Of a DNA stretch of 64,000 nucleotides, positions 1 to 64,000 are shown in pieces; position 1 is the stretch's first letter, and each line of letters begins with the position of its first letter. The translations under genes and the position numbers were made by a program. Under the pieces are notes generated by a model that saw nothing but the letters and a program-made list of their open reading frames with translations, searched no databases and had not been told where the DNA came from. This stretch comes from Sinorhizobium fredii NGR234 (GTDB lineage Bacteria; Pseudomonadota; Alphaproteobacteria; Rhizobiales; Rhizobiaceae): positions 620,001-684,000 of the forward strand of contig NC_012586.1 of NCBI RefSeq assembly GCF_000018545.1. Reading direction: 5' to 3'.

Positions 1-34
1 CTGAGGGGCTGCTGCAGCGCGAGACCGCAGCCCG

Positions 35-1695
<1,661 letters not shown>

Positions 1696-1696
<1 letters not shown>

Positions 1697-2562
1697 TATG
1701 TGCGGTCCCGGATTTTCTGCGGCAGGTTGTCGATCAACAGGTTGACGCTGATCGTCAGGCTGGCGATCGCAAGCGAGGGGAACATGACCGCCGGTGCGCC
1801 GAAAGGCAGACCGCCGATGTTTTCGCGCACAAGCGCGCCCCAGTCGGCATACGGCGGCTGCACGCCGAGGCCGAGGAAGGAGAGGCCGGAGAGCAGCAGG
1901 ACGATGAAGACGAAGCGGAGGCCGAGATCGGCGAGTACCGGCCCGACAATGTTCGGCAGGATCTCGGAGCGGATCAGGTACCAGGTGCTTTCGCCGCGGA
2001 TGCGGGCAACGGTGATGAAGTCCATTGCGTTGATGTTGACGGCGAGCGCCCGGGCGAAGCGATAGGCTCCCGGGATGTAGATCACCGACAGCGTCAGAAT
2101 CAGCACCGGAATGGAGGAACCAACGGCGGCTACGACCACGAGGCCGAAGAGCTTGCTCGGGATCGAGTTGAGCGCGTCGAGAAAGCGGCTCAGAAGCGTG
2201 TCGGGCCAGCCGCCGGCGACCGCCGCGATCATGCCGAGCACGACGCCGGAGAAGCAGGCGATCGTCACTGCGGCCAGCGAAATGCCGACGGTGTAGCGGG
2301 CGCCCGTCAGGATTCGCGAAAGCATGTCGCGGCCGAGATAGTCCGAACCGAGCCAGAAGTCGCTGCTCATCGGTCCGAAATAGTCGAGGTCGACGATCTC
2401 ACCGACGGGGTAGGGGATGATCAGCGGCGCGAAGATCGCGACGAGCGCCCAGGCGATGATGATCGAAAAGCCGATAACGCCGACGAGGTTGAAACGATAG
2501 CCAAGGCGGCTTCCGGACTTCCGGATGGAGGTGGTCGATGTGCTCGAAGTGGTCATTGTCAT
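1696..2562 (-). CDS. Peptide-class ABC importer, permease (DppC-like)
   Basis: Inner-membrane permease of 288 residues, DppC/OppC type. A short polar N-terminus is followed by a first hydrophobic segment (about residues 20-45), then the binding-protein-dependent transport domain with about five more. The EAA loop that contacts the ATPase is visible as GESTWYLIRSEILPNIVGP. The ATG at 2562 overlaps the stop of the upstream permease in an ATGA, which fixes the start; the reading frame stays open upstream but that part reads against the other permease. The chain partners the 2559-3509 permease. Confidence in family is high; the transported solute is unknown. Confidence 0.94.
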
Positions 2563-3509
2563 CGAAGCCTCGGATTGGAAAGGATGGCGATGAGGTCGGC
2601 CGTGGTGGTCAGCAGCAGGTAGCCGAGACAGAAGATCATCGCGCAGCTTTGGATGAGCGGCAGGTCGCGCGTGGCGACAGCGTCGACCATCAGCTTGGCA
2701 ACACCCGGATAGTTGAAGATCGTCTCGACGATGATCACGCCGCCGAGCAGGTAGGAGAGCGAAAGCGCAATCGCATTGACGATCGGGCCGAGAGCGTTCG
2801 GCAGCGCGTGGCGAAACACCATGCGCGGCCGAGAGGCGCCCTTGAGCAAGGCCATCTCCACATAGGACGTGTTGAGCGTCTCGATCACCGCTGCCCGCGT
2901 CATTCGGATCATCTGCGCCGAGACACCGAAGGTCAGCGTGATCACCGGCATGGCATAGATGCGCAGGAGATCGGCGAGCGAGGTGACTTCGTTGGCAAAG
3001 GAGAGCGCCGGCAGCCACTTCAGATAGACGGCGAAGACCAGCACGGCGGAGGTCGCGATCATGAATTCCGGCACCGAGATGACGCCGATCGTCAGCACGG
3101 TGACGGCGCGGTCATAGAGCGAGCCGCGCAGCATCGCCGCGGTGATCCCAAGGGTGAGCGCGATAGGCACGGAGAAGAGCGCCGTGACGCCCGCGAGCTT
3201 CAGCGTGTTGACGAAGCGCCCGGCGATCAGATCGGCGATCGGCATCTCGTTGGCATAGGAGGTGCCGAGGTCGCCCTGCAAAAGACCGACGATCCAGCGC
3301 AGGAAACGAAAGATGGCCGGTTCGTCGAGATGCATGGCCTTTCGCAAGCCTTCGACGGCTTCCGGCGTGGCGGCCTGGCCGAGCAGGATCGACGCGGTGT
3401 CCCCCGGCAGGAGCGTCGTCGCGAAGAAGACGGCGAAGGAGACAATCATCAAGGTGATGAAGGCGATGAGCAATCTGCTCAACGCAAGGGATAGGACCCG
3501 GTTGTTCAC
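2559..3509 (-). CDS. Peptide-class ABC importer, permease (DppB-like)
   Basis: Inner-membrane permease of 316 residues, DppB/OppB type. It has an N-terminal membrane segment (about residues 8-30), the extracytoplasmic loop typical of DppB with TLLPGDTASILLGQAATPE, and a C-terminal permease domain with the EAA loop LLKGASRPRMVFRHALPNAL. A GTG at 3509 preceded by AGGGGAG is preferred over an in-frame ATG at 3545, which lacks such a site. The stop overlaps the next gene by ATGA. The gene follows the solute-binding-protein gene after a strong stem-loop, the usual arrangement in which the binding protein is made in excess. Confidence 0.93.
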   Translation of the reverse strand: MNNRVLSLALSRLLIAFITLMIVSFAVFFATTLLPGDTASILLGQAATPEAVEGLRKAMHLDEPAIFRFLRWIVGLLQGDLGTSYANEMPIADLIAGRFVNTLKLAGVTALFSVPIALTLGITAAMLRGSLYDRAVTVLTIGVISVPEFMIATSAVLVFAVYLKWLPALSFANEVTSLADLLRIYAMPVITLTFGVSAQMIRMTRAAVIETLNTSYVEMALLKGASRPRMVFRHALPNALGPIVNAIALSLSYLLGGVIIVETIFNYPGVAKLMVDAVATRDLPLIQSCAMIFCLGYLLLTTTADLIAILSNPRLR

Positions 3510-3555
3510 GCGCGCTCCCCTTTCGGCTTTCAAGATAGGTTTCAAACCACAATGC

Positions 3556-3587
3556 CGGGGGTCGCAGCGTTGCAGCTGCAGCCCCCG
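3556..3587 (-). promoter_or_regulatory. Intercistronic stem-loop between binding protein and permease
   Basis: CGGGGG at 3556 pairs with CCCCCG ending at 3587, and the arms continue as TCGCAG against CTGCAG with two mismatches. It lies 16 bases past the solute-binding-protein stop and before the permease start. No U-run follows, so a stabilising or attenuating hairpin is more likely than a full terminator. A stem-loop in the same position is present in the second transporter at 57852-57881. Confidence 0.5.
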
Positions 3588-3603
3588 AGCGCAGTTGCTT
3601 CAA

Positions 3604-5214
3604 TCAGGCTTCGAACCACACATGCTCAGCCATGCGGTAACCCATCATGCCGCCGAGCGGGTTGGTTTCCATGCCTTTGAGCTTGTCGGTGATGGCGTCG
3701 ATACCTGTCAGGTAGGCGGGAATGATGGTGCCGGCCTCATCGGCGACCATCGCCTGCATTTCGCTGTAGATCGCTCTGCGCTTCTCCTGATCGAGCGAAC
3801 CACGCGCTTCGATCAGCATCTTGTCGAATTTTTCCGATTTGTAGTGGCTCTCGTTCCAGGGAGCCCCGGAAGCGTAGAGCAGCGAGAACAGGATGTCGGG
3901 CGTCGGCCTGTAATTGATGTTGCCGAAATGGATCGGCGCCTTGAGCCAGTAATTGTCCCAGTAACCATCCGAGGGCACGCGCTGGACATCCAGCCTCAGA
4001 CCGATCTCGGCAGCGGCAGCCTGGATGACCATCGCCATGTCGACCGAACCGGTAGCCGCGTCGGAAGCGACGACGGGAATCGTCTGGCCGAAAACGCCGG
4101 CCTTCTCGAAATGGAACTTCGCCTTTTCGGGATCGTACGCCTTCGCCTTGATATCGTCATTGCGGTAGACGTTGCCCGGAAAGACCGGCTGGTCGTTGCC
4201 GATTTCGCCGCGCCCGCGCAGAGCTGCCCTGAGGATCTGCTCGCGATTGATCAGGTGCTTCATGCCGGCCACGAAGTCCTTGTTCTGACCCGGGGCCGCG
4301 TCAAGGCGCATGTTGAGGTTGGTGTAGCTGTTGGCGCTCGACTTCGACAGGACGAAACCTGGCTGGCTTGCGACAAGGCGCTCCGAACGGGGGTTGATGG
4401 CGGCGGCGACATGGATGTCTCCGGACAGCAACGCATTGACGCGCGAGCTATCGTCGCTGATCGCCAGGAACTCAAAGGAGTCGACATAGGGCCCCTTAGA
4501 CTTCCAGTAGTTCTCGTTCCTCCGCATGACCGAGCGTACGCCCGGCTCGAAATTTTCGAGAACGAACGGTCCCGTGCCGTTCCCCTTGGAGAAGTCGGTG
4601 GTGCCGTCGGCGACGATCATGAAGTGATGCAGCGCCAGGATTGTCGGCAGATCTGCGTTGGCATCGGCAAGTGTGATTTCGACCGTGAGATCGTCGACCG
4701 CCTTGAAACCGGTTATCTGCTTCGCGATGGCATTGACCTTGGAACCGACATCGGGATCCAGATGGCGCTTGAGCGAGAAGATCACGTCCGCAGATGTCAG
4801 CGGCTTGCCATCGTGGAACGTAACGCCCTTGCGCAATTTCACGGTCCACACCTTGGCGTCGGCACTCTCGATGCTTTCGGCCAGCTCCATCTGGGTGGTG
4901 CCGGATTTGTCGAGGTTGGAGAGGCGGTTATAAACCGCGCTGCAGCGTGAATAGTCCGTCGAGTTCGAAGCTTTGGCCGGATCGAGCGTGTCGGCGGTCG
5001 AAGACGTGAAGCCCGCCACCTTGAGGTGGCCGCCGGTGGCCGGCGTTGCGGCCAGCGCGTGCGAGGCGCGACCGAGAATGACCCCGCCTAAAGTCATCGC
5101 GACGCCGCCCGCGAGCAGCATCTGGAGAAGTTCTCGGCGCGTGGCGCCACGCCGGATGGCGCTTTCAACCACGACGTCGTCGGATCTGGTCCAATTGGTG
5201 ATCTTGTCGTTCAT
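3604..5214 (-). CDS. Family 5 extracellular solute-binding protein
   Basis: Periplasmic receptor of the importer, 536 residues. The N-terminus carries a Tat-like export signal: an arginine-rich stretch (IRRGATRREL, about residues 20-30), a hydrophobic segment LLAGGVAMTLGGVILG, and an Ala-x-Ala site (SHALA) near residue 55. The mature part has family 5 landmarks: TADTLDPAKASNSTDYSRC, WTVKLRKGVTFHDGKPLTSADV and a C-terminal lobe with NYWLKAPIHFGNINYRP. Family 5 receptors bind peptides, opines and other cationic or zwitterionic solutes. Linkage to an aminotransferase, a GNAT and FAD amine oxidases suggests an amine-bearing ligand (inference). Confidence 0.93.
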   Translation of the reverse strand: MNDKITNWTRSDDVVVESAIRRGATRRELLQMLLAGGVAMTLGGVILGRASHALAATPATGGHLKVAGFTSSTADTLDPAKASNSTDYSRCSAVYNRLSNLDKSGTTQMELAESIESADAKVWTVKLRKGVTFHDGKPLTSADVIFSLKRHLDPDVGSKVNAIAKQITGFKAVDDLTVEITLADANADLPTILALHHFMIVADGTTDFSKGNGTGPFVLENFEPGVRSVMRRNENYWKSKGPYVDSFEFLAISDDSSRVNALLSGDIHVAAAINPRSERLVASQPGFVLSKSSANSYTNLNMRLDAAPGQNKDFVAGMKHLINREQILRAALRGRGEIGNDQPVFPGNVYRNDDIKAKAYDPEKAKFHFEKAGVFGQTIPVVASDAATGSVDMAMVIQAAAAEIGLRLDVQRVPSDGYWDNYWLKAPIHFGNINYRPTPDILFSLLYASGAPWNESHYKSEKFDKMLIEARGSLDQEKRRAIYSEMQAMVADEAGTIIPAYLTGIDAITDKLKGMETNPLGGMMGYRMAEHVWFEA

Positions 5215-5310
5215 CGCATTCCCCTTTTCTCAGTTAAACAACGGCGTGCGGCGCGGGATCTCTGTCCCGCTTTGATCTGAAGGCTGCATCTGCTGTTCAG
5301 TTTGGCAGCC

Positions 5311-5352
5311 GTGCCGCGCCGAAGCTTTCGAAGCGACGTCGTCGCGCGGCAC
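5311..5352 (-). promoter_or_regulatory. Long inverted repeat upstream of the binding-protein gene
   Basis: GTGCCGCGC at 5311-5319 is perfectly repeated inverted as GCGCGGCAC at 5344-5352. Shorter symmetrical pieces (CGAAGCTTTCG, GACGTC) lie between. It sits in the 185-bp gap between the aminotransferase stop and the binding-protein start, both read on the minus strand. It could terminate or attenuate the upstream message, or bind a regulator. Confidence 0.4.
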
Positions 5353-5399
5353 AAAATTTCGAATATGATCCATCCGCGATATATCGCGAATGGCACTCT

Positions 5400-6776
5400 T
5401 CAATCGCTTAACCCGGAACGCACGGCCGGATCCTCCAGCGTCTCGTCCAGCACCTTGCGGGTGCGCTCGACGATGCCGTCTATTTCCGCTTCGGTGCAGC
5501 AGAGCGGCGGCGCATAGCCGAGTACGCCATTGGCAAAGGCGCGGATGACGAGGCCGTTTTCCCAGGCGCGGTCGAAGATACGGCGTGCCGGTTCGGCTTT
5601 GGCGGGCAAGGGCGTCTTCTTTTCCTTGTCGACGACGAGTTCGACGGCGGCGAGCATGCCCCGGCCGCGCACGTCGCCGACGAGGGGATGATCCTTGAGG
5701 CTTTCGAGGCCCGCCATGAGACGCGCGCCCGCCTTCCGGCCATTGTCCAACAACTCGTTCTCGTAGAGCTTCAGCACTTCGAGACCGACCGCTGCGCTGA
5801 CGGGGTGGGCCGAATAGGTGTAGCCGTGGCCGACCGCCCCAGCACCGGCGCTGTCGGCGATCGTCTGGTAGATATGGTCGCCCATGAAAACCGCGCCCAT
5901 CGGCACATAGCCGGAGGTCAGGCCCTTCGCCACGGTCATGAAGTCCGGCACGATCTCATCCTCGTGGCAGGCAAAGAGCGGACCGGTGCGGCCGAAGCCG
6001 GTGATCACCTCGTCGGCCACGAAGAGGATGCCGAGCTCCTGGCAGAGCTGGCGCATTGCCTTCATCCAGCCCTTGGGCGGTACCAGCACGCCGCCGGAGC
6101 CCTGGATCGGTTCGGCATAGAATGCGGCGACCCGCTCAGGCCCGATCTCCTCGACCTTCTGCCTCAGGGCGGCGAGCGAGGCGTCGATGATCGCCTGCGG
6201 ATCGTCGCCGACCGGGTTTCGGTAGGCATAATGCGACGGAATCTTGTGCTGCCAGTCGAAGGGGATGCCGAAGCCGGCATGGAAGGCCGGCAGGGCCGTC
6301 AGGCCTGCGCCAACGGTGGATGAGCCGTGATAGCCCTGTTCGACGGAGATGAACTGGTCGCGCTGCGGCTCGCCGCGGCCGATCCAATAATAGCGGATGA
6401 AGCGGATTGTGCTGTCGACGGCATCGGAGCCCCCGAGCGTGAAGAACACATGGTCGAGGTTGCCGGGGGCTCGCTCGGCGAGTTCCGAGGCAAGACGGAT
6501 CGCCGGCTCCGAGCCCAGCCCGAAATATCCGGTTGCATAGGGAAGCTCCCGCATCTGCCGGGTGGCGGCTTCGACAATGCTCTCGTGCCCGTAGCCGGCA
6601 TTGACGCACCAGAGCCCGGCGAAGCCGTCGATCAGCTGTCTGCCGGAAGCGTCGGTTACCGTCGCGCCCTTGGCCGAGGCGAGCACACGCACGCCGAGCT
6701 TCTCGTGGCCGCGATAGGATGCGACCGGATGGATGAGGTGGGCGCGATCGAGTTCTATGAGGGAATTGCTGTACAT
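5400..6776 (-). CDS. Class III aminotransferase (omega-amino type)
   Basis: PLP enzyme of 458 residues, fold-type I class III, of the putrescine/beta-alanine--pyruvate transaminase group. It would move a terminal amino group to pyruvate or another keto acid and leave an aldehyde. Visible landmarks are GGSDAVDSTIRF (phosphate pocket, residues 115-126), ADEVITGFGRTG with D255 for the pyridine nitrogen, K284 in TVAKGLTSGY, and HGYTYSAHP before the C-terminal domain. The ATG has GGAG 8 bases upstream. It is preceded 15 bases away by the GNAT gene and followed by the transporter, so import and deamination are probably co-expressed. A 5' fragment of a paralog follows another GNAT at 35012. Confidence 0.93.
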   Translation of the reverse strand: MYSNSLIELDRAHLIHPVASYRGHEKLGVRVLASAKGATVTDASGRQLIDGFAGLWCVNAGYGHESIVEAATRQMRELPYATGYFGLGSEPAIRLASELAERAPGNLDHVFFTLGGSDAVDSTIRFIRYYWIGRGEPQRDQFISVEQGYHGSSTVGAGLTALPAFHAGFGIPFDWQHKIPSHYAYRNPVGDDPQAIIDASLAALRQKVEEIGPERVAAFYAEPIQGSGGVLVPPKGWMKAMRQLCQELGILFVADEVITGFGRTGPLFACHEDEIVPDFMTVAKGLTSGYVPMGAVFMGDHIYQTIADSAGAGAVGHGYTYSAHPVSAAVGLEVLKLYENELLDNGRKAGARLMAGLESLKDHPLVGDVRGRGMLAAVELVVDKEKKTPLPAKAEPARRIFDRAWENGLVIRAFANGVLGYAPPLCCTEAEIDGIVERTRKVLDETLEDPAVRSGLSD

Positions 6777-6791
6777 GGGGATGTCTCCGGA

Positions 6792-7628
6792 TCAGCCGAG
6801 TGCCTGGTTGGTGAGGGCGAAAGTCATGGCGACGGGATCGGCCGGTGGCGCGGTCGGAGGTTTCATCATGGCGACGCCGCCGCCGACATGGGCGAGACCC
6901 TGCGCCGCGAGCCACGGTGCGAGGCCGGAACTTTCGATCGTGTCGACGCGCAGAAACCGGGCAGGGCGACGGGCGATGAAATGGGCGACGAGCGCCTTGG
7001 CATCGTCGAGGTCGGCGGCGACGACCGGCCCGATGACCTCGCCACGGCCGAAGGCGCGCAACGCTGCGAAGCCGGCCACACGGCCGCCACGGCGGATGAC
7101 GGCGAATTCACCGACCTTGGCGAGATAGGCGATCAGCGCCTGCCGGTCGGCGCCGAAGGCGAGCCGATCGAGTTCGGCGATCGCTTCGAGATCGGCCATC
7201 GCCGCAGCCTCCGTCTCAACCGGTGCGGCGATGTCTCCGGCAACACCCTGGTGCTGCAGGATGCGATCGGTCTCCTTGAAACCGAACTTTTCATAGAGGG
7301 GCAGGCCTTCGGTGGTTGCCACGAGCCGGAGCGACCGGTCGCCGGCGAGCCGCAATGCGGCGTCCATCAGCTTGCGACCGAGGCCACGGCCGCGCATCGC
7401 CTCGTCGACGATCACCATGTTGATCGTCGCGCAGTCGTTCCCGTAGGCGGTCACCAGCGTCGTTCCGACGACCCTGCCGGCTTCGAGGGCGACGACTCCC
7501 TGGCTCAGCGCTAGCGCCATCCGCCAGTCTTCCAGACGGTGCGGCCAGCCGGCCTGCCGGGAGAGATTGACGGATGCCTCCAGGTGTTCGGGGCCGAAGG
7601 CCGCAAGATCGATCTGATTTGTCTGCAT
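6792..7628 (-). CDS. Two-domain GNAT acetyltransferase
   Basis: Protein of 278 residues with two GNAT-like halves. The N-terminal half has the acetyl-CoA loop RGRGLGRKLM (about residues 78-87) after TINMVIVDEAM. The C-terminal half carries FGRGEVIGPVVAADLDDA, typical of the second acetyltransferase-like domain in this family. It would acetylate a small amine or sense acetyl-CoA; the acceptor is unknown. The ATG at 7628 is chosen because AAGGAA lies 6 bases upstream; an in-frame ATG at 7643 overlaps that site. It is the first gene of the aminotransferase-transporter unit and diverges from the HAD gene. Paralogs lie at 19538 and 34155. Confidence 0.85.
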   Translation of the reverse strand: MQTNQIDLAAFGPEHLEASVNLSRQAGWPHRLEDWRMALALSQGVVALEAGRVVGTTLVTAYGNDCATINMVIVDEAMRGRGLGRKLMDAALRLAGDRSLRLVATTEGLPLYEKFGFKETDRILQHQGVAGDIAAPVETEAAAMADLEAIAELDRLAFGADRQALIAYLAKVGEFAVIRRGGRVAGFAALRAFGRGEVIGPVVAADLDDAKALVAHFIARRPARFLRVDTIESSGLAPWLAAQGLAHVGGGVAMMKPPTAPPADPVAMTFALTNQALG

Positions 7629-7643
7629 GGGTCGTTCCTTCAT

Positions 7644-7949
7644 GTCCTGGCTGGAAGTCTGAAGGATGGCGGGCCGGCAGATCGTCTGAAGGCCATGGTC
7701 CGCGCGGTATCTTATAGCTTTGCATTGATCGGCCGCCGCATCTTATGCTGGCGGGGATGGCACCGGAGGACATGGCAGGCCTCCAACAGAGCAGGGCGGC
7801 GGGAAGGCCCACAACCTTCTGCCGAAGCCGACTTTGTATACGATAGATTCTGCTTTCGACGGCCCCACAATCAGGCGAGCCGAGGGGCGGCCGCCGCCTA
7901 TGCTTCTTCTGGAGATACCCGGATCGCGTCATTGAAGAGGAGAATGCGC
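7644..7949. promoter_or_regulatory. Divergent promoter region, GNAT unit / HAD-oxidase unit
   Basis: About 300 bp without a gene, between the GNAT start and the HAD start. Near 7880-7915 it carries GCCGAGGGGCGG and GCCTATGCTTCTTCTGG. These resemble the sequence at the same distance from the HAD gene at 43917 (ACCGAGGAATCC, GGCCTACGATTGCTCATAAC). That makes this a plausible shared promoter or regulator site. No clear sigma-70 hexamers were identified. Confidence 0.35.
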
Positions 7950-8618
7950 ATGGCGAGCTTCCGCCCGAAATACATCACCTTCGACTGCTACGGCACGCTG
8001 ACCAACTTCCAGATGGCCGAAGCGGCGCGCGATCTTTACAGCGAGCAGCTCGACGAGCCGCGCATGCAGGAGTTCATCAGGAATTTCGCCGCCTATCGCC
8101 TCGACGAGATCCTGGGCGACTGGAAGCCCTATGCCGAGGTGGTGCACAATTCGCTGGAGCGCACCTGCAAGCGCAACGGCATAAAATTCCGCGATGAAGC
8201 CGCCCGCGTGGTCTACGAGCGCGTGCCGAACTGGGGCCCGCATGCAGACGTGCCGGCCGGGCTTGCCAAGGTCGCCAAGGAGATCCCGCTGGTCATCCTG
8301 TCGAATGCGATGAATTCGCAGATCATGTCGAATGTCGAGAAGCTCGGCGCGCCCTTCCACGCGGTCTACACGGCCGAGCAGGCGCAGGCCTACAAGCCGC
8401 GCTTCAAGGCGTTCGAATACATGCTCGACATGCTGGGCTGCGGCCCGGAGGACATTCTCCACTGCTCGTCCTCCTTCCGTTACGATCTGATGTCGGCGCA
8501 CGATCTCGGTATCAAGAACAAGGTCTGGGTCAATCGCGGCCACGAGCCGGCAAATCCCTATTATGGATATACGGAGATAAAGGATATTTCCGGCCTGCCT
8601 GGCGTCGTCGGGCTCTGA
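7950..8618 (+). CDS. HAD-superfamily hydrolase, haloacid-dehalogenase type II-like
   Basis: Cytoplasmic hydrolase of 222 residues. The nucleophile motif FDCYGTL places Asp at residue 12; motif II is VILSNAMNS, motif III Lys is in AYKPRFKAF, and motif IV is SSSFRYD. Family members use Asp to attack phosphate or halogenated carbon. Compared with characterised L-2-haloacid dehalogenases, the Tyr six residues after the Lys is Phe, and the Asn of the SSNxWD motif is Phe, so dehalogenase activity is doubtful. The ATG at 7950 is preferred over 7944 because AGGAG lies 7 bases upstream and the paralog starts align there. The FAD oxidase begins 12 bases after the stop. Close copies are at 41893 and 43917, with a fragment at 35930. 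Confidence 0.88.
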   Translation: MASFRPKYITFDCYGTLTNFQMAEAARDLYSEQLDEPRMQEFIRNFAAYRLDEILGDWKPYAEVVHNSLERTCKRNGIKFRDEAARVVYERVPNWGPHADVPAGLAKVAKEIPLVILSNAMNSQIMSNVEKLGAPFHAVYTAEQAQAYKPRFKAFEYMLDMLGCGPEDILHCSSSFRYDLMSAHDLGIKNKVWVNRGHEPANPYYGYTEIKDISGLPGVVGL

Positions 8619-8630
8619 CGGGAGATCATC

Positions 8631-9908
8631 ATGCAGTTCAAGTCCTACTGGCACGATACGGCCCGCCCCTTTGAGAGGGGCAGCCGCGCACCGGTTGAGG
8701 GCCATTATGACGTCGCCGTCATCGGGGGCGGGTTCACGGGGCTGGGGGCTGCACGCCAGCTCGCGATGGCCGGTGCGAAGGTGATCGTGCTGGAGGCGGG
8801 CGCGGTCGGCTCGGGTGCCTCCGGCCGCAACGGCGGCCATCTCAACAACGGCATCGCCCACAGCTTCGCCGCGGTCAAGGCGGAACTCGGGGCCGAGCGA
8901 GCGGCAGCGCTCTACCGTGCCTATGACGCCTCCGTCGACACGATTGAACGGATCGTTGCGGAAGAAAATATAGACTGCAGCTTCCGGCGCGCCGGCAAGC
9001 TGAAACTCGCGTCGAAACCGGCGCATTTCGACGCCATCGCCCGGAACTTCGAGATTGTGAATCGCGAGGTCGACCCGGACACGGCGCTTCTGACGAGAAA
9101 CGACCTGAGGGACGAGGTCGGCTCGGACTGCTTCCATGGTGCGATGCTTTCGAAGAAGAGCGCCATGATGCACATGGGCCGCTTCGTCGTCGGCCTTGCC
9201 GATGCAGCCGTCCGCCATGGTGCCGTCGTCGTCGAGAACACGCCGGTGACGGGCCGGCGTCAGTTGGGCGGCAAGCAGGAACTGACGACGCCGCGCGGCA
9301 GCGTGACGGCGGATACGGTACTGCTGGCGACCGGCGCCTATACCACCGGCGCCTTCGGCTATTTCCGCCGCCGTATCATTCCGGTCGGCAGCTTCATTAT
9401 CGCGACGCGGCCGCTGACTGGGGCGGAGGTCGCCGCGACCATGCCCGGCAACCGCACCTGCGTGACCTCGCTCAACATCGGCAACTATTTCCGGCTGTCG
9501 CCCGACAACCGCCTGATCTTCGGCGGCCGGGCGCGGTTTTCGGCGACGTCGGACCAGAGCTCCGATGAAAAGAGCGGCGCCATCCTGCGCGCCAGTCTCG
9601 CCGAGATCTTCCCGCATCTCGCCAAGGTCGAGCTCGACTATTGCTGGGGCGGTCTCGTCGACATGACCAAGGATCGTTTCCCGCGGGCGGGGTTCACCGA
9701 CGGGCTTTGGTACGCCATGGGCTATTCCGGCCACGGCGCCCAGATGTCGACGCATATGGGGATGCTCATTGCCGACGCGATTCTCGGCAAGGCGGATCGC
9801 AACCCGGTCAAGGATCTCGCCTGGCCGGCGGTGCCCGGCCATTTCGGCAAGCCGTGGTTCCTGCCGCTGGTCGGCATGTACTACAAGATGCTCGACAGAA
9901 TTCAGTAG
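8631..9908 (+). CDS. FAD-dependent amine oxidase, PuuB/DAO family
   Basis: Flavoenzyme of 425 residues in the D-amino-acid oxidase superfamily, closest in outline to gamma-glutamylputrescine oxidase (PuuB). It would oxidise a C-N bond of an amine to an imine that hydrolyses to an aldehyde. The dinucleotide fold VAVIGGGFTGLGAARQL lies near residues 28-44, followed by GSGASGRNGGHLNNG; the C-terminal flavin contact is YAMGYSGHGAQMSTHMG. It follows the HAD gene with a 12-base gap, so the two form one unit. A near twin is at 48040, and a decayed 5' copy follows the HAD gene at 43917. The substrate is unknown. Confidence 0.9.
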   Translation: MQFKSYWHDTARPFERGSRAPVEGHYDVAVIGGGFTGLGAARQLAMAGAKVIVLEAGAVGSGASGRNGGHLNNGIAHSFAAVKAELGAERAAALYRAYDASVDTIERIVAEENIDCSFRRAGKLKLASKPAHFDAIARNFEIVNREVDPDTALLTRNDLRDEVGSDCFHGAMLSKKSAMMHMGRFVVGLADAAVRHGAVVVENTPVTGRRQLGGKQELTTPRGSVTADTVLLATGAYTTGAFGYFRRRIIPVGSFIIATRPLTGAEVAATMPGNRTCVTSLNIGNYFRLSPDNRLIFGGRARFSATSDQSSDEKSGAILRASLAEIFPHLAKVELDYCWGGLVDMTKDRFPRAGFTDGLWYAMGYSGHGAQMSTHMGMLIADAILGKADRNPVKDLAWPAVPGHFGKPWFLPLVGMYYKMLDRIQ

Positions 9909-9934
9909 CCGCAGTGGCCCGTTATGCTGCGGCT
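9907..9934. terminator. Bidirectional terminator-like hairpin
   Basis: AGCCGCAG (9907-9914) and CTGCGGCT (9927-9934) are a perfect 8-bp inverted repeat. They fill the 27-base gap between the convergent stops of the FAD oxidase and the LysR gene. Position and symmetry favour a shared terminator, though no T-run is present. Confidence 0.5.
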
Positions 9935-9935
9935 C

Positions 9936-10853
9936 TCATCCGCCTTCCAAGAATCCAACATGCATCCCAGGGTGACGGCGAAAGCGCTCGGCCGCGAAAT
10001 CGACGAATGCACGTACGCGTGCCGAGACCATGCGCCCCTCCGCATGCACGATATGAATCGGCACCGGTTCGCGCTCGTAATCGGCTAGCACAACCTTGAG
10101 GCGACCCGCCTCGATCTCCGGCGCCACCTGGTAGGACTGGAACCGGGATAATCCCCATCCGGCCACTGCGGCGGCGATCGCCACGTCGTTGGTGTTGCAG
10201 ATGAGGCGCGGACTGATCGGAACGCGAATGCTGTTGTCGCGCCCGAAAAGCCATTCCGAATGACCAAAAAGGCCGTCGCGCCCAATGATGCGGTGATGAA
10301 TGAGGTCCTGCGGGATCTCCGGTTCGCCGAAGCGCGCGAAATAGCCCGGCGACGCACATAGCACTTGCCTGACCGAGCCGACCCGACGTGCGATCAATCC
10401 GGAGGCGGGCAGTGCCGCGATGCGGACGGCGACATCCAGGCCTTCCTCGACCAGATTGGTCACGCGGTCGACAAAAACGGTCTTGACCTGCATGGACGGA
10501 TAGCGATCGAGAAATTCGAGAATGACAGGCAGCACATGGATGCGCCCGAAGAGCGCAGGCGCGGTCACCGTGAGCAAACCCGCCGGGTGAATGAAGCTGC
10601 CCGCCGCATTGGCTTCCGCTTCGGCGATCTCGGCGAGGATACGCCGGCAATCGGCGACATAACCCTCGCCGGCGGCCGTCAGCTTCAACGAACGGGTCGT
10701 GCGAACCAGAAGCCGCGTGCCGATCTGTTCCTCCAGCTTCGCGATGGCTCGAGTCACCGAGGGCGGGCTCATATGCAGCATCTTGGCGGCAGGCGCAAAC
10801 CCGCCGCTTTCCACCACCTGCACGAAGACCTGCATCGCCTGCCAGCGATCCAT
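9936..10853 (-). CDS. LysR-family transcriptional regulator
   Basis: DNA-binding regulator of 305 residues. The N-terminal winged helix-turn-helix reads FVQVVESGGFAPAAKMLHM then SPPSVTRAIAKLEEQIG; an effector-binding domain occupies about residues 90-300. The ATG at 10853 is preferred over a TTG at 10868, which would overlap the operator-like repeat. It is divergent from the GST-like and flavoprotein genes, with a perfect 9-bp inverted repeat between them, so it probably controls them and itself. Many LysR proteins of this subgroup (CrgA/YafC-like, SRPBCC-free) respond to electrophiles or aromatics; the effector here is unknown. Confidence 0.9.
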   Translation of the reverse strand: MDRWQAMQVFVQVVESGGFAPAAKMLHMSPPSVTRAIAKLEEQIGTRLLVRTTRSLKLTAAGEGYVADCRRILAEIAEAEANAAGSFIHPAGLLTVTAPALFGRIHVLPVILEFLDRYPSMQVKTVFVDRVTNLVEEGLDVAVRIAALPASGLIARRVGSVRQVLCASPGYFARFGEPEIPQDLIHHRIIGRDGLFGHSEWLFGRDNSIRVPISPRLICNTNDVAIAAAVAGWGLSRFQSYQVAPEIEAGRLKVVLADYEREPVPIHIVHAEGRMVSARVRAFVDFAAERFRRHPGMHVGFLEGG

Positions 10854-10867
10854 TGCGCTTTTGTCCA

Positions 10868-10890
10868 ACTATTTCACTTGATGAAATAGT
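10868..10890. promoter_or_regulatory. Candidate LysR operator
   Basis: ACTATTTCA (10868-10876) and TGAAATAGT (10882-10890) form a perfect 9-bp inverted repeat around a 5-bp spacer. It lies 15 bases upstream of the LysR ATG and about 75 bases upstream of the GST-like gene. LysR sites are typically interrupted dyads of the T-N11-A kind, and this dyad satisfies that form. Confidence 0.65.
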
Positions 10891-10965
10891 CTAGTGTCAC
10901 ATGGAAGGCTTATCAACTCTGCGCTCAATAATCATTCTGTGCCTCCATTCTTCCAGGAGGCAAAC

Positions 10966-11577
10966 ATGAAACTTTACTATCATCCGCTGTCCGGCCATGC
11001 GCATCGCGCCCGGCTCCTACTCACGCTGCTCGGTCTCGAGCATGACCTCGTGCTCGTCGATCTCGCTGGAAGAGAACACAAGCAGGAGCCGTTCCTGAAG
11101 CTCAATCCGTTCGGCCAGGTTCCGGTGCTCGATGACGACGGCACGATCATCTGCGATTCCAACGCCATTCTCGTCTATCTAGCCAAGAAGGCAGGCCGCA
11201 CGGACTGGTTGCCGGAAGACCCGCGAGCCGCGGCCGCCGTGCAACGCTGGCTGTCGGTCGCCGCCGGCCAGATCGCCCATGGTCCGGCGCAGGCGCGGCT
11301 CATCACCGTGTTCAAAGCCCCCTACAGGCCGGAAGAGGTCATCCCTCGCTCCCACGCCATCCTGACATTGATCGAGGATGCGCTCGAAGCCGGGGACTGG
11401 ATTGCTGCCGACCGCCCGACCATCGCCGATGTGGCGCTTTACAGCTATGTGGCGCGAGCGCCCGAAGGCGACGTGGATCTTCAGCCCTATGCGAATATCC
11501 GCGGCTGGCTCGAGCGCATCGAAGCGTTGCCGGGCTTCGTCGACTTCCAGAAAACCCCGGTTGGTCTCGCCGCCTGA
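10966..11577 (+). CDS. Glutathione S-transferase family protein
   Basis: Soluble protein of 203 residues with a thioredoxin-like N-domain and a helical C-domain. Landmarks are [18 protein letters not shown] at the N-terminus, the cis-proline loop [11 protein letters not shown] (about residues 48-58), [11 protein letters not shown] for the glutathione gamma-glutamyl contact, and the folding motif [10 protein letters not shown]. Such enzymes conjugate or reduce electrophiles with glutathione. ATG 10966 has AGGAGG 7 bases upstream. The flavin-reductase-like gene follows after 12 bases, so this looks like a small LysR-controlled detoxification unit unrelated to the amine genes. Confidence 0.9.
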
Positions 11578-11589
11578 GGAGGCAATGTC

Positions 11590-12540
11590 ATGGACGGTCG
11601 CATTCTGCCTGCCTCGCCCTGGCATGAAGGTGAGATCATGCTGCAGCGGCAATCGGGCGTTGAGACACGCATGGACGAGGTCGGCCGCCGCGTCGTGCGC
11701 GACCATCTGGTCGAGCAGCACCGCGAATTCTATCCGCTGCTGCCGATGGTGGTGCTGGGGGCGGTGGACCAGGACGGGAACGCTTGGGCGACGCTGCGGG
11801 CAGGGCGCCCCGGCTTTCTCCGCGCACCGGATGCCCACCGGCTTACCGTCGAACTCGTCAGGGAGCCGGCGGATCCCGCGGAGGGAGGCATGGAAGACGG
11901 CGCGTCGCTCGCCCTTCTCGGTATCGATCTTGGCACGAGGCGCCGCAACCGGCTGAACGGTCGGCTCAATCGCCACGCCGGGGGCTTCGATGTCAGCGTC
12001 GACCAGTCCTTCGGCAACTGTCCCAAATATATCCAGCTCCGGCAGGTCCGCTTCATTCGGGATCCGTCGGAGTTGCCATCGGCGCCGCCCACGATGAGCG
12101 CAGAGCTCGACGACGCTGGACGTGCTCTCGTCGGGCAGGCGGATACGTTCTTCGTCACCACCTATGCCGATCTTCCGGATGGGCGTCAGGTGGACGTCTC
12201 CCATCGCGGCGGCCGCGCGGGGTTCGTCCATGTCAGAGAAGACAGTAGCCTGATGATCCCGGATTTCGCCGGCAACCGCTTCTTCAACACGCTCGGCAAT
12301 ATCGCACTTAACCAGCGTGCCGGGCTTGTCTTCCCGGACTTCTCGACGGGTGGTCTGTTGCACATGACCGGCGAGGCCGAACTCTTTTCCGGGCAGCCGG
12401 CGGCCGGGCCTCTCGAAGGCGCCGAACGCCATTGGCGGTTTCGTCCGTGCCGGATCGTCTGGCGGGCCGACGCGCTGCCGATCCGCTACGAACTTGCCGA
12501 ATGGCCGCCCTTCGCGCTGGCCACCGGTAGCTGCTCCTAG
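11590..12540 (+). CDS. Pyridoxamine 5'-phosphate oxidase-family flavoprotein
   Basis: Protein of 316 residues with the split-barrel flavin-binding fold. FYPLLPMVVLGAVDQDGN lies near residue 46 and is followed by a strand-rich barrel; a second barrel-type half has DTFFVTTYADLPDGRQVDVSHRGG and ends at FPDFSTGGLLHMTGEAEL. Similar two-part proteins are often fused to or paired with ferredoxin reductases and act on reactive or xenobiotic compounds; the reaction here is not known. AGGAGG covering the upstream stop provides the ribosome site. It is co-transcribed with the GST-like gene and ends 4 bases from the convergent gabD-like gene. Confidence 0.8.
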   Translation: MDGRILPASPWHEGEIMLQRQSGVETRMDEVGRRVVRDHLVEQHREFYPLLPMVVLGAVDQDGNAWATLRAGRPGFLRAPDAHRLTVELVREPADPAEGGMEDGASLALLGIDLGTRRRNRLNGRLNRHAGGFDVSVDQSFGNCPKYIQLRQVRFIRDPSELPSAPPTMSAELDDAGRALVGQADTFFVTTYADLPDGRQVDVSHRGGRAGFVHVREDSSLMIPDFAGNRFFNTLGNIALNQRAGLVFPDFSTGGLLHMTGEAELFSGQPAAGPLEGAERHWRFRPCRIVWRADALPIRYELAEWPPFALATGSCS

Positions 12541-12544
12541 AGGC

Positions 12545-13999
12545 TTACGCCAGCCCGCCGATGTGGAAGCTCTTCAGTTCGAGATATTCCTCGATGCCGA
12601 CCTGCGCCCCCTCGCGGCCGAGCCCGGATTGCTTGACGCCGCCGAAGGGCGCGACTTCGGTGGAAATGGCGCCGGTGTTGAGGCCGACCATGCCGAATTC
12701 CAGCGCCTCGGCGACGCGCCAGGAGCGCTTCAGGTTTTCGGTGTAGAAATAGGCGGCGAGGCCGAATGGCGTGCCGTTGGCAATAGTGATCGCCTCTTCT
12801 TCGGTCTCGAAGCAGAAGAGGGGGGCGACTGGACCGAAGGTCTCTTCGCTGGCGAGCAGCATTTCGGTGGTGGCGCCGGTGAGGACGAGCGGCGCCGTAT
12901 ATTGCCGTCCCACCGGCAGCGATCTGCCGCGCGCTGCGATCTTCGCACCCTTGGCGAGCGCATCCTCGACATGGCGGTCGATCTTGTCGATCGCCGCCGC
13001 GTTGATCATAGGGCCGATCGCGACGCCCGGCTCGGTCCCCGGGCCGACCTTCATGGCATTGACACGGGCGGCGAGCTTCTCGGCGAATGCGTCATAGACG
13101 CCCGATTGCACCAGGATCCGGTTGGCGCAGACGCAGGTCTGGCCGCCGTTGCGGAACTTCGATGCGATCGCGCCTTCGACGGCAAGGTCGAGATCGGCGT
13201 CGTCGAATACGATGAAAGGAGCATTGCCGCCAAGTTCGAGCGAGAGCCGCTTGACGCTGTCAGCGGCGCCGCGCATCAAGAGCGAGCCGACGCGGGTCGA
13301 ACCGGTGAAGGAGATTTTCCGGACCGTCTCGTTTGCCATGATCTCGTTGCCGATCGCCGTCGGCATGCCCGTGACGATGTTGACGACGCCGGCCGGAATG
13401 CCGGCGCGCTCGGCGAGCACGCCGAGAGCGAGCGCCGAAAAAGGCGTGAATTCGGAAGGCTTGATGACAACGGTGCAGCCGGCGGCGAGCGCCGGCGCCA
13501 CCTTGCGGGTGATCATCGCGTTAGGGAAATTCCACGGCGTCACGATGGCGCAGACGCCGACCGCTTCCTTGAGGACGACGATGCGGCGGTCCGGCGTCGG
13601 CGAGGGGATGGTGTGGCCGCCGATGCGGCGGGCTTCCTCGGCGAACCACTTGACGAAGGCCGCGCCGTAGCGGATCTCGCCGCGCGCCTCGTCGAGCGGC
13701 TTGCCCTGCTCCAGGGTCAGGATCAGCGCCAGATCCTCGAGATGTTCGATCATCAGCGCGTGCCAGCGTTCGAGGAGGGCGGCACGCTCGGCATGCGTCT
13801 TCTTCTTCCACGGGCCGAAGGCGGTCTCGGCCGCTTCGATGGCGGCCCTGGTTTCGGCCGTTCCCATGTCCGGGACGGTCCCGAGGACCGCCTGGCTCGC
13901 CGGATCGAAGACCTCGACGACGTCGCCCGATGCCGCCCCGATCCACTCACCGCCGATCACGCCCGCTTGCCGGAACAGTTCCTTGTCCTTCAACTTCAT
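12545..13999 (-). CDS. gabD: NAD(P)-dependent succinate-semialdehyde dehydrogenase
   Basis: Aldehyde dehydrogenase of 484 residues, the length and character of GabD, which oxidises succinate semialdehyde to succinate in 4-aminobutyrate breakdown. Landmarks are VTPWNFPNAM (cofactor site), KISFTGSTRVGSLL, the general-base Glu in LELGGNAPF, and the catalytic Cys in RNGGQTCVCANR. It follows the tartrate-type dehydrogenase by 13 bases and is the last gene of the three-gene minus-strand unit beginning at 16629. The substrate could instead be glutarate semialdehyde or another omega-acid semialdehyde; the family cannot be resolved further by eye. Confidence 0.88.
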   Translation of the reverse strand: MKLKDKELFRQAGVIGGEWIGAASGDVVEVFDPASQAVLGTVPDMGTAETRAAIEAAETAFGPWKKKTHAERAALLERWHALMIEHLEDLALILTLEQGKPLDEARGEIRYGAAFVKWFAEEARRIGGHTIPSPTPDRRIVVLKEAVGVCAIVTPWNFPNAMITRKVAPALAAGCTVVIKPSEFTPFSALALGVLAERAGIPAGVVNIVTGMPTAIGNEIMANETVRKISFTGSTRVGSLLMRGAADSVKRLSLELGGNAPFIVFDDADLDLAVEGAIASKFRNGGQTCVCANRILVQSGVYDAFAEKLAARVNAMKVGPGTEPGVAIGPMINAAAIDKIDRHVEDALAKGAKIAARGRSLPVGRQYTAPLVLTGATTEMLLASEETFGPVAPLFCFETEEEAITIANGTPFGLAAYFYTENLKRSWRVAEALEFGMVGLNTGAISTEVAPFGGVKQSGLGREGAQVGIEEYLELKSFHIGGLA

Positions 14000-14012
14000 G
14001 TGTCGTCCCTCC

Positions 14013-15056
14013 TCAATCGAGTGCGGCGAGAACTGCCGCGGTGATGGTTTCGGTCCTGTTCTTGCCGGGCACGGTGCCGATGCCGCGGGCGGTCGTTCTT
14101 TCGAGCGCCTCGATCACCTTGCGTGCGGCCCTTGCCTGGCCCAGATGGTCCAGCATCATCGCGCCGGACCAGATGGCGGCGATCGGGTTGGCGATGCCGA
14201 GATGGGCGATGTCCGGTGCAGAACCGTGCACCGGCTCGAACATCGATGGGGCGCTCCTGTCGGGATTGATATTGGCGGAAGCCGCAAAGCCGAGGCCGCC
14301 CTGGATGGCGGCGCCGAGGTCGGTCAGGATGTCGCCGAAGAGGTTGGAGGCGACGACGACGTCGAGGCTTTCCGGCGCCATCACCATCCGCGCGGCCATG
14401 GCATCGATGTGATAGCTCGTCACCTCCACGTCCGGATATTCGGCAGCAAGCTCACGGGTGATCTCGTCCCAGAGCACCATCGAGTATTTTTGGGCATTCG
14501 ACTTGGTCACCGAGGCGAGCTTGCGGCGACGCTGGCGTGCCTGGTCGAAGCCGAAGCGCAGGATTCGCTCGACGCCCGTGCGGGTGAAAATCGAGGTCTC
14601 GACCGCGACCTCGTCCGCCGTGCCCTGATGCACGCGGCCGCCGGCGCCGGAATATTCGCCCTCGGTATTCTCGCGGATGCAAAGTATGTCGAAGCCCTCG
14701 GCCTTCAACGGCCCCTTCACACCCGAGAGCAGCCGGTGCGGGCGAATATTGGCATATTGCACGAAGGCCTTGCGGATCGGCAGCAGCAGGCCGTGCAGCG
14801 AAACGGAATCCGGCACTTCCGCCGGCCAGCCGACGGCGCCGAGCAGGATCGCGTCGAAGCGGCGGAGCGTTTCGATGCCGTCCGGCGGCATCATCGCGCC
14901 GGTCTCCTTGTAGAAGGCGCAGGACCAGGGGAAGGGCGTGGCGGTGAGGGTAAAACCGGAATGTCTGGCGACGGTCGAAAGAACCTGCCAGGCGGCGTCG
15001 GTCACGTCCTGGCCAATGCCGTCGCCGGGGATGAGTGCGATCGAATAGGATTTCAT
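14013..15056 (-). CDS. Tartrate/isopropylmalate-type decarboxylating dehydrogenase
   Basis: NAD-dependent beta-decarboxylating dehydrogenase of 347 residues. IALIPGDGIGQDV opens the fold, RENTEGEYSG (about residue 130) binds substrate and metal, KSNAQKYS gives the active-site Lys, and FEPVHGSAPDIA binds NAD. In this group tartrate, D-malate and 3-isopropylmalate are common substrates; the short ENTEGEYSGAGG signature favours the tartrate/D-malate branch over LeuB. ATG 15056 has AGGGAG 5 bases upstream. It lies between two aldehyde dehydrogenases of the same unit and has a paralog at 36953. Confidence 0.85.
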   Translation of the reverse strand: MKSYSIALIPGDGIGQDVTDAAWQVLSTVARHSGFTLTATPFPWSCAFYKETGAMMPPDGIETLRRFDAILLGAVGWPAEVPDSVSLHGLLLPIRKAFVQYANIRPHRLLSGVKGPLKAEGFDILCIRENTEGEYSGAGGRVHQGTADEVAVETSIFTRTGVERILRFGFDQARQRRRKLASVTKSNAQKYSMVLWDEITRELAAEYPDVEVTSYHIDAMAARMVMAPESLDVVVASNLFGDILTDLGAAIQGGLGFAASANINPDRSAPSMFEPVHGSAPDIAHLGIANPIAAIWSGAMMLDHLGQARAARKVIEALERTTARGIGTVPGKNRTETITAAVLAALD

Positions 15057-15080
15057 TGAGGCTCCCTGGTGCATTTTGCA

Positions 15081-15116
15081 GTCAGGTGGATTCACCTGAC
15101 GCCGCACAAATGCGGC
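15081..15116. promoter_or_regulatory. Tandem perfect inverted repeats upstream of the dehydrogenase
   Basis: GTCAGGTG (15081-15088) and CACCTGAC (15093-15100) flank a 4-base centre. Immediately beside it, GCCGCA (15101-15106) and TGCGGC (15111-15116) flank another 4-base centre. Both lie in the 109-base gap between the aldehyde-dehydrogenase stop and the dehydrogenase start at 15056. They could be a repressor operator or two consecutive RNA hairpins; no U-run supports a simple terminator on the minus strand. Confidence 0.5.
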
Positions 15117-15165
15117 AAAAACAAACGGATAGAGCGGCAGCGCGAACGCATGTGAGCGCTCCGCT

Positions 15166-16629
15166 CTAAAGGCTGATGAGTACGCTCTTGCTCTTGCGGT
15201 TGGCGTGGTATGCCTCACGCCCCAGGTCCTTGCCGATGCCGGAGCGCTTGTAGCCGCCGGTCGGCAGGATGTGGTCGCGTGAGCGGCTGTAACGGTTGAC
15301 CCAGACCGTGCCGGCCTGGAGGCGCCGCGTCAGCCGCAGTGCCCGCGACAGGTCGCGGGTGAAGAGGCCGGCGGCCAGGCCGTAGGTCGGATGGTCGGCG
15401 AGAGCGAGTGCTTCCTCCTCGTCGGCGAAGGTCTGCATGGTGAGGACCGGCCCGAAGATTTCTTCGGTGATCGCTGGCGAGGAGCTGTCACGCACCGCCA
15501 TCAGCGTAGGCTGGTAGAAATAGCCCGGCGCATCCATTTGCTTGCCTCCGAACAGGCATTCGCCACCCGCCGCAACGGCGGCCTCGACGATGCCGTGGAT
15601 GCGGTTCAACTGCCGCTTCGAAATGATCGGCGAATATTCGGTCGCCTCGTCCCAAGTCGGACCGGGCTTGGCGGCCTTCATACGGGTGACGATCGCCTCG
15701 GCAAGCGGCGCGGCGACGCTTTCCTCCACGATCAGACGGGAGCCGGCGACGCAGGCCTGGCCGGCATTGGAGAGCATGCTCTGGGCAATCGCCGCCGCCG
15801 CCTTGTCGAGATCGGCATCGGCGAAGACCAGTTGCGGGCTTTTGCCCCCGAGCTCCAGCGTCATCGGCTTGACGCCGGTGCGGGCGATATTGGCCATGAT
15901 CGCAGCGCCGGCGCCGGTCGAGCCGGTGAAGCTCACCTTGGCGATGTCCGGGTGACCGGTGATGGCCGTCCCCGTGACGGTGCCGTCACCGAGAACGATG
16001 TTGATCAAGCCCGCCGGCATGCCGGCACGGATCGCGAGCTCGGCGAGATATACCGTCGAGAAGGGAGTCATCTCGGAGGGTTTCAGAACCACCGCATTAC
16101 CCGCCGCGAGCGCAGGGCCGAGCTTCCAGGCGGCCATGGAAACAGGAAAGTTCCAAGGCGTGATGGCGGCGACGACTCCATAGGGCTCGGTCATGATCAT
16201 CCCCAGGTTGCTGTCGTCGGTGGGGACGAGGTCGCTTCCCTCCTTGTCGGCGAACTCGGCGAAAAAGCGGATCTGTTCGGCACTGACGGCTATATCGCCC
16301 GCGACGAGGTGTCCGACGGGGCGGGTCGAGGAAAGCGCTTCGAGTTTGGCGAGAGTTTCAGCCTCGCTCTCGATCAGGTCCGCCCAGCGCTGCAGCGCCA
16401 CCGTGCGCTCGCGCGGCCGGAGACCGCCCCAGTTACTCGCCTTCAAAGCTTTCTTGGCCGTCTCTACGGCTTGGTCTACGAGAGCTTCGTCGGCGATCGG
16501 GCAACCCGCATAGGCCTTGCCGTCGGACGGCCGATGCATGTCGATGAAGCCTTCGGCCGGAAGCAGCCGGTCGCCGATGAAGTGCCCAACGGGCAGGGGA
16601 AGACTGTCTGGATCAAAGCTGAGTGTCAT
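15166..16629 (-). CDS. Aldehyde dehydrogenase (NAD-dependent)
   Basis: Aldehyde dehydrogenase of 487 residues. Landmarks are ITPWNFPVSM, KVSFTGSTGAGAAI, the general-base Glu in LELGGKSPQ, the catalytic Cys in NAGQACVAGSR, and EEIFGPVL near the C-terminus. It oxidises an aldehyde to an acid; the specific aldehyde is not evident, but aminotransferase and amine oxidase products are likely (inference). ATG 16629 is preferred over 16653 because GAGGA lies 7 bases upstream. Its first 30 codons and about 130 bases of upstream DNA recur in decayed form at 30510-30727. It is the first gene of the ALDH-dehydrogenase-gabD unit. Confidence 0.92.
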   Translation of the reverse strand: MTLSFDPDSLPLPVGHFIGDRLLPAEGFIDMHRPSDGKAYAGCPIADEALVDQAVETAKKALKASNWGGLRPRERTVALQRWADLIESEAETLAKLEALSSTRPVGHLVAGDIAVSAEQIRFFAEFADKEGSDLVPTDDSNLGMIMTEPYGVVAAITPWNFPVSMAAWKLGPALAAGNAVVLKPSEMTPFSTVYLAELAIRAGMPAGLINIVLGDGTVTGTAITGHPDIAKVSFTGSTGAGAAIMANIARTGVKPMTLELGGKSPQLVFADADLDKAAAAIAQSMLSNAGQACVAGSRLIVEESVAAPLAEAIVTRMKAAKPGPTWDEATEYSPIISKRQLNRIHGIVEAAVAAGGECLFGGKQMDAPGYFYQPTLMAVRDSSSPAITEEIFGPVLTMQTFADEEEALALADHPTYGLAAGLFTRDLSRALRLTRRLQAGTVWVNRYSRSRDHILPTGGYKRSGIGKDLGREAYHANRKSKSVLISL

Positions 16630-16765
16630 CGCGCGTCCTCGGTATGGGCTCATGGCAAGGCTAGCGGAGGAAGGCGAGCAGCATGCATCGACTGAAGATG
16701 CAGGAACGGCGGAAAATTACGTTTTTCGCGGCGCGACAGTAAAATCTTCGGCGGTCGCGCAGGCC
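16630..16765 (-). repeat. Upstream region shared with 30593-30727 (copy A)
   Basis: About 130 bp immediately upstream of the aldehyde-dehydrogenase ATG that reappears at 30593-30727. The longest identical block contains GGCGAGCAGCATGCATCGAC (16673-16692) and continues through TGAAGAT. Other shared blocks are CGCGCGTCCTCG, GCGGCGCGAC and GTCGCGC. Copy A also has TGCATC/GATGCA as a 6-bp dyad. Conservation in a non-coding, promoter-proximal position suggests promoter and operator content. Confidence 0.7.
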
Positions 16766-17046
16766 TGGGCAACCGGCGCGTCGGAAAAGGAATCGAAAAA
16801 CCCTCCCGGCCGCATAGCGATACGGTGACGATCCGGGTCGCGCCGCAGGTAAGGGCGCGTGGTGCCGACGGCGGCCGCTGGGTGCAGTTGATGACTGAGC
16901 CTCCGGGCAGTTGGCCCGCCCCGGCCGCAGCGTACCGGCGTCGAGGAGCAGGCCGTTGTCCAGACACTCCGGGAGCTGACCGAATCCGCGCGCCGCGAAG
17001 CAGGGCTGGTGTCGATCACCTTCAACAGGGGCATGGCTTTCGTTTA
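16766..17046. other. Unassigned gap downstream of the hydroxyacid dehydrogenase
   Basis: With copy A of the upstream repeat this makes a 417-bp stretch without a supported gene. Long open frames exist on the minus strand but their composition (Arg- and Pro-rich, no motif) looks like frame artefacts of GC-rich DNA. A decayed gene is possible; nothing was recognised. Confidence 0.3.
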
Positions 17047-17970
17047 CTAATAGCCGCGGCCACGGTCGACCAGTCCGATGGGATCGCGACCCGACCGGTG
17101 GCGCCGGATGTTTTCGATGACAGCCTGGGTGGCGGTTCTCGGCTGTGTGACGCTCGCAACGTGCGGCGTCAGCAGGATTTTCGGGTGGTTCCAGAAGCGA
17201 TGGCCCGCAGGCAGCGGCTCGGGATCCGTGACGTCGATTACGGCACCGGAGAGATGCCCGTTGTCAAGCGCCTCGAGAAGTGCGTCGTGATCAAGCTGCG
17301 GGCCGCGGCCGACATGGACAAGCGCGGCACCGGCGGGGAGTTTGGCGAAGAGCTCGGCATTGATGAAGGCGCGCGTTTCATCCGTCAGTGGCAGCAGGCA
17401 GATTAGGATGTCGGTCGAACCCAGCAGAGTATCGAGACCGTCACGGCCGTTCAGGCATCTGACACCTTCGATTTCGTGCGGGCTGCGGCTCCAGCCGGAG
17501 AGCGGAAAACCGAAGGGTTTCAGCCGTTCGAGCACCGCGGTGCCGAGCATGCCGAGGCCGAGCACGCCGATGCGGCGTTGCGAGGCCTGAACCGGTGAGA
17601 TGGCCTGCCAATTTTGGCTGCGCTGCTGGCTGAGATAAGCCGGAAGATCGCGGTGGAGCGCGAGTACGCCGAGCGCCACATATTCCTGCATCATCCGGAC
17701 GATGCCGTCTTCGACCATCCGCACCACTTTCACATGCGGCGGCACCGCATCAATACGGAACTGGTCGACGCCGGCGCCGATCGAGAAGAGGATTTCGAGG
17801 TTGCGATAGCGCGCGAGATCTTCCGGAACCGTCCAGGTGATGAGGTATCTGACCTCGTCTGGCTCGACCGTCGCGGGGTCCATCGAGAAGGGAATTTCGG
17901 GCAGTTCACGCGAAAAGGCTTCGGCAAAGATCTCACCGCGCTTCGCGTCGGAATTAAACAGGAAGGTCAT
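17047..17970 (-). CDS. D-isomer 2-hydroxyacid dehydrogenase (GhrA-like)
   Basis: NAD(P)-dependent reductase of 307 residues, similar in outline to glyoxylate/hydroxypyruvate reductase A. The nucleotide fold reads [17 protein letters not shown] (about residue 135), followed by [11 protein letters not shown] for phosphate contact. Active-site Arg lies in [17 protein letters not shown], Glu in [14 protein letters not shown], and catalytic His in LTPHVAS. It would reduce glyoxylate, hydroxypyruvate or a related 2-keto acid. ATG 17970 has AAGGAG 9 bases upstream and lies 20 bases after the M20 stop, so the two are co-transcribed. Confidence 0.88.
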
Positions 17971-17990
17971 CGCTGCTTCTCCTTGAGTTC

Positions 17991-19115
17991 TCAAGCGCGG
18001 CAGCGCTCGCCGAGCGCCTCGACCATGGCTTGGCAGGCCACGAGTTCGTCAGCGAGGATGAATTCGTCCGGCTTGTGGGCGCGGCCGATCTCCCCGGGAC
18101 CGCAGATGATCGCGTCGATACCCGCCCGTTGAAAGAGTCCTGCCTCGGTCCCGTAGCTGACGGCGGGCAAAGGCTCGAGCCCGGTCAACTCCTCGAGAAG
18201 TGCCGCGAGCGGCGCATCGGGAGGGAGAGAAAGTGCCGGATAGGCGCTGAGTTGCTGCCATTCTACCTTGAAGCCCCGTCCCGACAGCGTCTCGGCAGCC
18301 TCTCGCACGGGCGCGAGCAGCGCGGTTGGATCGACGCCGGAAATCGCGCGCGCCTCGAATTCAGCCTCGCAGCTGTCCGGAATGATGTTGACCGCTTGAC
18401 CGCCCTTCACAATGCCGACCTGCAGGGAGGAATAAGGCGGCTCGAAGACATGCTCGAAGGGACCCTGGGTCAGCCGGTCGGCTGCCGCGACGGCACGCGA
18501 AAGGACGTTCGCGATGGCGTGAATGGCATTCAGCCCCTCGTCGGGCCTTGAGGAATGGCCTGAGCGACCCCTGACCGTCAGCCGCGCAGCCGCCTTGCCC
18601 TTGTGGGCGCGGATCGCCCGCATGCCGCTTGGCTCGCCGATGATCGCGCCGAGCGGGCTTGCACAAAGCTCCGGCAGGCGCGCGATCATGTGCGGCACAC
18701 CGCGGCAGCCAGCCTCCTCGTCATAGGAGAAGGCGAGGTGGATCGGACGGCGGAGCGGCGACGCCGTGAGCCTGGGAAGAGAGGCAAGAACCGCCGCAAG
18801 GAAGCCTTTCATGTCCGTGGCACCGCGGCCGAAGAGCGTGCCTGTCTCGGCGCGCAGGCGAAAAGGATCGCTCGTCCAGCCACTCTCGGCGGCGGGGACG
18901 ACGTCCATGTGACCTGAGAGAATGTAGCCCGGCACCTCCTTCGGACCGATCGTCGCAAACAGGTTGGACCGGTCACCCTCTGGCCCCGGAAGGACGGCCA
19001 CGGCGATGCCGTGGATTTGCAGATAGTCGCGGATCCAGGCCACGATGTCGGCATTGGACGTGCCGACGACGGTGGGGAAGCCAACAAGCTTTTCGAGGAT
19101 TTTAATTACCTGCAT
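17991..19115 (-). CDS. M20-family deacylase (acetylornithine deacetylase ArgE-like)
   Basis: Zinc hydrolase of 374 residues that removes an N-acyl group from an amino acid or related amine. The metal-binding motifs are visible: [10 protein letters not shown] (His, catalytic Asp), [12 protein letters not shown] (bridging Asp), [10 protein letters not shown] (general-base Glu and metal Glu) and the C-terminal His in [18 protein letters not shown] lid domain with [17 protein letters not shown] lies between. GAGGA 6 bases before the ATG spans the stop of a 57-codon ORF, suggesting coupling. With GNAT acetyltransferases nearby, acetylated amines are plausible substrates (inference). Confidence 0.9.
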
Positions 19116-19124
19116 AGGTTGTCC

Positions 19125-19298
19125 TCACAGCATGCACTCGCCGAGGTTAGGTGCCGTCGATGGTGCCGGATCGAAGAAGAGCGCATCACCGCGGAGAAGA
19201 TCGACGGAGAGGCGACCTGCCGCGGGGCCGATGACGACGCCATCGGCATGGGGCGGGATTTTCGAGGCGCTTTCGATGGGACTGACGGGCGACGACAT
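19125..19298 (-). CDS. Small hypothetical ORF (57 aa) ahead of the M20 gene
   Basis: An ATG-TGA frame of 58 codons on the minus strand, beginning MSSPVSPIES and containing ADGVVIGPAAGRLSVDLLRG. Its stop is 9 bases before the M20 start and the M20 ribosome site overlaps it. The strand, coupling and natural-looking composition (hydrophobic strand followed by Gly-Ala) favour a real small gene or the C-terminal remnant of a larger one. No family was recognised, and no good ribosome site is seen for it apart from a weak AGAG. Confidence 0.35.
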   Translation of the reverse strand: MSSPVSPIESASKIPPHADGVVIGPAAGRLSVDLLRGDALFFDPAPSTAPNLGECML

Positions 19299-19537
19299 CT
19301 CTGGGCTCTTGCGGAGAATCGGCAGCGACTACCGGTTCGCTTCATGCCCGACTACTTTAGAAGCCCGTGCTGCCTTTACGTGCCGAATGTGCAGCTTGAT
19401 TTGAATGAATGTTGTGTATGTGGCCGCCTCACAAGCGATTTCTATCGGCCACGCTGCTGTATCTTGAAGCAGACGCGAACCAGATGCGACGCCATTGGCA
19501 TTGCGTGGCATGAAGTTAAAAGTCCGGGAGGAAGAAG

Positions 19538-20434
19538 GTGGTCGCCGGAGGATCGAGAGTTGTCGATAGCTTCGAAATGCGGATTGGCGATATCAACAAT
19601 GCAGATATCGAGCAATTGCATGGATTGTCGCTTGCGGTCGGCTGGCCGCATCGCGCTGAGGATTGGCAACTTGCGCGAGAGGTCGGCAACGGCATCGTGG
19701 CGCTTGATGGAATCGGTCGCATACAAGGCTCTGCGATGTGGTTTCCATACGGTTCAGATTTTGCCACGATTGGCCTGGTCATAACCACACCCCGCCTGCA
19801 GGCCTATGGCGCGGGAAAATGGCTAATGGGCCATGTCCTGGACCGGGTCGGTGGGCGGAACCTGGGACTGAACGCAACGCGGGCAGCGCGGCGTCTCTAT
19901 CGTTCTCTGAATTTCAGCGCTGAAGCGCTCGTCTTCCAATGCCAGGGCGAATCGACCCTCCCGCCTGATGTGGAATCTTCGTCCGGTAGGGTGCTCCGGG
20001 CGCTCGCGCAGACAGATCTTCAGGCAATCGCTGAATTGGACAGGGTCGCGTTCGGCGCAGACCGCGAGATGCTCCTGGCCCGGTTGCTTGGATGTTCCGA
20101 GAGCGTTGGACTGATTCGCGACGGTAGGATCGAAGCCTTTTCGCTTTGCCGGCGGTTTGGGCGCGGCCGGGTCATCGGCCCGGTGGTGGCAGCAAATGAC
20201 GCCGACGCGATCGCGGTCGTTCGCCCATACGTCGCCAAACATGCAGGATCGTTCCTGCGCCTTGACACTCGTGAGCAGGGCGGAGCCTTTTCCGAATTTC
20301 TCTCCCGCTGCGGTCTTCCTGTTTACGACACCGTGACGACCATGTCGCGGGGTCACCCATGGCTAACTGCTCCGGGGCGTCAAGCTCCGCGCGAGCCGAG
20401 AACATATGCTCTTGTTGGTCATGCGCTCGGTTGA
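19538..20434 (+). CDS. Two-domain GNAT acetyltransferase, diverged paralog
   Basis: Protein of 298 residues from a GTG preceded by GGGAGGA; an ATG at 19577 is an alternative. It keeps the family shape: GWPHRAEDWQLAREVGNGIV near the start and FGRGRVIGPVVAANDADAIA in the C-terminal half, ending in ALVGHALG like its relatives. In place of the acetyl-CoA loop RGRGLGRKLM it has LQAYGAGKWLM, so catalysis in the first half is uncertain. The gene is flanked downstream by an IS66 scar and a dehydratase remnant, suggesting a decaying duplicate of the 6792 locus. Confidence 0.8.
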   Translation: MVAGGSRVVDSFEMRIGDINNADIEQLHGLSLAVGWPHRAEDWQLAREVGNGIVALDGIGRIQGSAMWFPYGSDFATIGLVITTPRLQAYGAGKWLMGHVLDRVGGRNLGLNATRAARRLYRSLNFSAEALVFQCQGESTLPPDVESSSGRVLRALAQTDLQAIAELDRVAFGADREMLLARLLGCSESVGLIRDGRIEAFSLCRRFGRGRVIGPVVAANDADAIAVVRPYVAKHAGSFLRLDTREQGGAFSEFLSRCGLPVYDTVTTMSRGHPWLTAPGRQAPREPRTYALVGHALG

Positions 20435-20690
20435 CACAAGTCAACCCCGGCAATCAGGGAGGGATATCCATGGCGGTCGAACCGCTCGCCGAACGGACCC
20501 AAAGGATCGTTCATGAGGATCGAGCAAGTCTTCCTCGGGGACTTCGCCTTGCCGTCGCAACCACCCGAGGCGTCGCCTCCACGCAGGTATCGGCTCGAAA
20601 CCCCTCTGTGGGGATGGGTGGGGATGGGAATCCGCAGCACAAACTCGGCACCTTCCAATACAAGAGTACGCATCCGAGGAGGGCCGCCCG
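20435..20690. other. Unassigned degenerate stretch
   Basis: DNA between the GNAT stop and the IS66 scar. A short frame starting at 20470 is open but resembles no known protein. Given its neighbours it is likely debris; the left part of the IS66 element would be expected here but was not recognised. Confidence 0.3.
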
Positions 20691-20901
20691 ATGGGGACAG
20701 CGGGCAAGGTCTGGCTCTCGACAGGGTTGACGGACATGCGCTTGGCTTTCCCTCCCTGGCGCTTCGGGTGCAGGAGGTTCTGAAGCATGATCTGTTGGCA
20801 GGCATCTCTTCGTCTTCAGGGGGCGCAGATCGGATATTTTAAAGATCTGGATGATGGTCTGGATGCCTGCCTCTTTACCCGGCGGCTGGAGAAGGGCCGT
20901 C
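20691..20901 (+). mobile_element. IS66-family tnpB (orf2) remnant
   Basis: Broken copy of the small IS66 accessory protein TnpB. Matching pieces in successive frames read GKVWLSTGLTDMR, FPSLALRVQEVLKHD and ACLFTRRLEKGR, which correspond to the conserved TnpB order (WLATGxTDMRxGFxSLAxxVQ ... GxCLFxKRLExGRF). Several frameshifts and a stop near 20840 inactivate it. The element ends abruptly where a dehydratase reading frame begins at 20902. Confidence 0.75.
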
Positions 20902-21017
20902 GGAGCACTATTGGCGGACAGCATAGACGTGGAGCCCGATGAAAAAGTCTGTGCGGTGTTGTTGGCGGAAACTGGGATCTACGCGACCTTGCCGAGATCT
21001 ACAAATCTGCTGAGTAG
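20902..21017 (+). pseudogene. 3' remnant of a threonine-dehydratase-like gene
   Basis: The frame [20 protein letters not shown], a two-base shift, then GGNWDLRDLAEIYKSAE and a TAG reproduces the last 38 residues of the dehydratase at 31864-32841 ([37 protein letters not shown]). Only the C-terminus survives. The 5' side is cut by the IS66 remnant, so insertion followed by deletion is the simplest history. Confidence 0.85.
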
Positions 21018-21512
21018 GCATATCTAGAACGGACTTGAACGCTCCCTAACGCTAGAAAAGTCGAACTGCTTGGGAGAGCATTTCAGCATCTGCAGGAGCT
21101 TACATGCCGGGCTGAATAAAAAAAACGTAAGGGATGGGGTAAAGAAATTTGCCGCTGTGTAAGCAAACTCGGCGGCATCTGTCACAGGGACGAGCAGGTT
21201 TCGCTGGTTTGCGGTGAATTTCTGTAATTATCTGCTTAGCCGACGCTCTATTTGGCAAGACCTACTCCTGCATCGACCTATTCTGGGTGACACCTAACGC
21301 AGGTCAGGGCGCACCGCGATATACTCAATGTAGCGGTTGCCGGCTGCTGCCGAAGGAATGCGCGTGTTCATCTGAAGGTACTGACAGTGCCGCCTCTCGC
21401 TGGCTCCACCGCGCAGGGCAGCATAGTCGGTCAAAATATCGGGCCGCGCCGGAAAAAGAATTTGGACGGCCTCATCGATCCGTCAATCCGCGAACCAAAG
21501 AAGGAACATGAC
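21018..21512. other. Non-coding AT-richer stretch
   Basis: About 495 bp with no supported gene. It is visibly richer in A/T than its surroundings (a run of eight A near 21118, TGTAATTATCTGC near 21225). It may hold the promoter of the cupin gene and insertion debris. AAGGAA at 21501 serves the cupin ATG. Confidence 0.3.
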
Positions 21513-21869
21513 ATGTCACTGTTGCTTACTATCGACACCGATCCGGACTTCACACCAAAGGACGCGATTCCCGGACCCGAACGGCTCATTTCGGGCAATC
21601 CATTCTTCAAGACCTGGGCACAGGATGCCTCCAAAGGAGAGAAGGTGCTGACCGGCGTCTGGGAGGCGACACCTGGCGAGCACCATTCGATCAAGGGGAC
21701 CACCTACGAATTTTGCCATATCGTCTCCGGTCTCGTGGAAATCGAGGAGATGGGCGGCGAGACGAAGACCTATCGCGCTGGCGACAGCTTCGTCATGAAG
21801 CCTGGTTTCGTCGGCGTTTGGCGCACGATCGAGACTGTACGCAAAATCTACGTTTGTGTTTACGAGTGA
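21513..21869 (+). CDS. Cupin-domain protein (DUF861-like)
   Basis: Small single-domain cupin of 118 residues. TGVWEATPGEHHSIKGTTYEF gives the first cupin motif region (GxxH...E shifted, His-His present), and GDSFVMKPGFVGVWRTIETV the second. Short cupins of this type are linked to ureidoglycolate hydrolase-like or amine catabolic genes; the binding ligand is unknown. ATG 21513 has AAGGAA 7 bases upstream; an out-of-frame ATG precedes it. The gene stands alone between insertion debris and katG. Confidence 0.8.
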   Translation: MSLLLTIDTDPDFTPKDAIPGPERLISGNPFFKTWAQDASKGEKVLTGVWEATPGEHHSIKGTTYEFCHIVSGLVEIEEMGGETKTYRAGDSFVMKPGFVGVWRTIETVRKIYVCVYE

Positions 21870-21878
21870 CAGCGAAAC

Positions 21879-21908
21879 TCAGGTGCGTCCGACTGCTGGC
21901 GCACCTGA
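21879..21908 (+). terminator. Terminator-like hairpin after the cupin gene
   Basis: TCAGGTGCG (21879-21887) and CGCACCTGA (21900-21908) are a perfect 9-bp inverted repeat starting 10 bases after the cupin stop. No T-run follows. Confidence 0.5.
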
Positions 21909-24380
<2,472 letters not shown>

Positions 24381-24393
24381 TCGGCAAAACCTT

Positions 24394-24426
24394 GGCTTGG
24401 ACGTGGCTTCGAGCTGCGTCCAAGCC
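24394..24426 (+). terminator. Terminator-like hairpin after katG
   Basis: GGCTTGGACG (24394-24403) and CGTCCAAGCC (24417-24426) form a perfect 10-bp stem with a 13-base loop, starting 14 bases after the katG stop. The following sequence has only CTTTCT, so the U-tract is weak. Confidence 0.55.
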
Positions 24427-24738
24427 CGCGCTTTCTCGTGAAGTCAAATCTGCGCGAAACTTTCCAGAACGTTGACGTTGACGATCATCTCGAGAGGCGA
24501 CTGTCAGATCTCTACCTGACCATATGTCGCATCTCAAAATGCCGCTACACGGCGAGGCAGATCGCTGTTGTCGCCCCCGCTGTTCCGGCTCGAGGATGCG
24601 GGTGCCCGCCTCTTTCGGCCATTCGGCTCGGTCGCAACTCCCACCTGGCGTCACGACCTTGCGGGGGAGCTACTTATGCGGCCAGAAGCAATATTAGGCG
24701 CGACGTGCGCCAGGCATCCGGCCGGGCTTTCGCACATT
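24427..24738. other. Unassigned gap
   Basis: 312 bp between the katG hairpin and the convergent aldehyde-dehydrogenase stop. Open frames present have no recognisable motif. Nothing is called. Confidence 0.3.
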
Positions 24739-26166
24739 TCACTCGTTCAGGAACCCGACGATGCCCTTGATCTCGGTAAACTCGTGCAGCCCGAACTTGC
24801 CGTACTCCCGACCGTTGCCTGATTGCTTGTAGCCGCCGAAAGGGGCGGCGCTGTCCCAGCCGGAGCTGTTGAGGCGAACAGTGCCGCTGCGCAGCTTGCC
24901 TGCGAGCGCCCGTGTTTCCTTCGGATCGCCCTGAATGTAGGCTGCCAGGCCGTAAGGCGTGTCGTTGGCGACCGCGATCGCTTCATCCTCGCTGTCATAA
25001 CCGATGATCGACAGCACCGGGCCGAAGATCTCCTCGCGCGCAATCGACATCTGGTTGGTGACGCGGGCAAACACCGTCGGGCGCACGTAATAGCCGGCAT
25101 TGAGATGCGACGGGCGGCCGAGGCCACCGGCGACGAGCTCCGCTCCTTCGGCGATGCCGCGTTCGATCAGCGCCTGGATCTTGTCGAACTGGGCGGCGCT
25201 TGCGACCGGTCCGAGGTCGGTGCGCGAATCCGAGGGGGGACCGACGACGAGCGCATCCGCTTGCCTCGCGGCGATCGCGCCTGCCTCGTCCATTCGCTCA
25301 GCGGGCACCAGCATCCGCGTTGGCGCGGTACAGGTCTGGCCGGAATTGCCGAAGCAGCGGCGCACGCCGGCGGCGACTGCGGCGGGGAAGTCGGCGCTGC
25401 GCAAAATGATGTTCGGCGACTTGCCGCCGAGCTCCTGATGCACCCGCTTGACGGTCGGCGCAGCCGCCTGCGCCACGGCAATGCCGGCGCGGGTCGACCC
25501 GGTGAAGGACACCATGTCGACGTCCGGATGGCTGGCGAGGGCCGCACCCACCGTCGGCCCGTCGCCCTGGACGAGGTTGAAGACCCCCTTCGGCACGCCG
25601 GCCTCATCCATGATCTCTGCGAAGAGCACGGCGTTGAAGGGGGCGATCTCCGAAGGCTTGAGCACCATGGTGCATCCCGTGGCGAGCGCCGCAGCGACCT
25701 TGCAGGCGATCTGGTTGATCGGCCAGTTCCACGGCGTGATCATCGCGACGACCCCGACCGGCTCGTGGACGATGCGCGTGGTCCCCTGCATGTAGTCGAA
25801 GGCAAAGGTCTCGAAGGATTTGATCGCCTGCTCGAAATGCGCAGCGCCGATGCCGGCCTGCTCGGCCCGGGCCATGGCGAGCGGCGCGCCCATCTCCCGC
25901 GAGATGATGTCGCCGAGCTCGTCATTGCGGCGCTTCAGGATCGTTAGAATGCGCCTCAGCAGTTCGACGCGCTCTTGCTTCGACGTCTGCGAGTAGGAGG
26001 CAAAGGCCCGCCGCGCGGCCGCGACCGCCTTTTCCGCGTCGGCGGCACTGCCGAGTGCGATCGTCCCCATCGGCTGCTCCGTCGAGGGATCGATGACCTC
26101 AAGTGTCTTCGACACGGACGGCTCGACCCACTCACCGTCGATATAGAACTTGCGGGCATGTTTCAT
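24739..26166 (-). CDS. Aldehyde dehydrogenase
   Basis: Aldehyde dehydrogenase of 475 residues. Landmarks are ITPWNWPINQ, MVSFTGSTRAGIAV, the Glu in QELGGKSPN, the catalytic Cys in NSGQTCTAPTR and EEIFGPVL. The ATG is inside the ATGA overlap with the upstream flavoprotein gene, which decides the start although the frame stays open upstream. It is the last gene of a tightly overlapped four-gene unit whose first three genes form an amine/opine dehydrogenase, so its job is probably to oxidise the aldehyde that enzyme releases (inference). Confidence 0.93.
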   Translation of the reverse strand: MKHARKFYIDGEWVEPSVSKTLEVIDPSTEQPMGTIALGSAADAEKAVAAARRAFASYSQTSKQERVELLRRILTILKRRNDELGDIISREMGAPLAMARAEQAGIGAAHFEQAIKSFETFAFDYMQGTTRIVHEPVGVVAMITPWNWPINQIACKVAAALATGCTMVLKPSEIAPFNAVLFAEIMDEAGVPKGVFNLVQGDGPTVGAALASHPDVDMVSFTGSTRAGIAVAQAAAPTVKRVHQELGGKSPNIILRSADFPAAVAAGVRRCFGNSGQTCTAPTRMLVPAERMDEAGAIAARQADALVVGPPSDSRTDLGPVASAAQFDKIQALIERGIAEGAELVAGGLGRPSHLNAGYYVRPTVFARVTNQMSIAREEIFGPVLSIIGYDSEDEAIAVANDTPYGLAAYIQGDPKETRALAGKLRSGTVRLNSSGWDSAAPFGGYKQSGNGREYGKFGLHEFTEIKGIVGFLNE

Positions 26167-27683
26167 TGCTGGCTCCCATTTATGATGTCCTGCGCCCCAT
26201 CGGCGGCGCGTTCCACGAATCCGGCGACAGCGACGATGGCTGCCTCGGTGTGCGGCAAAGCGGCGAGCTCGCCGAGCGTCACCGGTTTGATGGGTGGGCG
26301 TAGCCGGTAGTAGCCGACTTCGCCGGGCGCAACGCCGCGGCATTGCGCCAGCAGTTCAACCGCGGTCAGACCGCACAGCCGGCCCTGGCATGGTCCCATT
26401 CCGCATCGGGTGAACGCCTTCATCTGGTTAGGGCCCGGCACGCCGAGCGCCGCGACTTCACGCAACTTGCCGGCGGTAATTTCTTCGCAGCGGCAGACGA
26501 TGGTGCCGTCGTCCTCGGGCACGCGAAACCTTTTGCCGGGCCGGAACCGATGCTCGATGAAAGCCCTGCCCCTCAGGGCCCGCGCGAGCTTTCGCGCGAG
26601 TTGGTTCCGGCGCTGTTGGTAGGCAGCCTGGCCAATGCGATTTAGGTCGAGCGCTGCAGACAGGCCAGCGAGCTCTCCCTGGTGAGCCGAGGCAACCGCC
26701 CCGACAATTCCCGCCGCATCACCGGCGATCGAAACCCCCGGAACCGAGCTTGCGCCGCGACCGTCGACGGTCGGCCGGAAGGCTGCCAGCCGCTCGTCCC
26801 AGACGTAGTCGCATCCGGCTGCCAGCGTGAGATTGAGATTCGGCGCGATCCCCTGGTGCAGGAGGAGCAGGTCGCCCTCAATGTGCATGGACTTGTTGCC
26901 GCGACGAACCCGCAAGGCGCTGAATTGTCCGGAACCGACCGCCTTGAGCGCGGTCACCCCGCGAATGACGCGGGTACGACGGTGAACGTCCAAAAGAAGC
27001 TTCAGGCCCTTGAGGGCATAGGGCGACGCGGCAAAGCCAAGCAGATGAGGCAGGGCCGAACGCCAGTTCCCGGCCGGCGTAGTATCGATAACCGCTGTTA
27101 CGGACACGCCTGCCCGCAGGAGTTGGCTCGCCAGCAAGTACAAAAGCGGCCCGGCCCCGGCGAGGATGGTCCGTCCGGAGGGCACCAGGCCCGACGACTT
27201 CATCAAGATCTGCGCCGCGCCTGCCGTCATGACGCCGGGCATGGTCCACCCCGGGAACGGGAACGGACGCTCGAGCGCGCCGGTTGCGAGAATGACGCGA
27301 TGGGCGGCGATCGGCCGAGCAGTGCCGCCCAGCGAGATCGTGACCTCGAGCGCATGTGCGCCATCGCCGGTTTCCTCGTCAGCGGGTCCGACGCTCCACA
27401 CCGTCGCCCGGCGGGCATAGCTCAGGTCCGCGCGCCGGAAGCGCTCGATGAGCATCCGACCGGCAGCGTAGTCCGGCCCCATGCGCGCGCGATCGGCGTC
27501 CGAAGCGCGCTCGACCGCCCGATAGATCTGGCCGCCAGGCGCTTCGTTTTCGTCAGCCAGCAATACGGCGAGGCCGTGGGCCGAGGCTTCGATGGCTGCC
27601 GAGAGGCCGGCGGGCCCGGCGCCAACGACGACGAGGTCATAGGCAGGCGCGAGATCGGCGGCAGACTGCAGGTCTTTTATCAT
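26163..27683 (-). CDS. FAD/[2Fe-2S] oxidoreductase subunit (HcnB/OoxA/SoxA-alpha-like)
   Basis: Subunit of 506 residues with a pyridine-nucleotide-disulfide-reductase fold: LVVVGAGPAGLSAAIEASAHG near residue 18 and a second fold around ILAGAGPLLYLLASQLL. The C-terminus has a BFD-like four-Cys cluster, VCRCEEITAGKLREV ... RCGMGPCQGRLCG. This architecture is known from hydrogen cyanide synthase HcnB, the A subunits of octopine/nopaline oxidases and D-hydroxyproline dehydrogenase. ATGA overlaps join it to the ferredoxin-like gene upstream and the ALDH downstream. The substrate is probably a secondary amine or imino acid (inference). Confidence 0.9.
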   Translation of the reverse strand: MIKDLQSAADLAPAYDLVVVGAGPAGLSAAIEASAHGLAVLLADENEAPGGQIYRAVERASDADRARMGPDYAAGRMLIERFRRADLSYARRATVWSVGPADEETGDGAHALEVTISLGGTARPIAAHRVILATGALERPFPFPGWTMPGVMTAGAAQILMKSSGLVPSGRTILAGAGPLLYLLASQLLRAGVSVTAVIDTTPAGNWRSALPHLLGFAASPYALKGLKLLLDVHRRTRVIRGVTALKAVGSGQFSALRVRRGNKSMHIEGDLLLLHQGIAPNLNLTLAAGCDYVWDERLAAFRPTVDGRGASSVPGVSIAGDAAGIVGAVASAHQGELAGLSAALDLNRIGQAAYQQRRNQLARKLARALRGRAFIEHRFRPGKRFRVPEDDGTIVCRCEEITAGKLREVAALGVPGPNQMKAFTRCGMGPCQGRLCGLTAVELLAQCRGVAPGEVGYYRLRPPIKPVTLGELAALPHTEAAIVAVAGFVERAADGAQDIINGSQQ

Positions 27684-27982
27684 TCTTCCTGCCCCGGCAT
27701 GGCTGCGCCATCCTGTGTTTCGACCCGCATGCCCTCCACGACGGTGGTCATGCAAGCCTGCCGGTTCGGCCGGCCATTGATCTTGACGAGGCATTCGAAG
27801 CACACACCCATCATGCAGTAAGGACCACGGGCGGCGCCGGAAACCGGGGTGCGCCGCGTACTGCAATGTCCCGCGGCCAACAGTGCAGTGGCAAGGCTGT
27901 CGCCCTGGCGGGCGATGGTCGGCACGCCGTTGAATGTGAATGAGACCGAACTCTCTTTTCTGTCAGACAGCCGCCGGAACAT
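27680..27982 (-). CDS. Small [2Fe-2S] subunit (HcnA-like)
   Basis: Ferredoxin-like subunit of 100 residues. VSFTFNGVPTIARQGDSLATALLAAG forms the ubiquitin-like start of the fold; the cluster cysteines appear as GPYCMMGVCFECLV and QACMT, with another Cys in AGHCSTRR. Proteins of this size accompany HcnB- and HcnC-like subunits in heterotrimeric amine dehydrogenases. It overlaps the upstream DAO-family gene by about 20 bases and the downstream gene by ATGA, so all are one transcript. The start is uncertain by a few codons. Confidence 0.88.
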   Translation of the reverse strand: MFRRLSDRKESSVSFTFNGVPTIARQGDSLATALLAAGHCSTRRTPVSGAARGPYCMMGVCFECLVKINGRPNRQACMTTVVEGMRVETQDGAAMPGQEE

Positions 27983-29090
27983 GGAACCTCCGGGAATGAA
28001 ATACGGAAAGATCCTCAGAAAGCGCCCCGGCCGAGATTTGCCGCGGCAGGATCAGCGCATGGTTCGCCGCCAGCGTCACGCCGGAATGGCAGGCGACTGC
28101 AAACGCACCTGGGAACCGCTCCGATTGCTCGTAAATCGGGTAGCCGTCCGGCGTCACCACGCGGAATGCGGCCCAGATCCGCACCGCCCTGGCGTCCCTG
28201 AGCAGCGGGAAGGTGCGTTGCGCGCGTTCGGCCAGAACTGCGGTGATTGGTCCTCGCGGCCGCTGATGATCGATCGTCGCCTCCTTGCTCTCGCCGATCA
28301 GCACAGAGCCCTCGTCCGTCTGCCGCAGGTAGCCGGTGGCATGGCTGAGGAAAGGCTTCAGCCGCTCGGTGACGATGATCTGGCCACGGCTTGGGGCGAG
28401 CGGAACGTCCAGCCCAACCATCGGGGCGAGCGCGGTATTGCCGATGCCCGCCGCAAGCACGATCTTGCCGGCACCGAGCCTCCACCCTTCCCCGGCCACT
28501 TCGAAGCCGTCAGCGCGATGGCGGATCGCGGTCGTCTTGCGATGTGGCAGATAGTGAACGCCACGCTGCTGCAGCGCCTTGTGAAAGGCGGCGAACAGCC
28601 GCAGCGGGTTGGCATGTCCGTCGAGCGGGCTGAAAATCGCGCCTGCCACCGTCTCGCCGACGAGGGGCAAACGGCGGCGCGTCTCCGCCTGGTCGAGGAT
28701 CTCATATTCGAGCGGCGGCGTTCCTTCCGCGTCCATTCCTGCTTGGCCGGCGAGCTTCGCCATCGATGCGATCCCGCGTTCCAGCTCCGTTGGCGTGAGC
28801 CGGATCGAGAAGCCGCCCGACTGGACAAAGCCGGTATCGATGCCGGTTTCGGCCTTGAGTTCGGCTGCCAGCCGGTGCCAGTTCGCCGTCGAGGTTCGCG
28901 ACCACCGTGAATAGGCGGCGTTGCCGAGGCCCTTGCTGGAGCTCCATACCAGGCCGAAATTCGCCCGGGCGGCCCTGTTTGCCACATCGCCCTCGTCGAC
29001 GATCGCAACCCTTTGTCCGCATCTCGCCAGCCCCCAGGCTATCGATACCCCGACCAGCCCGCCGCCGATGACGATTACGTCGTAATCCAT
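27963..29090 (-). CDS. FAD oxidoreductase, DAO-family catalytic subunit (HcnC/OoxB-like)
   Basis: Flavoprotein of 375 residues that probably holds the substrate site of the heterotrimeric dehydrogenase. MDYDVIVIGGGLVGVSIAWG opens the FAD fold, ANFGLVWSSSKG follows, and AFRVVTPDGYPIYEQSE with HSGVTLAANHA forms the C-terminal flavin contacts. Related subunits act on octopine, nopaline, glycine (HcnC) and D-hydroxyproline. ATG 29090 places the dinucleotide fold at the N-terminus as usual. It is separated by 58 bases from the upstream FAD oxidase gene, probably in the same unit. Confidence 0.9.
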   Translation of the reverse strand: MDYDVIVIGGGLVGVSIAWGLARCGQRVAIVDEGDVANRAARANFGLVWSSSKGLGNAAYSRWSRTSTANWHRLAAELKAETGIDTGFVQSGGFSIRLTPTELERGIASMAKLAGQAGMDAEGTPPLEYEILDQAETRRRLPLVGETVAGAIFSPLDGHANPLRLFAAFHKALQQRGVHYLPHRKTTAIRHRADGFEVAGEGWRLGAGKIVLAAGIGNTALAPMVGLDVPLAPSRGQIIVTERLKPFLSHATGYLRQTDEGSVLIGESKEATIDHQRPRGPITAVLAERAQRTFPLLRDARAVRIWAAFRVVTPDGYPIYEQSERFPGAFAVACHSGVTLAANHALILPRQISAGALSEDLSVFHSRRFHVPAAV

Positions 29091-29148
29091 CCCGCTAGCT
29101 TCCCTCGGCGCATCACCCCAACGGCTGTCTCCGGATCTGGCCTCACGA

Positions 29149-30471
29149 TCAGATTGCTCCGACTTTGACTTTCGAACCATCAAGGAGACGCGACAGGCGG
29201 AAGGGGGCGGGGTCGACACAGGGTGTATCATTGGCCACCAGGTCGGCCGCCAGGCGGCCGATGCCCGGGCCAAGTCCGAAGCCATGGCCGGAGCAGCCCG
29301 CGGCCAAATAGAGACCTTTCACACCATCGGCCGGCGAGATGACCGGCACCGCGTCCGGCGTGAAATCCACGTAGGCTCCCCAACTGTCGGCGACTTCGAC
29401 CCCCGCCAATGCAGGAAACTGCTCGGTGACCCGTTTCAAGATTGCCGCGATGGTGCGGCGGCTCGGCGGCGGGTCGAGAACCCGCATCCGCTCGAAGGCC
29501 GTCGGTTTGCTCTTGTTCAAGCCTCCCAATGCCTCCGGACCCTGGAGGAAGGATTTGCCGATGCCGAACTGCACCGCTTTCAGACGCTTCATGAACATCG
29601 GCATGAACCAGCGAGCGTAGCGAATGCCTTGCGGGGTGATGTCGAGCATCGCCCTGCCGCTGATGGCAAGCGTGTAGCTGCCATCCAACCGGCGGGTCAG
29701 CGCGCACTCCGGCGTATAGATCGCCTCGCCCAGATCCGCTGTCGGTCGCGTACGAAGCGCTGTCTGGCGCACGCTCGCTTGCGGAAACAGAACGCCGTGC
29801 TGGCGACAAAACATCGACGTCCAGGCACCGCCGGCGCAGAGAACGGCTTGTGTCCGGATGAGCCCCTTTTCGGTGATCACCCCGGCGACGGCCCCATTGA
29901 CCAGATCGAGCCCTCGCGCAGCACACTCCTGGTGGATCGTCGCCCCGAATTTGCGAGCGCCGTTCGCGATCGTCGGTGCGGCGATGGCGGGTTCGCCCTT
30001 GCCGTCATCGATCGAATGCACTCCGCCGAGCCATCGGCGGCCGTTCGCCGGAATCGTGGCGGCCGCCTCCTTGGCGCTCAGCATCTTCGTATTGACGTTG
30101 AACTGCCGGGCCGTCTCGCGCCACGCCTCCCACTCCGCAAGTTGCCGCGGATTATCGGTAGCGTAGAGCAGGCCGCAGCGACGGAAGCCGACGTCCTCTC
30201 CGATTTTGGACTGAAACTCACCCCATAGCCGCAGCGCGACGCCCGAGAGCGGCAGTTCGCGCTCGTCCCGGTTCTGTTGGCGGCACCAACCCCAGTTGCG
30301 GCTCGACTGCTCGCAGCCGACATGACCTTTTTCGACCAGGGCGACGGACAGTCCCCGCTCCGCGAGAAAGAACGCTGCCGTTGCACCAATAATGCCGCCG
30401 CCGACGACGACGACATCCGCCTTGGCGGGAAGCTCTTGATCGCTGTGTATGCGCTTGACGATTGGAGACAT
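29149..30471 (-). CDS. FAD-dependent oxidoreductase, DAO family
   Basis: Flavoenzyme of 440 residues. VVVVGGGIIGATAAFFLAER lies near residues 20-39, CEQSSRNWGWCRQQNRDERE contacts FAD, and LYLAAGCSGHGFGLGPGIG the isoalloxazine. It is a paralog of the 61342 enzyme, with which it shares the SSRNWGW-RQQNRD block, DITPxGxRYA and the C-terminal PxxxSRxxDGS. The cofactor-binding and length match single-chain amine oxidases of the DadA/GlpO-like type. Upstream lies a decayed aldehyde-dehydrogenase start together with its upstream region, which may now drive this gene. Confidence 0.9.
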   Translation of the reverse strand: MSPIVKRIHSDQELPAKADVVVVGGGIIGATAAFFLAERGLSVALVEKGHVGCEQSSRNWGWCRQQNRDERELPLSGVALRLWGEFQSKIGEDVGFRRCGLLYATDNPRQLAEWEAWRETARQFNVNTKMLSAKEAAATIPANGRRWLGGVHSIDDGKGEPAIAAPTIANGARKFGATIHQECAARGLDLVNGAVAGVITEKGLIRTQAVLCAGGAWTSMFCRQHGVLFPQASVRQTALRTRPTADLGEAIYTPECALTRRLDGSYTLAISGRAMLDITPQGIRYARWFMPMFMKRLKAVQFGIGKSFLQGPEALGGLNKSKPTAFERMRVLDPPPSRRTIAAILKRVTEQFPALAGVEVADSWGAYVDFTPDAVPVISPADGVKGLYLAAGCSGHGFGLGPGIGRLAADLVANDTPCVDPAPFRLSRLLDGSKVKVGAI

Positions 30472-30509
30472 GAGGGACTGACCTGTAATTATTGGCGGCT
30501 GATCTACAG

Positions 30510-30600
30510 CGCACTATTGTCTGCCCCTTCGACCGCGCACTCCCTCGCCGATGAAATTCCCCGACGGGGGAGACTGTCTCAAAGCTTGTCGTCGCGCGTC
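30510..30600 (-). pseudogene. 5' remnant of an aldehyde-dehydrogenase gene
   Basis: On the minus strand this stretch aligns with the first codons of the 16629 aldehyde-dehydrogenase gene. Shared blocks are GACGCGCGA-GACA, GACAGTCT, TTTCATCGGCGA and CGAAGG, in the same order, with small deletions. The ATG has become ACG. Only about 30 codons remain before the similarity ends near the FAD oxidase start. Confidence 0.7.
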
Positions 30601-30727
30601 CTCGAAGTGAGCTCATTGGAGGCTACCCGAGGCAGGCGAGCAGCATGCATCGACTGAAGATAGAGGGACGGCCGAAAGTTCCGTTTTCGGCGGCGCGACG
30701 GTCAAATCTGCGGCTGTCGCGCCGGTA
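30593..30727 (-). repeat. Upstream region shared with 16630-16765 (copy B)
   Basis: Second copy of the conserved ALDH upstream region. GGCGAGCAGCATGCATCGAC followed by TGAAGAT is identical to copy A, and GCGGCGCGAC and GTCGCGC recur at matching spacing. It faces the FAD oxidase at 29149-30471, about 120 bases from its start, and could serve as its promoter. Confidence 0.7.
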
Positions 30728-30869
30728 AGCTACAGAGCATCGTCAGACGACAGTGGTTTTGAATCGACTTCCGGTCGAGCATGACGAACGCCGCGATCGG
30801 TTCACGGCACCCCTGCTGCTACAGGCTCGAATTGTAGAGCGTGCACAATCAAGAACAGAGATGTAAGCC

Positions 30870-31574
30870 ATGACTACAGGCACTCACGAGTCCCCCGCGC
30901 TTGCCATGATCCATACGGTCCCCGGGATCATCCCCGCGTTCAACGATCTCGTCGGCCGCCATCTGCCCGGTTGGCGCCCGTTCAACATGTTGGATGAGAG
31001 CCTGCTGGGGAACACGATCCGCGAAGGCACGCTGTCACGTCAGACCATGCGGCGGCTTGCGACTCACATCTGGTCGGCGGTGGATGCGGGGGCTTCGGCG
31101 GTCCTCGTCACCTGTTCCTCGCTCGGCCCTGCAGTGGATGCGGCAATGCCACTCTGCCCTGTCCCCCTCTTCCGTATCGATGACGGGATGGCGATCGAGG
31201 CGATCAACCGCGGAAATCGAATCGGTGTCCTCGCGACCCTGGCCACAACAATGGAGCCTACGACCCGGTTGATTGAACGCCATGCGCAAAGAATGAATCG
31301 CGACGTTTCCGTCACCGGTCGTCTTTGTGAAGGAGCCTTTGATAAATTGCGAAACGGGGACAGGGCGGCGCATGATGCGATGATACGTGAAGTCCTCGCT
31401 TCCCTCGTGAACAGCGTCGACGTGATTGTTCTCGCTCAAGCATCAATGGCAAATGCCCTGAACGATATAGGCGAGATATCGGTGCCGGTACTTACCAGCC
31501 CTGAACTCGGCGTGCTGCACATGTCCTCCGCACTGAATGTGCGCTCCCGCGTCCACGAAAGTGCGCAAAGTTAG
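30870..31574 (+). CDS. Asp/Glu/hydantoin racemase-family protein
   Basis: Soluble protein of 234 residues. The first active-site Cys sits in AVLVTCSSLGPAVDAA (about residue 89), the glutamate/aspartate racemase pattern; a RIGVLATLATTMEPTTRL block follows as in hydantoin racemases. The position of the usual second Cys is occupied by VLAQASMANAL, so the two-base racemase mechanism is doubtful and an isomerase or decarboxylase-like role is possible. It stands alone, divergent from the FAD oxidase unit and next to the dehydratase/cyclodeaminase pair. No clear ribosome site except AGAGATG. Confidence 0.8.
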   Translation: MTTGTHESPALAMIHTVPGIIPAFNDLVGRHLPGWRPFNMLDESLLGNTIREGTLSRQTMRRLATHIWSAVDAGASAVLVTCSSLGPAVDAAMPLCPVPLFRIDDGMAIEAINRGNRIGVLATLATTMEPTTRLIERHAQRMNRDVSVTGRLCEGAFDKLRNGDRAAHDAMIREVLASLVNSVDVIVLAQASMANALNDIGEISVPVLTSPELGVLHMSSALNVRSRVHESAQS

Positions 31575-31863
31575 AACAAGCCGTTGAATGACAGCAATGC
31601 GCGCGAGAGGTCGGTAGTTGCCACACCCCCCGGGGGCAAATGTGCACAGATCACATCTGAGCCTGAAAGTCGCATGCGGTTATCAGCACCCCCTGTGCAC
31701 CGGACGACCACCTGTTGAGGCTTTGCCTCCGTCATGGTAGTCCGAAGGCACTATGGGCGCTTTGATGCAGATAACGGATCGCAATAGATCCTCGCTCAGG
31801 AAACACTTTGTGGCCGGCCTGCCGCGACAATATTGCCCTGCTGATGCACGAAAGGCCGTGACC

Positions 31864-32841
31864 TTACCCCGCTGCCTTGTATATCTCTGCAAGATCGCCT
31901 AGGTCCCAGTTGCCGCCAGACAACACCGCACAGACTTTTTCATCGGGCTTGACGTCTATGCTGCCCGCCAACAAGGCTCCAATGCCAATCGAGGCGGCTG
32001 GTTCAGCGATCAACTTCGCATCCCTGGCAAGCGCGCGCATCCCGGAGATGATGTGCTCGTCTTCAACAAGAACAATCTCGTCCACATATTTTTCGATAAT
32101 CGGATACGGGTTTTTACCCGGAACACTTAACCTCAAGCCATCCGCAATGGTGTTCTTCAACGGAAGCGATGTGCGCTCCTTGTTGATCCGGCTGTGATAA
32201 TACTTCGGTGTCAAGGCAGGCTCTGCCCCGATAACGCGCACCGATGGTTTCGTTTCTTTTATGGCGGTAGCGATTCCCGAGATTAGGCCTCCGCCGCCTA
32301 AGGGGACGATGACCGTGTCCACATCGTCCAAGTCTTCGAGTATCTCGCACCCGATCGTTCCCTGGCCAGCCATTACAATGGGGTCTTCAAAGCCGTGAAT
32401 AACCGCATACTTGTTTCCTTCAGCGATTTCGTAGACCTTTTTCCATCTAGCAGCATTATCACCATCAAAAAGAATGACTTCCGCGCCAAGGGCTTTTGTA
32501 TTTTCAATCTTGATTTTGGGTGTGGTCACCGGAAGTACCAATATCACCTTTACGCCGAGCATCTTGGCCGCGTAAGAAAGCCCCTGGGCATGGTTGCCCG
32601 ACGACGTCGCGATGATGCCGTTTGCGATCTCTTCTCTCGAGAGCGAGAGAGCCTTGTTCAGGGCGCCGCGGATCTTGAAGGCGCCAGTAATCTGCAGGGT
32701 TTCGGGTTTGAGATAGAGCTGACAACCAGCAGCTTTCTCAATCTTGTCCGCGCGCAACAGCGGCGTGTGCCTGACGTGTGGTCTCAGCCGTTCCCGGGCT
32801 TCACGGATGTCCTGAATGGTGGGGTAATTGCGCATGGTCAT
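31864..32841 (-). CDS. PLP-dependent dehydratase, threonine ammonia-lyase/EutB-like
   Basis: Fold-type II PLP enzyme of 325 residues that would eliminate water from a beta-hydroxy amino acid to give an enamine/keto acid. K56 in [10 protein letters not shown] is the Schiff-base Lys, SSGNHAQG binds substrate carboxylate, the Gly-rich [11 protein letters not shown] binds PLP phosphate, and SGGNWD closes the site. It lacks a C-terminal ACT regulatory domain. It overlaps the cyclodeaminase gene upstream by ATGA; this pairing recalls eutB-eutC of ectoine clusters and the dehydratase/reductase pair of the beta-hydroxyaspartate cycle. A broken tail of a sister gene is at 20902. Base composition is lower in G+C than its neighbours. 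Confidence 0.9.
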
Positions 32842-33833
32842 TCCTCAAAGAACTGGAAGAAGGTGCCGACGTTATTGGCTATGGCGTTCTGGTAGATTTT
32901 GCCGGCTGTCGTATTGTCTTGTATGGCCATGCCGGTGGAATCGAAGATCGTGATTTCGTCATCCCTTTCTCGTCCGGGTTTCCTTCCCAGCAATATCTCG
33001 CCGATTTCGCCATGGATGGCGTTTCTGGTGATGATATTCTTATTCAGCGGGTGCCAGGTCTCGCCTTTTTCGGCGCACTGCGCAATTGAGTCGACGACTA
33101 CTTTTGCGTTCCTGAATATCTCCGGATCCAGTTCTTGTTTGCCGCGTTGATCGGTGCCGATTGCAACGATGTGTGTGCCGGGCTTCACCCAATCCGCTTC
33201 CACAAGCGACCCTTTTCCGCGGGTCGTCGTGATCAGGATATCGGCCTGCTCAACGGCTTCTTTCTTGGAGTTGGCCACGATGACAGGAATGCCAAATTCG
33301 CTTTCGATATCCGTCTTGTATTTGGCAAGCGTGTCCGGGTGACGGTCCCATGCGTGGATCTCTTCGATCTTCATGATCTCGTTGATCGCCCGGATTTGCA
33401 TTCTTGCTTGATTGCCAGTGCCTATCGATGCGATCGTCGAGGCGTTCTTCCTCGCCAGTGCTTTGACGGAAACGGCACCAGACGCACCGGTTCTGAGACC
33501 AAGGATCAAGCTTCCATCCATGACGCAAATCAACGCACCGCTCCTGCCATCAAACAGGAAAATAGTCGCCATGCCGTTGGGCACGCCATGTGCTGTCGGG
33601 TTGTCAACGAACCCTCCAGACGAGGCTTTCATGGAGATCACTTCATTGGCTTTGTAATACCCAAGCTTGAAGTCGATTTCCCCACGAGGCGACGGGAGAT
33701 CTATTCCGATATAGTCGGGTTGTTCGACCTGATCGCTGTTAAAGGCCTTGTATGCCTCTTCCACCGCGCCGATGACTTCCGGCATGCCGATTAGCCGTCT
33801 TACTTCATCCTTCTTAAGCAGCAGCGTTTTCAT
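32838..33833 (-). CDS. Ornithine cyclodeaminase/mu-crystallin family protein (EutC-like)
   Basis: NAD(P)-binding protein of 331 residues. The N-domain has [21 protein letters not shown] with the Lys typical of the family and [16 protein letters not shown]; the nucleotide fold reads [16 protein letters not shown]. Family members include ornithine cyclodeaminase, imine reductases such as BhcD, and EutC. Coupled by ATGA to the downstream dehydratase, it could reduce or deaminate the imine that enzyme makes (inference). ATG 33833 has AAGG upstream and gives the family N-terminus. Codon use is AT-richer than neighbours, as in the partner gene. Confidence 0.9.
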
Positions 33834-34154
33834 GCATGACCTTTCTGTTTCTGGCATCGGCATAGCACGCCCAGCACCGCAATCACGATAGTGGGAGAGT
33901 CGGGAGATTAGTGGTCGGATTCGCCTCGACCGGAAGCAGATTGTTCTGTATCGCACAAAGGCTCTGGCAGAGAGTTGCAGCCGGCGCCTTTCCGAGTGCA
34001 GGCATTGGCGTATCGGTTCCGTTACGGTCGGCACAAGATGCGGCACAGTTGGTAAACCTTAGCGCTAACGCGTGGCGGATGTCGGTGGGTCGGGAGGAAC
34101 TGCTGTCTTATGCGGGCTACCTTGAACCTTGAAGACACAGGCCGGAACCGCATC
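33834..34154. other. Intergenic region upstream of the GNAT
   Basis: 321 bp between divergent genes. It has the perfect palindrome TTAGCGCTAA at 34059-34068 and an open frame ending LLSYAGYLEP just before the GNAT, which may be the tail of a lost gene but was not recognised. Promoters for both sides must lie here. Confidence 0.3.
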
Positions 34155-34997
34155 ATGACCAACCAAGCGATCATTCTCGAGAAGATGACACCAAAGCATC
34201 TGGACAGGGCATTGGAACTGTCCCGCAAGGTCCAATGGCCGCATCGGCGCGAGGATTGGGAGCTGGTCCAGTCAATCAGCCAAGGAATCGTCGCACTCGA
34301 AGAGGATCGCCTCGTCGCGACCGTCATGATGACGCCCTATGGCGATGACGCCGCCACTATCAACATGGTCATCGTCGATGCCGCGATGCGCGGCCGCGGC
34401 CTCGGCCGGAAGATGTTGGAAGAGGCGCTTGTCAAAGCGGGAGAGCGCACCTGCTATCTGGTGGCGACGCAGGAAGGTCTTCCGCTCTACGAGAAGGTGG
34501 ATTTTGTCGTGACCGGAGAGACCGTGAAGCACCAGGGCGAGCCGTTGCGGGTTGAGGCGCCGGCCCATGTAACATGGAGCGAGAGTGGCGACCATGCCTA
34601 CCTGGTGGAGCTCGACCGCGCGGCAAGCGGCCATGACCGTTCGGCATTGATGGAGATTTTGCGCGAGCGAGCGAAGTTCGCTGTCATTCGCGATGACGGG
34701 GAGATCCAAGCCTTCGCGGCGATCCGGTCTTTCGGCCGTGGGCTGGTCATCGGACCGGTGGTAGCGAGGAACGATTCCGAAGCCAGGGCCCTGATCGATT
34801 TCCTGCTCGCCCATCACCAGGGCAGCTTCGTCCGTATCGACACGGATGTCTCCACGGATCTTGCAGGGTGGCTCACCGCGCGCGGGCTCAACCACGCGGG
34901 CTGTGGGATCAAGTTGCGACGTCGCGGGGCCGCGTGCGGGCAAAGCAAACCCACGTATCACCGCAACTACGCGCTGGTCAGTCAGGCACTCGGTTGA
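34155..34997 (+). CDS. Two-domain GNAT acetyltransferase, paralog
   Basis: Protein of 280 residues closely resembling the 6792-7628 gene. WPHRREDWELVQSISQGIVAL, the acetyl-CoA loop RGRGLGRKML after TINMVIVDAAM, and FGRGLVIGPVVARNDSEA in the second half are all kept, and it ends ALVSQALG. ATG 34155 aligns with the paralog start; an ATG at 34110 is possible. As at 6792, an aminotransferase sequence follows directly, but here only its beginning remains, so the gene has lost its metabolic partner. Confidence 0.87.
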   Translation: MTNQAIILEKMTPKHLDRALELSRKVQWPHRREDWELVQSISQGIVALEEDRLVATVMMTPYGDDAATINMVIVDAAMRGRGLGRKMLEEALVKAGERTCYLVATQEGLPLYEKVDFVVTGETVKHQGEPLRVEAPAHVTWSESGDHAYLVELDRAASGHDRSALMEILRERAKFAVIRDDGEIQAFAAIRSFGRGLVIGPVVARNDSEARALIDFLLAHHQGSFVRIDTDVSTDLAGWLTARGLNHAGCGIKLRRRGAACGQSKPTYHRNYALVSQALG

Positions 34998-35011
34998 TCT
35001 TGGTGGAAGAA

Positions 35012-35190
35012 ATGCGTGGACTCGCTTGTCGAACTCGACGGTGCGATCTGTCTCATCCACTCGCCCTCCTATCGCGGCCATCGGCGGGCGGGTGGTGAAA
35101 CGGCCAAAGGCGCGATTGTCACCGCGACCGGATATAAGCTGCTCGACGAGCTCGCGGGTCTGTGGAGTGTCAATGCGGATACGGGCAGCA
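35012..35190 (+). pseudogene. 5' remnant of a class III aminotransferase
   Basis: About 60 codons match the start of the 5400-6776 aminotransferase: SLVELDGAICLIH, SPSYRGH, KGAIVTATGYKLLDELAGLW and SVNAD against SLIELDRAHLIHP, ASYRGH, KGATVTDASGRQLIDGFAGLW and CVNAG. No intact start or PLP domain remains. The order GNAT then aminotransferase is the same as in the intact locus. Confidence 0.85.
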
Positions 35191-35226
35191 CAGCATCTCA
35201 CCCTACATCCCGAACACCAACTGCCC

Positions 35227-35754
35227 TTATAGCGCTTGATACATAACGAAGGCGTCGACGTAGCCATGCGTCGGGTGCCTGAACGCGCCGGGCAATGTGC
35301 CCACGACTTCAAAACCCATTTTCTGCCATAGTGAAATAGCCCGCAGGTTGGTGCTCACGACGAAGTTGAACTGCATCGCCCGATAGCCGTGGGCGCGGGC
35401 GGTTGCGATTGAGTGTTCGCACAAACTACGTGCGACGCCTCTACCGGTCGCATAAGGCGCTGTGACGTATCCACAGTTGCAAACATGCTGACCACCGCCA
35501 GCCTGATTGGGGCGCAGGTAATAGGTGCCGAGGATGGCGCCCGCTTGCTCGGCAACGAAGACTTCCTTGTCTGCTCCCATCCAGTACGCGAGAGCCTCTG
35601 CCCGGCTCAGGTTGGGGTCAAGCGCATAGGTTTCTCCCGCTCGGATCACGGGCTCGATGATTGACCAGACGGCGGGAGCGTCCGCGGATGAGGCGGGGCG
35701 AATATGCATGGCAGCATCATTAGGCCTTGCGGCAGGTGCTGAGAAGCGGGTCAT
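35227..35754 (-). CDS. GNAT acetyltransferase (single domain, PAT-like)
   Basis: Single-domain acetyltransferase of 175 residues. MHIRPASSADAPAVWSIIEP is the usual start of such proteins and corresponds to an internal ATG at 35709; the longer form from 35754 is also possible. YATGRGVARSLCEHSI is the acetyl-CoA loop and MQFNFVVSTNLRAISLWQKMGF the C-terminal strand-helix. Unlike the two-domain GNATs it belongs to the phosphinothricin/amino-acid acetyltransferase group. It lies between two pseudogene fragments and shows no operon partner. Confidence 0.85.
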   Translation of the reverse strand: MTRFSAPAARPNDAAMHIRPASSADAPAVWSIIEPVIRAGETYALDPNLSRAEALAYWMGADKEVFVAEQAGAILGTYYLRPNQAGGGQHVCNCGYVTAPYATGRGVARSLCEHSIATARAHGYRAMQFNFVVSTNLRAISLWQKMGFEVVGTLPGAFRHPTHGYVDAFVMYQAL

Positions 35755-35769
35755 GGTGTTTTTAGCCTT

Positions 35770-35929
35770 TGCTGAGTTGCATCCCGCCGCGCGAAGTCGA
35801 AAGACCCAACCTGACCTTTAGTCCAGAATTCGTGCTGACGGGCCGAGGAATCCGGCCGGTACAGCGGCTGAGGCGCGGCCTACGATTGCTCATAACGGAA
35901 ACAGATTCCGCCAATAAAGGGCGAAGCGC
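35770..35929 (+). repeat. Upstream region duplicated from the HAD locus
   Basis: This stretch matches 43760-43916. Shared blocks are CCGAGGAATCC, CGGCCTACGATTGCTCATAA and GGNCGAAGCGCATGACC, at the same spacing before the HAD ATG. The duplication therefore included the promoter as well as the first codons. Confidence 0.75.
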
Positions 35930-36034
35930 ATGACCACTTTCCGCCCGAAAAACATCACCTTCGACTGCCACGGCAGGCTGATCAACTTTCAGATAGCGGA
36001 GGCGGCCCGCAATCTTTACGGCAATCGAATGAGG
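35930..36034 (+). pseudogene. 5' remnant of a HAD hydrolase gene
   Basis: The first 35 codons follow the 43917 HAD gene (MTTFRPKNITFDCHGRLINF, then AEAARNLYGNRM). Thr of the HGTL nucleophile loop has become Arg. Similarity stops near 36034, just before the convergent Lrp gene. Confidence 0.88.
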
Positions 36035-36055
36035 GAATCGAGGTCTGCCACGAGG

Positions 36056-36532
36056 TTACTGCTGGAACAGGTTTGCCAGCGGCAAATGCGCTTTGACCAG
36101 GGGCGATTTCAGCACGACGAAGCTGAAGTACTTGTCGATGCCGATTTCCAAACCGAGGAGCCGCTCCATCAGCATCTGATACTCTTCGATTCCTGCGGTG
36201 ACGAATTTTACGAGATAATCGTAGCCTCCCGAAACCAGATGGCACTCGATGACCTGATCGACCTTCTCGATCGCAGCAAGAAATCTCGCGAAGTCGACTT
36301 GACGGTGGTTCTTCAGCGTGATTTCGGTGAACACCGTCAACGTCTGCCCCAGTTTTCCGATATTGATCTGCGCAGAATAGCCCTCGATATAGCCCTCCGC
36401 CTGCAGCTTTTTCACTCGCAGCAAACAGGGACTTGGCGAGAGATTGACCATTTCCGCAAGCTCGACATTCGTCATTCGGCCATTCTTCTGCAATGCGTTG
36501 AGTATCCTGACGTCGATCCGATCAAGTTTCAT
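36056..36532 (-). CDS. Lrp/AsnC-family regulator (paralog 1)
   Basis: Feast/famine regulator of 158 residues. The N-terminal helix-turn-helix is LDRIDVRILNALQKNGRM, NVELAEMVNLSPSPCLLRVK; the C-terminal RAM effector domain has LTVFTEITLKNHR and GGYDYLVKFVTAGIEEYQ. It shares most of its sequence with 47488 and 62790, so these three form a recent local family and probably recognise related sites and amino-acid-like effectors. Its ATG overlaps the end of the glycerate-kinase pseudogene. The unit upstream encodes a tartrate dehydrogenase. Confidence 0.92.
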   Translation of the reverse strand: MKLDRIDVRILNALQKNGRMTNVELAEMVNLSPSPCLLRVKKLQAEGYIEGYSAQINIGKLGQTLTVFTEITLKNHRQVDFARFLAAIEKVDQVIECHLVSGGYDYLVKFVTAGIEEYQMLMERLLGLEIGIDKYFSFVVLKSPLVKAHLPLANLFQQ

Positions 36533-36939
36533 TGGCTTGCTCCCGCTGATGAGGATGGCGCGGATGTCATTGATGTTAGTGAGGGTTGGGCCGGTGAGCC
36601 CGAGATCCCCGATGGCCTGAAAGCCTTATAACTATTGTGGTGCGCGGCTTCAGCCCAAGGCTCGTCGGAGCTTCGGCAGCGGCTGCAAGCGCCAGAGCGG
36701 GCGCCGCCGCGGCACGTACTTCTGCTGGCGGCCCCAGGGCCTTCGGCGTTTCTTCCCCTTACTCGAGCACCCGAAGGGTTGCCGGCGAATGCCTTTCCGG
36801 CGCCGATCACAACACATCTGCCTTTCGGCAGGGGCGGCAGATGCCGCGGGACGATCAACATGGGGTCGGCGCTGCCGACAGAAGCGTCAAAGATCCGGCG
36901 CAATGCCTTCCTTGCTTTATGATCGTCCCACATCATCAT
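36529..36939 (-). pseudogene. Glycerate 2-kinase, internally deleted
   Basis: The beginning reads KALRRIFDASVGSADPMLIV, PRHLPPLPKGRCVVIGAGKA, the conserved start of MOFRL-type glycerate kinases. The end, after a one-base frameshift, reads QAIGDLGLTGPTLTNINDIR followed by AILI, the conserved C-terminus. The middle two-thirds of the roughly 420-residue enzyme are gone. It lies 13 bases after the tartrate dehydrogenase, where an intact kinase would phosphorylate the glycerate produced. Confidence 0.8.
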
Positions 36940-36952
36940 CTGCCACGTGTCC

Positions 36953-38026
36953 CTAGACGTTGGATGAATGAATCGCGTCGCAGACGGCCTCGGTAACCTC
37001 CCGGGTCGTGGCGGTACCGCCTACGTCGGGGGTAAGGATTCTGGCGCCAGTCACCCGCTCGACAGCGCGCATGAGGCGGGCCGAAGCGTCCTGCTCGCCG
37101 AGGTGGTCGAGCATCTGGGCCGCCGTCCAGAACGTGGCGACGGGGTTGGCGATGCCCTTACCGGTAATGTCGAAGGCGGACCCGTGGATCGGCTCGAACA
37201 TCGACGGAAAGCGGCGCTCCGGATCGATGTTCGCCGTCGGTGCAACCCCCAGGCTACCGGCAAGCGCGCCAGCGAGATCGGAGAGTATGTCGGCGTGCAG
37301 GTTGGTTGCCACGATGGTGTCGAGGCTCTGCGGCTTGAGCGTCATCCGGACTGTCATCGCATCGACCAGCATCTTGTCCCAGGTCACGTCCGGGAATTCC
37401 TCCGCCACTTCGGCGGCGATCTCGTCCCACATGACCATGCCATGCCGTTGGGCATTCGATTTCGTGACGACGGTGAGCAATTTGCGCGGTCGGGATTGGG
37501 CCAACTTGAAGGCGTAGCGCATAATGCGGGTGACGCCGACGCGGGTGAAGATGGCGACCTCAGTGCCGACCTCTTCAGGCAGGCCGCGGTGGGCGCGACC
37601 GCCATGGCCAGAATATTCGCCTTCGGAGTTCTCACGCACGATCACCCAGTCGAGGTCGCCGGGGCCGCAATTGCGCAGCGGGGAGGTTATGCCAGGCAGG
37701 ATCTTGGTTGGCCGGACATTGGCATACTGGTCGAAACCCTGGCAGATCGGCAATCTGAGCCCCCAAAGGGTGATATGGTCCGGAACATCCGGTGCTCCGA
37801 CCGCGCCGAAATAGATAGCGTCGAATTTCTTGAGCTGCTCCAGCCCATCCGACGGCATCATCACGCCATGTTTTCTGTAATAGTCAGATCCCCAGTCGAA
37901 ATTTTCGACGGTGAATTTTACGTCGCCGAGTCGCTTCTCGAGGGTCGCAAGAACCGTCCGGCCGGCCGCGATCACCTCAGGTCCGATGCCGTCGGCGGGT
38001 ATGGTTGCGATGGAGTATTCACGCAT
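36953..38026 (-). CDS. ttuC: Tartrate dehydrogenase/decarboxylase
   Basis: NAD-dependent beta-decarboxylating dehydrogenase of 357 residues, the size of tartrate dehydrogenases. IATIPADGIGPEVIAAG opens the fold, ENSEGEYSGHGGRAHRG is the tartrate-branch substrate loop, KSNAQRHGMVMWDE holds the active-site Lys, and FEPIHGSAFDITGKGIAN binds NAD. Products from tartrate would be D-glycerate and CO2, consistent with the adjacent glycerate-kinase pseudogene. ATG 38026 is preferred over a TTG one codon earlier, with GGAG 10 bases upstream. D-malate is an alternative substrate. Confidence 0.88.
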   Translation of the reverse strand: MREYSIATIPADGIGPEVIAAGRTVLATLEKRLGDVKFTVENFDWGSDYYRKHGVMMPSDGLEQLKKFDAIYFGAVGAPDVPDHITLWGLRLPICQGFDQYANVRPTKILPGITSPLRNCGPGDLDWVIVRENSEGEYSGHGGRAHRGLPEEVGTEVAIFTRVGVTRIMRYAFKLAQSRPRKLLTVVTKSNAQRHGMVMWDEIAAEVAEEFPDVTWDKMLVDAMTVRMTLKPQSLDTIVATNLHADILSDLAGALAGSLGVAPTANIDPERRFPSMFEPIHGSAFDITGKGIANPVATFWTAAQMLDHLGEQDASARLMRAVERVTGARILTPDVGGTATTREVTEAVCDAIHSSNV

Positions 38027-38253
38027 CAAACTTCTCCGTAGCGTTATTCACTCAAGCTGGCAGCGGCCGTTACTGCGCCTTCGGCGCCATGCGATTGGCG
38101 TCGACGCTGCGACTCCGCCGAAAAGCAGGCTCTGGCGGAGCCGGAGAGGAAGCATCCGAGATGGTGCTTGCATCGCAACCGGCGGCACCGGCATCCTGAG
38201 CGCCGCCTGGCAGGATATCCTTCGGAGCTGTCAAATTCCGCAGGGAGCGCTGG

Positions 38254-39024
38254 TCAGCGTTGATCGAGCAATTTGATCTGGAGATCTTCCCAGTGCTCCT
38301 GGAACGCCTCTCGCGCCGTATCGTAGTGGCGGCTTCTCAAGCTGTTGATGAGCCGCTCGTGTTCTTCCGCCATTTCTTCTGCAGTGGCGTAGAAATCCTG
38401 CCGCTGTGCGAGGAGAAGCTCGATCTCGCCCTCGAGGTCTGAATAGGTTCGCTTCAGCCGAGGGCTGCCGCTAGCGGCAATGATCGCGCGGTGGAAATCA
38501 CGGTCCGCAGCAACCAGCAGGGATCTGTCGGAGGATAGAGTCGACCTGTGCATAACCTCGACCGCCTCCAGCGCCTGAGATGGGATGACGCCGGTCAGCA
38601 CGATCAGACGAATGGCCTCGCCTTCGATGGCGCCGCGCACGCGTGTGATATCGACAATATCGTCGGGCCCGAATTCAGGCACCACAAAGCCTCTGTTCGG
38701 TATCTGACGCAGCAGGCCCTGCGTGACGAGCACCTGGGCTGCTGTACGGAATGTGTGCCGCGAGGTCGAATGCTCTTCGCACATCTTCACGTCGCGAAGG
38801 AACTCGCCCGGTCGGAAATCTCCCGACAAGATGCGCCGTCGCAAGGTGTGGGTCAGGGTTTCCACGGCGCTAGTGGGCAGGGGCTCGACATTCATCTCGA
38901 GGTCTTCGGCTTGATTCTTGGCGTGCAGCGGCGGCATGGCTTTGCTCGTTGATTTTGTTTGCATACCTACGCCACATGCGGTGGCGTAGGGCAAGGGAGA
39001 TGATATTGTGCCGCTCAACTTCAT
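38254..39024 (-). CDS. GntR-family (FCD-type) regulator
   Basis: Regulator with a winged helix-turn-helix (VETLTHTLRRRILSGDFRPG ... TSRHTFRTAAQVLVTQGLL) and an all-helical FCD effector domain (AIEGEAIRLIVLTG, DRDFHRAIIAASGS). The start is uncertain. ATG 39024, with AGGA upstream, gives 256 residues and an unusually long leader; ATGs at 38964 and 38895 give 236 and 213 residues, nearer the family norm. A perfect inverted repeat at 38966-38990 falls between the first two choices. It follows the phospho-lyase gene and precedes the tartrate dehydrogenase on the same strand. Confidence 0.87.
   Translation of the reverse strand: MKLSGTISSPLPYATACGVGMQTKSTSKAMPPLHAKNQAEDLEMNVEPLPTSAVETLTHTLRRRILSGDFRPGEFLRDVKMCEEHSTSRHTFRTAAQVLVTQGLLRQIPNRGFVVPEFGPDDIVDITRVRGAIEGEAIRLIVLTGVIPSQALEAVEVMHRSTLSSDRSLLVAADRDFHRAIIAASGSPRLKRTYSDLEGEIELLLAQRQDFYATAEEMAEEHERLINSLRSRHYDTAREAFQEHWEDLQIKLLDQR
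38966..38990. promoter_or_regulatory. Perfect 10-bp inverted repeat at the GntR gene start
   Basis: CCTACGCCAC (38966-38975) and GTGGCGTAGG (38981-38990) flank a 5-bp centre. It ends 2 bases upstream of the ATG at 38964. Its length and symmetry suit an autoregulatory operator; an mRNA hairpin after the phospho-lyase gene is the alternative. Confidence 0.55.
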
Positions 39025-39035
39025 GGTGGCGGTTC

Positions 39036-40406
39036 CTAGATCTGCACGGACCGAAGCGCCTCGTCGACGCCCTCGAGCAGCCGCGCGGCGTTGGCCGATG
39101 TGAAGATGAGCGGAGGCCTGATCTTCAGGATGTGCGCGTCCACTCCAGTGGCGGAAATGAGGATGCGCCGGTCGCGCAAGGCATTGACGGCTGCAAGCGC
39201 TCGGTCCATGTCCGGCGTTTTCCGGTCTCTATCCTTGACGAGTTCGACGGCGAAATAGAGGCCGGCCCCGCGAACGTCGCCGACGAATTCATATTTCGTC
39301 TGTAGGTCCCGGAGGCCGTCGAGGATCTCGCTGCCGACCTTGGCGGCGTTGTCCATCAGGCCCTCTTCGAGGATCGTGTCGAGCACGGCCCTTGCCGCGG
39401 CGATCGCGACGGAGTTGCCGCCAAACGTGTTGAAGTAGCGCATGCTGGATCCGAACTCGGCGACGAGTTCGGGCCGCAGGACGACGCCGGCAACGGGATA
39501 GCCGTTGCCCATCGGCTTGCCCATGGTGACAATGTCCGGATCGACCTTGTGCCGGGAGTGACCCCAAAGATGGGTGCCGGTCCGCCCGAATCCGGATTGC
39601 ACCTCGTCGGCGATGAACAGGCCGCCCGCCTTTCGCACCACTTCCGCCACCGGTGCCAATACGTCCGTCGGATCGACGTAGAGACCATCGGAGGAGAAGA
39701 CGGAGTCGGCGATGAAGGCCGCTAGGCCGCCGCCATGCCGCTCCATGTCGGCGATCTGCCGCGCGACATCCTCGGCCATCCGCCGGCCGATTTCCTCGAC
39801 TGGCAGGCGGTAGGAATCCGGCGCGGCGACCGTGCGAAGATAGGGGTCCAGGGCCGACTTCTTGCCGAGCGAGGGCGAGATTGCCGCCACCGCCCCGCTG
39901 TTGCCGTGATAGGCTTCGGCCGTGACGATGACGCCGGTCTTGCGTGTGTGGTAACGCGCGATGCGCAAGGCGAGATCGTTGGCTTCCGAGCCCGTGCACG
40001 TAAACATCGCGCATCCGGTCCGGCCGAGTTCGCCACCGAACGTATTGATCAGGGCTTCGGCATAGTCCAGCAGGGGCTCCTGCATGTAACGCGTGTGGGT
40101 ACACAGTACCTCGAGCTGCTTCTGGATCGCCTCGACGACACGCGGATGAGAGTGACCCAGCGATACCACGTTGTTGTAGGCGTCGAGATATTCGTTGCCG
40201 TGCCTGTCATAGAGGAAGACGCCCTTGGCGCGGGAGACCTCAACCGGCGACTTGTAGAAGAGCCGATAAGCCGGCCCGAGCAGCCTTTGCCGCCTGGTGA
40301 TATGGGCCAGATCTTCACTTGTGAGATGAGACGTGTCCTGAGGATTGAAGCCATTTGGCATGTCGCCACGGAAGCCCTTGGGCAGGGTAGTCGCTTGCTT
40401 GGACAT
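39036..40406 (-). CDS. Class III PLP enzyme, AGXT2L-type amine-phosphate phospho-lyase
   Basis: PLP enzyme of 456 residues. It keeps the class III core (CTGSEANDLALRIARYHT, IADEVQSGFGRTG, K297 in TMGKPMGNGYP), but shows FNTFGGNSVAIAAA where transaminases have the HxYTYSxHP loop. GKPMGNG plus FNTFGGN is characteristic of ethanolamine-phosphate and 5-phosphohydroxylysine phospho-lyases, which remove ammonia and phosphate from a phosphorylated amino alcohol to leave an aldehyde. An APH-fold kinase gene ends 8 bases upstream of this ATG, as expected for that route. AGGA precedes the ATG. The phosphorylated substrate is unknown. Confidence 0.85.
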   Translation of the reverse strand: MSKQATTLPKGFRGDMPNGFNPQDTSHLTSEDLAHITRRQRLLGPAYRLFYKSPVEVSRAKGVFLYDRHGNEYLDAYNNVVSLGHSHPRVVEAIQKQLEVLCTHTRYMQEPLLDYAEALINTFGGELGRTGCAMFTCTGSEANDLALRIARYHTRKTGVIVTAEAYHGNSGAVAAISPSLGKKSALDPYLRTVAAPDSYRLPVEEIGRRMAEDVARQIADMERHGGGLAAFIADSVFSSDGLYVDPTDVLAPVAEVVRKAGGLFIADEVQSGFGRTGTHLWGHSRHKVDPDIVTMGKPMGNGYPVAGVVLRPELVAEFGSSMRYFNTFGGNSVAIAAARAVLDTILEEGLMDNAAKVGSEILDGLRDLQTKYEFVGDVRGAGLYFAVELVKDRDRKTPDMDRALAAVNALRDRRILISATGVDAHILKIRPPLIFTSANAARLLEGVDEALRSVQI

Positions 40407-40414
40407 TGCGGTTC

Positions 40415-41479
40415 CTATCGTGTCAGAAGGTCGGAAATCTGTGCGGTCGAAATCGAGTGGAACCACTCGAGGTGGGCCCAGCCGGCTTCGGTATTTCGCA
40501 GGATATAGCGGCTATTCTCGGGGAAGATTTCGGCGCGCCAGCACGTCAGCAGCGCACGGACTGCAAGACGGCCCATTGACAGGAAGGGGATGAGCCGGAG
40601 TTCCTCGTCCGTCAGTTCGGCGTGGCGAAGATAGCCACGCAGTACGTCGCGCGGTTCGTCGAACAGGTCACGCCGGTTCCCATGGTCGAACGTTTTTGGC
40701 ATCTGGTTCATCAACGCCGTGGAGACGTCGACGGCGATGGCGGTACGGACCGCATCGCCGAAATCGATGACGCCGGTCAGGAACTGCGGGCTGGCGTGAT
40801 CGACGACCAGGTTCGACGTATTGAAGTCGTTGTGGAGCACCTGCCGCCGGCACCGGTCGAGGCTCGGCTTGACCTCGGAAAAGCGCTCGAGCGCGCGGAC
40901 GGTCCAGGCCCGCTTGCCGCCGTCGGGGATAAAGCTCAACAGTTCGGTGAGATCGAGCAGATGGGTGACGTCCCATGCTACCGCCCGGCCGTCTGCGGGA
41001 TGCGAAAAATCGGCCAGGGAATGACGCAGCTTCGCCAGGATCTCGCCGATTCTTTCGCGCTGCGGGGCTGTGGCAGATGTCCGATCGAGCGGAGTGCCGG
41101 GAAGGAAGGTAATGAGCCGCGCCACGCGCCGCTCGCCGGCACTGGTCGTGACGATGGGCAATTCCGCGCCGTCGAGGTCGCGAAGTGCACGGGGGATGGG
41201 TAGATCAGGGGCCCGCTGCTCGAGATGACGCATCAGCGCGACCTGGAAATCGAGCTCCTCCATCCGCTCGGAAGGGTGAGCGATCTTCAGCACGAACTTC
41301 CCGCGGGCCGCGCAATCGAGGAGAAACGTGTCGTCTTTCTCGGTCTCAAAACGCGTGGCCGAGCCACGCGCGCCATATAGCCGTGCGGCGATTTCTTCGG
41401 CTTCCGCAGCGCCCACGCGATGGCACGCCTCGGAAAGCTCAGGGACGCGGGCTGGCCCGCACTGATGCTTGTGACCCAT
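40415..41479 (-). CDS. APH-family kinase, hydroxylysine-kinase-like
   Basis: Small-molecule kinase of 354 residues with the aminoglycoside/choline-kinase fold. The catalytic loop reads VLHNDFNTSNLVVD (HxDxxxxN, about residue 235), the metal Asp lies in TGVIDFGDAV, and the ATP-anchoring Lys in GKFVLKIAHPSE. FIDFGD-type loops with this spacing are typical of hydroxylysine kinase. Together with the phospho-lyase 8 bases downstream it would phosphorylate the hydroxyl of an amino alcohol and then split the product (inference from the pair). ATG 41479 is chosen by length; the ribosome site is weak. A homologous pair occurs at 44834-47417. Confidence 0.85.
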   Translation of the reverse strand: MGHKHQCGPARVPELSEACHRVGAAEAEEIAARLYGARGSATRFETEKDDTFLLDCAARGKFVLKIAHPSERMEELDFQVALMRHLEQRAPDLPIPRALRDLDGAELPIVTTSAGERRVARLITFLPGTPLDRTSATAPQRERIGEILAKLRHSLADFSHPADGRAVAWDVTHLLDLTELLSFIPDGGKRAWTVRALERFSEVKPSLDRCRRQVLHNDFNTSNLVVDHASPQFLTGVIDFGDAVRTAIAVDVSTALMNQMPKTFDHGNRRDLFDEPRDVLRGYLRHAELTDEELRLIPFLSMGRLAVRALLTCWRAEIFPENSRYILRNTEAGWAHLEWFHSISTAQISDLLTR

Positions 41480-41892
41480 CTTCAACTCATTCAGATCCTG
41501 CCTCGTGAATGGGCAGCTCGATGGCCTCACTATCGCACATCCCAACTTTTGTACAACAATTTATTTGTAGGGGGAGATTTCTTACCGTTGGAATGGATCT
41601 CTTTCTGATGAATGATCATTGACGATAGCGCGGGGGGCATGCCAGTGAAATTCCTACAGAACTTTGGAATTTTGGGGCGCTTTAGCTGTATACCGCGTCA
41701 GTTTGCTGTTGTTTGGATGCGGCGCACGCAAGCTGGGGCAAGTGCCAGGGCGGCCGGCCATCGGAAAAAATTGTTGGACAATCAGTTGCTATCGCCGCAA
41801 AGTTATGCCAGTGTGCTCGCACTGGCCAAAATGCAGTTACGATGACCTTGGATAGGCACACTGTGCCGTCAGAATTGGAAGGAATACACGCC
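41480..41892. promoter_or_regulatory. Divergent promoter region, kinase unit / HAD gene
   Basis: 413 bp without a gene and clearly AT-richer than its neighbours, especially 41540-41700. GCCAGTG (41807-41813) and CACTGGC (41820-41826) form a 7-bp inverted repeat 67 bases before the HAD ATG, a candidate regulator site. AAGGAA at 41879 serves the HAD gene. Confidence 0.4.
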
Positions 41893-42582
41893 ATGACTCA
41901 ATTTCGACCGAAGTACGTCACCTTCGACTGCTACGGAACGCTCACCAATTTCGATATGGCCGGCGCTGCGCGACGCGTCTACGGCGAGCGTCTCTCCCCA
42001 GAAGCGATGACCGGCTTTGTCGAGGCCTTTAGAGGCTATCGCCTTGACGAGGTGCTAGGGCCATGGAAGCCTTTCCTCGAAGTGGTGCACAATTCCATCG
42101 AGCGCAGCTGCAAGCGCATCGGTATCGCGTTCAAACCCGAAGACGCGCAACGCATCTATGACGAAGTGCCAACCTGGGGTCCGCACCCGGACGTCCCGGC
42201 TGGCCTGTCCAGGGTGGCCAAGGAAATTCCGCTGGTCATCCTGTCGAACTCCATGAACAACCTGATCATGTCGAATGTGGAAAAGCTAGGCGCGCCCATT
42301 CATATGGTTATCACGGCAGAAGAGGTCGGGGCGTACAAACCTCTGATGAAGGGCTTCGAATACATGCTCGACAAGCTCGGCTGCGGGCCAGAAGACATTA
42401 CTCATGTGTCCTCATCCTTCCGCTACGACCTGATGACCGCCTATGACCTCGGTATCAAGAGCAAGGTCTGGGTCAACCGCGGGCATGAGCCGGCCAATCC
42501 CTATTACGAGTACACCGAGATCAAGGATATCGGCGGGTTAGCCGCTGCCGTTGGCCTGGAGACAGCCCTCAAGCGCGCCTGA
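41893..42582 (+). CDS. HAD-superfamily hydrolase, haloacid-dehalogenase type II-like (paralog 2)
   Basis: Hydrolase of 229 residues, the most diverged of the three intact copies. The nucleophile motif FDCYGTL, LSNSMNN, YKPLMKGFEYML and SSSFRYDLMTAYDLG are kept, with the same Phe substitutions at the positions that are Tyr and Asn in true haloacid dehalogenases. It has a 7-residue C-terminal extension. It is divergent from the kinase/phospho-lyase unit, whereas the 43917 copy lies upstream of a homologous pair on the same strand. That repeated association argues for a shared pathway. Confidence 0.88.
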   Translation: MTQFRPKYVTFDCYGTLTNFDMAGAARRVYGERLSPEAMTGFVEAFRGYRLDEVLGPWKPFLEVVHNSIERSCKRIGIAFKPEDAQRIYDEVPTWGPHPDVPAGLSRVAKEIPLVILSNSMNNLIMSNVEKLGAPIHMVITAEEVGAYKPLMKGFEYMLDKLGCGPEDITHVSSSFRYDLMTAYDLGIKSKVWVNRGHEPANPYYEYTEIKDIGGLAAAVGLETALKRA

Positions 42583-42618
42583 AAAACTAGCGTTCAGGCG
42601 CTGTTGCTACGAAGAGAC

Positions 42619-42639
42619 AGGGGCGGTTCATTCGCCCCT
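42619..42639 (+). terminator. Rho-independent terminator after the HAD gene
   Basis: AGGGGCG (42619-42625) and CGCCCCT (42633-42639) make a perfect 7-bp stem with a 7-base loop, 36 bases after the stop, followed by TCGCTTTATT. Confidence 0.65.
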
Positions 42640-43175
42640 TCGCTTTATTGTTCGACAGGGGAGCAAAGCATGGCCTTTCCGGCGACGCCTTCCGCACGAG
42701 TGACCTGCTGGCGTTAGAGGATGGTGTGATCCGAACGTGACGCAACGGCACGTCGGGGCTCGGGAGGCGTTGTTACGCGGCCGCTATCGATGTCCGCTTT
42801 CGAGTAAGCGGGGCTGTTCCTCAACGACCGATTTGGTAAAGGTTTTTCGATGCGGGCTCCTGCATGACGGTGGCGGCTGGGGCTGTGTCGGCCTGCGTTG
42901 AAAAACCTCCCAAGGAGGAGGCCGCGGGGGCTGGGTGGAGCGCCTATGGGGAAAGCGTGCGGCGGCGGTTGTTCAAGGTGGCTATCGGTGGGAGCGTCGG
43001 GTGCAAAAGGAAAGCCCCGAAGGCTTGCAATGGGTGGATCGGGATCGGGATCACTGGTGTTTCGTAGGCTGGCATCGGCGGTTTTGCAGCGTGCTGGGTT
43101 GCTTGGGGCAGACCGGCGCCCTCCCGGAACGCATCGCGATCCCGGCCGGCCTTGGCTGATGTGACATGCGTTTCG
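42640..43175. other. Non-coding debris left of the IS91 scar
   Basis: 536 bp with no supported gene. The right part (about 42920-43175) is probably the terminal non-coding end of the IS91-family element, since it directly follows the transposase stop on the minus strand. The left part is unrecognised. Confidence 0.4.
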
Positions 43176-43597
43176 TCATGCGGCGTCCTTTCGGGGTGGC
43201 GCGCGGGATCTGGGTTGCTGGCGACGGCGGAATATCTCAACGATGCGCATCGGACCGCCGCAGTGCGGGCATGGCTCTCTCAGGGTGAGCGGGGTAGCCT
43301 CGGCGTTTGGCGCTTTACCCTGCGCTTCATCGCCTCGCGGCCGCAGGTGGTGGCGAAAAAGAACCGCAGCGCCACGATGCGGGCGTTGAAGGTCGTCGGC
43401 GTGACGCCGGCGTTGGTCATGTGCAGTTGGTAGGCGCGCAGGTCATCGGCTGTCGCCGTATCCGGTGATCGCTTCAGAAACCCGGCGAAATCCTTGATGG
43501 CTCGAATATGCGCCTGCTGAGCTTTGTCGCCCATCCCACGGATGCGCATGTCTTCGATCATCCGCTCGCGCAGCGGGGTCGTCGTCTCCTCCGTCAT
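43176..43597 (-). mobile_element. IS91-family element, deletion derivative
   Basis: On the minus strand, an intact start of the IS91-associated tyrosine-recombinase-like protein begins at ATG 43597 with AGGAGGT 5 bases upstream (MTEETTTPLRERM, MTNAGVTPTTFNARIVALRF). After about 90 residues it runs, in another frame, straight into the transposase C-terminus: TPLTLREPCPHCGGPMRIVE then IFRRRQQ and a stop at 43176. The rest of the recombinase and nearly all the transposase have been deleted between about 43330 and 43350. Confidence 0.8.
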
Positions 43598-43759
43598 GGC
43601 AACCTCCTGTCTGAAGATTGAGAACACCCCAATCGTCAGCCAGGATCACAGACCCGCAAATGCATAGCGTTCAAATCATTGCTGCACCCTCACCACGGGC
43701 GCCAGTGCCGCGCGAGCGGCTTCGTCCTTGGTTGCACAGCGGTCGCGGCTTTGGACGCC

Positions 43760-43916
43760 GGTCGGATCACCGTTCACGCGCAATCGAAAGGGCTAAGCCG
43801 ACGCCGGGTGCAGAATTTTCTGCTGACAAACCGAGGAATCCGACCGATGCATCGGCTGGGACCGGCCTACGATTGCTCATAACCGAAACCGATCCGGTCA
43901 AAAAAGGACGAAGCGC
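43760..43916 (+). repeat. HAD upstream region, source copy of 35770-35929
   Basis: Non-coding DNA before the HAD ATG, matched by 35770-35929 and more loosely by 7880-7949. CGGCCTACGATTGCTCATAA is the most conserved block, lying about 35 bases before AAGGACGAAGCGCATG. A promoter function is likely. Confidence 0.6.
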
Positions 43917-44585
43917 ATGACCACTTTCCGCCCGAAATATATCACCTTCGACTGCCACGGCACGCTGATCAACTTCCAGATGGCGGAGGCGGCACGCGAT
44001 CTTTACGGCGACCGGATGAGCGAGCAGAAAATGCTGCAGTTCATCGCGGACTTCTCTGCGTACCGGCTCGATGAAGTCATGGCCGACTGGAAGCCCTATG
44101 CGGAGGTGGTCTATAACGCACTGGCGAGGACCTGCAAGCGCAACGGCGTCGACTTCAAGGACGAAGACGCCCAGATGGTATACGAACGCGTTCCCACCTG
44201 GGGGCCGCATCCGGACGTTCCGGCTGGTCTTGCCAAGGTCGCCAAGGAAATCCCGCTGGTCATCCTGTCAAATGCCATGAACTCGCAGATCATGTCCAAC
44301 GTCGAGAAGCTCGGCGCGCCTTTCCACGCTGTTTACACCGCCGAAGAGGCTCAGGCCTACAAGCCGCATTTCCGGGCCTTCGAATATATGCTCGACATGC
44401 TTGGTTGCGGTCCGGAGGACATCCTGCATTGCTCCTCCTCGTTCCGCTACGATCTGATGTCCGCACATGATCTCGGGATCAAGAACAAGGTTTGGGTCAA
44501 TCGCGGTCACGAGCCGGCCAATCCCTATTACGGCTATACCGAGATCGCCGGCATCTCGGAATTGCCAGGCGTCGTCGGGCTCTGA
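43917..44585 (+). CDS. HAD-superfamily hydrolase, haloacid-dehalogenase type II-like (paralog 3)
   Basis: Hydrolase of 222 residues, very close to the 7950 copy over its whole length. The nucleophile motif is FDCHGTL (Tyr to His beside the Asp). LSNAMNS, AYKPHFRAFEYML and SSSFRYDLMSAHDLG are unchanged, including Phe where dehalogenases have Tyr and Asn. AAGGA lies 8 bases before the ATG. Downstream lie a decayed PuuB-like oxidase start, a kinase and a phospho-lyase, all on the same strand, followed by an Lrp gene. Confidence 0.9.
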   Translation: MTTFRPKYITFDCHGTLINFQMAEAARDLYGDRMSEQKMLQFIADFSAYRLDEVMADWKPYAEVVYNALARTCKRNGVDFKDEDAQMVYERVPTWGPHPDVPAGLAKVAKEIPLVILSNAMNSQIMSNVEKLGAPFHAVYTAEEAQAYKPHFRAFEYMLDMLGCGPEDILHCSSSFRYDLMSAHDLGIKNKVWVNRGHEPANPYYGYTEIAGISELPGVVGL

Positions 44586-44593
44586 AAGTCTCT

Positions 44594-44775
44594 CTCCGGC
44601 AGTTCGATTACTCGGTTCGCAGGAATGTCGAGGACCGATGGAAAGCCATCGCGGTGCCGCCGTCTTCGGCGGTGGCATCACGATCCCGCGCGGGTAAGGT
44701 AATGCCCAAAGCGAACCGAGACGATCGTGCTGGAGGCGGGGACGGTAGTTCCGGCGCCCTCAGCAGCAAACGCCC
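44594..44775 (+). pseudogene. 5' remnant of a PuuB-like FAD oxidase
   Basis: DNA after the HAD stop retraces the start of the 8631 oxidase gene: GGCAGTTCGATTAC for its start, GCCGTCTTCGGCGGTGGCAT for the GxGxxG codons, and ATCGTGCTGGAGGCGGGGAC for the end of the second strand. Frame is lost repeatedly. The HAD-then-oxidase order of the intact locus is preserved. Confidence 0.75.
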
Positions 44776-44833
44776 GACCGTAATCGAGGCTGGGCGCAGC
44801 GAAACAGATGCCATCTCGACGGCCGCTTTTGGG

Positions 44834-45976
44834 ATGAGCATGCCGCTGGCACCAAACAGTGCGAGGGTCTCTATCTTGGGTGCTTGTAACGATGCGGTTC
44901 CAGACGACGGCGAGGGTCATCTCGACGGCAACCAGTCGGTCTGCGCGCCTTTCACCGAAGCATATTTTCGAGCCGCTGCCGCTATTCTGGCGACAAAGCG
45001 AAGCGCTGCGGAAGCACGAGTGTCGGGTGGTGAGCTGCTACTACGCCATTACGGCTTGACGGGAACGATCATGGTCCTGTCCTCGGAAGTCGAGTGTACC
45101 TCGGACGTCACCCTGTTGAACGGCGATCGGTTGATCCTCAAAACGTCAGCGCGGCCGGAAGGACGAGACAGTTTCCGCTTCCAGGTTGCGGCCCTTGCAG
45201 GGCTGGAAGGCGCTTCCGGTTTCGCAGTACCTCAGATCGTGCGTACCAGCGGCGGCATGCTGATGTTCGAAGAGGACGAGATTTGCGGCTACCTGCAGAC
45301 CCGACTTTCGGGGGTGCCGCTGCACCAGGCGAACGCAACTCCGGACGTCCTTTACCAGGTCGGCCAGGCGCTTGGTAGGCTCAGTTTGGCTCTCGAGCCT
45401 CTGAAGTTGCCCGACATTCACCGCCCAGTCCTTTGGCATGTCGGATGCTGGCCGAGGCTAATGGAACTGGAGAAGCACCTGCCTTCAGGGTCGGTTGCCG
45501 ATTCCGTGCATCTTGCCATCAGCAACTATGTCGAGTTTACCAAGCCGCAGCTGCGCGAGGTAGCATGGCAGGTTACGCACAATGACCCTAATCCGTTCAA
45601 CACATTCCTGATCGATGATGGTGTCGCGTTCATCGATTTCGGCGATGGTTGCTGGGGCCCACGGATCCAGGATCTCGCGATTGCGGCAAGCCATGTGGTG
45701 GCGGAGCCGCCTTTGGCTCTGGGCGGCGCAGAAAATCTCATCGCTGGTTATGCTTCGGTGCGCCCGCTTTCCGCTCTTGAGGCAAAACTGCTCGTCGGGC
45801 TGATAAAGGCGCGGCAGAGCGCCCTCATCCTGATCAACTACTGGCGAGCCGAGCTGTTTCCGGCCGAGGCAGCTTATATCAAGAAGAACGTGGCCCGAGC
45901 CGAACGCGGGCTCGCTATCCTATCGGCCCTGGACGAAGGGGAGGCGGAGATGGCTGTGCGTCGCTCGGTGACTTAG
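44834..45976 (+). CDS. APH-family kinase (hydroxylysine-kinase-like), paralog
   Basis: Kinase of about 380 residues. VTHNDPNPFNTFLIDD is the catalytic loop and AFIDFGDGCWGPRI the metal-binding loop; GDRLILKTSARPEG carries the ATP Lys. The C-terminal part AELFPAEAAYIKKNVARAE mirrors the 40415 kinase (AEIFPENSRYILRNTEAGW). The start is uncertain: the frame is open from the HAD gene, and ATG 44834 is the first that leaves the oxidase remnant; no good ribosome site is seen. The phospho-lyase gene follows after about 100 bases, so this is the second kinase/phospho-lyase pair. Confidence 0.8.
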   Translation: MSMPLAPNSARVSILGACNDAVPDDGEGHLDGNQSVCAPFTEAYFRAAAAILATKRSAAEARVSGGELLLRHYGLTGTIMVLSSEVECTSDVTLLNGDRLILKTSARPEGRDSFRFQVAALAGLEGASGFAVPQIVRTSGGMLMFEEDEICGYLQTRLSGVPLHQANATPDVLYQVGQALGRLSLALEPLKLPDIHRPVLWHVGCWPRLMELEKHLPSGSVADSVHLAISNYVEFTKPQLREVAWQVTHNDPNPFNTFLIDDGVAFIDFGDGCWGPRIQDLAIAASHVVAEPPLALGGAENLIAGYASVRPLSALEAKLLVGLIKARQSALILINYWRAELFPAEAAYIKKNVARAERGLAILSALDEGEAEMAVRRSVT

Positions 45977-46082
45977 CCCGGCGTCGCTGGAGGCAATCGG
46001 AGTGTTGCATCCCTCACCTCGGTAATCACTACGGCAACTCGCGACCTTCTCGCGGATGGAAACTCTAAGCAGGATCAAAGCT

Positions 46083-47417
46083 ATGTCCACCGATCTCATG
46101 CCCAACCGCTTTACCCCCGGGGAAGCTACAATTCCCCCGCGGGAATCTGAGTTGATCGCCCGGCGCGACAGCGTGCTGGGAGCCTCCTACAGGCTTCAAT
46201 ACCGCCGACCGGTCCTTTTCGTTCGCGGCGAGGGCATATGGCTCTACGATCCCGACGGACGTCGCTATCTGGATTTCTATAACAATGTGCCTTCTCTCGG
46301 GCATTGCAATCCAGAGATCAACGCTGCCGTGGCGGATCAAGCCAGCCGAATAAGCGCAAATACCCGCTATCTCGAACCGAGGCTTGTCGACTATGCCGAA
46401 CGGCTCGTGGCCACCTTCCCTGGGGAGCTGAACCGCGTTGTCTTTACCTGTACGGGAAGCGAATCGAACGATCTGGCGCTTCGGATCGCCCGTTTGACCA
46501 GCGGCAATGAGGGCGTAATCGTCTCTTCCCACGCCTATCACGGCACCAGCGCGGCCACGGCGATGGTGTCGCCCAATCTGGGCGACGCCGTCAAGCTCAG
46601 TCCTGCCGTCCGCATGGTGTCTCTACCAGGCCCGGCAGGCATTTCGGAAGCGCAGGCAGCGGACTTCTTTGAAGCGCAAGTGCGAGCCGCCATTACAGAC
46701 CTGAACCGGCGTGGCACTGGCATCGCGGCACTCCTCATCGACAGTATTTTTTCGAGCGACGGCGTCTGGGTCGACCCGCCTGGCTTCATCGTCGGCGGTG
46801 TTAGGGCAGTGCGGGAGGCGGGCGGCCTCGTCATCGCCGATGAAGTTCAGCCGGGATTCGGACGGACGGGCACGCACATGTGGGGTTTTGAGCGGCACGA
46901 AGTTGTTCCGGACCTCGTTACCCTCGGCAAGCCCATGGGCAATGGATTTCCAATCGGCGCGGTCGTCGGCCGTAAGGCGCCGATGGATCGCTTTGGCGCC
47001 ACTGCCCGGTACTCGAACACCTTCGGCGGCAACACCGTCGGCATCGCGGCGGCTGACGCCGTCCTGACAATCTTGCAAAGGGATCAGATCCCCGAGCATG
47101 CGCACGCCATGAGTGAGCGCCTGAGGCTGGGGTTGGAGCATCTTGCCAAGCTGCACCCCGGCATTCGCGGTATCCGAAATGCCGGGCTGTTCTTCGGCAT
47201 CGACATCGGGTTGGACGGAGCGGAAGAGGCCAGCCGGCGCGCCATGGCCTTGGATATCGTAAACCTGATGCGTGACGATGGCGTTTTGATCAGTACGACG
47301 GGCGCCAACGAGGATACGCTGAAGGTGCGCCCGCCGCTGATTTGCCAGGCGGCGCATGTGGACCGGTTCCTCGAAGCCATGGAATGCGCGCTCAAGAAGG
47401 CCGTCGCGCAGATGTAA
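46083..47417 (+). CDS. Class III PLP enzyme, AGXT2L-type phospho-lyase, paralog
   Basis: PLP enzyme of 444 residues. CTGSESNDLALRIARL, IADEVQPGFGRTGTHMWGFE, the Lys in TLGKPMGNGFP and SNTFGGNTVGIAAA reproduce the phospho-lyase pattern of the 39036 protein. AGGA precedes ATG 46083. Its kinase partner is upstream and an Lrp regulator 70 bases downstream. The differences from the first pair (roughly half the residues by eye) suggest related but distinct substrates rather than a recent copy. Confidence 0.85.
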   Translation: MSTDLMPNRFTPGEATIPPRESELIARRDSVLGASYRLQYRRPVLFVRGEGIWLYDPDGRRYLDFYNNVPSLGHCNPEINAAVADQASRISANTRYLEPRLVDYAERLVATFPGELNRVVFTCTGSESNDLALRIARLTSGNEGVIVSSHAYHGTSAATAMVSPNLGDAVKLSPAVRMVSLPGPAGISEAQAADFFEAQVRAAITDLNRRGTGIAALLIDSIFSSDGVWVDPPGFIVGGVRAVREAGGLVIADEVQPGFGRTGTHMWGFERHEVVPDLVTLGKPMGNGFPIGAVVGRKAPMDRFGATARYSNTFGGNTVGIAAADAVLTILQRDQIPEHAHAMSERLRLGLEHLAKLHPGIRGIRNAGLFFGIDIGLDGAEEASRRAMALDIVNLMRDDGVLISTTGANEDTLKVRPPLICQAAHVDRFLEAMECALKKAVAQM

Positions 47418-47487
47418 CATGGACTGCCTCGGCGGCCGAATTTACCGGATCGCGGGCTCGAGCGATCCTCATAAGCGAAAGTAAGTC

Positions 47488-47964
47488 ATGAAACTCGATC
47501 GGATCGACGTCAAGATACTGCACGTGCTGCAGCAGAACGGCCGCATGACAAATGTGGAGCTTTCGGAGGTTGTGAACCTATCGCCGAGCCCGTGCCTCAT
47601 GCGCGTGAAGAAGCTGCAGTCGGAGGGCTTTATTGAGGGCTATTCGGCGCAGATCAATGTCGCCAAGTTGGGGCAGACATTAACGGTGTTCACGGAGGTC
47701 ACGCTCAAGAACCACCGGCAGACCGACTTTGCACGCTTCCTCGCCGCCGTTGAGAAGATCGATCAACTGATCGAGTGCCATGTGGTCTCCGGCGGCTATG
47801 ACTACCTGTTGAAATTCGTGACCACCGGGATCGGCGAATATCAAGAGATCATGGAGCGGCTGGTCGAGTTGGACGTTGGCATCGACAAATATTTCAGCTT
47901 CGTCGTGCTGAAATCGCCGATCGTGAAGGGGCACCTACCGCTGACGGACCTGTTTCGGCCATAG
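47488..47964 (+). CDS. Lrp/AsnC-family regulator (paralog 2)
   Basis: Regulator of 158 residues almost identical in design to the 36056 protein: LDRIDVKILHVLQQNGRM, NLSPSPCLMRVKKLQSEGF, LTVFTEVTLKNHRQTDFARF and GGYDYLLKFVTTGIGEYQ. Position directly after the phospho-lyase gene and before a PuuB-like oxidase suggests it controls both. No ribosome site stronger than AAAG is seen before its ATG, but start and length equal those of its paralogs. Confidence 0.93.
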   Translation: MKLDRIDVKILHVLQQNGRMTNVELSEVVNLSPSPCLMRVKKLQSEGFIEGYSAQINVAKLGQTLTVFTEVTLKNHRQTDFARFLAAVEKIDQLIECHVVSGGYDYLLKFVTTGIGEYQEIMERLVELDVGIDKYFSFVVLKSPIVKGHLPLTDLFRP

Positions 47965-48039
47965 AATCTTATCAACACTTCGCCCTTTGCTCCGATGGGA
48001 CAAAGGGCGTTTCGATCTCGAGCGAGAAGGCGCACCCCC

Positions 48040-49314
48040 ATGAAATTCCTCCCCTACTGGCACGACAATGCCCCGGCCTTCGCAGGGGCGTCACAGGGTC
48101 CGGTCGATGGACACTATGACGTCGCAGTGATCGGCGGCGGCTTCACCGGTCTCGGCGCTGCCCGGCAGCTCGCCAAGGCAGGGGCCAAGGTCGTCGTGCT
48201 GGAGGCGGAAAAGGTCGGTTCGGGCGCCTCCGGCCGCAATGGCGGGCATTTGAACAACGGGCTCGCCCACAGCTATCTGGCCGCAAAGGCGGAGCTCGGC
48301 AAGGAACGGGCAATCGCCCTCTATAAGGCGCTCGACGATTCGATCGACACGATCGAGGCGCTGATCGCGGAGGAAGGCATCGACTGCAATTTCCGCCGTG
48401 CCGGAAAGCTGAAGCTCGCCTCCAAGCCCCAGCATTTCGACGCGATCGCGCGCAACTTCGAAGCCGTGCACACGGAGGTCGACCCCGACACGGCGTTGCT
48501 CAGCGCCGACGACCTGAAGCAGGAAATCGGCTCGCCCTTCCATGGCGCGATGCTCTCGAAAAAGAGCGCAATGATGCATATGGGCCGCTACGTCGTCGGG
48601 TTGGCCGAGGCAGCCAAGCGTCACGGCGCGACGATCTTCGAGAAGGCAGCCGTCACAGAACATCGGCAGGCGGGCAGCCGCCATCGTCTGAAAACGACCC
48701 GTGGCAGCGTCACCGCGGATGCGGTGCTTGTCGCCACCGGGGCCTATACGCCCTCGACCTTCGGCTATTTCCGCCGTCGGATCATCACGGTTGGCAGCTT
48801 CATCATCGCCACGCGGCCACTGACCGAAGCGGAGATCGCCACGACGATGCCGGGCAACCGCACCTGCGTCACGTCAATGAATATCGGCAACTACTTCCGG
48901 CTCTCGCCGGACAACCGGCTGATCTTCGGCGGCCGCGCTCGCTTCTCGGCAAGCTCCGACCAGCGTTCGGACGCGAAGATCGGCGCAATTCTCCAGGCAC
49001 GCCTCGCAGAGATCTTCCCGCAACTCGCCAATGCCGAGATCGACTATTGTTGGGGCGGCCTTGTCGACATAACCAAGGACCGCTTCCCGCGCGCCGGCTA
49101 TCATGACGGCGTATGGTACGCCATGGGCTATTCCGGCCATGGCGCCCAGCTTTCCACCCATCTCGGTATGATCATGGCGGATGCGATCCTTGACCGACCG
49201 GACCGCAACCCGCTGAAGGGCCTCGATTGGCCGGCGGTGCCGGGACATTTCGGCACGCCCTGGTTCCTGCCGCTGGTTGGCATGTATTATAAGATGCTGG
49301 ACAGGTTCCAGTAG
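48040..49314 (+). CDS. FAD-dependent amine oxidase, PuuB/DAO family, paralog
   Basis: Flavoenzyme of 424 residues, near-identical in layout to the 8631 protein: VAVIGGGFTGLGAARQLAKA, GSGASGRNGGHLNNGLAHSY, CNFRRAGKLKLASKPQHFDA and YAMGYSGHGAQLSTHLGM. GAGAAGG precedes the ATG by 9 bases. Here it follows an Lrp regulator rather than a HAD gene, but a HAD gene with a dead copy of this oxidase lies 3.5 kb upstream, so the intact copy may have replaced it functionally (inference). Confidence 0.92.
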   Translation: MKFLPYWHDNAPAFAGASQGPVDGHYDVAVIGGGFTGLGAARQLAKAGAKVVVLEAEKVGSGASGRNGGHLNNGLAHSYLAAKAELGKERAIALYKALDDSIDTIEALIAEEGIDCNFRRAGKLKLASKPQHFDAIARNFEAVHTEVDPDTALLSADDLKQEIGSPFHGAMLSKKSAMMHMGRYVVGLAEAAKRHGATIFEKAAVTEHRQAGSRHRLKTTRGSVTADAVLVATGAYTPSTFGYFRRRIITVGSFIIATRPLTEAEIATTMPGNRTCVTSMNIGNYFRLSPDNRLIFGGRARFSASSDQRSDAKIGAILQARLAEIFPQLANAEIDYCWGGLVDITKDRFPRAGYHDGVWYAMGYSGHGAQLSTHLGMIMADAILDRPDRNPLKGLDWPAVPGHFGTPWFLPLVGMYYKMLDRFQ

Positions 49315-49665
49315 GATACTTCTTCTCTGCTTACGGAAACGTCAGGGCCGAGGTTACGGACGGTCGACGTAAGGCGAGTCGGAGGGCCTAGCCGATACAC
49401 AGACGGCGTCCCCGTTCGTGCTCAATCAACTGGAGCTGAGCGCCGCTGATCGGAGACTCGCGCGACGCTCGAGGCAGTCGATTCTTCCATCGTAGATGAA
49501 CGAGAGCGAAGTCCGGTGACCTTAACGAGCAGGGTCTGGACAACGCCGATCTCGACCTGTTCTTCGAGCCGACCGACATCAGCGGCGCCGACATGACCTT
49601 TATGCACCAATTTCCGGTTCGACGCAGAGGAGGAGGCTAGCGCCCTGACCAAGGCCGCATTTCCG
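49315..49665. other. Unassigned gap between convergent genes
   Basis: 351 bp. A frame near 49525-49650 reads DLNEQGLDNADLDLFFEPTD and on to a stop, which looks protein-like but is short, lacks a start, and was not recognised; it may be the tail of a lost gene. Confidence 0.3.
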
Positions 49666-50364
49666 TTACTGGTCGATTAACGCTTTCGCTTGGTTCTTCA
49701 TGGAGGTGATCGCAAGAAGCTGATGCGTCAAGCCTGGACTGCTTGCAGGGAAGCGGCCCTCCAGGGCGGCGGTGCCTACCGTGAAGCCGGCTGCCCGGCC
49801 GCTGACGACGGCATGGATGCGTTCGGCGCGGTCGATCGAACCTGCGACGATGACGGGCTTGGCGACGGCGTCGCAGACGGCCCGGATGAGGTTTGCGACA
49901 TCGACGTCGGCGCGATAGGCGAGGAGATCGAGGCCGTGGACGCCCTCGCGGGCCGCAAGGTCTTTTGCGCTTGCAACTATCTCCGTCGTGGACCCCTCCA
50001 GAACGCTGGGATGGCCCACAATGCGGCCGGGGAACGGGTAGTAGCGGATTCCACTTCCCTTAACGAGGGGAAGGACGTCGTCGACATGGGTGCCGCCGAG
50101 CAGATAGTCGACGCCGAGTGTGAGGGCGGCCCGCACCGAGGCGATTTCGCTGGCGCGGTCGAGTGAAACCACTTCGAGATAACTCTTCGCGCCCGCGGCC
50201 CGGATTTCCCGATTAAGCTGCGAAAGCACCTCGAAGGGGAGGCCGATATCCTTGAAGCCGATATGACGGACACCCGCAGAAAGCACCAAGGGAAGCTGCG
50301 CCAGAGCATCCGGGATCGTCCGGTCGTTGCGGGTCAGCATGAAGATGAAATCGATGGGGGTCAT
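49666..50364 (-). CDS. TIM-barrel protein of the acid-sugar phosphate cluster
   Basis: Protein of 232 residues with regular beta/alpha repeats: DFIFMLTRNDRTIPDALAQL, GVRHIGFKDIGLPFEV, LTLGVDYLLGGTHVDDV, KPVIVAGSIDRAERIHAV and a final phosphate-binding-type GRAAGFTVGTAALEGRF. It resembles HisA/HisF- and NanE-like phosphosugar isomerases or aldolases but no catalytic residue was assigned. Its ATG follows the PdxA2 stop by one base, and with the DUF1537 kinase it forms a three-gene unit. It may act on the three- or four-carbon phosphate released by PdxA2 (inference). Confidence 0.7.
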   Translation of the reverse strand: MTPIDFIFMLTRNDRTIPDALAQLPLVLSAGVRHIGFKDIGLPFEVLSQLNREIRAAGAKSYLEVVSLDRASEIASVRAALTLGVDYLLGGTHVDDVLPLVKGSGIRYYPFPGRIVGHPSVLEGSTTEIVASAKDLAAREGVHGLDLLAYRADVDVANLIRAVCDAVAKPVIVAGSIDRAERIHAVVSGRAAGFTVGTAALEGRFPASSPGLTHQLLAITSMKNQAKALIDQ

Positions 50365-50365
50365 G

Positions 50366-51364
50366 TCAATCCTCCTGGTCGCACGATGCCTTCGCCAGTC
50401 GGCGGGCGTAGTCGATCGCTGTTTCGAGACTCCTCGGATCGGCAATGCCACGGCCGGCGATATCGAAGGCGGTGCCGTGGTCGGGGCTTGTGCGCACGAA
50501 GGGCAGGCCGAGCGTGATGTTCACGCCCTTTTCCAGTCCGAGATACTTGACCGGGATCAGCCCCTGGTCGTGATACTGCGCGACGACCACATCGAAGTGG
50601 CCGTTTCGCGCCTGCATGAAAACAGTATCGCCGGGCCAGGGGCCGCTGGCGTCTATGCCTTCCGCGCGGGCTGCCGCGATGGCGGGCGCGATGATGCGGA
50701 TTTCCTCGTCTCCGAAGAGACCCCCTTCACCCGCATGCGGATTGAGCCCCGCAACGGCGATGCGCGGAAGGGCGATTCCCAACGCACGACCCCCCTGGTG
50801 GGCGAGGCGTATCGCGGACATCTGGGCCGGAAAATCGGCCTGGCGGATCGCGTCTGCCAGTGAACAGTGGATCGTCACCAGAACGGTTCGAATATCGTCA
50901 TTGGCGAGCATCATCGCCACGCGTCCCGCACCACCTTTTTCCGCGAGGATTTCCGTGTGGCCGGGGTATGGAAGCCCCGCAGCGGAGAGCGCCTCCTTGT
51001 GGATCGGCGCCGTCACCATGCCGGCGACTTTGCCCGTCCTGGCGAGTTCGATCGCCGCAACGATAGCATCGTAGGCCATGCGGCCGCTGGCGGCGCTCAC
51101 TTTGCCGATTGCAGGTGGGGTTTCGATGCGGGTCGCGGCGAGGATATTCAGGGCCCCATCCGGTTTCGCGTCGACGACGTCATGGATCTCGTTCAGGTGC
51201 AGACCGCCGCCGAGGCTGGCGATGGCCTTCGCCATCACGGCCGGATCGCCGACGACGACACTGCGACGGAGGTCGGTGCGGGCAAGCATCGTCTTTGCCA
51301 CGATCTCCGGCCCGATGCCGGATGGATCGCCCATGGTGACGGCGAGCGGCAGGGAGGTGTTCAT
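50366..51364 (-). CDS. pdxA2: PdxA2-type 4-phosphate dehydrogenase
   Basis: NAD-dependent oxidative decarboxylase of 332 residues from the 4-hydroxythreonine-4-phosphate dehydrogenase family. VTMGDPSGIGPEIVAK opens the protein; the metal ligand His lies in TAPIHKEALSAAGLPYPGHT, with further ligands in VTIHCSLADAI and AQYHDQGLIPVKYLG. When paired with a DUF1537 kinase, members act on D-threonate- or erythronate-4-phosphate, giving dihydroxyacetone phosphate and CO2. ATGA overlap with the kinase gene upstream fixes the start. Vitamin B6 synthesis is unlikely in this context. Confidence 0.88.
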   Translation of the reverse strand: MNTSLPLAVTMGDPSGIGPEIVAKTMLARTDLRRSVVVGDPAVMAKAIASLGGGLHLNEIHDVVDAKPDGALNILAATRIETPPAIGKVSAASGRMAYDAIVAAIELARTGKVAGMVTAPIHKEALSAAGLPYPGHTEILAEKGGAGRVAMMLANDDIRTVLVTIHCSLADAIRQADFPAQMSAIRLAHQGGRALGIALPRIAVAGLNPHAGEGGLFGDEEIRIIAPAIAAARAEGIDASGPWPGDTVFMQARNGHFDVVVAQYHDQGLIPVKYLGLEKGVNITLGLPFVRTSPDHGTAFDIAGRGIADPRSLETAIDYARRLAKASCDQED

Positions 51365-52530
51365 GCTGGCTCCTTTCCAATTCGGCGAATGGTGTCGGCG
51401 GCATTGCGCAGCGTCATGCCGGAACCGAAACCGCCTGCTTTCATGGCAAGGAGCATCATTCGGCCATCTGCAAGACGAGCGCAGCCGAGGGGAAAGCCGG
51501 GCTCGAGTTCGCGAATCAAATCGAAGGCGTGAATGGTGAGCCGTTCCAAAAGGGCTTGCATCGTTTCTCCACCCGTTGCGACGATGGCGTCGTATCGGTG
51601 CCGGGATAAAGCGATCTCTGCCTCGTCCACTAGAGTGGCGAGAGCCTTCGCGGGATCACTGGTTCGGATGTGCGGTGTACGGATGCAGACAACCGAAGCT
51701 GCCTCGTCGAGATCAGTCGCACGCATTGCGACCGAAGCGCCTGTCGCGGCCAACCTCTCGCACTGCGAGCGGCTGACATGGTTCGCGCTGCCGACAAGCA
51801 CGAGTACACGGTTCGGCGTGACTTCGGGCGTGAAGATGTCCTGGCCTGTGCGCCGCTCGACTACCGTGGCCAACGCCTCCGCCATTCCTGGTGAGCCGAC
51901 CCACAGCGCCGGGCCGTGCTTCTGAATTTCCGCAATCCGACGATTCAGCATCACCTGCTCGCATGCATCGACGATGACCACCGGAGCGTCGCCAATGGCG
52001 TTGCCGATCTCGCCGTCCTCGGTGTGCGCGGAAATTCTGGCGATCCGGCCGAGGCTGGGCTCGATCAAGTCTTCTATGCGAGACGTGCGGGCGGGATGGA
52101 CAGGGTCGCGGCTGTACGCCGTTTGTGCAACCGGCTCGCCGTGCAGCAGTTGAATGCCGTCAATCGTCGTTCGCCCGGCAGCGGGAAAAGCAGGCGCGAT
52201 GACCAGACGTGGCCGGCCGCTGGCTTGGAATGCGGCGGCAATTTCCACGCGGATATGACCACGTAGGGTCGAGTCAATCGTCTTATAGAGGAGCGGCCTG
52301 TCTGCAAGCGTGGTTACCGCCTGGCGCGTCACATGCGCTGCATCGGCTTCATCGAGTGTGCGGCTGCCGGTGTCGATTGAGACGAGACTGGCGTGGGTAT
52401 CGTCGGATCCTACTCTGCAGATGCGAGGGATATAGCCGCGTTCCAGGAAAGCGATTGCCCCGTCCGCCGCGCTTGTCAGGTCGTCTGCAACGACGCCGAT
52501 GTGTTTGATTTGGTCAATGGTTTCTGCCAT
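51361..52530 (-). CDS. Four-carbon acid-sugar kinase (DUF1537 family)
   Basis: ATP-dependent kinase of 389 residues. GVVADDLTSAADGAIAFLER is the family start (ADDLTGA-type Asp motif), KTIDSTLRGHIRVEI contacts substrate, and the C-terminal nucleotide domain shows VLVGSANHVSRSQCERL, ATGGETMQALLERL and LAMKAGGFGSG. Relatives phosphorylate D-threonate, D-erythronate and related 3- or 4-carbon acids at C4. It is the first gene of the kinase-PdxA2-TIM barrel unit and diverges from a LysR gene across a perfect inverted repeat. Confidence 0.9.
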   Translation of the reverse strand: MAETIDQIKHIGVVADDLTSAADGAIAFLERGYIPRICRVGSDDTHASLVSIDTGSRTLDEADAAHVTRQAVTTLADRPLLYKTIDSTLRGHIRVEIAAAFQASGRPRLVIAPAFPAAGRTTIDGIQLLHGEPVAQTAYSRDPVHPARTSRIEDLIEPSLGRIARISAHTEDGEIGNAIGDAPVVIVDACEQVMLNRRIAEIQKHGPALWVGSPGMAEALATVVERRTGQDIFTPEVTPNRVLVLVGSANHVSRSQCERLAATGASVAMRATDLDEAASVVCIRTPHIRTSDPAKALATLVDEAEIALSRHRYDAIVATGGETMQALLERLTIHAFDLIRELEPGFPLGCARLADGRMMLLAMKAGGFGSGMTLRNAADTIRRIGKEPA

Positions 52531-52584
52531 GACCTCAAGCTATTCTTTAAATCTTGGGACGAAAATCGATATGATTTCACGGGT

Positions 52585-52607
52585 ATTGGTGATACATTGT
52601 CACCAAT
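52585..52607. promoter_or_regulatory. Candidate LysR operator between kinase and LysR genes
   Basis: ATTGGTGA (52585-52592) and TCACCAAT (52600-52607) form a perfect 8-bp inverted repeat around 7 bases. It reaches into the LysR ATG, so occupancy would also block LysR translation or transcription start, consistent with autoregulation. It lies 55 bases from the divergent kinase start. Confidence 0.6.
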
Positions 52608-53490
52608 GAAGCGTTCGGACTTTCCTTCTCTCGATGATCTGCGTGCCTTTGAGGTCGTTGCGCGCCTGGGTTCCGTACGTGCGGCCGCGTCTGAGTTGAA
52701 CTTGACGCATGGTGCCGTCAGCCGGCGCGTTTCGAAACTCTCCGAACATCTCGATATCCGGTTGCTCGAACCGGATGGGCGCGGCCTAAGGCTGACGCAC
52801 GAGGGAACGCGGCTCGCGCAGGCGACGACGAACGCGCTGTCGCTCGTTGCGTCGGCGTTGGAGGATATTCGCAAAGTCGACGTGTCACCGCCGATCGTCG
52901 TTTCCTGCGAACGGTCGGTCGCCATGCGCTGGCTGATCCCCCGGCTTTCGGAGTTCCAGGATCGCCAGCCTGAGATCGACCTTCACCTTTCCGTCGGTGG
53001 TGGGGGCTTCGACTTTGCGCGCGACCATATCACGCTCGCAATCCGCAGGCTCGATTTCGCGATCGATGCGAACTGGCAGGTCGAACGGTTGGTCGAAGAG
53101 GAAGTCGGTCCTGTCATGCATCCCGCCATGACGGAACGGTTCGCAGCCGGTGATTATATCGCGCTTGCAGCAAAGACCCGGCCCGATGCCTGGCAGACGT
53201 GGTCCGCCGCCCATCCGGAGGCGCCGAAGCCGCGCTCGACGCGCTTTCTTGACCATCATTTCCTGATGGTGGAGGCCGCAGCCGGCGGTCTGGGTGTGGC
53301 CATGTGCCCTAAGATCATTGCCATCGACGATATCCGCAAAGGCCGCCTCGTCGCGCCACTCGGCTTCCAGCCTGATGGCTCGCATTACGGCATCATTCGT
53401 TCGGCGCAGGCGAAGAAGTCGACCGGGATCGATCAATTTGTGTCTTGGCTTCTCGCCACCATTCACGCAGATTTCCATGCTGCGTCTTGA
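52606..53490 (+). CDS. LysR-family regulator (GcvA-like)
   Basis: Regulator of 294 residues. LRAFEVVARLGSVRAAASEL, NLTHGAVSRRVSKLSEHL is the winged helix-turn-helix typical of the GcvA/AmpR subgroup; the effector domain includes PRSTRFLDHHFLMVEAAAGG and LGVAMCPKIIAIDDI. It is divergent from the acid-sugar kinase unit, so it is the probable regulator of that unit, with a four-carbon acid or its phosphate as the likely effector (inference). ATG 52606 gives the standard LysR N-terminus; the frame is open upstream. Confidence 0.9.
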   Translation: MKRSDFPSLDDLRAFEVVARLGSVRAAASELNLTHGAVSRRVSKLSEHLDIRLLEPDGRGLRLTHEGTRLAQATTNALSLVASALEDIRKVDVSPPIVVSCERSVAMRWLIPRLSEFQDRQPEIDLHLSVGGGGFDFARDHITLAIRRLDFAIDANWQVERLVEEEVGPVMHPAMTERFAAGDYIALAAKTRPDAWQTWSAAHPEAPKPRSTRFLDHHFLMVEAAAGGLGVAMCPKIIAIDDIRKGRLVAPLGFQPDGSHYGIIRSAQAKKSTGIDQFVSWLLATIHADFHAAS

Positions 53491-53583
53491 GTCGACACAC
53501 CGTCGCGGTGCCCAACCTGACGTCAAACCGGTCTAGCATTGGAAGTGCAACAACACGCTTCAACACCAGACGCTATGAGGTGC

Positions 53584-54252
53584 TCAGGTATTCGGGCCAA
53601 GGATATTTGTTCTGGCCTCGACAATGTGGTCGTACATGTGTCGCTCGGCCTCTCTGCTGTCGCGATCTTTGATGGCGTCGAGGGTGGCCTGATGCTTGGC
53701 GATATAGGCCTTCATGCGCTCAGGGGTTAGTGACTGCTCCTTCATTTTCCCCCAGAGATTTCCTGCCCGTACCGTGTGAATGCCTTCATAGATCGAGGCG
53801 AGCAAACCATTACGGGCGGCTCCGACGATGATGCGGTGAAAGACAGCGTCCCATTTCTCGAATTCGACCAGGGTGTCTGCCGCGCTCCCCCGATCGATCG
53901 ATTTCTGCATTTCGTCGATCTCCTGCCTGGTTGCCCGTAACGCCGCCAACGCCGCGATCTTGGGCTCCATGATCAGCCGAGCCTCAAAAACTTCGGCCGG
54001 ATAGGTGCGCAACGCATCTCCCGTGCTGCCTGGCGGGCGACGCAGGGCCGTCGAGGTAACCCCGCTGCCAGCGATAAATGTTCCCCTGCCCACGTGCCTG
54101 ATGAGCCGGCCCTCCTTCTCCAGAGACGCAAGCATTCGTCGAAGTGCGGTGCGGGGTAGCCCGAGTTTGAGCGCCAGGTCGCGCTCAGGCGGTAATCGAT
54201 CCCCGGGCTCCAGACCTTCGGCTTCGATGAAATCTTTCAAGACTACGCTCAT
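53584..54252 (-). CDS. FadR-type GntR regulator
   Basis: Regulator of 222 residues. FIEAEGLEPGDRLPPERDLA, LKLGLPRTALRRMLASLEKEGRLI is the GntR winged helix; a C-terminal FCD domain contains EARLIMEPKIAALAALRAT and KWDAVFHRIIVGAARNGL, with the metal-type His. It is divergent from the second ABC importer, whose promoter region carries repeated ACCAAT elements, so it probably represses that transporter. Confidence 0.9.
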   Translation of the reverse strand: MSVVLKDFIEAEGLEPGDRLPPERDLALKLGLPRTALRRMLASLEKEGRLIRHVGRGTFIAGSGVTSTALRRPPGSTGDALRTYPAEVFEARLIMEPKIAALAALRATRQEIDEMQKSIDRGSAADTLVEFEKWDAVFHRIIVGAARNGLLASIYEGIHTVRAGNLWGKMKEQSLTPERMKAYIAKHQATLDAIKDRDSREAERHMYDHIVEARTNILGPNT

Positions 54253-54293
54253 GAGCCCTCGCTAACTATTTTTCGCAACCAAATTGATCTATA

Positions 54294-54324
54294 TTGACAC
54301 CAATTGCAAGACCAATCTTATATT
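54294..54324 (+). promoter_or_regulatory. Sigma-70-type promoter of the second ABC importer
   Basis: TTGACA (54294-54299) and TTATAT (54318-54323) are separated by 18 bases. It faces the transporter operon whose first ATG is at 54480, leaving a leader of about 150 bases with GGGAGG just before the ATG. Confidence 0.6.
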
Positions 54325-54349
54325 GATTGCAGGTCCAGCCCTGATTGGT
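54299..54349. promoter_or_regulatory. ACCAAT repeats, candidate FadR-type operator
   Basis: ACCAAT occurs at 54299-54304 and 54311-54316, one and a bit helical turns apart, inside the promoter spacer. ACCAATC (54311-54317) is also mirrored by GATTGGT at 54343-54349. Overlap with the -35/-10 region suits repression by the divergent FadR-type protein. Confidence 0.5.
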
Positions 54350-54479
54350 AGCGAATGGCGCTGAAGTACAGGGAATGCATGTTGGGCACTGCCGGCAGAA
54401 CGCTTGCCGGACGGCAGCGCGCATAGGAGCAGCGATTAAAATCGCAAGGTAACGGCTCCATTGAAAGGGAGGAATCTCG

Positions 54480-56144
54480 ATGGCCGCTAGAACAGAGGCT
54501 GTTTCTGGAGACGACGCAGCGCTTTCGGTGCGCGGCCTGACGGTCGACCTGCCGAAAGGCATGGAACGGACCCACGCTGTCGAGAACATCTCGTTTGATC
54601 TCAAGCGGGGTCAGATCCTGTGCATTATCGGCGAGTCCGGTTCAGGCAAGTCAGTAACGGCCAACACGATCATGGGGCTCTTGCCGAAGCTGATCCCCGT
54701 TTCGTCCGGCGCTATTCATCTCGATGGTACGGCCATCATCGGCGCACCGGCGAAAAAACTGCGAGGACTGCGCGGCCGCGTCGTGTCCATGATTTTCCAG
54801 GATCCTCTTTCGGCGCTCAACCCGCTGATGACGGTCGGCGAGCAGATTACCGAAGTCCTGACGGCACATGGTGTGGGCACAAAGGCGTCGCGGCGCAGCC
54901 GCGCCATCGTGCTGCTGACGGAAGTGGGTCTGCCCGATCCGGAGCTCATGTACTACCAGTATCCGTTCCGGCTTTCGGGCGGGCAGCGTCAGCGCGTCAT
55001 GATCGCCATGGCGCTGGCGCTCGAGCCCACGGTCCTGATCGCCGACGAACCGACCACGGCCCTCGACGTCACCACGCAGGCGCAGATCCTGAAACTGATC
55101 CGTGACATTCAGCGCCGCAAGGGCATGAGCGTGATGTTCATTACCCACGACTTCGGTGTTGTGGCTGAGATCGCCGACAGTGTCGTGGTGATGGAAAAGG
55201 GCCGCGTTGTCGAGCAAGGCAGCGCCGAGCAGGTTCTGAAATTCCCCACTCACCCCTATACCCAGCGCCTGATTGCCGCCGTACCCCACCTGACGGGAAA
55301 GGATCGAGCAGTTCAGGAGAAGGCGAGCAACGAGACGATCCTGAAGGTCGAAGGATTGTCCAAGACTTATCGCAGCGGCAGTGCCCTGTTCGGCAGCCAA
55401 CGCATCGTGCCTGCGGTGAAGGACGTCTCATTCGATCTGGCTGCGGGACGCACCCTCGGCGTTGTCGGCGAAAGCGGTTCCGGCAAGTCATCGCTCGGAA
55501 GGCTTTTGATCAAACTGCAGGACAATGATGGCGGTCGGATTCTCTTCGAAGGCCGGGATATCGCAAAGCTTTCGGAATCGGAGTTCCGTCCACTGCGGCC
55601 TCGGATTCAAATGATCTTCCAGGATCCCTTCGCGTCGCTCAACCCGCGTTCGACCATTGGACAAATTCTTACCGTCGGTCCCGTCGCGCACGGCATGCCT
55701 TATCATCAGGCGCGTGAGGAGGCGCGAGCGTTGCTGGCCCATGTCGGTCTCGATGCCGGCGCCTTCGGCCGCTATCCGCACGAGTTTTCCGGGGGGCAAC
55801 GCCAGCGTATCGGCATCGCCCGGGCTTTGATGTTCAAGCCCAAGCTGCTGATCGCCGACGAGGCGGTCTCTGCGCTCGACGTGTCCATCCAGGCGCAGAT
55901 CCTCAAGCTGCTCGACCAGATCCAGCGGGAAACTGGCGTTTCGATGATCTTCATCACCCATGATCTGCGCGTCGCTAGCCAGATCTGCGACGAAATCGCC
56001 GTGATGCAGAAGGGGCAGATCGTCGAGCGCGGCCCGCCATCTCAAATCTTCCTGGACCCGCAATCGGCCTACACGCGAGAGCTGGTGGCCGCGATTCCCG
56101 GGGAGCGACCGAGGGACACTCGACCGATTGCCGTTAACTCTTGA
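54480..56144 (+). CDS. Peptide-class ABC importer 2, fused double ATPase
   Basis: ATPase of 554 residues with two complete ABC halves. Half 1 has GESGSGKSV, LSGGQRQRV and ADEPTTALD; half 2 has GESGSGKSS, FSGGQRQRIG and ADEAVSALD. HPYTQRLIAAVPHL and SAYTRELVAAIPGE are the oligopeptide-type ends. GGGAGG lies 8 bases before the ATG. It is the first gene here, whereas in transporter 1 the ATPase is last, so the two systems are not recent duplicates of each other. Partners are the binding protein and permeases that follow. Confidence 0.95.
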   Translation: MAARTEAVSGDDAALSVRGLTVDLPKGMERTHAVENISFDLKRGQILCIIGESGSGKSVTANTIMGLLPKLIPVSSGAIHLDGTAIIGAPAKKLRGLRGRVVSMIFQDPLSALNPLMTVGEQITEVLTAHGVGTKASRRSRAIVLLTEVGLPDPELMYYQYPFRLSGGQRQRVMIAMALALEPTVLIADEPTTALDVTTQAQILKLIRDIQRRKGMSVMFITHDFGVVAEIADSVVVMEKGRVVEQGSAEQVLKFPTHPYTQRLIAAVPHLTGKDRAVQEKASNETILKVEGLSKTYRSGSALFGSQRIVPAVKDVSFDLAAGRTLGVVGESGSGKSSLGRLLIKLQDNDGGRILFEGRDIAKLSESEFRPLRPRIQMIFQDPFASLNPRSTIGQILTVGPVAHGMPYHQAREEARALLAHVGLDAGAFGRYPHEFSGGQRQRIGIARALMFKPKLLIADEAVSALDVSIQAQILKLLDQIQRETGVSMIFITHDLRVASQICDEIAVMQKGQIVERGPPSQIFLDPQSAYTRELVAAIPGERPRDTRPIAVNS

Positions 56145-56181
56145 GAGCTGCCGACGAAATACAAACTAGGGAGGAAATATC

Positions 56182-57846
56182 ATGACGAAAGATTCTACAC
56201 CGAAATCGGGCTATTCACGGCGCGACGCGCTCCGCTTGATGGCAGCGGGCGGAATTGCGTGCTTTGCCGCTCCCAACCTGCTCGGCAAGCCTGCCTTTGC
56301 CGATACTGCTAACCCAACCGGCCGCGTCGTCGTCGGGCTTTCGCAGGAACCCACCGTCTTCCATCCGCTGATGGCCCATATCGAGGTAGACGATGCGGTC
56401 CATTTTTCCCTATTCGACGCCCTCTTCCGCATGGATCCAAAGGGCGTTCTTCAGCCCAATCTTGCGGCGGAAGTGCCCACACAGCAGAACGGCGGCATTT
56501 CGGAGGACGGTCTGAAGTGGCGCGTCCGCCTGCGTGATGACGTTCGCTGGCACGATGGCGAGCCCTTCACCGCCGAGGATGTGAAGTTCACTCTCGAGCT
56601 CATAACCAACCCGAACTTCCGCGCCTGGCGCACGGGCGGGCATTCACTGGTAAGAGATATCACGGTGGTTTCGCCGACTGAGCTTACCTGGCGGATGGAG
56701 GAGGCTTTCGCCCCTTATCTGTCGTTCCTCACCGAAACCTTTATGGTGCCCAAGCACATTCTTGAGAAAGAGGCCGATCCCAACGCTGCCGCCTTCAATC
56801 AGGCGCCTGTCGGCACCGGTGCATTCAAATGGGCGCAGCGCGTCGCGGGCGATCATCTCGAGCTGGTCGCGAACCCTCAATATTTTGGGGATGGCCCCTA
56901 TGTCGAGCGGCTCGTCTTCAAGTACATCCCTGACATGACGGTGCTCTACACCCAGTTCAAGAGCGGCGACATCGACCTTACCGACCAGGCATACATCACC
57001 GCCGACCACTACGAGGAAGCCAAGACATTGCCGGGCCGTGTGGTGACGCTGGTATCCGGGGCATCAGTCGAGTCGATCTATCTCAATCTCGAGAAGCCGC
57101 AATTCAAGGACCCGGCTGTCCGCAAGGCGCTCTATGCCGCGATGGACAGAAAAGCAATTATCGACGCGATCTATTACGGCGTCGGCACGCTCACCGAGAC
57201 GTTCATGCCACGGACGTCCTACTATTACAATCCGAATCTGCCGGCGCAGGAGTTCAACCTTGACCGGGCGCGACAGATCCTCGACGAGGCGGGCTGGGTT
57301 CCGGGGCCGGACGGAATACGTGCCAAGGACGGGGTGCGGCTGTCGTTCGCCAATTCGACGACGTCGGGCAACAATCTGCGCGAACAAGTGCAGCAGTTCC
57401 TGCAGCAGACATTCGCGGAGATCGGCGTCGAGATGACGATATCCAATCTGCCGGCGGCCGTCATGTTTGGTGAGTTCTGGCTCAAGTCGCAATTCGACTC
57501 GGCCATCGCGGGTGTTACCCATCTCATTGCGGCGGATCCGGACGCCACTAACCGCCTCGCTACCAGCGCAATTGCTGCCAAGGGCGGAAAAGGCTCGAAT
57601 GTCGGCCAGTACTCCAATCCGGAAGTTGACGCGCTGCTCAAGAAAGGTGCCCAAACCTTCGATCCGGAGGCGCGTCGCGAGATCTACTCCCGTATTCAGG
57701 AAATCGTTCGTGAGGACCTGCCGTTCCTGCCGTTGTTTGCGTCTACCTATGTCGTTGGTCGCAAGGAAGGTCTCGAGGGGTGGGAGCCCAATTCCAACAC
57801 CCGCACGGCCTCCTGGCATGCCGCCGGATGGCGCTGGCAAAGCTGA
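56182..57846 (+). CDS. Family 5 solute-binding protein of importer 2
   Basis: Periplasmic receptor of 554 residues. A Tat motif SRRDALRL (about residues 12-19) precedes the hydrophobic stretch MAAGGIACFAAPNLLG and an Ala-x-Ala cleavage region (PAFADT). The mature protein has the family 5 core: WRVRLRDDVRWHDGEPFTAE, then DVKFTLELI, and a C-terminal EIVREDLPFLPLFAST. GGAGG precedes the ATG. The ligand pocket cannot be read by eye; adjacency to FAD amine oxidases and Lrp suggests an amine or opine-like compound (inference). Confidence 0.94.
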   Translation: MTKDSTPKSGYSRRDALRLMAAGGIACFAAPNLLGKPAFADTANPTGRVVVGLSQEPTVFHPLMAHIEVDDAVHFSLFDALFRMDPKGVLQPNLAAEVPTQQNGGISEDGLKWRVRLRDDVRWHDGEPFTAEDVKFTLELITNPNFRAWRTGGHSLVRDITVVSPTELTWRMEEAFAPYLSFLTETFMVPKHILEKEADPNAAAFNQAPVGTGAFKWAQRVAGDHLELVANPQYFGDGPYVERLVFKYIPDMTVLYTQFKSGDIDLTDQAYITADHYEEAKTLPGRVVTLVSGASVESIYLNLEKPQFKDPAVRKALYAAMDRKAIIDAIYYGVGTLTETFMPRTSYYYNPNLPAQEFNLDRARQILDEAGWVPGPDGIRAKDGVRLSFANSTTSGNNLREQVQQFLQQTFAEIGVEMTISNLPAAVMFGEFWLKSQFDSAIAGVTHLIAADPDATNRLATSAIAAKGGKGSNVGQYSNPEVDALLKKGAQTFDPEARREIYSRIQEIVREDLPFLPLFASTYVVGRKEGLEGWEPNSNTRTASWHAAGWRWQS

Positions 57847-57851
57847 CATAC

Positions 57852-57881
57852 GCTGCCGCCGTCGCGAGTTGCGGCGGCGGC
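57852..57881 (+). promoter_or_regulatory. Intercistronic stem-loop after binding protein 2
   Basis: GCTGCCGCCG (57852-57861) pairs with CGGCGGCGGC (57872-57881) through ten pairs, one of them G-U, with a 10-base loop. It starts 6 bases after the stop and precedes the permease gene. It is the positional counterpart of the hairpin at 3556-3587. Confidence 0.6.
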
Positions 57882-57916
57882 CTATCCATTGATGCTGTCA
57901 TGAAGGAGGAGAGCCA

Positions 57917-58867
57917 ATGCGCGGCTTCCTGCTCAATCGCCTTTCACAAAGCCTCGTCCTGCTCCTGATCGTTTCGGTCATCGGGTTCGTCGTCCTGAAT
58001 CTCATTCCGGGCGGCCCGTTGGCGCAATTCGGGCTTGATCCCAGCATGACACAGGATGATCTCAATCGTCTGAAGGAGCAGCTGGGGCTCAACCGCCCGC
58101 TGTGGATGCAATATCTGGACTGGGCCTGGCGCCTCGTACAGGGCGACTGGGGTCACTCCTTCCGCGACGGCGCGCCGGTCCTGGATGTGATCGGCCGTCA
58201 CCTCGTTGCAACGCTGTTGTTGATGGGTTCATCCACAGTCATCGCGATCGCCATCGGCACGTGGATCGGCATTCGTGGCGCCACGCACCGCTACTCTGTC
58301 TTCGACTATCTGGCGACAGTCGGTGCGATGGTGGCGTTGTCGATCCCGACCTTCTGGTTTGGGCTTGTCGGCATCTACGTATTCTCGCTCAGGTTGGGCT
58401 GGCTGCCGGCTGGCAACATGTACACGATCGGCGACGGCTCGGCCCTGAATTACCTCCATCACCTAATCATGCCGAGTATTGTGCTGGCGCTGGTCCATGT
58501 CGCCATCTGGAGCCGCTACATGCGCACGGCGACGCTTGACGTCATCAGCCAGGAATTCGTCAAGACAGCCCGCGCCAAGGGGCTGAGCGAGCGCCGGATT
58601 TTGATGAAGCATGTCGTCGGCAATGCGCTGCTGCCAATGATCACACTTGCGGGAATGCAGCTTCCCAGCGTTCTCACTGGTGCTCTGGTCACCGAGACGG
58701 TGTTTACCTGGCCGGGGATGGGCCGGCTCTTCCTCGACAGTCTCGGCTACAGCGACTACCCGGTGGTGATGGGACTGCTCATGTTCTCGGCAATACTCGT
58801 CGTGCTTTGCAACCTGATCGCCGATATCGTCGTCGCCATCATCGATCCCCGTATTCGTCTGAGCTAA
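57917..58867 (+). CDS. Peptide-class ABC importer 2, permease (DppB-like)
   Basis: Inner-membrane permease of 316 residues. The first membrane segment is SLVLLLIVSVIGFVVLNLIP (residues 12-31), followed by the DppB periplasmic region and five further segments. The EAA loop is AKGLSERRILMKHVVGNALL. GGAGG lies 7 bases before the ATG. The stop is followed after 34 bases by the second permease. Confidence 0.94.
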   Translation: MRGFLLNRLSQSLVLLLIVSVIGFVVLNLIPGGPLAQFGLDPSMTQDDLNRLKEQLGLNRPLWMQYLDWAWRLVQGDWGHSFRDGAPVLDVIGRHLVATLLLMGSSTVIAIAIGTWIGIRGATHRYSVFDYLATVGAMVALSIPTFWFGLVGIYVFSLRLGWLPAGNMYTIGDGSALNYLHHLIMPSIVLALVHVAIWSRYMRTATLDVISQEFVKTARAKGLSERRILMKHVVGNALLPMITLAGMQLPSVLTGALVTETVFTWPGMGRLFLDSLGYSDYPVVMGLLMFSAILVVLCNLIADIVVAIIDPRIRLS

Positions 58868-58901
58868 GCGCCTCATGGACGCTCAACAGGAGGCCACCAT
58901 C

Positions 58902-59780
58902 ATGACTGCAATTGTCGCAAATTCACCCCACGAGCGTTGGTGGAACAGCCGAACGGCACACCGCTTCATGAACCACCATCTGGCCCTCATCGGGATGGTA
59001 ATGATCGCCGTCCTGACGCTGGCGTGCGTCCTGGGCCCGTACGTGCTGCCGTATGATTCACTCTACATCGATCTGCGCGCCCGCTTTGCTCCGCCGTTCA
59101 CCGGCCACCATTATATGGGCACCGATCCACTGGGACGGGACCTGGCGGCGCGGCTGTTCATGGCGGGGCGGGTTTCCCTGCTGGTCGGCTTCTCCGCGAT
59201 GCTGTTGTCGACGCTGATCGGCACCCTTGTCGGCGTGCTCGCGGGCTACCGGGGCGGCTGGATCGGCACGACGCTGATGCGGACGGTGGATGGGTTCCTG
59301 TCCTTCCCGTCGATCTTCCTGGTGCTGGCGCTTGCCGCAGCGCTGAAGCCAAGCCCGATGATGATTACGGTTGTCATCGCTGCCACGAGCTGGATGGAGG
59401 TTGCGCGGATCGTCGAGGCCGAGGTCCGCTCCCTTCGCGAGCGCGAATTCGTCCAGGCCGGTCGCATGCTGGGCTTGAGCGGAACCCATATCATGTTCCG
59501 CGAAATCCTTCCCAACGCCATCGGCCCGATCATCGTCGCGGCCACTTTGACCGTCGCCCGCGCGATCCTCATGGAGGCCTATATCAGCTTCCTCGGCTAT
59601 GGAATTCAGCCGCCGCTGCCCAGTTGGGGAAACATGCTGAACGGCGCGCAACAGTATCTGGGTAGCGCCCCGTGGTTGGCGATCATTCCGGGTGCCGCCA
59701 TTACCATCGCGGTAACCAGCTTCAACTTCATCGGCGACGGCCTCAGGGATGCGCTCGATGTTCGCGGTGATCACACCTGA
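58902..59780 (+). CDS. Peptide-class ABC importer 2, permease (DppC-like)
   Basis: Inner-membrane permease of 292 residues. A polar N-terminus precedes LALIGMVMIAVLTLACVLGP; GTDPLGRDLAARLFMAGRVS is the conserved DppC entry, and the EAA loop reads GRMLGLSGTHIMFREILPNA. ATG 58902 is chosen over 58875 because AGGAGG lies 9 bases upstream. A large stem-loop follows the stop, then two FAD oxidase genes on the same strand. Confidence 0.94.
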   Translation: MTAIVANSPHERWWNSRTAHRFMNHHLALIGMVMIAVLTLACVLGPYVLPYDSLYIDLRARFAPPFTGHHYMGTDPLGRDLAARLFMAGRVSLLVGFSAMLLSTLIGTLVGVLAGYRGGWIGTTLMRTVDGFLSFPSIFLVLALAAALKPSPMMITVVIAATSWMEVARIVEAEVRSLREREFVQAGRMLGLSGTHIMFREILPNAIGPIIVAATLTVARAILMEAYISFLGYGIQPPLPSWGNMLNGAQQYLGSAPWLAIIPGAAITIAVTSFNFIGDGLRDALDVRGDHT

Positions 59781-59799
59781 GGGAAATGGGTCCGTCCGA

Positions 59800-59867
59800 T
59801 GGCGGCAGCTTCGGGGAAAGGCTCGCTCTTCGCGGGGTTCGCAAAGGGGGAAGCGTAGCTGCCGCCA
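59800..59867 (+). promoter_or_regulatory. Large stem-loop after the transporter operon
   Basis: TGGCGGCAGCT (59800-59810) and AGCTGCCGCCA (59857-59867) are a perfect 11-bp inverted repeat enclosing 46 bases that can fold further. It lies 20 bases after the permease stop and 88 before the FAD oxidase. It may terminate or stabilise the transporter message, or act as an attenuator for the oxidase genes. Confidence 0.55.
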
Positions 59868-59954
59868 CACTTGATCGAACCATATTGGGCGAACGCCCCT
59901 GTTTTCCCAGAAACCTCAGAAGGCTTTGGCCGAACGCAACGAGAAGTCAGTCTT

Positions 59955-61265
59955 ATGGAAGACTCCAGAATCGCAGACAAGAATACGCCCTACTGGTGGG
60001 AAGAGGCGCCGGTCAAACCGCTGCCGCGGCAGCCGCTGGCCAAGAAGCTCGACGTCGCGATCATAGGCGCCGGATACGCCGGGTTATCGGCCGGGCTCGT
60101 TCTGGCGCGCGAGGGTCGGTCGGTCGCGGCCTTCGATGCGATGAACCCGGGCGAGGGCGCGTCGACGCGCAACGGCGGGATTACCAGCGGAAGCATTCGA
60201 CCGGACTACGCCACGATTACGCGGCGCTTCGGCGAACAGAAGGCGATTGCAATCGAGGCGGAGGGCAAGATCGCCCGCGAATTCCTTTATGATTTCATCA
60301 GGACCGAAGGGCTCGATTGCGACTTCCAGCTGGTTGGCCAGTTCAAGGGCGTGATCGGATATGACGATTACGAGAAGACGGCCCGGAGCGCCGAAGTGCT
60401 GGCGAAGAGACTGGGGATCGAGGCCTTTGCAGTGCCGTACGCCGAACAGCGCAACTTCATCGGCACGGACTTCTATCGCGGCGGCATGGCGCGGATGGAT
60501 ATTGGCGGGCTGCACCCGGCCAAGTTCCACGCTGAGCTCCTGCGTGTGGCGCTGGCTTCGGGACTGACGGTCCATTCGCAGACCCACGTGCACTCTATAG
60601 AGAAAGACGGCTCAGGGTTCCGGGTCGTGACTTCGGCCGGAACGGTTCAGGCGCGGCAGGTCCTGGTCTGCACGAACGGCTATACTGACGGCGCGGTTCC
60701 CTTCTTGCGCCGCCGGCTTGTCCCGGTCCGCAGCCGGATCATTGTCACGGAGGAGCTTGCGCCAGAAGTGATGGCGCGGCTGATGCCGAAGCGAATGATG
60801 ATGATTGAGGGCAGGCAGCTTGGGTTCTACTACCGCCCGACGCCCGACGGCAAACGCATTCTTCTAGGGGGGCGCGACAGTTCTCGCGCCGGCGATCCCG
60901 CCGCTCCGAAGCTGTTCCTGCGCCGGGGTCTCGTGAACCTATTCCCGGAACTGGAAAACGTCCGCCTTTCGCACACCTGGTTCGGCAATGTGGCCATGCA
61001 CCGCGACATGCTGCCCCGCATCTTCGAAAAGGGCGGCGTGGTCTACGCGACCGGTTTCTGCGGCTCGGGCGTCGTCTGGGCGCCATGGATCGGAACGCGG
61101 GCAGCTCACAAGCTCATGGGACATGGCGAGCAGGCGCGCACGGCCTTCGACTTCCGGCCGCCTGCGTTCATTCCCCTTTACCGGGGCAATCCCTGGTTCA
61201 TGCCGGCCATCATCCAGGGCTATCGGATGCAGGACCGCATCGCCCTGTTCCGCGCCCGCCGATAG
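59955..61265 (+). CDS. FAD-dependent amine oxidase, DAO family
   Basis: Flavoenzyme of 436 residues. LDVAIIGAGYAGLSAGLVLA (about residue 34) is the FAD fold, GASTRNGGITSGSI the second flavin contact, and VYATGFCGSGVVWAPWIG the C-terminal one. The start PYWWEEAP and the end PWFMPAIIQGYRMQDRI resemble the PuuB-like pair (PYWHDNAP, PWFLPLVGMYYKMLDR) in pattern. ATG 59955 is chosen on length; a GTC-rich upstream gives only AGAAG as ribosome site. It is probably the first catabolic step after import by transporter 2. Confidence 0.9.
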   Translation: MEDSRIADKNTPYWWEEAPVKPLPRQPLAKKLDVAIIGAGYAGLSAGLVLAREGRSVAAFDAMNPGEGASTRNGGITSGSIRPDYATITRRFGEQKAIAIEAEGKIAREFLYDFIRTEGLDCDFQLVGQFKGVIGYDDYEKTARSAEVLAKRLGIEAFAVPYAEQRNFIGTDFYRGGMARMDIGGLHPAKFHAELLRVALASGLTVHSQTHVHSIEKDGSGFRVVTSAGTVQARQVLVCTNGYTDGAVPFLRRRLVPVRSRIIVTEELAPEVMARLMPKRMMMIEGRQLGFYYRPTPDGKRILLGGRDSSRAGDPAAPKLFLRRGLVNLFPELENVRLSHTWFGNVAMHRDMLPRIFEKGGVVYATGFCGSGVVWAPWIGTRAAHKLMGHGEQARTAFDFRPPAFIPLYRGNPWFMPAIIQGYRMQDRIALFRARR

Positions 61266-61341
61266 AGCTTAATCGTTTGAGGAATTCAGCGCTCCTGCCG
61301 GGGGCGAGAATCTCATGCATTGTTGCAGAGGAATACAGATC

Positions 61342-62676
61342 ATGCCGGTCGACGTTCAGAAAGTCCGTAACAGCGCCTCTTTCCCAACTCAGGTCGATGT
61401 CGTCGTCATCGGGGCAGGAATCGTCGGTACATGCACGGCCTATGAACTCTCCCGCCAAGGGGTCTCCGTTGCCCTGCTCGAAAAGGGCATCGTCGGCGGC
61501 GAGCAGTCAAGCCGCAACTGGGGGTGGGTCCGTCAGCAGAACCGCGACCTCCATGAGCTTGCCCTTGCGATGTACAGTCTGCGGCGCTGGGAGGAATTGG
61601 GAACCGAGATCGGCCGCGATCTCGGGTTCCGTCGAAGCGGGATACTCTACTGCTCCAAGAACGAGGCGGATGTCGCCCGTTGGGAAAAGTGGGGCCAGGC
61701 CGCACGCGTCCAGGGATTTCACAGCCAGATACTCACGGCTTCCGAGGCGAACGAGCGGGCCTCGGGCGGCACGTCCTCCTGGGTCGGCGGCGTGTGGTCT
61801 CCGAGCGACGGGAGAGCGGAACCGAGCCTTGCCGTGCCGGCCGTCGCCGAGGCAGCGAAGGAAAAGGGCGTGTCCCTCCACCAGAACTGCGCCGTTCGGG
61901 GCCTCGACATTACCAATGGCCGGGTAACGGGGGTATGGACCGAGCGGGGAATTGTGAAAGCGAGCACGGTTGTTTGCGCCGGCGGGGCATGGGCTTCCCG
62001 CTTTTCTCATCGTTATGGTATCGAACTGCCAGTCGCCAACATCGCCGGGACTGCGATCAAGACAACCCCGGCGCCCGAAATCGTTCAAGCAGGGTGCCTA
62101 TCGGCTTCGAACTTCGTGTTGCGGCGTCGGATTGACGGCTCCTACACCATTGCCGTACCCGGTCATGGTACGCTCGACATCACGCCGCGAGGGATGCGAT
62201 ATGCGTTCAAATTCTACGAGATGTATCGCAGCAAGATCGGCAAGAAGCTCAAATACCGCCTCAACAGCAGCTTCTGGAATGGTCCCGACGCATTCGGCAG
62301 CTGGGAGAACGACGAGATCTCGCCGTTTGAAAAGAGCCGCATTCTGGATCCGGCGCCCGACGCGGAACTCGTCAAGCTCGCCGTGAAGAACCTTGAAAGC
62401 GAATACCCTACGCTTAAAGGGATCGGGGTCGAGCGCGCCTGGGGCGGGCTTATCGATACCTCTCCGGACCTCGTGCCGGTTATCTCGCGAGTGGAGGAAC
62501 TTCCCGGCTACGTAATCGCAGCAGGCTTCAGCGGACACGGTTTTGCGATCGGACCGGGGGCTGGCCGGCTGGTGAGCGAGATCGTCTTGAATAAAGAGCC
62601 ACTGACCGACATTTCGCCTTACAGGCTGAGCCGGTTCGGCGATGGCTCGGCGATCCGAAGACCGGAAATGATGTAG
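61342..62676 (+). CDS. FAD-dependent oxidoreductase, DAO family (paralog of 29149)
   Basis: Flavoenzyme of 444 residues. VDVVVIGAGIVGTCTAYELS opens it; EQSSRNWGWVRQQNRDLHEL, RRIDGSYTIAVPGHGTLDIT and AAGFSGHGFAIGPGAGRLVS match the 29149 enzyme block for block. AGAGGA lies 9 bases before ATG 61342. It follows the other FAD oxidase by 76 bases and precedes an Lrp gene, so uptake, two oxidations and regulation appear clustered. Confidence 0.9.
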   Translation: MPVDVQKVRNSASFPTQVDVVVIGAGIVGTCTAYELSRQGVSVALLEKGIVGGEQSSRNWGWVRQQNRDLHELALAMYSLRRWEELGTEIGRDLGFRRSGILYCSKNEADVARWEKWGQAARVQGFHSQILTASEANERASGGTSSWVGGVWSPSDGRAEPSLAVPAVAEAAKEKGVSLHQNCAVRGLDITNGRVTGVWTERGIVKASTVVCAGGAWASRFSHRYGIELPVANIAGTAIKTTPAPEIVQAGCLSASNFVLRRRIDGSYTIAVPGHGTLDITPRGMRYAFKFYEMYRSKIGKKLKYRLNSSFWNGPDAFGSWENDEISPFEKSRILDPAPDAELVKLAVKNLESEYPTLKGIGVERAWGGLIDTSPDLVPVISRVEELPGYVIAAGFSGHGFAIGPGAGRLVSEIVLNKEPLTDISPYRLSRFGDGSAIRRPEMM

Positions 62677-62789
62677 CCGTTAGATCGGCTGCCGTTTGGA
62701 ATCCAAGGGATTATTGTCACCGGGTCCCGTCCACTGACGAGACTCCAACCGCTCATGCACAGGTCGTGGCAACAACCGGGTGGGCGCAC

Positions 62790-63266
62790 ATGAAACTGGA
62801 CAGAATTGATATCAAGATCCTTTCCGAGCTCCAGAAGAACGGACGTATTACTTATGTCGAGCTCGCTGAGCTCGTCAACCTATCCGCGACCCCTTGTCTC
62901 GCGCGAGTAAAGAAGCTGCAGGCAGAAGGCTATATCGGCGGCTACTCTGCGCGGATCAACATGGGAAAGCTAGGCCAGGTTCTGACCGTCTTTACAGAGA
63001 TAACCCTGAGGAACCATCGCCAGGCCGACATCGCCCGCTTCATGTCGGCCATCCAGAATATAGAGCAAATCATCGAATGCCACGTCGTCTCGGGCGATTA
63101 CGACTATCTCGTCAAGTTCGTGGCGAGCAGCATAGGGGAATATCAGTCGCTGATGGAGCGGCTGATAGAAATGGACATCGGAATCGAGAAATACTTCAGT
63201 TTTGTCGTGCTCAAATCGCCGATCACGAAATACCATATGCCCCTGACGAATCTGTTCGACATTTAG
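62790..63266 (+). CDS. Lrp/AsnC-family regulator (paralog 3)
   Basis: Regulator of 158 residues, third member of the local family: LDRIDIKILSELQKNGRI, NLSATPCLARVKKLQAEGY, LTVFTEITLRNHRQADIARF and GDYDYLVKFVASSIGEYQ. The Pro of the SPS recognition turn is replaced by Ala-Thr, the main change in the DNA-reading helix. ATG 62790 aligns with both paralogs. It closes the transporter-oxidase group. Confidence 0.93.
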   Translation: MKLDRIDIKILSELQKNGRITYVELAELVNLSATPCLARVKKLQAEGYIGGYSARINMGKLGQVLTVFTEITLRNHRQADIARFMSAIQNIEQIIECHVVSGDYDYLVKFVASSIGEYQSLMERLIEMDIGIEKYFSFVVLKSPITKYHMPLTNLFDI

Positions 63267-63396
63267 TGAGCCGTGGATCGACCGGACAGCTCCCTTGATG
63301 GAGCCCGGTTTATCAAGCATTCGACGATAACGCCTCGCAAGGCGAAACAGCCGCAGTACCAAGCCAGCAACCGGGTTACCCTGATCGAAGCAGAAC

Positions 63397-63873
63397 TCAG
63401 AAAGCAGTAAGGTCGATCGGCAATGCAAAGCCGACCTTCACTCTGTCCATGATCACCATTGTCTTGAATCCCTTGATATCCGGGTTCTCATAGAAGAACT
63501 TTCGCGTAAACACCTCATAATCCTCCATGCTTTGGGCTGTAACGATCAAGACAAAGTCCGACTCGCCGGTGATGTAATAGCCGTTCATCACCTCAGGTGT
63601 TTGGCGGATAGATTGCTTGAAGCGGTCCACTATGTCGGCGCGTTCCCGTTCCAAGGACACAAGCACCAGCATGGCGATCGGCCGGCCGATCATCTTCGGC
63701 TTCACGATCGAGACATCCGCCTCGATGACCCCCTGCTCCCTCAGGCGCCTTACACGTCTCTGCACGGCCGTCGGCGACAGCCCCACCATTTCACCAAGCG
63801 CCTCATAGTTGTGCCGGTTGTTTGTCTGCAAAACGCTCAGGAGGCGAGCGTCTAGCCTGTCGAGTTCCACCAT
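63397..63873 (-). CDS. Lrp/AsnC-family regulator, distinct subgroup
   Basis: Regulator of 158 residues with LDRLDARLLSVLQTNNRH, GLSPTAVQRRVRRLREQGV and a RAM domain containing GYYITGESDFVLIVTAQSME. It differs throughout from the three close paralogs, and its recognition helix has the canonical SPTAVQRR. AGGGAG lies 4 bases before ATG 63873. It converges on the third paralog across 130 bases and probably regulates a gene beyond the right edge of the window. Confidence 0.9.
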   Translation of the reverse strand: MVELDRLDARLLSVLQTNNRHNYEALGEMVGLSPTAVQRRVRRLREQGVIEADVSIVKPKMIGRPIAMLVLVSLERERADIVDRFKQSIRQTPEVMNGYYITGESDFVLIVTAQSMEDYEVFTRKFFYENPDIKGFKTMVIMDRVKVGFALPIDLTAF

Positions 63874-64000
63874 ACACTCCCTATGCAGTTTATCTTCGCT
63901 TGAGCGCCGCAAAAGCAGGATTCCTGCGCGCGGGGCCCTCAGTCCGTTAAAATCGATCGCTCGGATGCACATAAGCTCTCGCTCATTGGACACGCCAATC

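What the first reader, a model, noticed from the sequence alone, without database searches (positions are those of the whole stretch)
38254..49314. Twice-repeated HAD + APH kinase + phospho-lyase + Lrp module, a candidate undescribed amino-alcohol pathway
Seen: two kinase/phospho-lyase pairs (40415-41479 with 39036-40406, and 44834-45976 with 46083-47417), each next to a HAD-II-like hydrolase (41893, 43917) and a near-identical Lrp gene (36056, 47488). Known: hydroxylysine kinase and ethanolamine kinase products are cleaved by AGXT2L phospho-lyases to ammonia, phosphate and an aldehyde. Inference: a bacterial route that phosphorylates a hydroxylated amine, eliminates it and oxidises the aldehyde, with a HAD enzyme of unknown role. 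The repeated association of the same four families is hard to explain by chance.
Basis: partly seen in the sequence, partly recalled or inferred. Interest (0 to 1): 0.85.

Follow-up and report, generated by a model that had tools for sequence, protein, structure and literature searches.

The report
Amine-breakdown gene cluster in a rhizobium
Two kinase plus phospho-lyase enzyme pairs sit beside hydrolases distantly related to one that opens a small nitrogen ring, suggesting that these root-associated bacteria dismantle a hydroxylated, nitrogen-rich compound, possibly one made by plants, by a route that we did not find described.

Summary
The genes are real. 38254-49314 holds two class-III PLP enzymes of the phospho-lyase type (closest solved chains: phospholyases 5g4i and 6tor), each beside an APH kinase and a type II HAD hydrolase, with Lrp, GntR and flavin-oxidase genes. 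"Twice-repeated" needs correcting: the lyases are 45% identical, the kinases 28%, the Lrps 80% (not near-identical), and the lyases lie far apart in the tree, so the pairing with HAD seems assembled more than once. In 398 sampled Pseudomonadota genomes, 7 of 63 lyase places (5 outside the window's genome) lie within 5 kb of this HAD type, against 0.07 expected. Best reading: a pathway that dismantles amine-linked C4 units, with HAD acting as a C-N (azetidine-type) hydrolase and kinase plus phospho-lyase turning a hydroxylated amine product into an aldehyde. The substrate is inferred; nicotianamine or mugineic-type chelators are the boldest fit. A new variant of a known kind.

The parts
38254..39024 (-). 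GntR/FCD regulator of module A
   Evidence: PF07729 70 bits, PF00392 36 bits; a homologue of 45% or more in 23 of 27 HAD+kinase+lyase loci, 0 of 25 HAD loci without the pair
39036..40406 (-). PLP phospho-lyase A (AGXT2L type)
   Evidence: PF00202 265 bits; solved-structure hits 5g4i phospholyase 331 bits and 6tor ethanolamine-phosphate phospho-lyase 324 bits, next hit 179 bits; GKPMGNG motif
40415..41479 (-). APH-family kinase A
   Evidence: PF01636 100 bits; NF004799 kinase part 196 bits; homoserine kinase models far below cut-off
41893..42582 (+). HAD type II hydrolase 1, divergent from kinase A
   Evidence: TIGR01428 174 bits over cut-off 125 (scored on 41713-42582)
43283..43597 (-). integrase remnant between the two HADs
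   Evidence: PF13495 58 bits
43917..44585 (+). HAD type II hydrolase 2
   Evidence: TIGR01428 199 bits; AlphaFold model mean pLDDT 93
44834..45976 (+). APH-family kinase B
   Evidence: PF01636 70 bits; NF004799 121 bits
46056..47417 (+). PLP phospho-lyase B
   Evidence: PF00202 240 bits; 5g4i 351 bits, 6tor 254 bits, next hit 162 bits
47488..47964 (+). Lrp/AsnC regulator 2
   Evidence: PF01037 53 bits, PF13412 67 bits
47995..49314 (+). FAD-dependent amine oxidase (DAO)
   Evidence: PF01266 257 bits; 77% identical to the core-module DAO at 8631-9908
36056..36532 (-). Lrp/AsnC regulator 1
   Evidence: 79.7% identical to Lrp 2
35930..36043 (+). HAD stub (38 residues, 79% identical to HAD 2)
   Evidence: tblastn E 1.4e-16
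35019..35186 (+). stub of the core-module class-III transaminase, directly after a GNAT gene
   Evidence: tblastn 50% over 60 residues, E 2.6e-8
34110..34997 (+). GNAT acetyltransferase, 47% identical to the core-module GNAT
36953..38029 (-). tartrate dehydrogenase family (TTC)
   Evidence: TIGR02089 604 bits, cut-off 470
31864..34046 (-). PALP dehydratase plus ornithine-cyclodeaminase-type pair; homologues lie near the modules in other genomes
24739..26343 (-). aldehyde dehydrogenase; its 90-91% relatives lie beside the dehydratase pair in L010 and L011
   Evidence: PF00171 515 bits
54480..59780 (+). dipeptide-type ABC importer (ATPase, SBP_bac_5, two permeases)
59871..62676 (+). two further FAD-dependent oxidoreductases (DAO family)
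7950..8618 (+). core-module HAD type II (third full-length copy)
   Evidence: 84% identical to HAD 2
8631..9908 (+). core-module DAO
   Evidence: PF01266 250 bits
5400..7643 (-). core-module class-III transaminase (5400-6776) and GNAT (6792-7643)
12545..15218 (-). core-module succinate-semialdehyde-type dehydrogenase (12545-13999) and second TTC (14013-15218)
   Evidence: TIGR01780 671 bits (cut-off 646), TIGR02089 575 bits (cut-off 470)
3604..5214 (-). core-module solute-binding protein of a dipeptide-type importer

Best explanation
The region is a specialised branch of a catabolic cluster that breaks down an amine-linked compound built of C4 amino-acid units. Import is by a dipeptide-type ABC transporter and flavin oxidases cleave secondary amines (inferred from families). 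The HAD type II enzyme breaks a C-N (azetidine-type) bond at C2 through an ester on its Asp12, giving a 2-hydroxy-4-amino acid (inferred). In the core cluster a transaminase, a succinate-semialdehyde-type dehydrogenase and a tartrate or 2-hydroxyacid dehydrogenase carry this to central metabolism (inferred). In the branch of this finding the product bears a hydroxyl next to the terminal amine: the APH kinase phosphorylates that hydroxyl and the PLP phospho-lyase removes phosphate and ammonia together, giving an aldehyde for the dehydrogenase. The family membership of kinase, lyase and HAD and their recurrent adjacency are shown; the order of steps and the substrate are inferred. Two kinase/lyase pairs, of separate origin, suggest two related hydroxylated substrates.
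For: Lyases: best solved matches are both phospholyases, by a wide margin; motif G[KR]P[MLIF]GNG in 94 of 95 homologues. HAD: over the type II cut-off; motif I is D-C-Y/H-G-T without the second Asp of HAD phosphatases; D12, N119, K149 and D179 invariant in 16 of 16 aligned; after 8hp5-8hp7 the next solved protein is L-azetidine-2-carboxylate hydrolase 3smv, and W95 matches a Trp of both in the printed alignments of the core HAD. Azetidine-2-carboxylate is hydrolysed to 2-hydroxy-4-aminobutyrate and then transaminated (PMC8016842, passages seen), which fits the core transaminase, succinate-semialdehyde dehydrogenase and TTC. Within 10 kb of 37 HADs in the sample of 398 genomes: DAO 33, GNAT 30, SBP 27, aldehyde dehydrogenase 27, GhrA 22, Lrp 17, transaminase 16, TTC 14. 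Association with kinase/lyase changed at least 6 times on the HAD tree and on the lyase tree, gains or losses; L136 and L152 add cases.
Against: HAD is only distantly related to the azetidine hydrolase (70 bits) and scores higher on 8hp5, filed as a 2-haloacid dehalogenase (89 bits); no activity is shown for any protein. 30 of 37 sampled HADs have no kinase plus lyase within 4 kb and 56 of 63 lyase places no HAD within 5 kb. The idea that kinase/lyase replaces the transaminase is only partial: 1 of 27 against 14 of 25 loci (rows related to one another), but 1 of 7 against 11 of 30 in the even sample, and P. viridiflava has a GABA transaminase in the same stretch. In the even sample only 2 of 7 HADs with kinase/lyase have an aldehyde dehydrogenase within 10 kb, 1 of 7 an importer protein within 10 kb and 1 of 7 a DAO within 4 kb. 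Some distant HADs (L120-L122) and one R. leguminosarum HAD (L089) have few or none of the usual enzymes near.
Confidence: 0.45

Rival explanations
1. Plain hydroxylated-amine catabolism as the reader proposed (5-hydroxylysine, ethanolamine, aminopropanol or GABOB): kinase and lyase do the work, and HAD is an unrelated neighbour in a catabolic island.
For: A stand-alone kinase/lyase pair with GntR and a lysine/arginine/ornithine-type importer on a Klebsiella plasmid; kinase and lyase families are those of hydroxylysine/ethanolamine metabolism (PMC9283133 passage); 56 of 63 lyase places have no HAD near.
Against: HAD is next to lyases of several separate lineages, 7 of 63 places against 0.07 expected; the own genome holds two further members of the lyase family elsewhere, so these two need not be the general ones.
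Confidence: 0.25
2. Hydroxyectoine or ectoine catabolism: the dehydratase/cyclodeaminase pair is EutB/EutC and the kinase/lyase removes hydroxy-diaminobutyrate.
For: PALP plus OCD pair at 31864-34046, with homologues linked to HAD in 10 of 52 loci and 0 of 59 controls. Four of the ten genomes asked (G000, G592, G303, G325) do have an EutE over cut-off somewhere.
Against: Both genes score below the EutB and EutC cut-offs. The genome's EutD and EutE lie elsewhere on the contig, at C2:2391108-2393280: 1.7 Mb away one way, about 0.7 Mb the other way if the 2.43 Mb contig is circular. No EutE over cut-off in G576, G670, G519, G318, G270 and G313, which carry lyases of these kinds.
Confidence: 0.05
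3. A true haloacid or other xenobiotic dehalogenation cluster, as the databases name the HAD.
For: TIGR01428 equivalog 'haloacid dehalogenase type II' over cut-off; best solved hit 8hp5 is filed as 2-haloacid dehalogenase.
Against: The recurrent neighbours are of families that handle amines, amino acids and semialdehydes; as far as I know a 2-haloacid route needs none of them.
Confidence: 0.08
4. Chance clustering in a catabolic island, with no shared pathway.
For: The window has decayed copies and an integrase remnant, and many catabolic operons lie side by side.
Confidence: 0.05

Closest known systems
AGXT2L phospho-lyases (ethanolamine-phosphate phospho-lyase 6tor; phospholyase 5g4i) with hydroxylysine/ethanolamine-type kinase
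   Same: Class-III PLP family, nearest solved relatives, GKPMGNG motif, adjacent APH kinase
   Different: Linked to a HAD type II hydrolase and a larger amine cluster; substrate unknown and no activity shown
L-azetidine-2-carboxylate degradation (Pseudomonas A2C hydrolase, AzhA of Aspergillus)
   Same: HAD-family hydrolase followed by GABA-type transamination, with a separate acetyltransferase that detoxifies (PMC8016842 passages); the core cluster has HAD, transaminase, succinate-semialdehyde-type dehydrogenase and GNAT
   Different: HAD only distantly similar (3smv 70 bits); GNAT not shown to be related to that acetyltransferase; flavin oxidases, dipeptide-type importer, TTC and kinase/lyase are extra
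(R)-1-hydroxy-2-aminoethylphosphonate ammonia-lyase PbfA
   Same: Class-III PLP enzyme doing a 1,2-elimination (PMC8154272 passages)
   Different: Both lyases far below the PbfA cut-off, 217 and 182 against 525 bits; two neighbours have weak phosphonate-family hits, far below cut-off (regulator 69 against 272, oxidase 175 against 633)
Hydroxyectoine utilisation EutA-E
   Same: PALP plus OCD gene pair and an Asp/Glu-racemase-type gene nearby
   Different: Below EutB/EutC cut-offs; real EutD/EutE elsewhere on the contig

Membership tests
AGXT2L-type phospho-lyase | Closest relatives are phospholyases rather than transaminases | tested here: met
   A: 331 and 324 bits against 179 for the next; B: 351 and 254 against 162
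AGXT2L-type phospho-lyase | GKPMGNG-type motif at the PLP lysine as in 5g4i and 6tor | tested here: met
   Alignments; 94 of 95 homologues
AGXT2L-type phospho-lyase | Releases phosphate and ammonia, no transamination | not testable with these tools
   Needs purified enzyme
Hydroxylysine/ethanolamine-type APH kinase | APH family, nearest model the kinase part of the fused kinase-lyase family | tested here: met
   PF01636 over cut-off; NF004799 196 and 121 bits, below the full-length cut-off of 1128
Homoserine kinase (ThrB-alt) | Score over the curated cut-off | tested here: not met
   TIGR00938 56 and 24 bits against 256
HAD type II hydrolase (2-haloacid dehalogenase family) | TIGR01428 over cut-off and nucleophile motif without the phosphatase second Asp | tested here: met
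   174 and 199 bits against 125; D-C-Y/H-G-T
L-azetidine-2-carboxylate hydrolase | Ring-opening activity | not testable with these tools
   Only distant similarity, 70 bits for HAD 2 and 67 for the core HAD; a Trp (W95) shared in the printed alignment
L-azetidine-2-carboxylate hydrolase | Fold comparison with 3smv | not tested
   Model made but fold search not available
PbfA ammonia-lyase | NF049939 over cut-off | tested here: not met
   217 and 182 against 525 bits
EutB/EutC of hydroxyectoine use | TIGR02991 and TIGR02992 over cut-off | tested here: not met
   222 against 413 and 232 against 472 bits
Tartrate dehydrogenase (TTC) | TIGR02089 over cut-off | tested here: met
   604 and 575 against 470 bits

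The most novel reading that the evidence does not exclude
This is the missing bacterial pathway for plant metal chelators of the nicotianamine and mugineic-acid family. The dipeptide-type importer (with a TonB receptor in some relatives) takes up the chelator, flavin oxidases cut its secondary amine, HAD opens the azetidine ring with inversion to a D-2-hydroxy-4-amino acid, transaminase, succinate-semialdehyde-type dehydrogenase and TTC take that to pyruvate, and the two kinase/phospho-lyase pairs deal with the hydroxylated forms: 2,3-dihydroxy-4-aminobutyrate from a 3-hydroxy ring and 2,4-diamino-3-hydroxybutyrate from the 2'-hydroxyl.
Probability: 0.22. Interest if true: 0.88.

Novelty: new variant of a known kind. 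Interest (0 to 1): 0.6.

Why it matters
One search returned 4114 proteins related to this HAD at E 1e-15 (the best 120 listed; a set that may reach beyond this subfamily); nearly all the names given among those listed are haloacid or haloalkanoic acid dehalogenase, yet the neighbours of this HAD type point to amine catabolism. A correct function would re-annotate a cluster found from rhizobia to Klebsiella plasmids. The apparently repeated recruitment of kinase plus phospho-lyase points to a general way of removing ammonia from a hydroxylated amine in one step. If the substrate is a plant chelator, it answers an open question: a 2021 paper states that the taxa and genes for phytosiderophore metabolism are unknown (PMC7786132, passage seen), and nicotianamine is needed in Medicago nodules (PMC10341464, passage seen).

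Tried and rejected
Rejected: one duplicated four-gene module (identities 28-80%, separate tree positions). Rejected: HAD as a phosphatase of the phosphorylated amine (no second Asp in motif I). Disfavoured: hydroxyectoine and phosphonate pathways. Weakened: kinase/lyase as a strict replacement of the transaminase (strong, weak, contradicted in P. viridiflava). Led nowhere: closest solved structures of the importer protein, GNAT, flavin oxidase and kinase were too distant or too general to name a substrate; a search by guessed S. meliloti gene numbers near the core cluster gave three papers, of which one passage was read, a passing mention of uncertain position; the listings of the other paper searches showed me no described bacterial hydroxylysine-type operon and no nicotianamine catabolic genes (titles and starts of abstracts only, and the library holds openly licensed papers only).

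Rows dropped before counts: tblastn hits covering under 40% or 45% of a query; L001-L008, L104 and L107 from the HAD set; L001-L008, L017, L023 and proteins under 195 residues or with a stop; L005, L008, L017, L023, L026 and proteins under 380 residues or with a stop. Limits: one search kept the best 80 of at least 554 relatives; searches scored at most 6, 13 and 4 lyase candidates per genome.

Full report
WHAT IS THERE. The window is 620001-684000 of contig C2 of a 6.9 Mb genome. Its nearest named relatives are rhizobia, mostly Sinorhizobium (97% lyase identity to S. saheli, S. kostiense, S. fredii and also Rhizobium croatiense; HAD 97.7% to S. americanum and S. sojae); the genus is inferred. 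Module A runs as kinase A 40415-41479, lyase A 39036-40406 and GntR/FCD 38254-39024 on the minus strand, with HAD 1 at 41893-42582 facing away from them. Module B is co-directional on the plus strand: HAD 2 43917-44585, kinase B 44834-45976, lyase B 46056-47417, Lrp 47488-47964, flavin oxidase 47995-49314. Between the HADs lies an integrase remnant (43283-43597); in R. croatiense and R. sophoriradicis (L010, L014, L091) a dehydratase/cyclodeaminase pair and an aldehyde dehydrogenase gene or fragment lie there instead.

NOT ONE DUPLICATION. Identities are 44.7% (lyases), 28.3% (kinases), 70.3% (HADs) and 79.7% (Lrps). In a tree of 95 lyases (quick method) the HAD-neighboured ones fall in separate places: the A clade (22 of 24 rows; support 91, not starred), the B clade (7 of 10; of the other three, L105 has its HAD in the adjoining slice L104, L107 is a short contig, L106 has a 34% HAD hit beside its kinase) and an Arthrobacter row; starred branches force at least 6 changes. 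In a tree of 59 HADs, kinase-linked ones also need at least 6 changes. Changes may be gains or losses. L136 and L152 add two cases with lyases at 51% and 48% and HADs at 51% and 55%. I read this as repeated recruitment.

THE LARGER CLUSTER. A third full-length HAD at 7950-8618 lies with a flavin oxidase, transaminase, GNAT, importer, succinate-semialdehyde-type dehydrogenase and TTC. Much of this set, in varying make-up, recurs in annotated records of R. leguminosarum, Klebsiella, B. cepacia, Sphingobium, Gemmobacter, Paracoccus and Sinorhizobium sp. K101 and by tblastn in S. meliloti pSymA, Variovorax and Arthrobacter. TTC or the 2-hydroxyacid dehydrogenase GhrA is often, not always, there. 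K101 holds nearly everything in one stretch with kinase and lyase B, but without the core transaminase. One R. leguminosarum HAD (L089) has a dipeptide-type transporter near but none of the usual enzymes, and L120-L122 have few of them. Beside the finding, the window keeps a GNAT gene followed by a 60-residue transaminase stub (35019-35186) and a 38-residue HAD stub (35930-36043), which looks like a decayed second copy of the core genes.

NUMBERS. Of the 80 lyase loci kept (the closest of at least 554), 21 hold a HAD of at least 40% identity and 59 do not. Adding HAD loci from other calls and the window gives 52 HAD loci against those 59 controls: flavin oxidase 36 v 1, importer protein 26 v 0, GNAT 31 v 0, aldehyde dehydrogenase 32 v 4, TTC 22 v 2, Lrp 22 v 1, dehydratase and cyclodeaminase 10 v 0 each (not an even sample, with some duplicates, and each family counted over an identity threshold of its own). 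In an even sample of 398 Pseudomonadota genomes, 28 have the HAD (37 places at E 1e-45) and 43 a lyase (63 places at E 1e-90, at most 4 candidates scored per genome); 13 have both, and 7 of 63 lyase places lie within 5 kb of a HAD. In the family sample of 121 genomes, lyase A relatives of 79% or more occur in 4 genomes (one the own), all beside HAD; 12 more distant places are not; lyase B relatives of 79% or more occur in 4 genomes (one the own), with HAD beside two, a contig break in one and no HAD at E 1e-60 in one. In an even class sample of 240 genomes (own included), 7 have the HAD and 25 a lyase; apart from the own genome only G071 and G182 have both, on other contigs or far apart.

HOW IT PROBABLY WORKS. 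Shown by sequence: both lyases belong with phospholyases; the HAD has the type II catalytic residues and no phosphatase second Asp. Taken from papers: azetidine-2-carboxylate hydrolase gives 2-hydroxy-4-aminobutyrate, then transamination, with an acetyltransferase as a second detoxification route (PMC8016842, passages); class-III enzymes that eliminate phosphate or water (PMC8154272, passages). Inferred: HAD acts on a C-N bond next to a carboxylate; flavin oxidases cut secondary amines; kinase and lyase act on a product with a hydroxyl next to a terminal amine; succinate-semialdehyde-type dehydrogenases take the aldehyde. Recalled, from no call: inversion by type II HADs, D-malate use by TTC, the structures of mugineic acids, bacterial amino-alcohol phospho-lyases of the 1970s, the opine-oxidase likeness below, the meaning of the second Asp in HAD phosphatases.

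TOWARDS A SUBSTRATE. Hints for a chelator or opine-like secondary amine: a TonB receptor homologue beside the core HAD in L095, L096 and L119 of 54 loci scanned, and recurrent ORFs that mark a three-part oxidoreductase (2Fe-2S, FAD/NAD, DAO) in 8 of the 54 (L025 and L153 being the same place), checked by Pfam in L096 and L025. Nicotianamine has an azetidine ring and two aminobutyrate units and is needed in Medicago nodules (PMC10341464, passages). P. fluorescens SBW25 is reported to lower mugineic and deoxymugineic acid levels, and the genes were called unknown in 2021 (PMC7786132, passages); I could not test whether SBW25 has this cluster, and the candidate genes that paper proposes (a transporter, a porin, an oxidoreductase) were not compared with it. 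One P. fluorescens genome reached by locus (P5A, L032) has a lyase but no HAD at E 1e-20. The listings of paper searches showed no catabolic genes for these compounds.

AGAINST. No activity is known to me for any of these proteins. The HAD is distant from the azetidine hydrolase. The kinase/lyase branch is absent beside 30 of 37 sampled HADs. Strict replacement of the transaminase is not upheld. A stand-alone kinase/lyase pair with a lysine/arginine/ornithine-type importer suggests that such a pair can serve another, basic amino acid. The genome has further lyase-family members at C2:2051870 and C2:1531426, the latter in a 1020-residue frame that also matches APH.

VERDICT. Observation partly confirmed, interpretation partly supported: a new variant of a known kind, with the HAD-centred cluster the more interesting object.

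Noticed in passing
window 0.1-16.7 kb: HAD-centred amine cluster (importer, transaminase, GNAT, HAD, DAO, succinate-semialdehyde-type dehydrogenase, TTC, aldehyde dehydrogenase); much of it recurs from rhizobia to Klebsiella, Burkholderia and Arthrobacter plasmids, where the HAD is filed as haloacid dehalogenase if annotated.
   Followed up: yes
L103 8910-11320: Stand-alone kinase plus phospho-lyase with GntR and a lysine/arginine/ornithine-type importer on a Klebsiella plasmid: a candidate hydroxylysine-type utilisation operon.
   Followed up: no
window 49666-52530: PdxA-type dehydrogenase with a four-carbon sugar acid kinase and a third gene, as in threonate/erythronate use by recall; homologues also beside HAD clusters in R. 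sophoriradicis (L091), Gemmobacter (L097) and G303 (L104).
   Followed up: partly
L096 19107-21900; L025 5032-7849: Three-part 2Fe-2S, FAD/NAD and DAO oxidoreductase, with like ORFs in 8 of 54 HAD loci scanned (two of them the same place), resembling opine oxidases by recall.
   Followed up: partly
L096 8601-10733, L119, L095: TonB-dependent receptor homologues beside the core HAD cluster.
   Followed up: partly
window 43917-44585; L091, L097, L100, L101: HAD motif I reads DCHGT instead of DCYGT in HAD 2 and these relatives, several of them near the second type of importer.
   Followed up: no
window 20896-21011: Fragment of the dehydratase gene (end of the protein, 67-82% identical) far from the full copy at 31864-32841.
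   Followed up: no
G000 C2:2391108-2393280: The genome's own ectoine hydrolase and deacetylase genes (EutD, EutE), over cut-off, elsewhere on the window's contig.
   Followed up: yes
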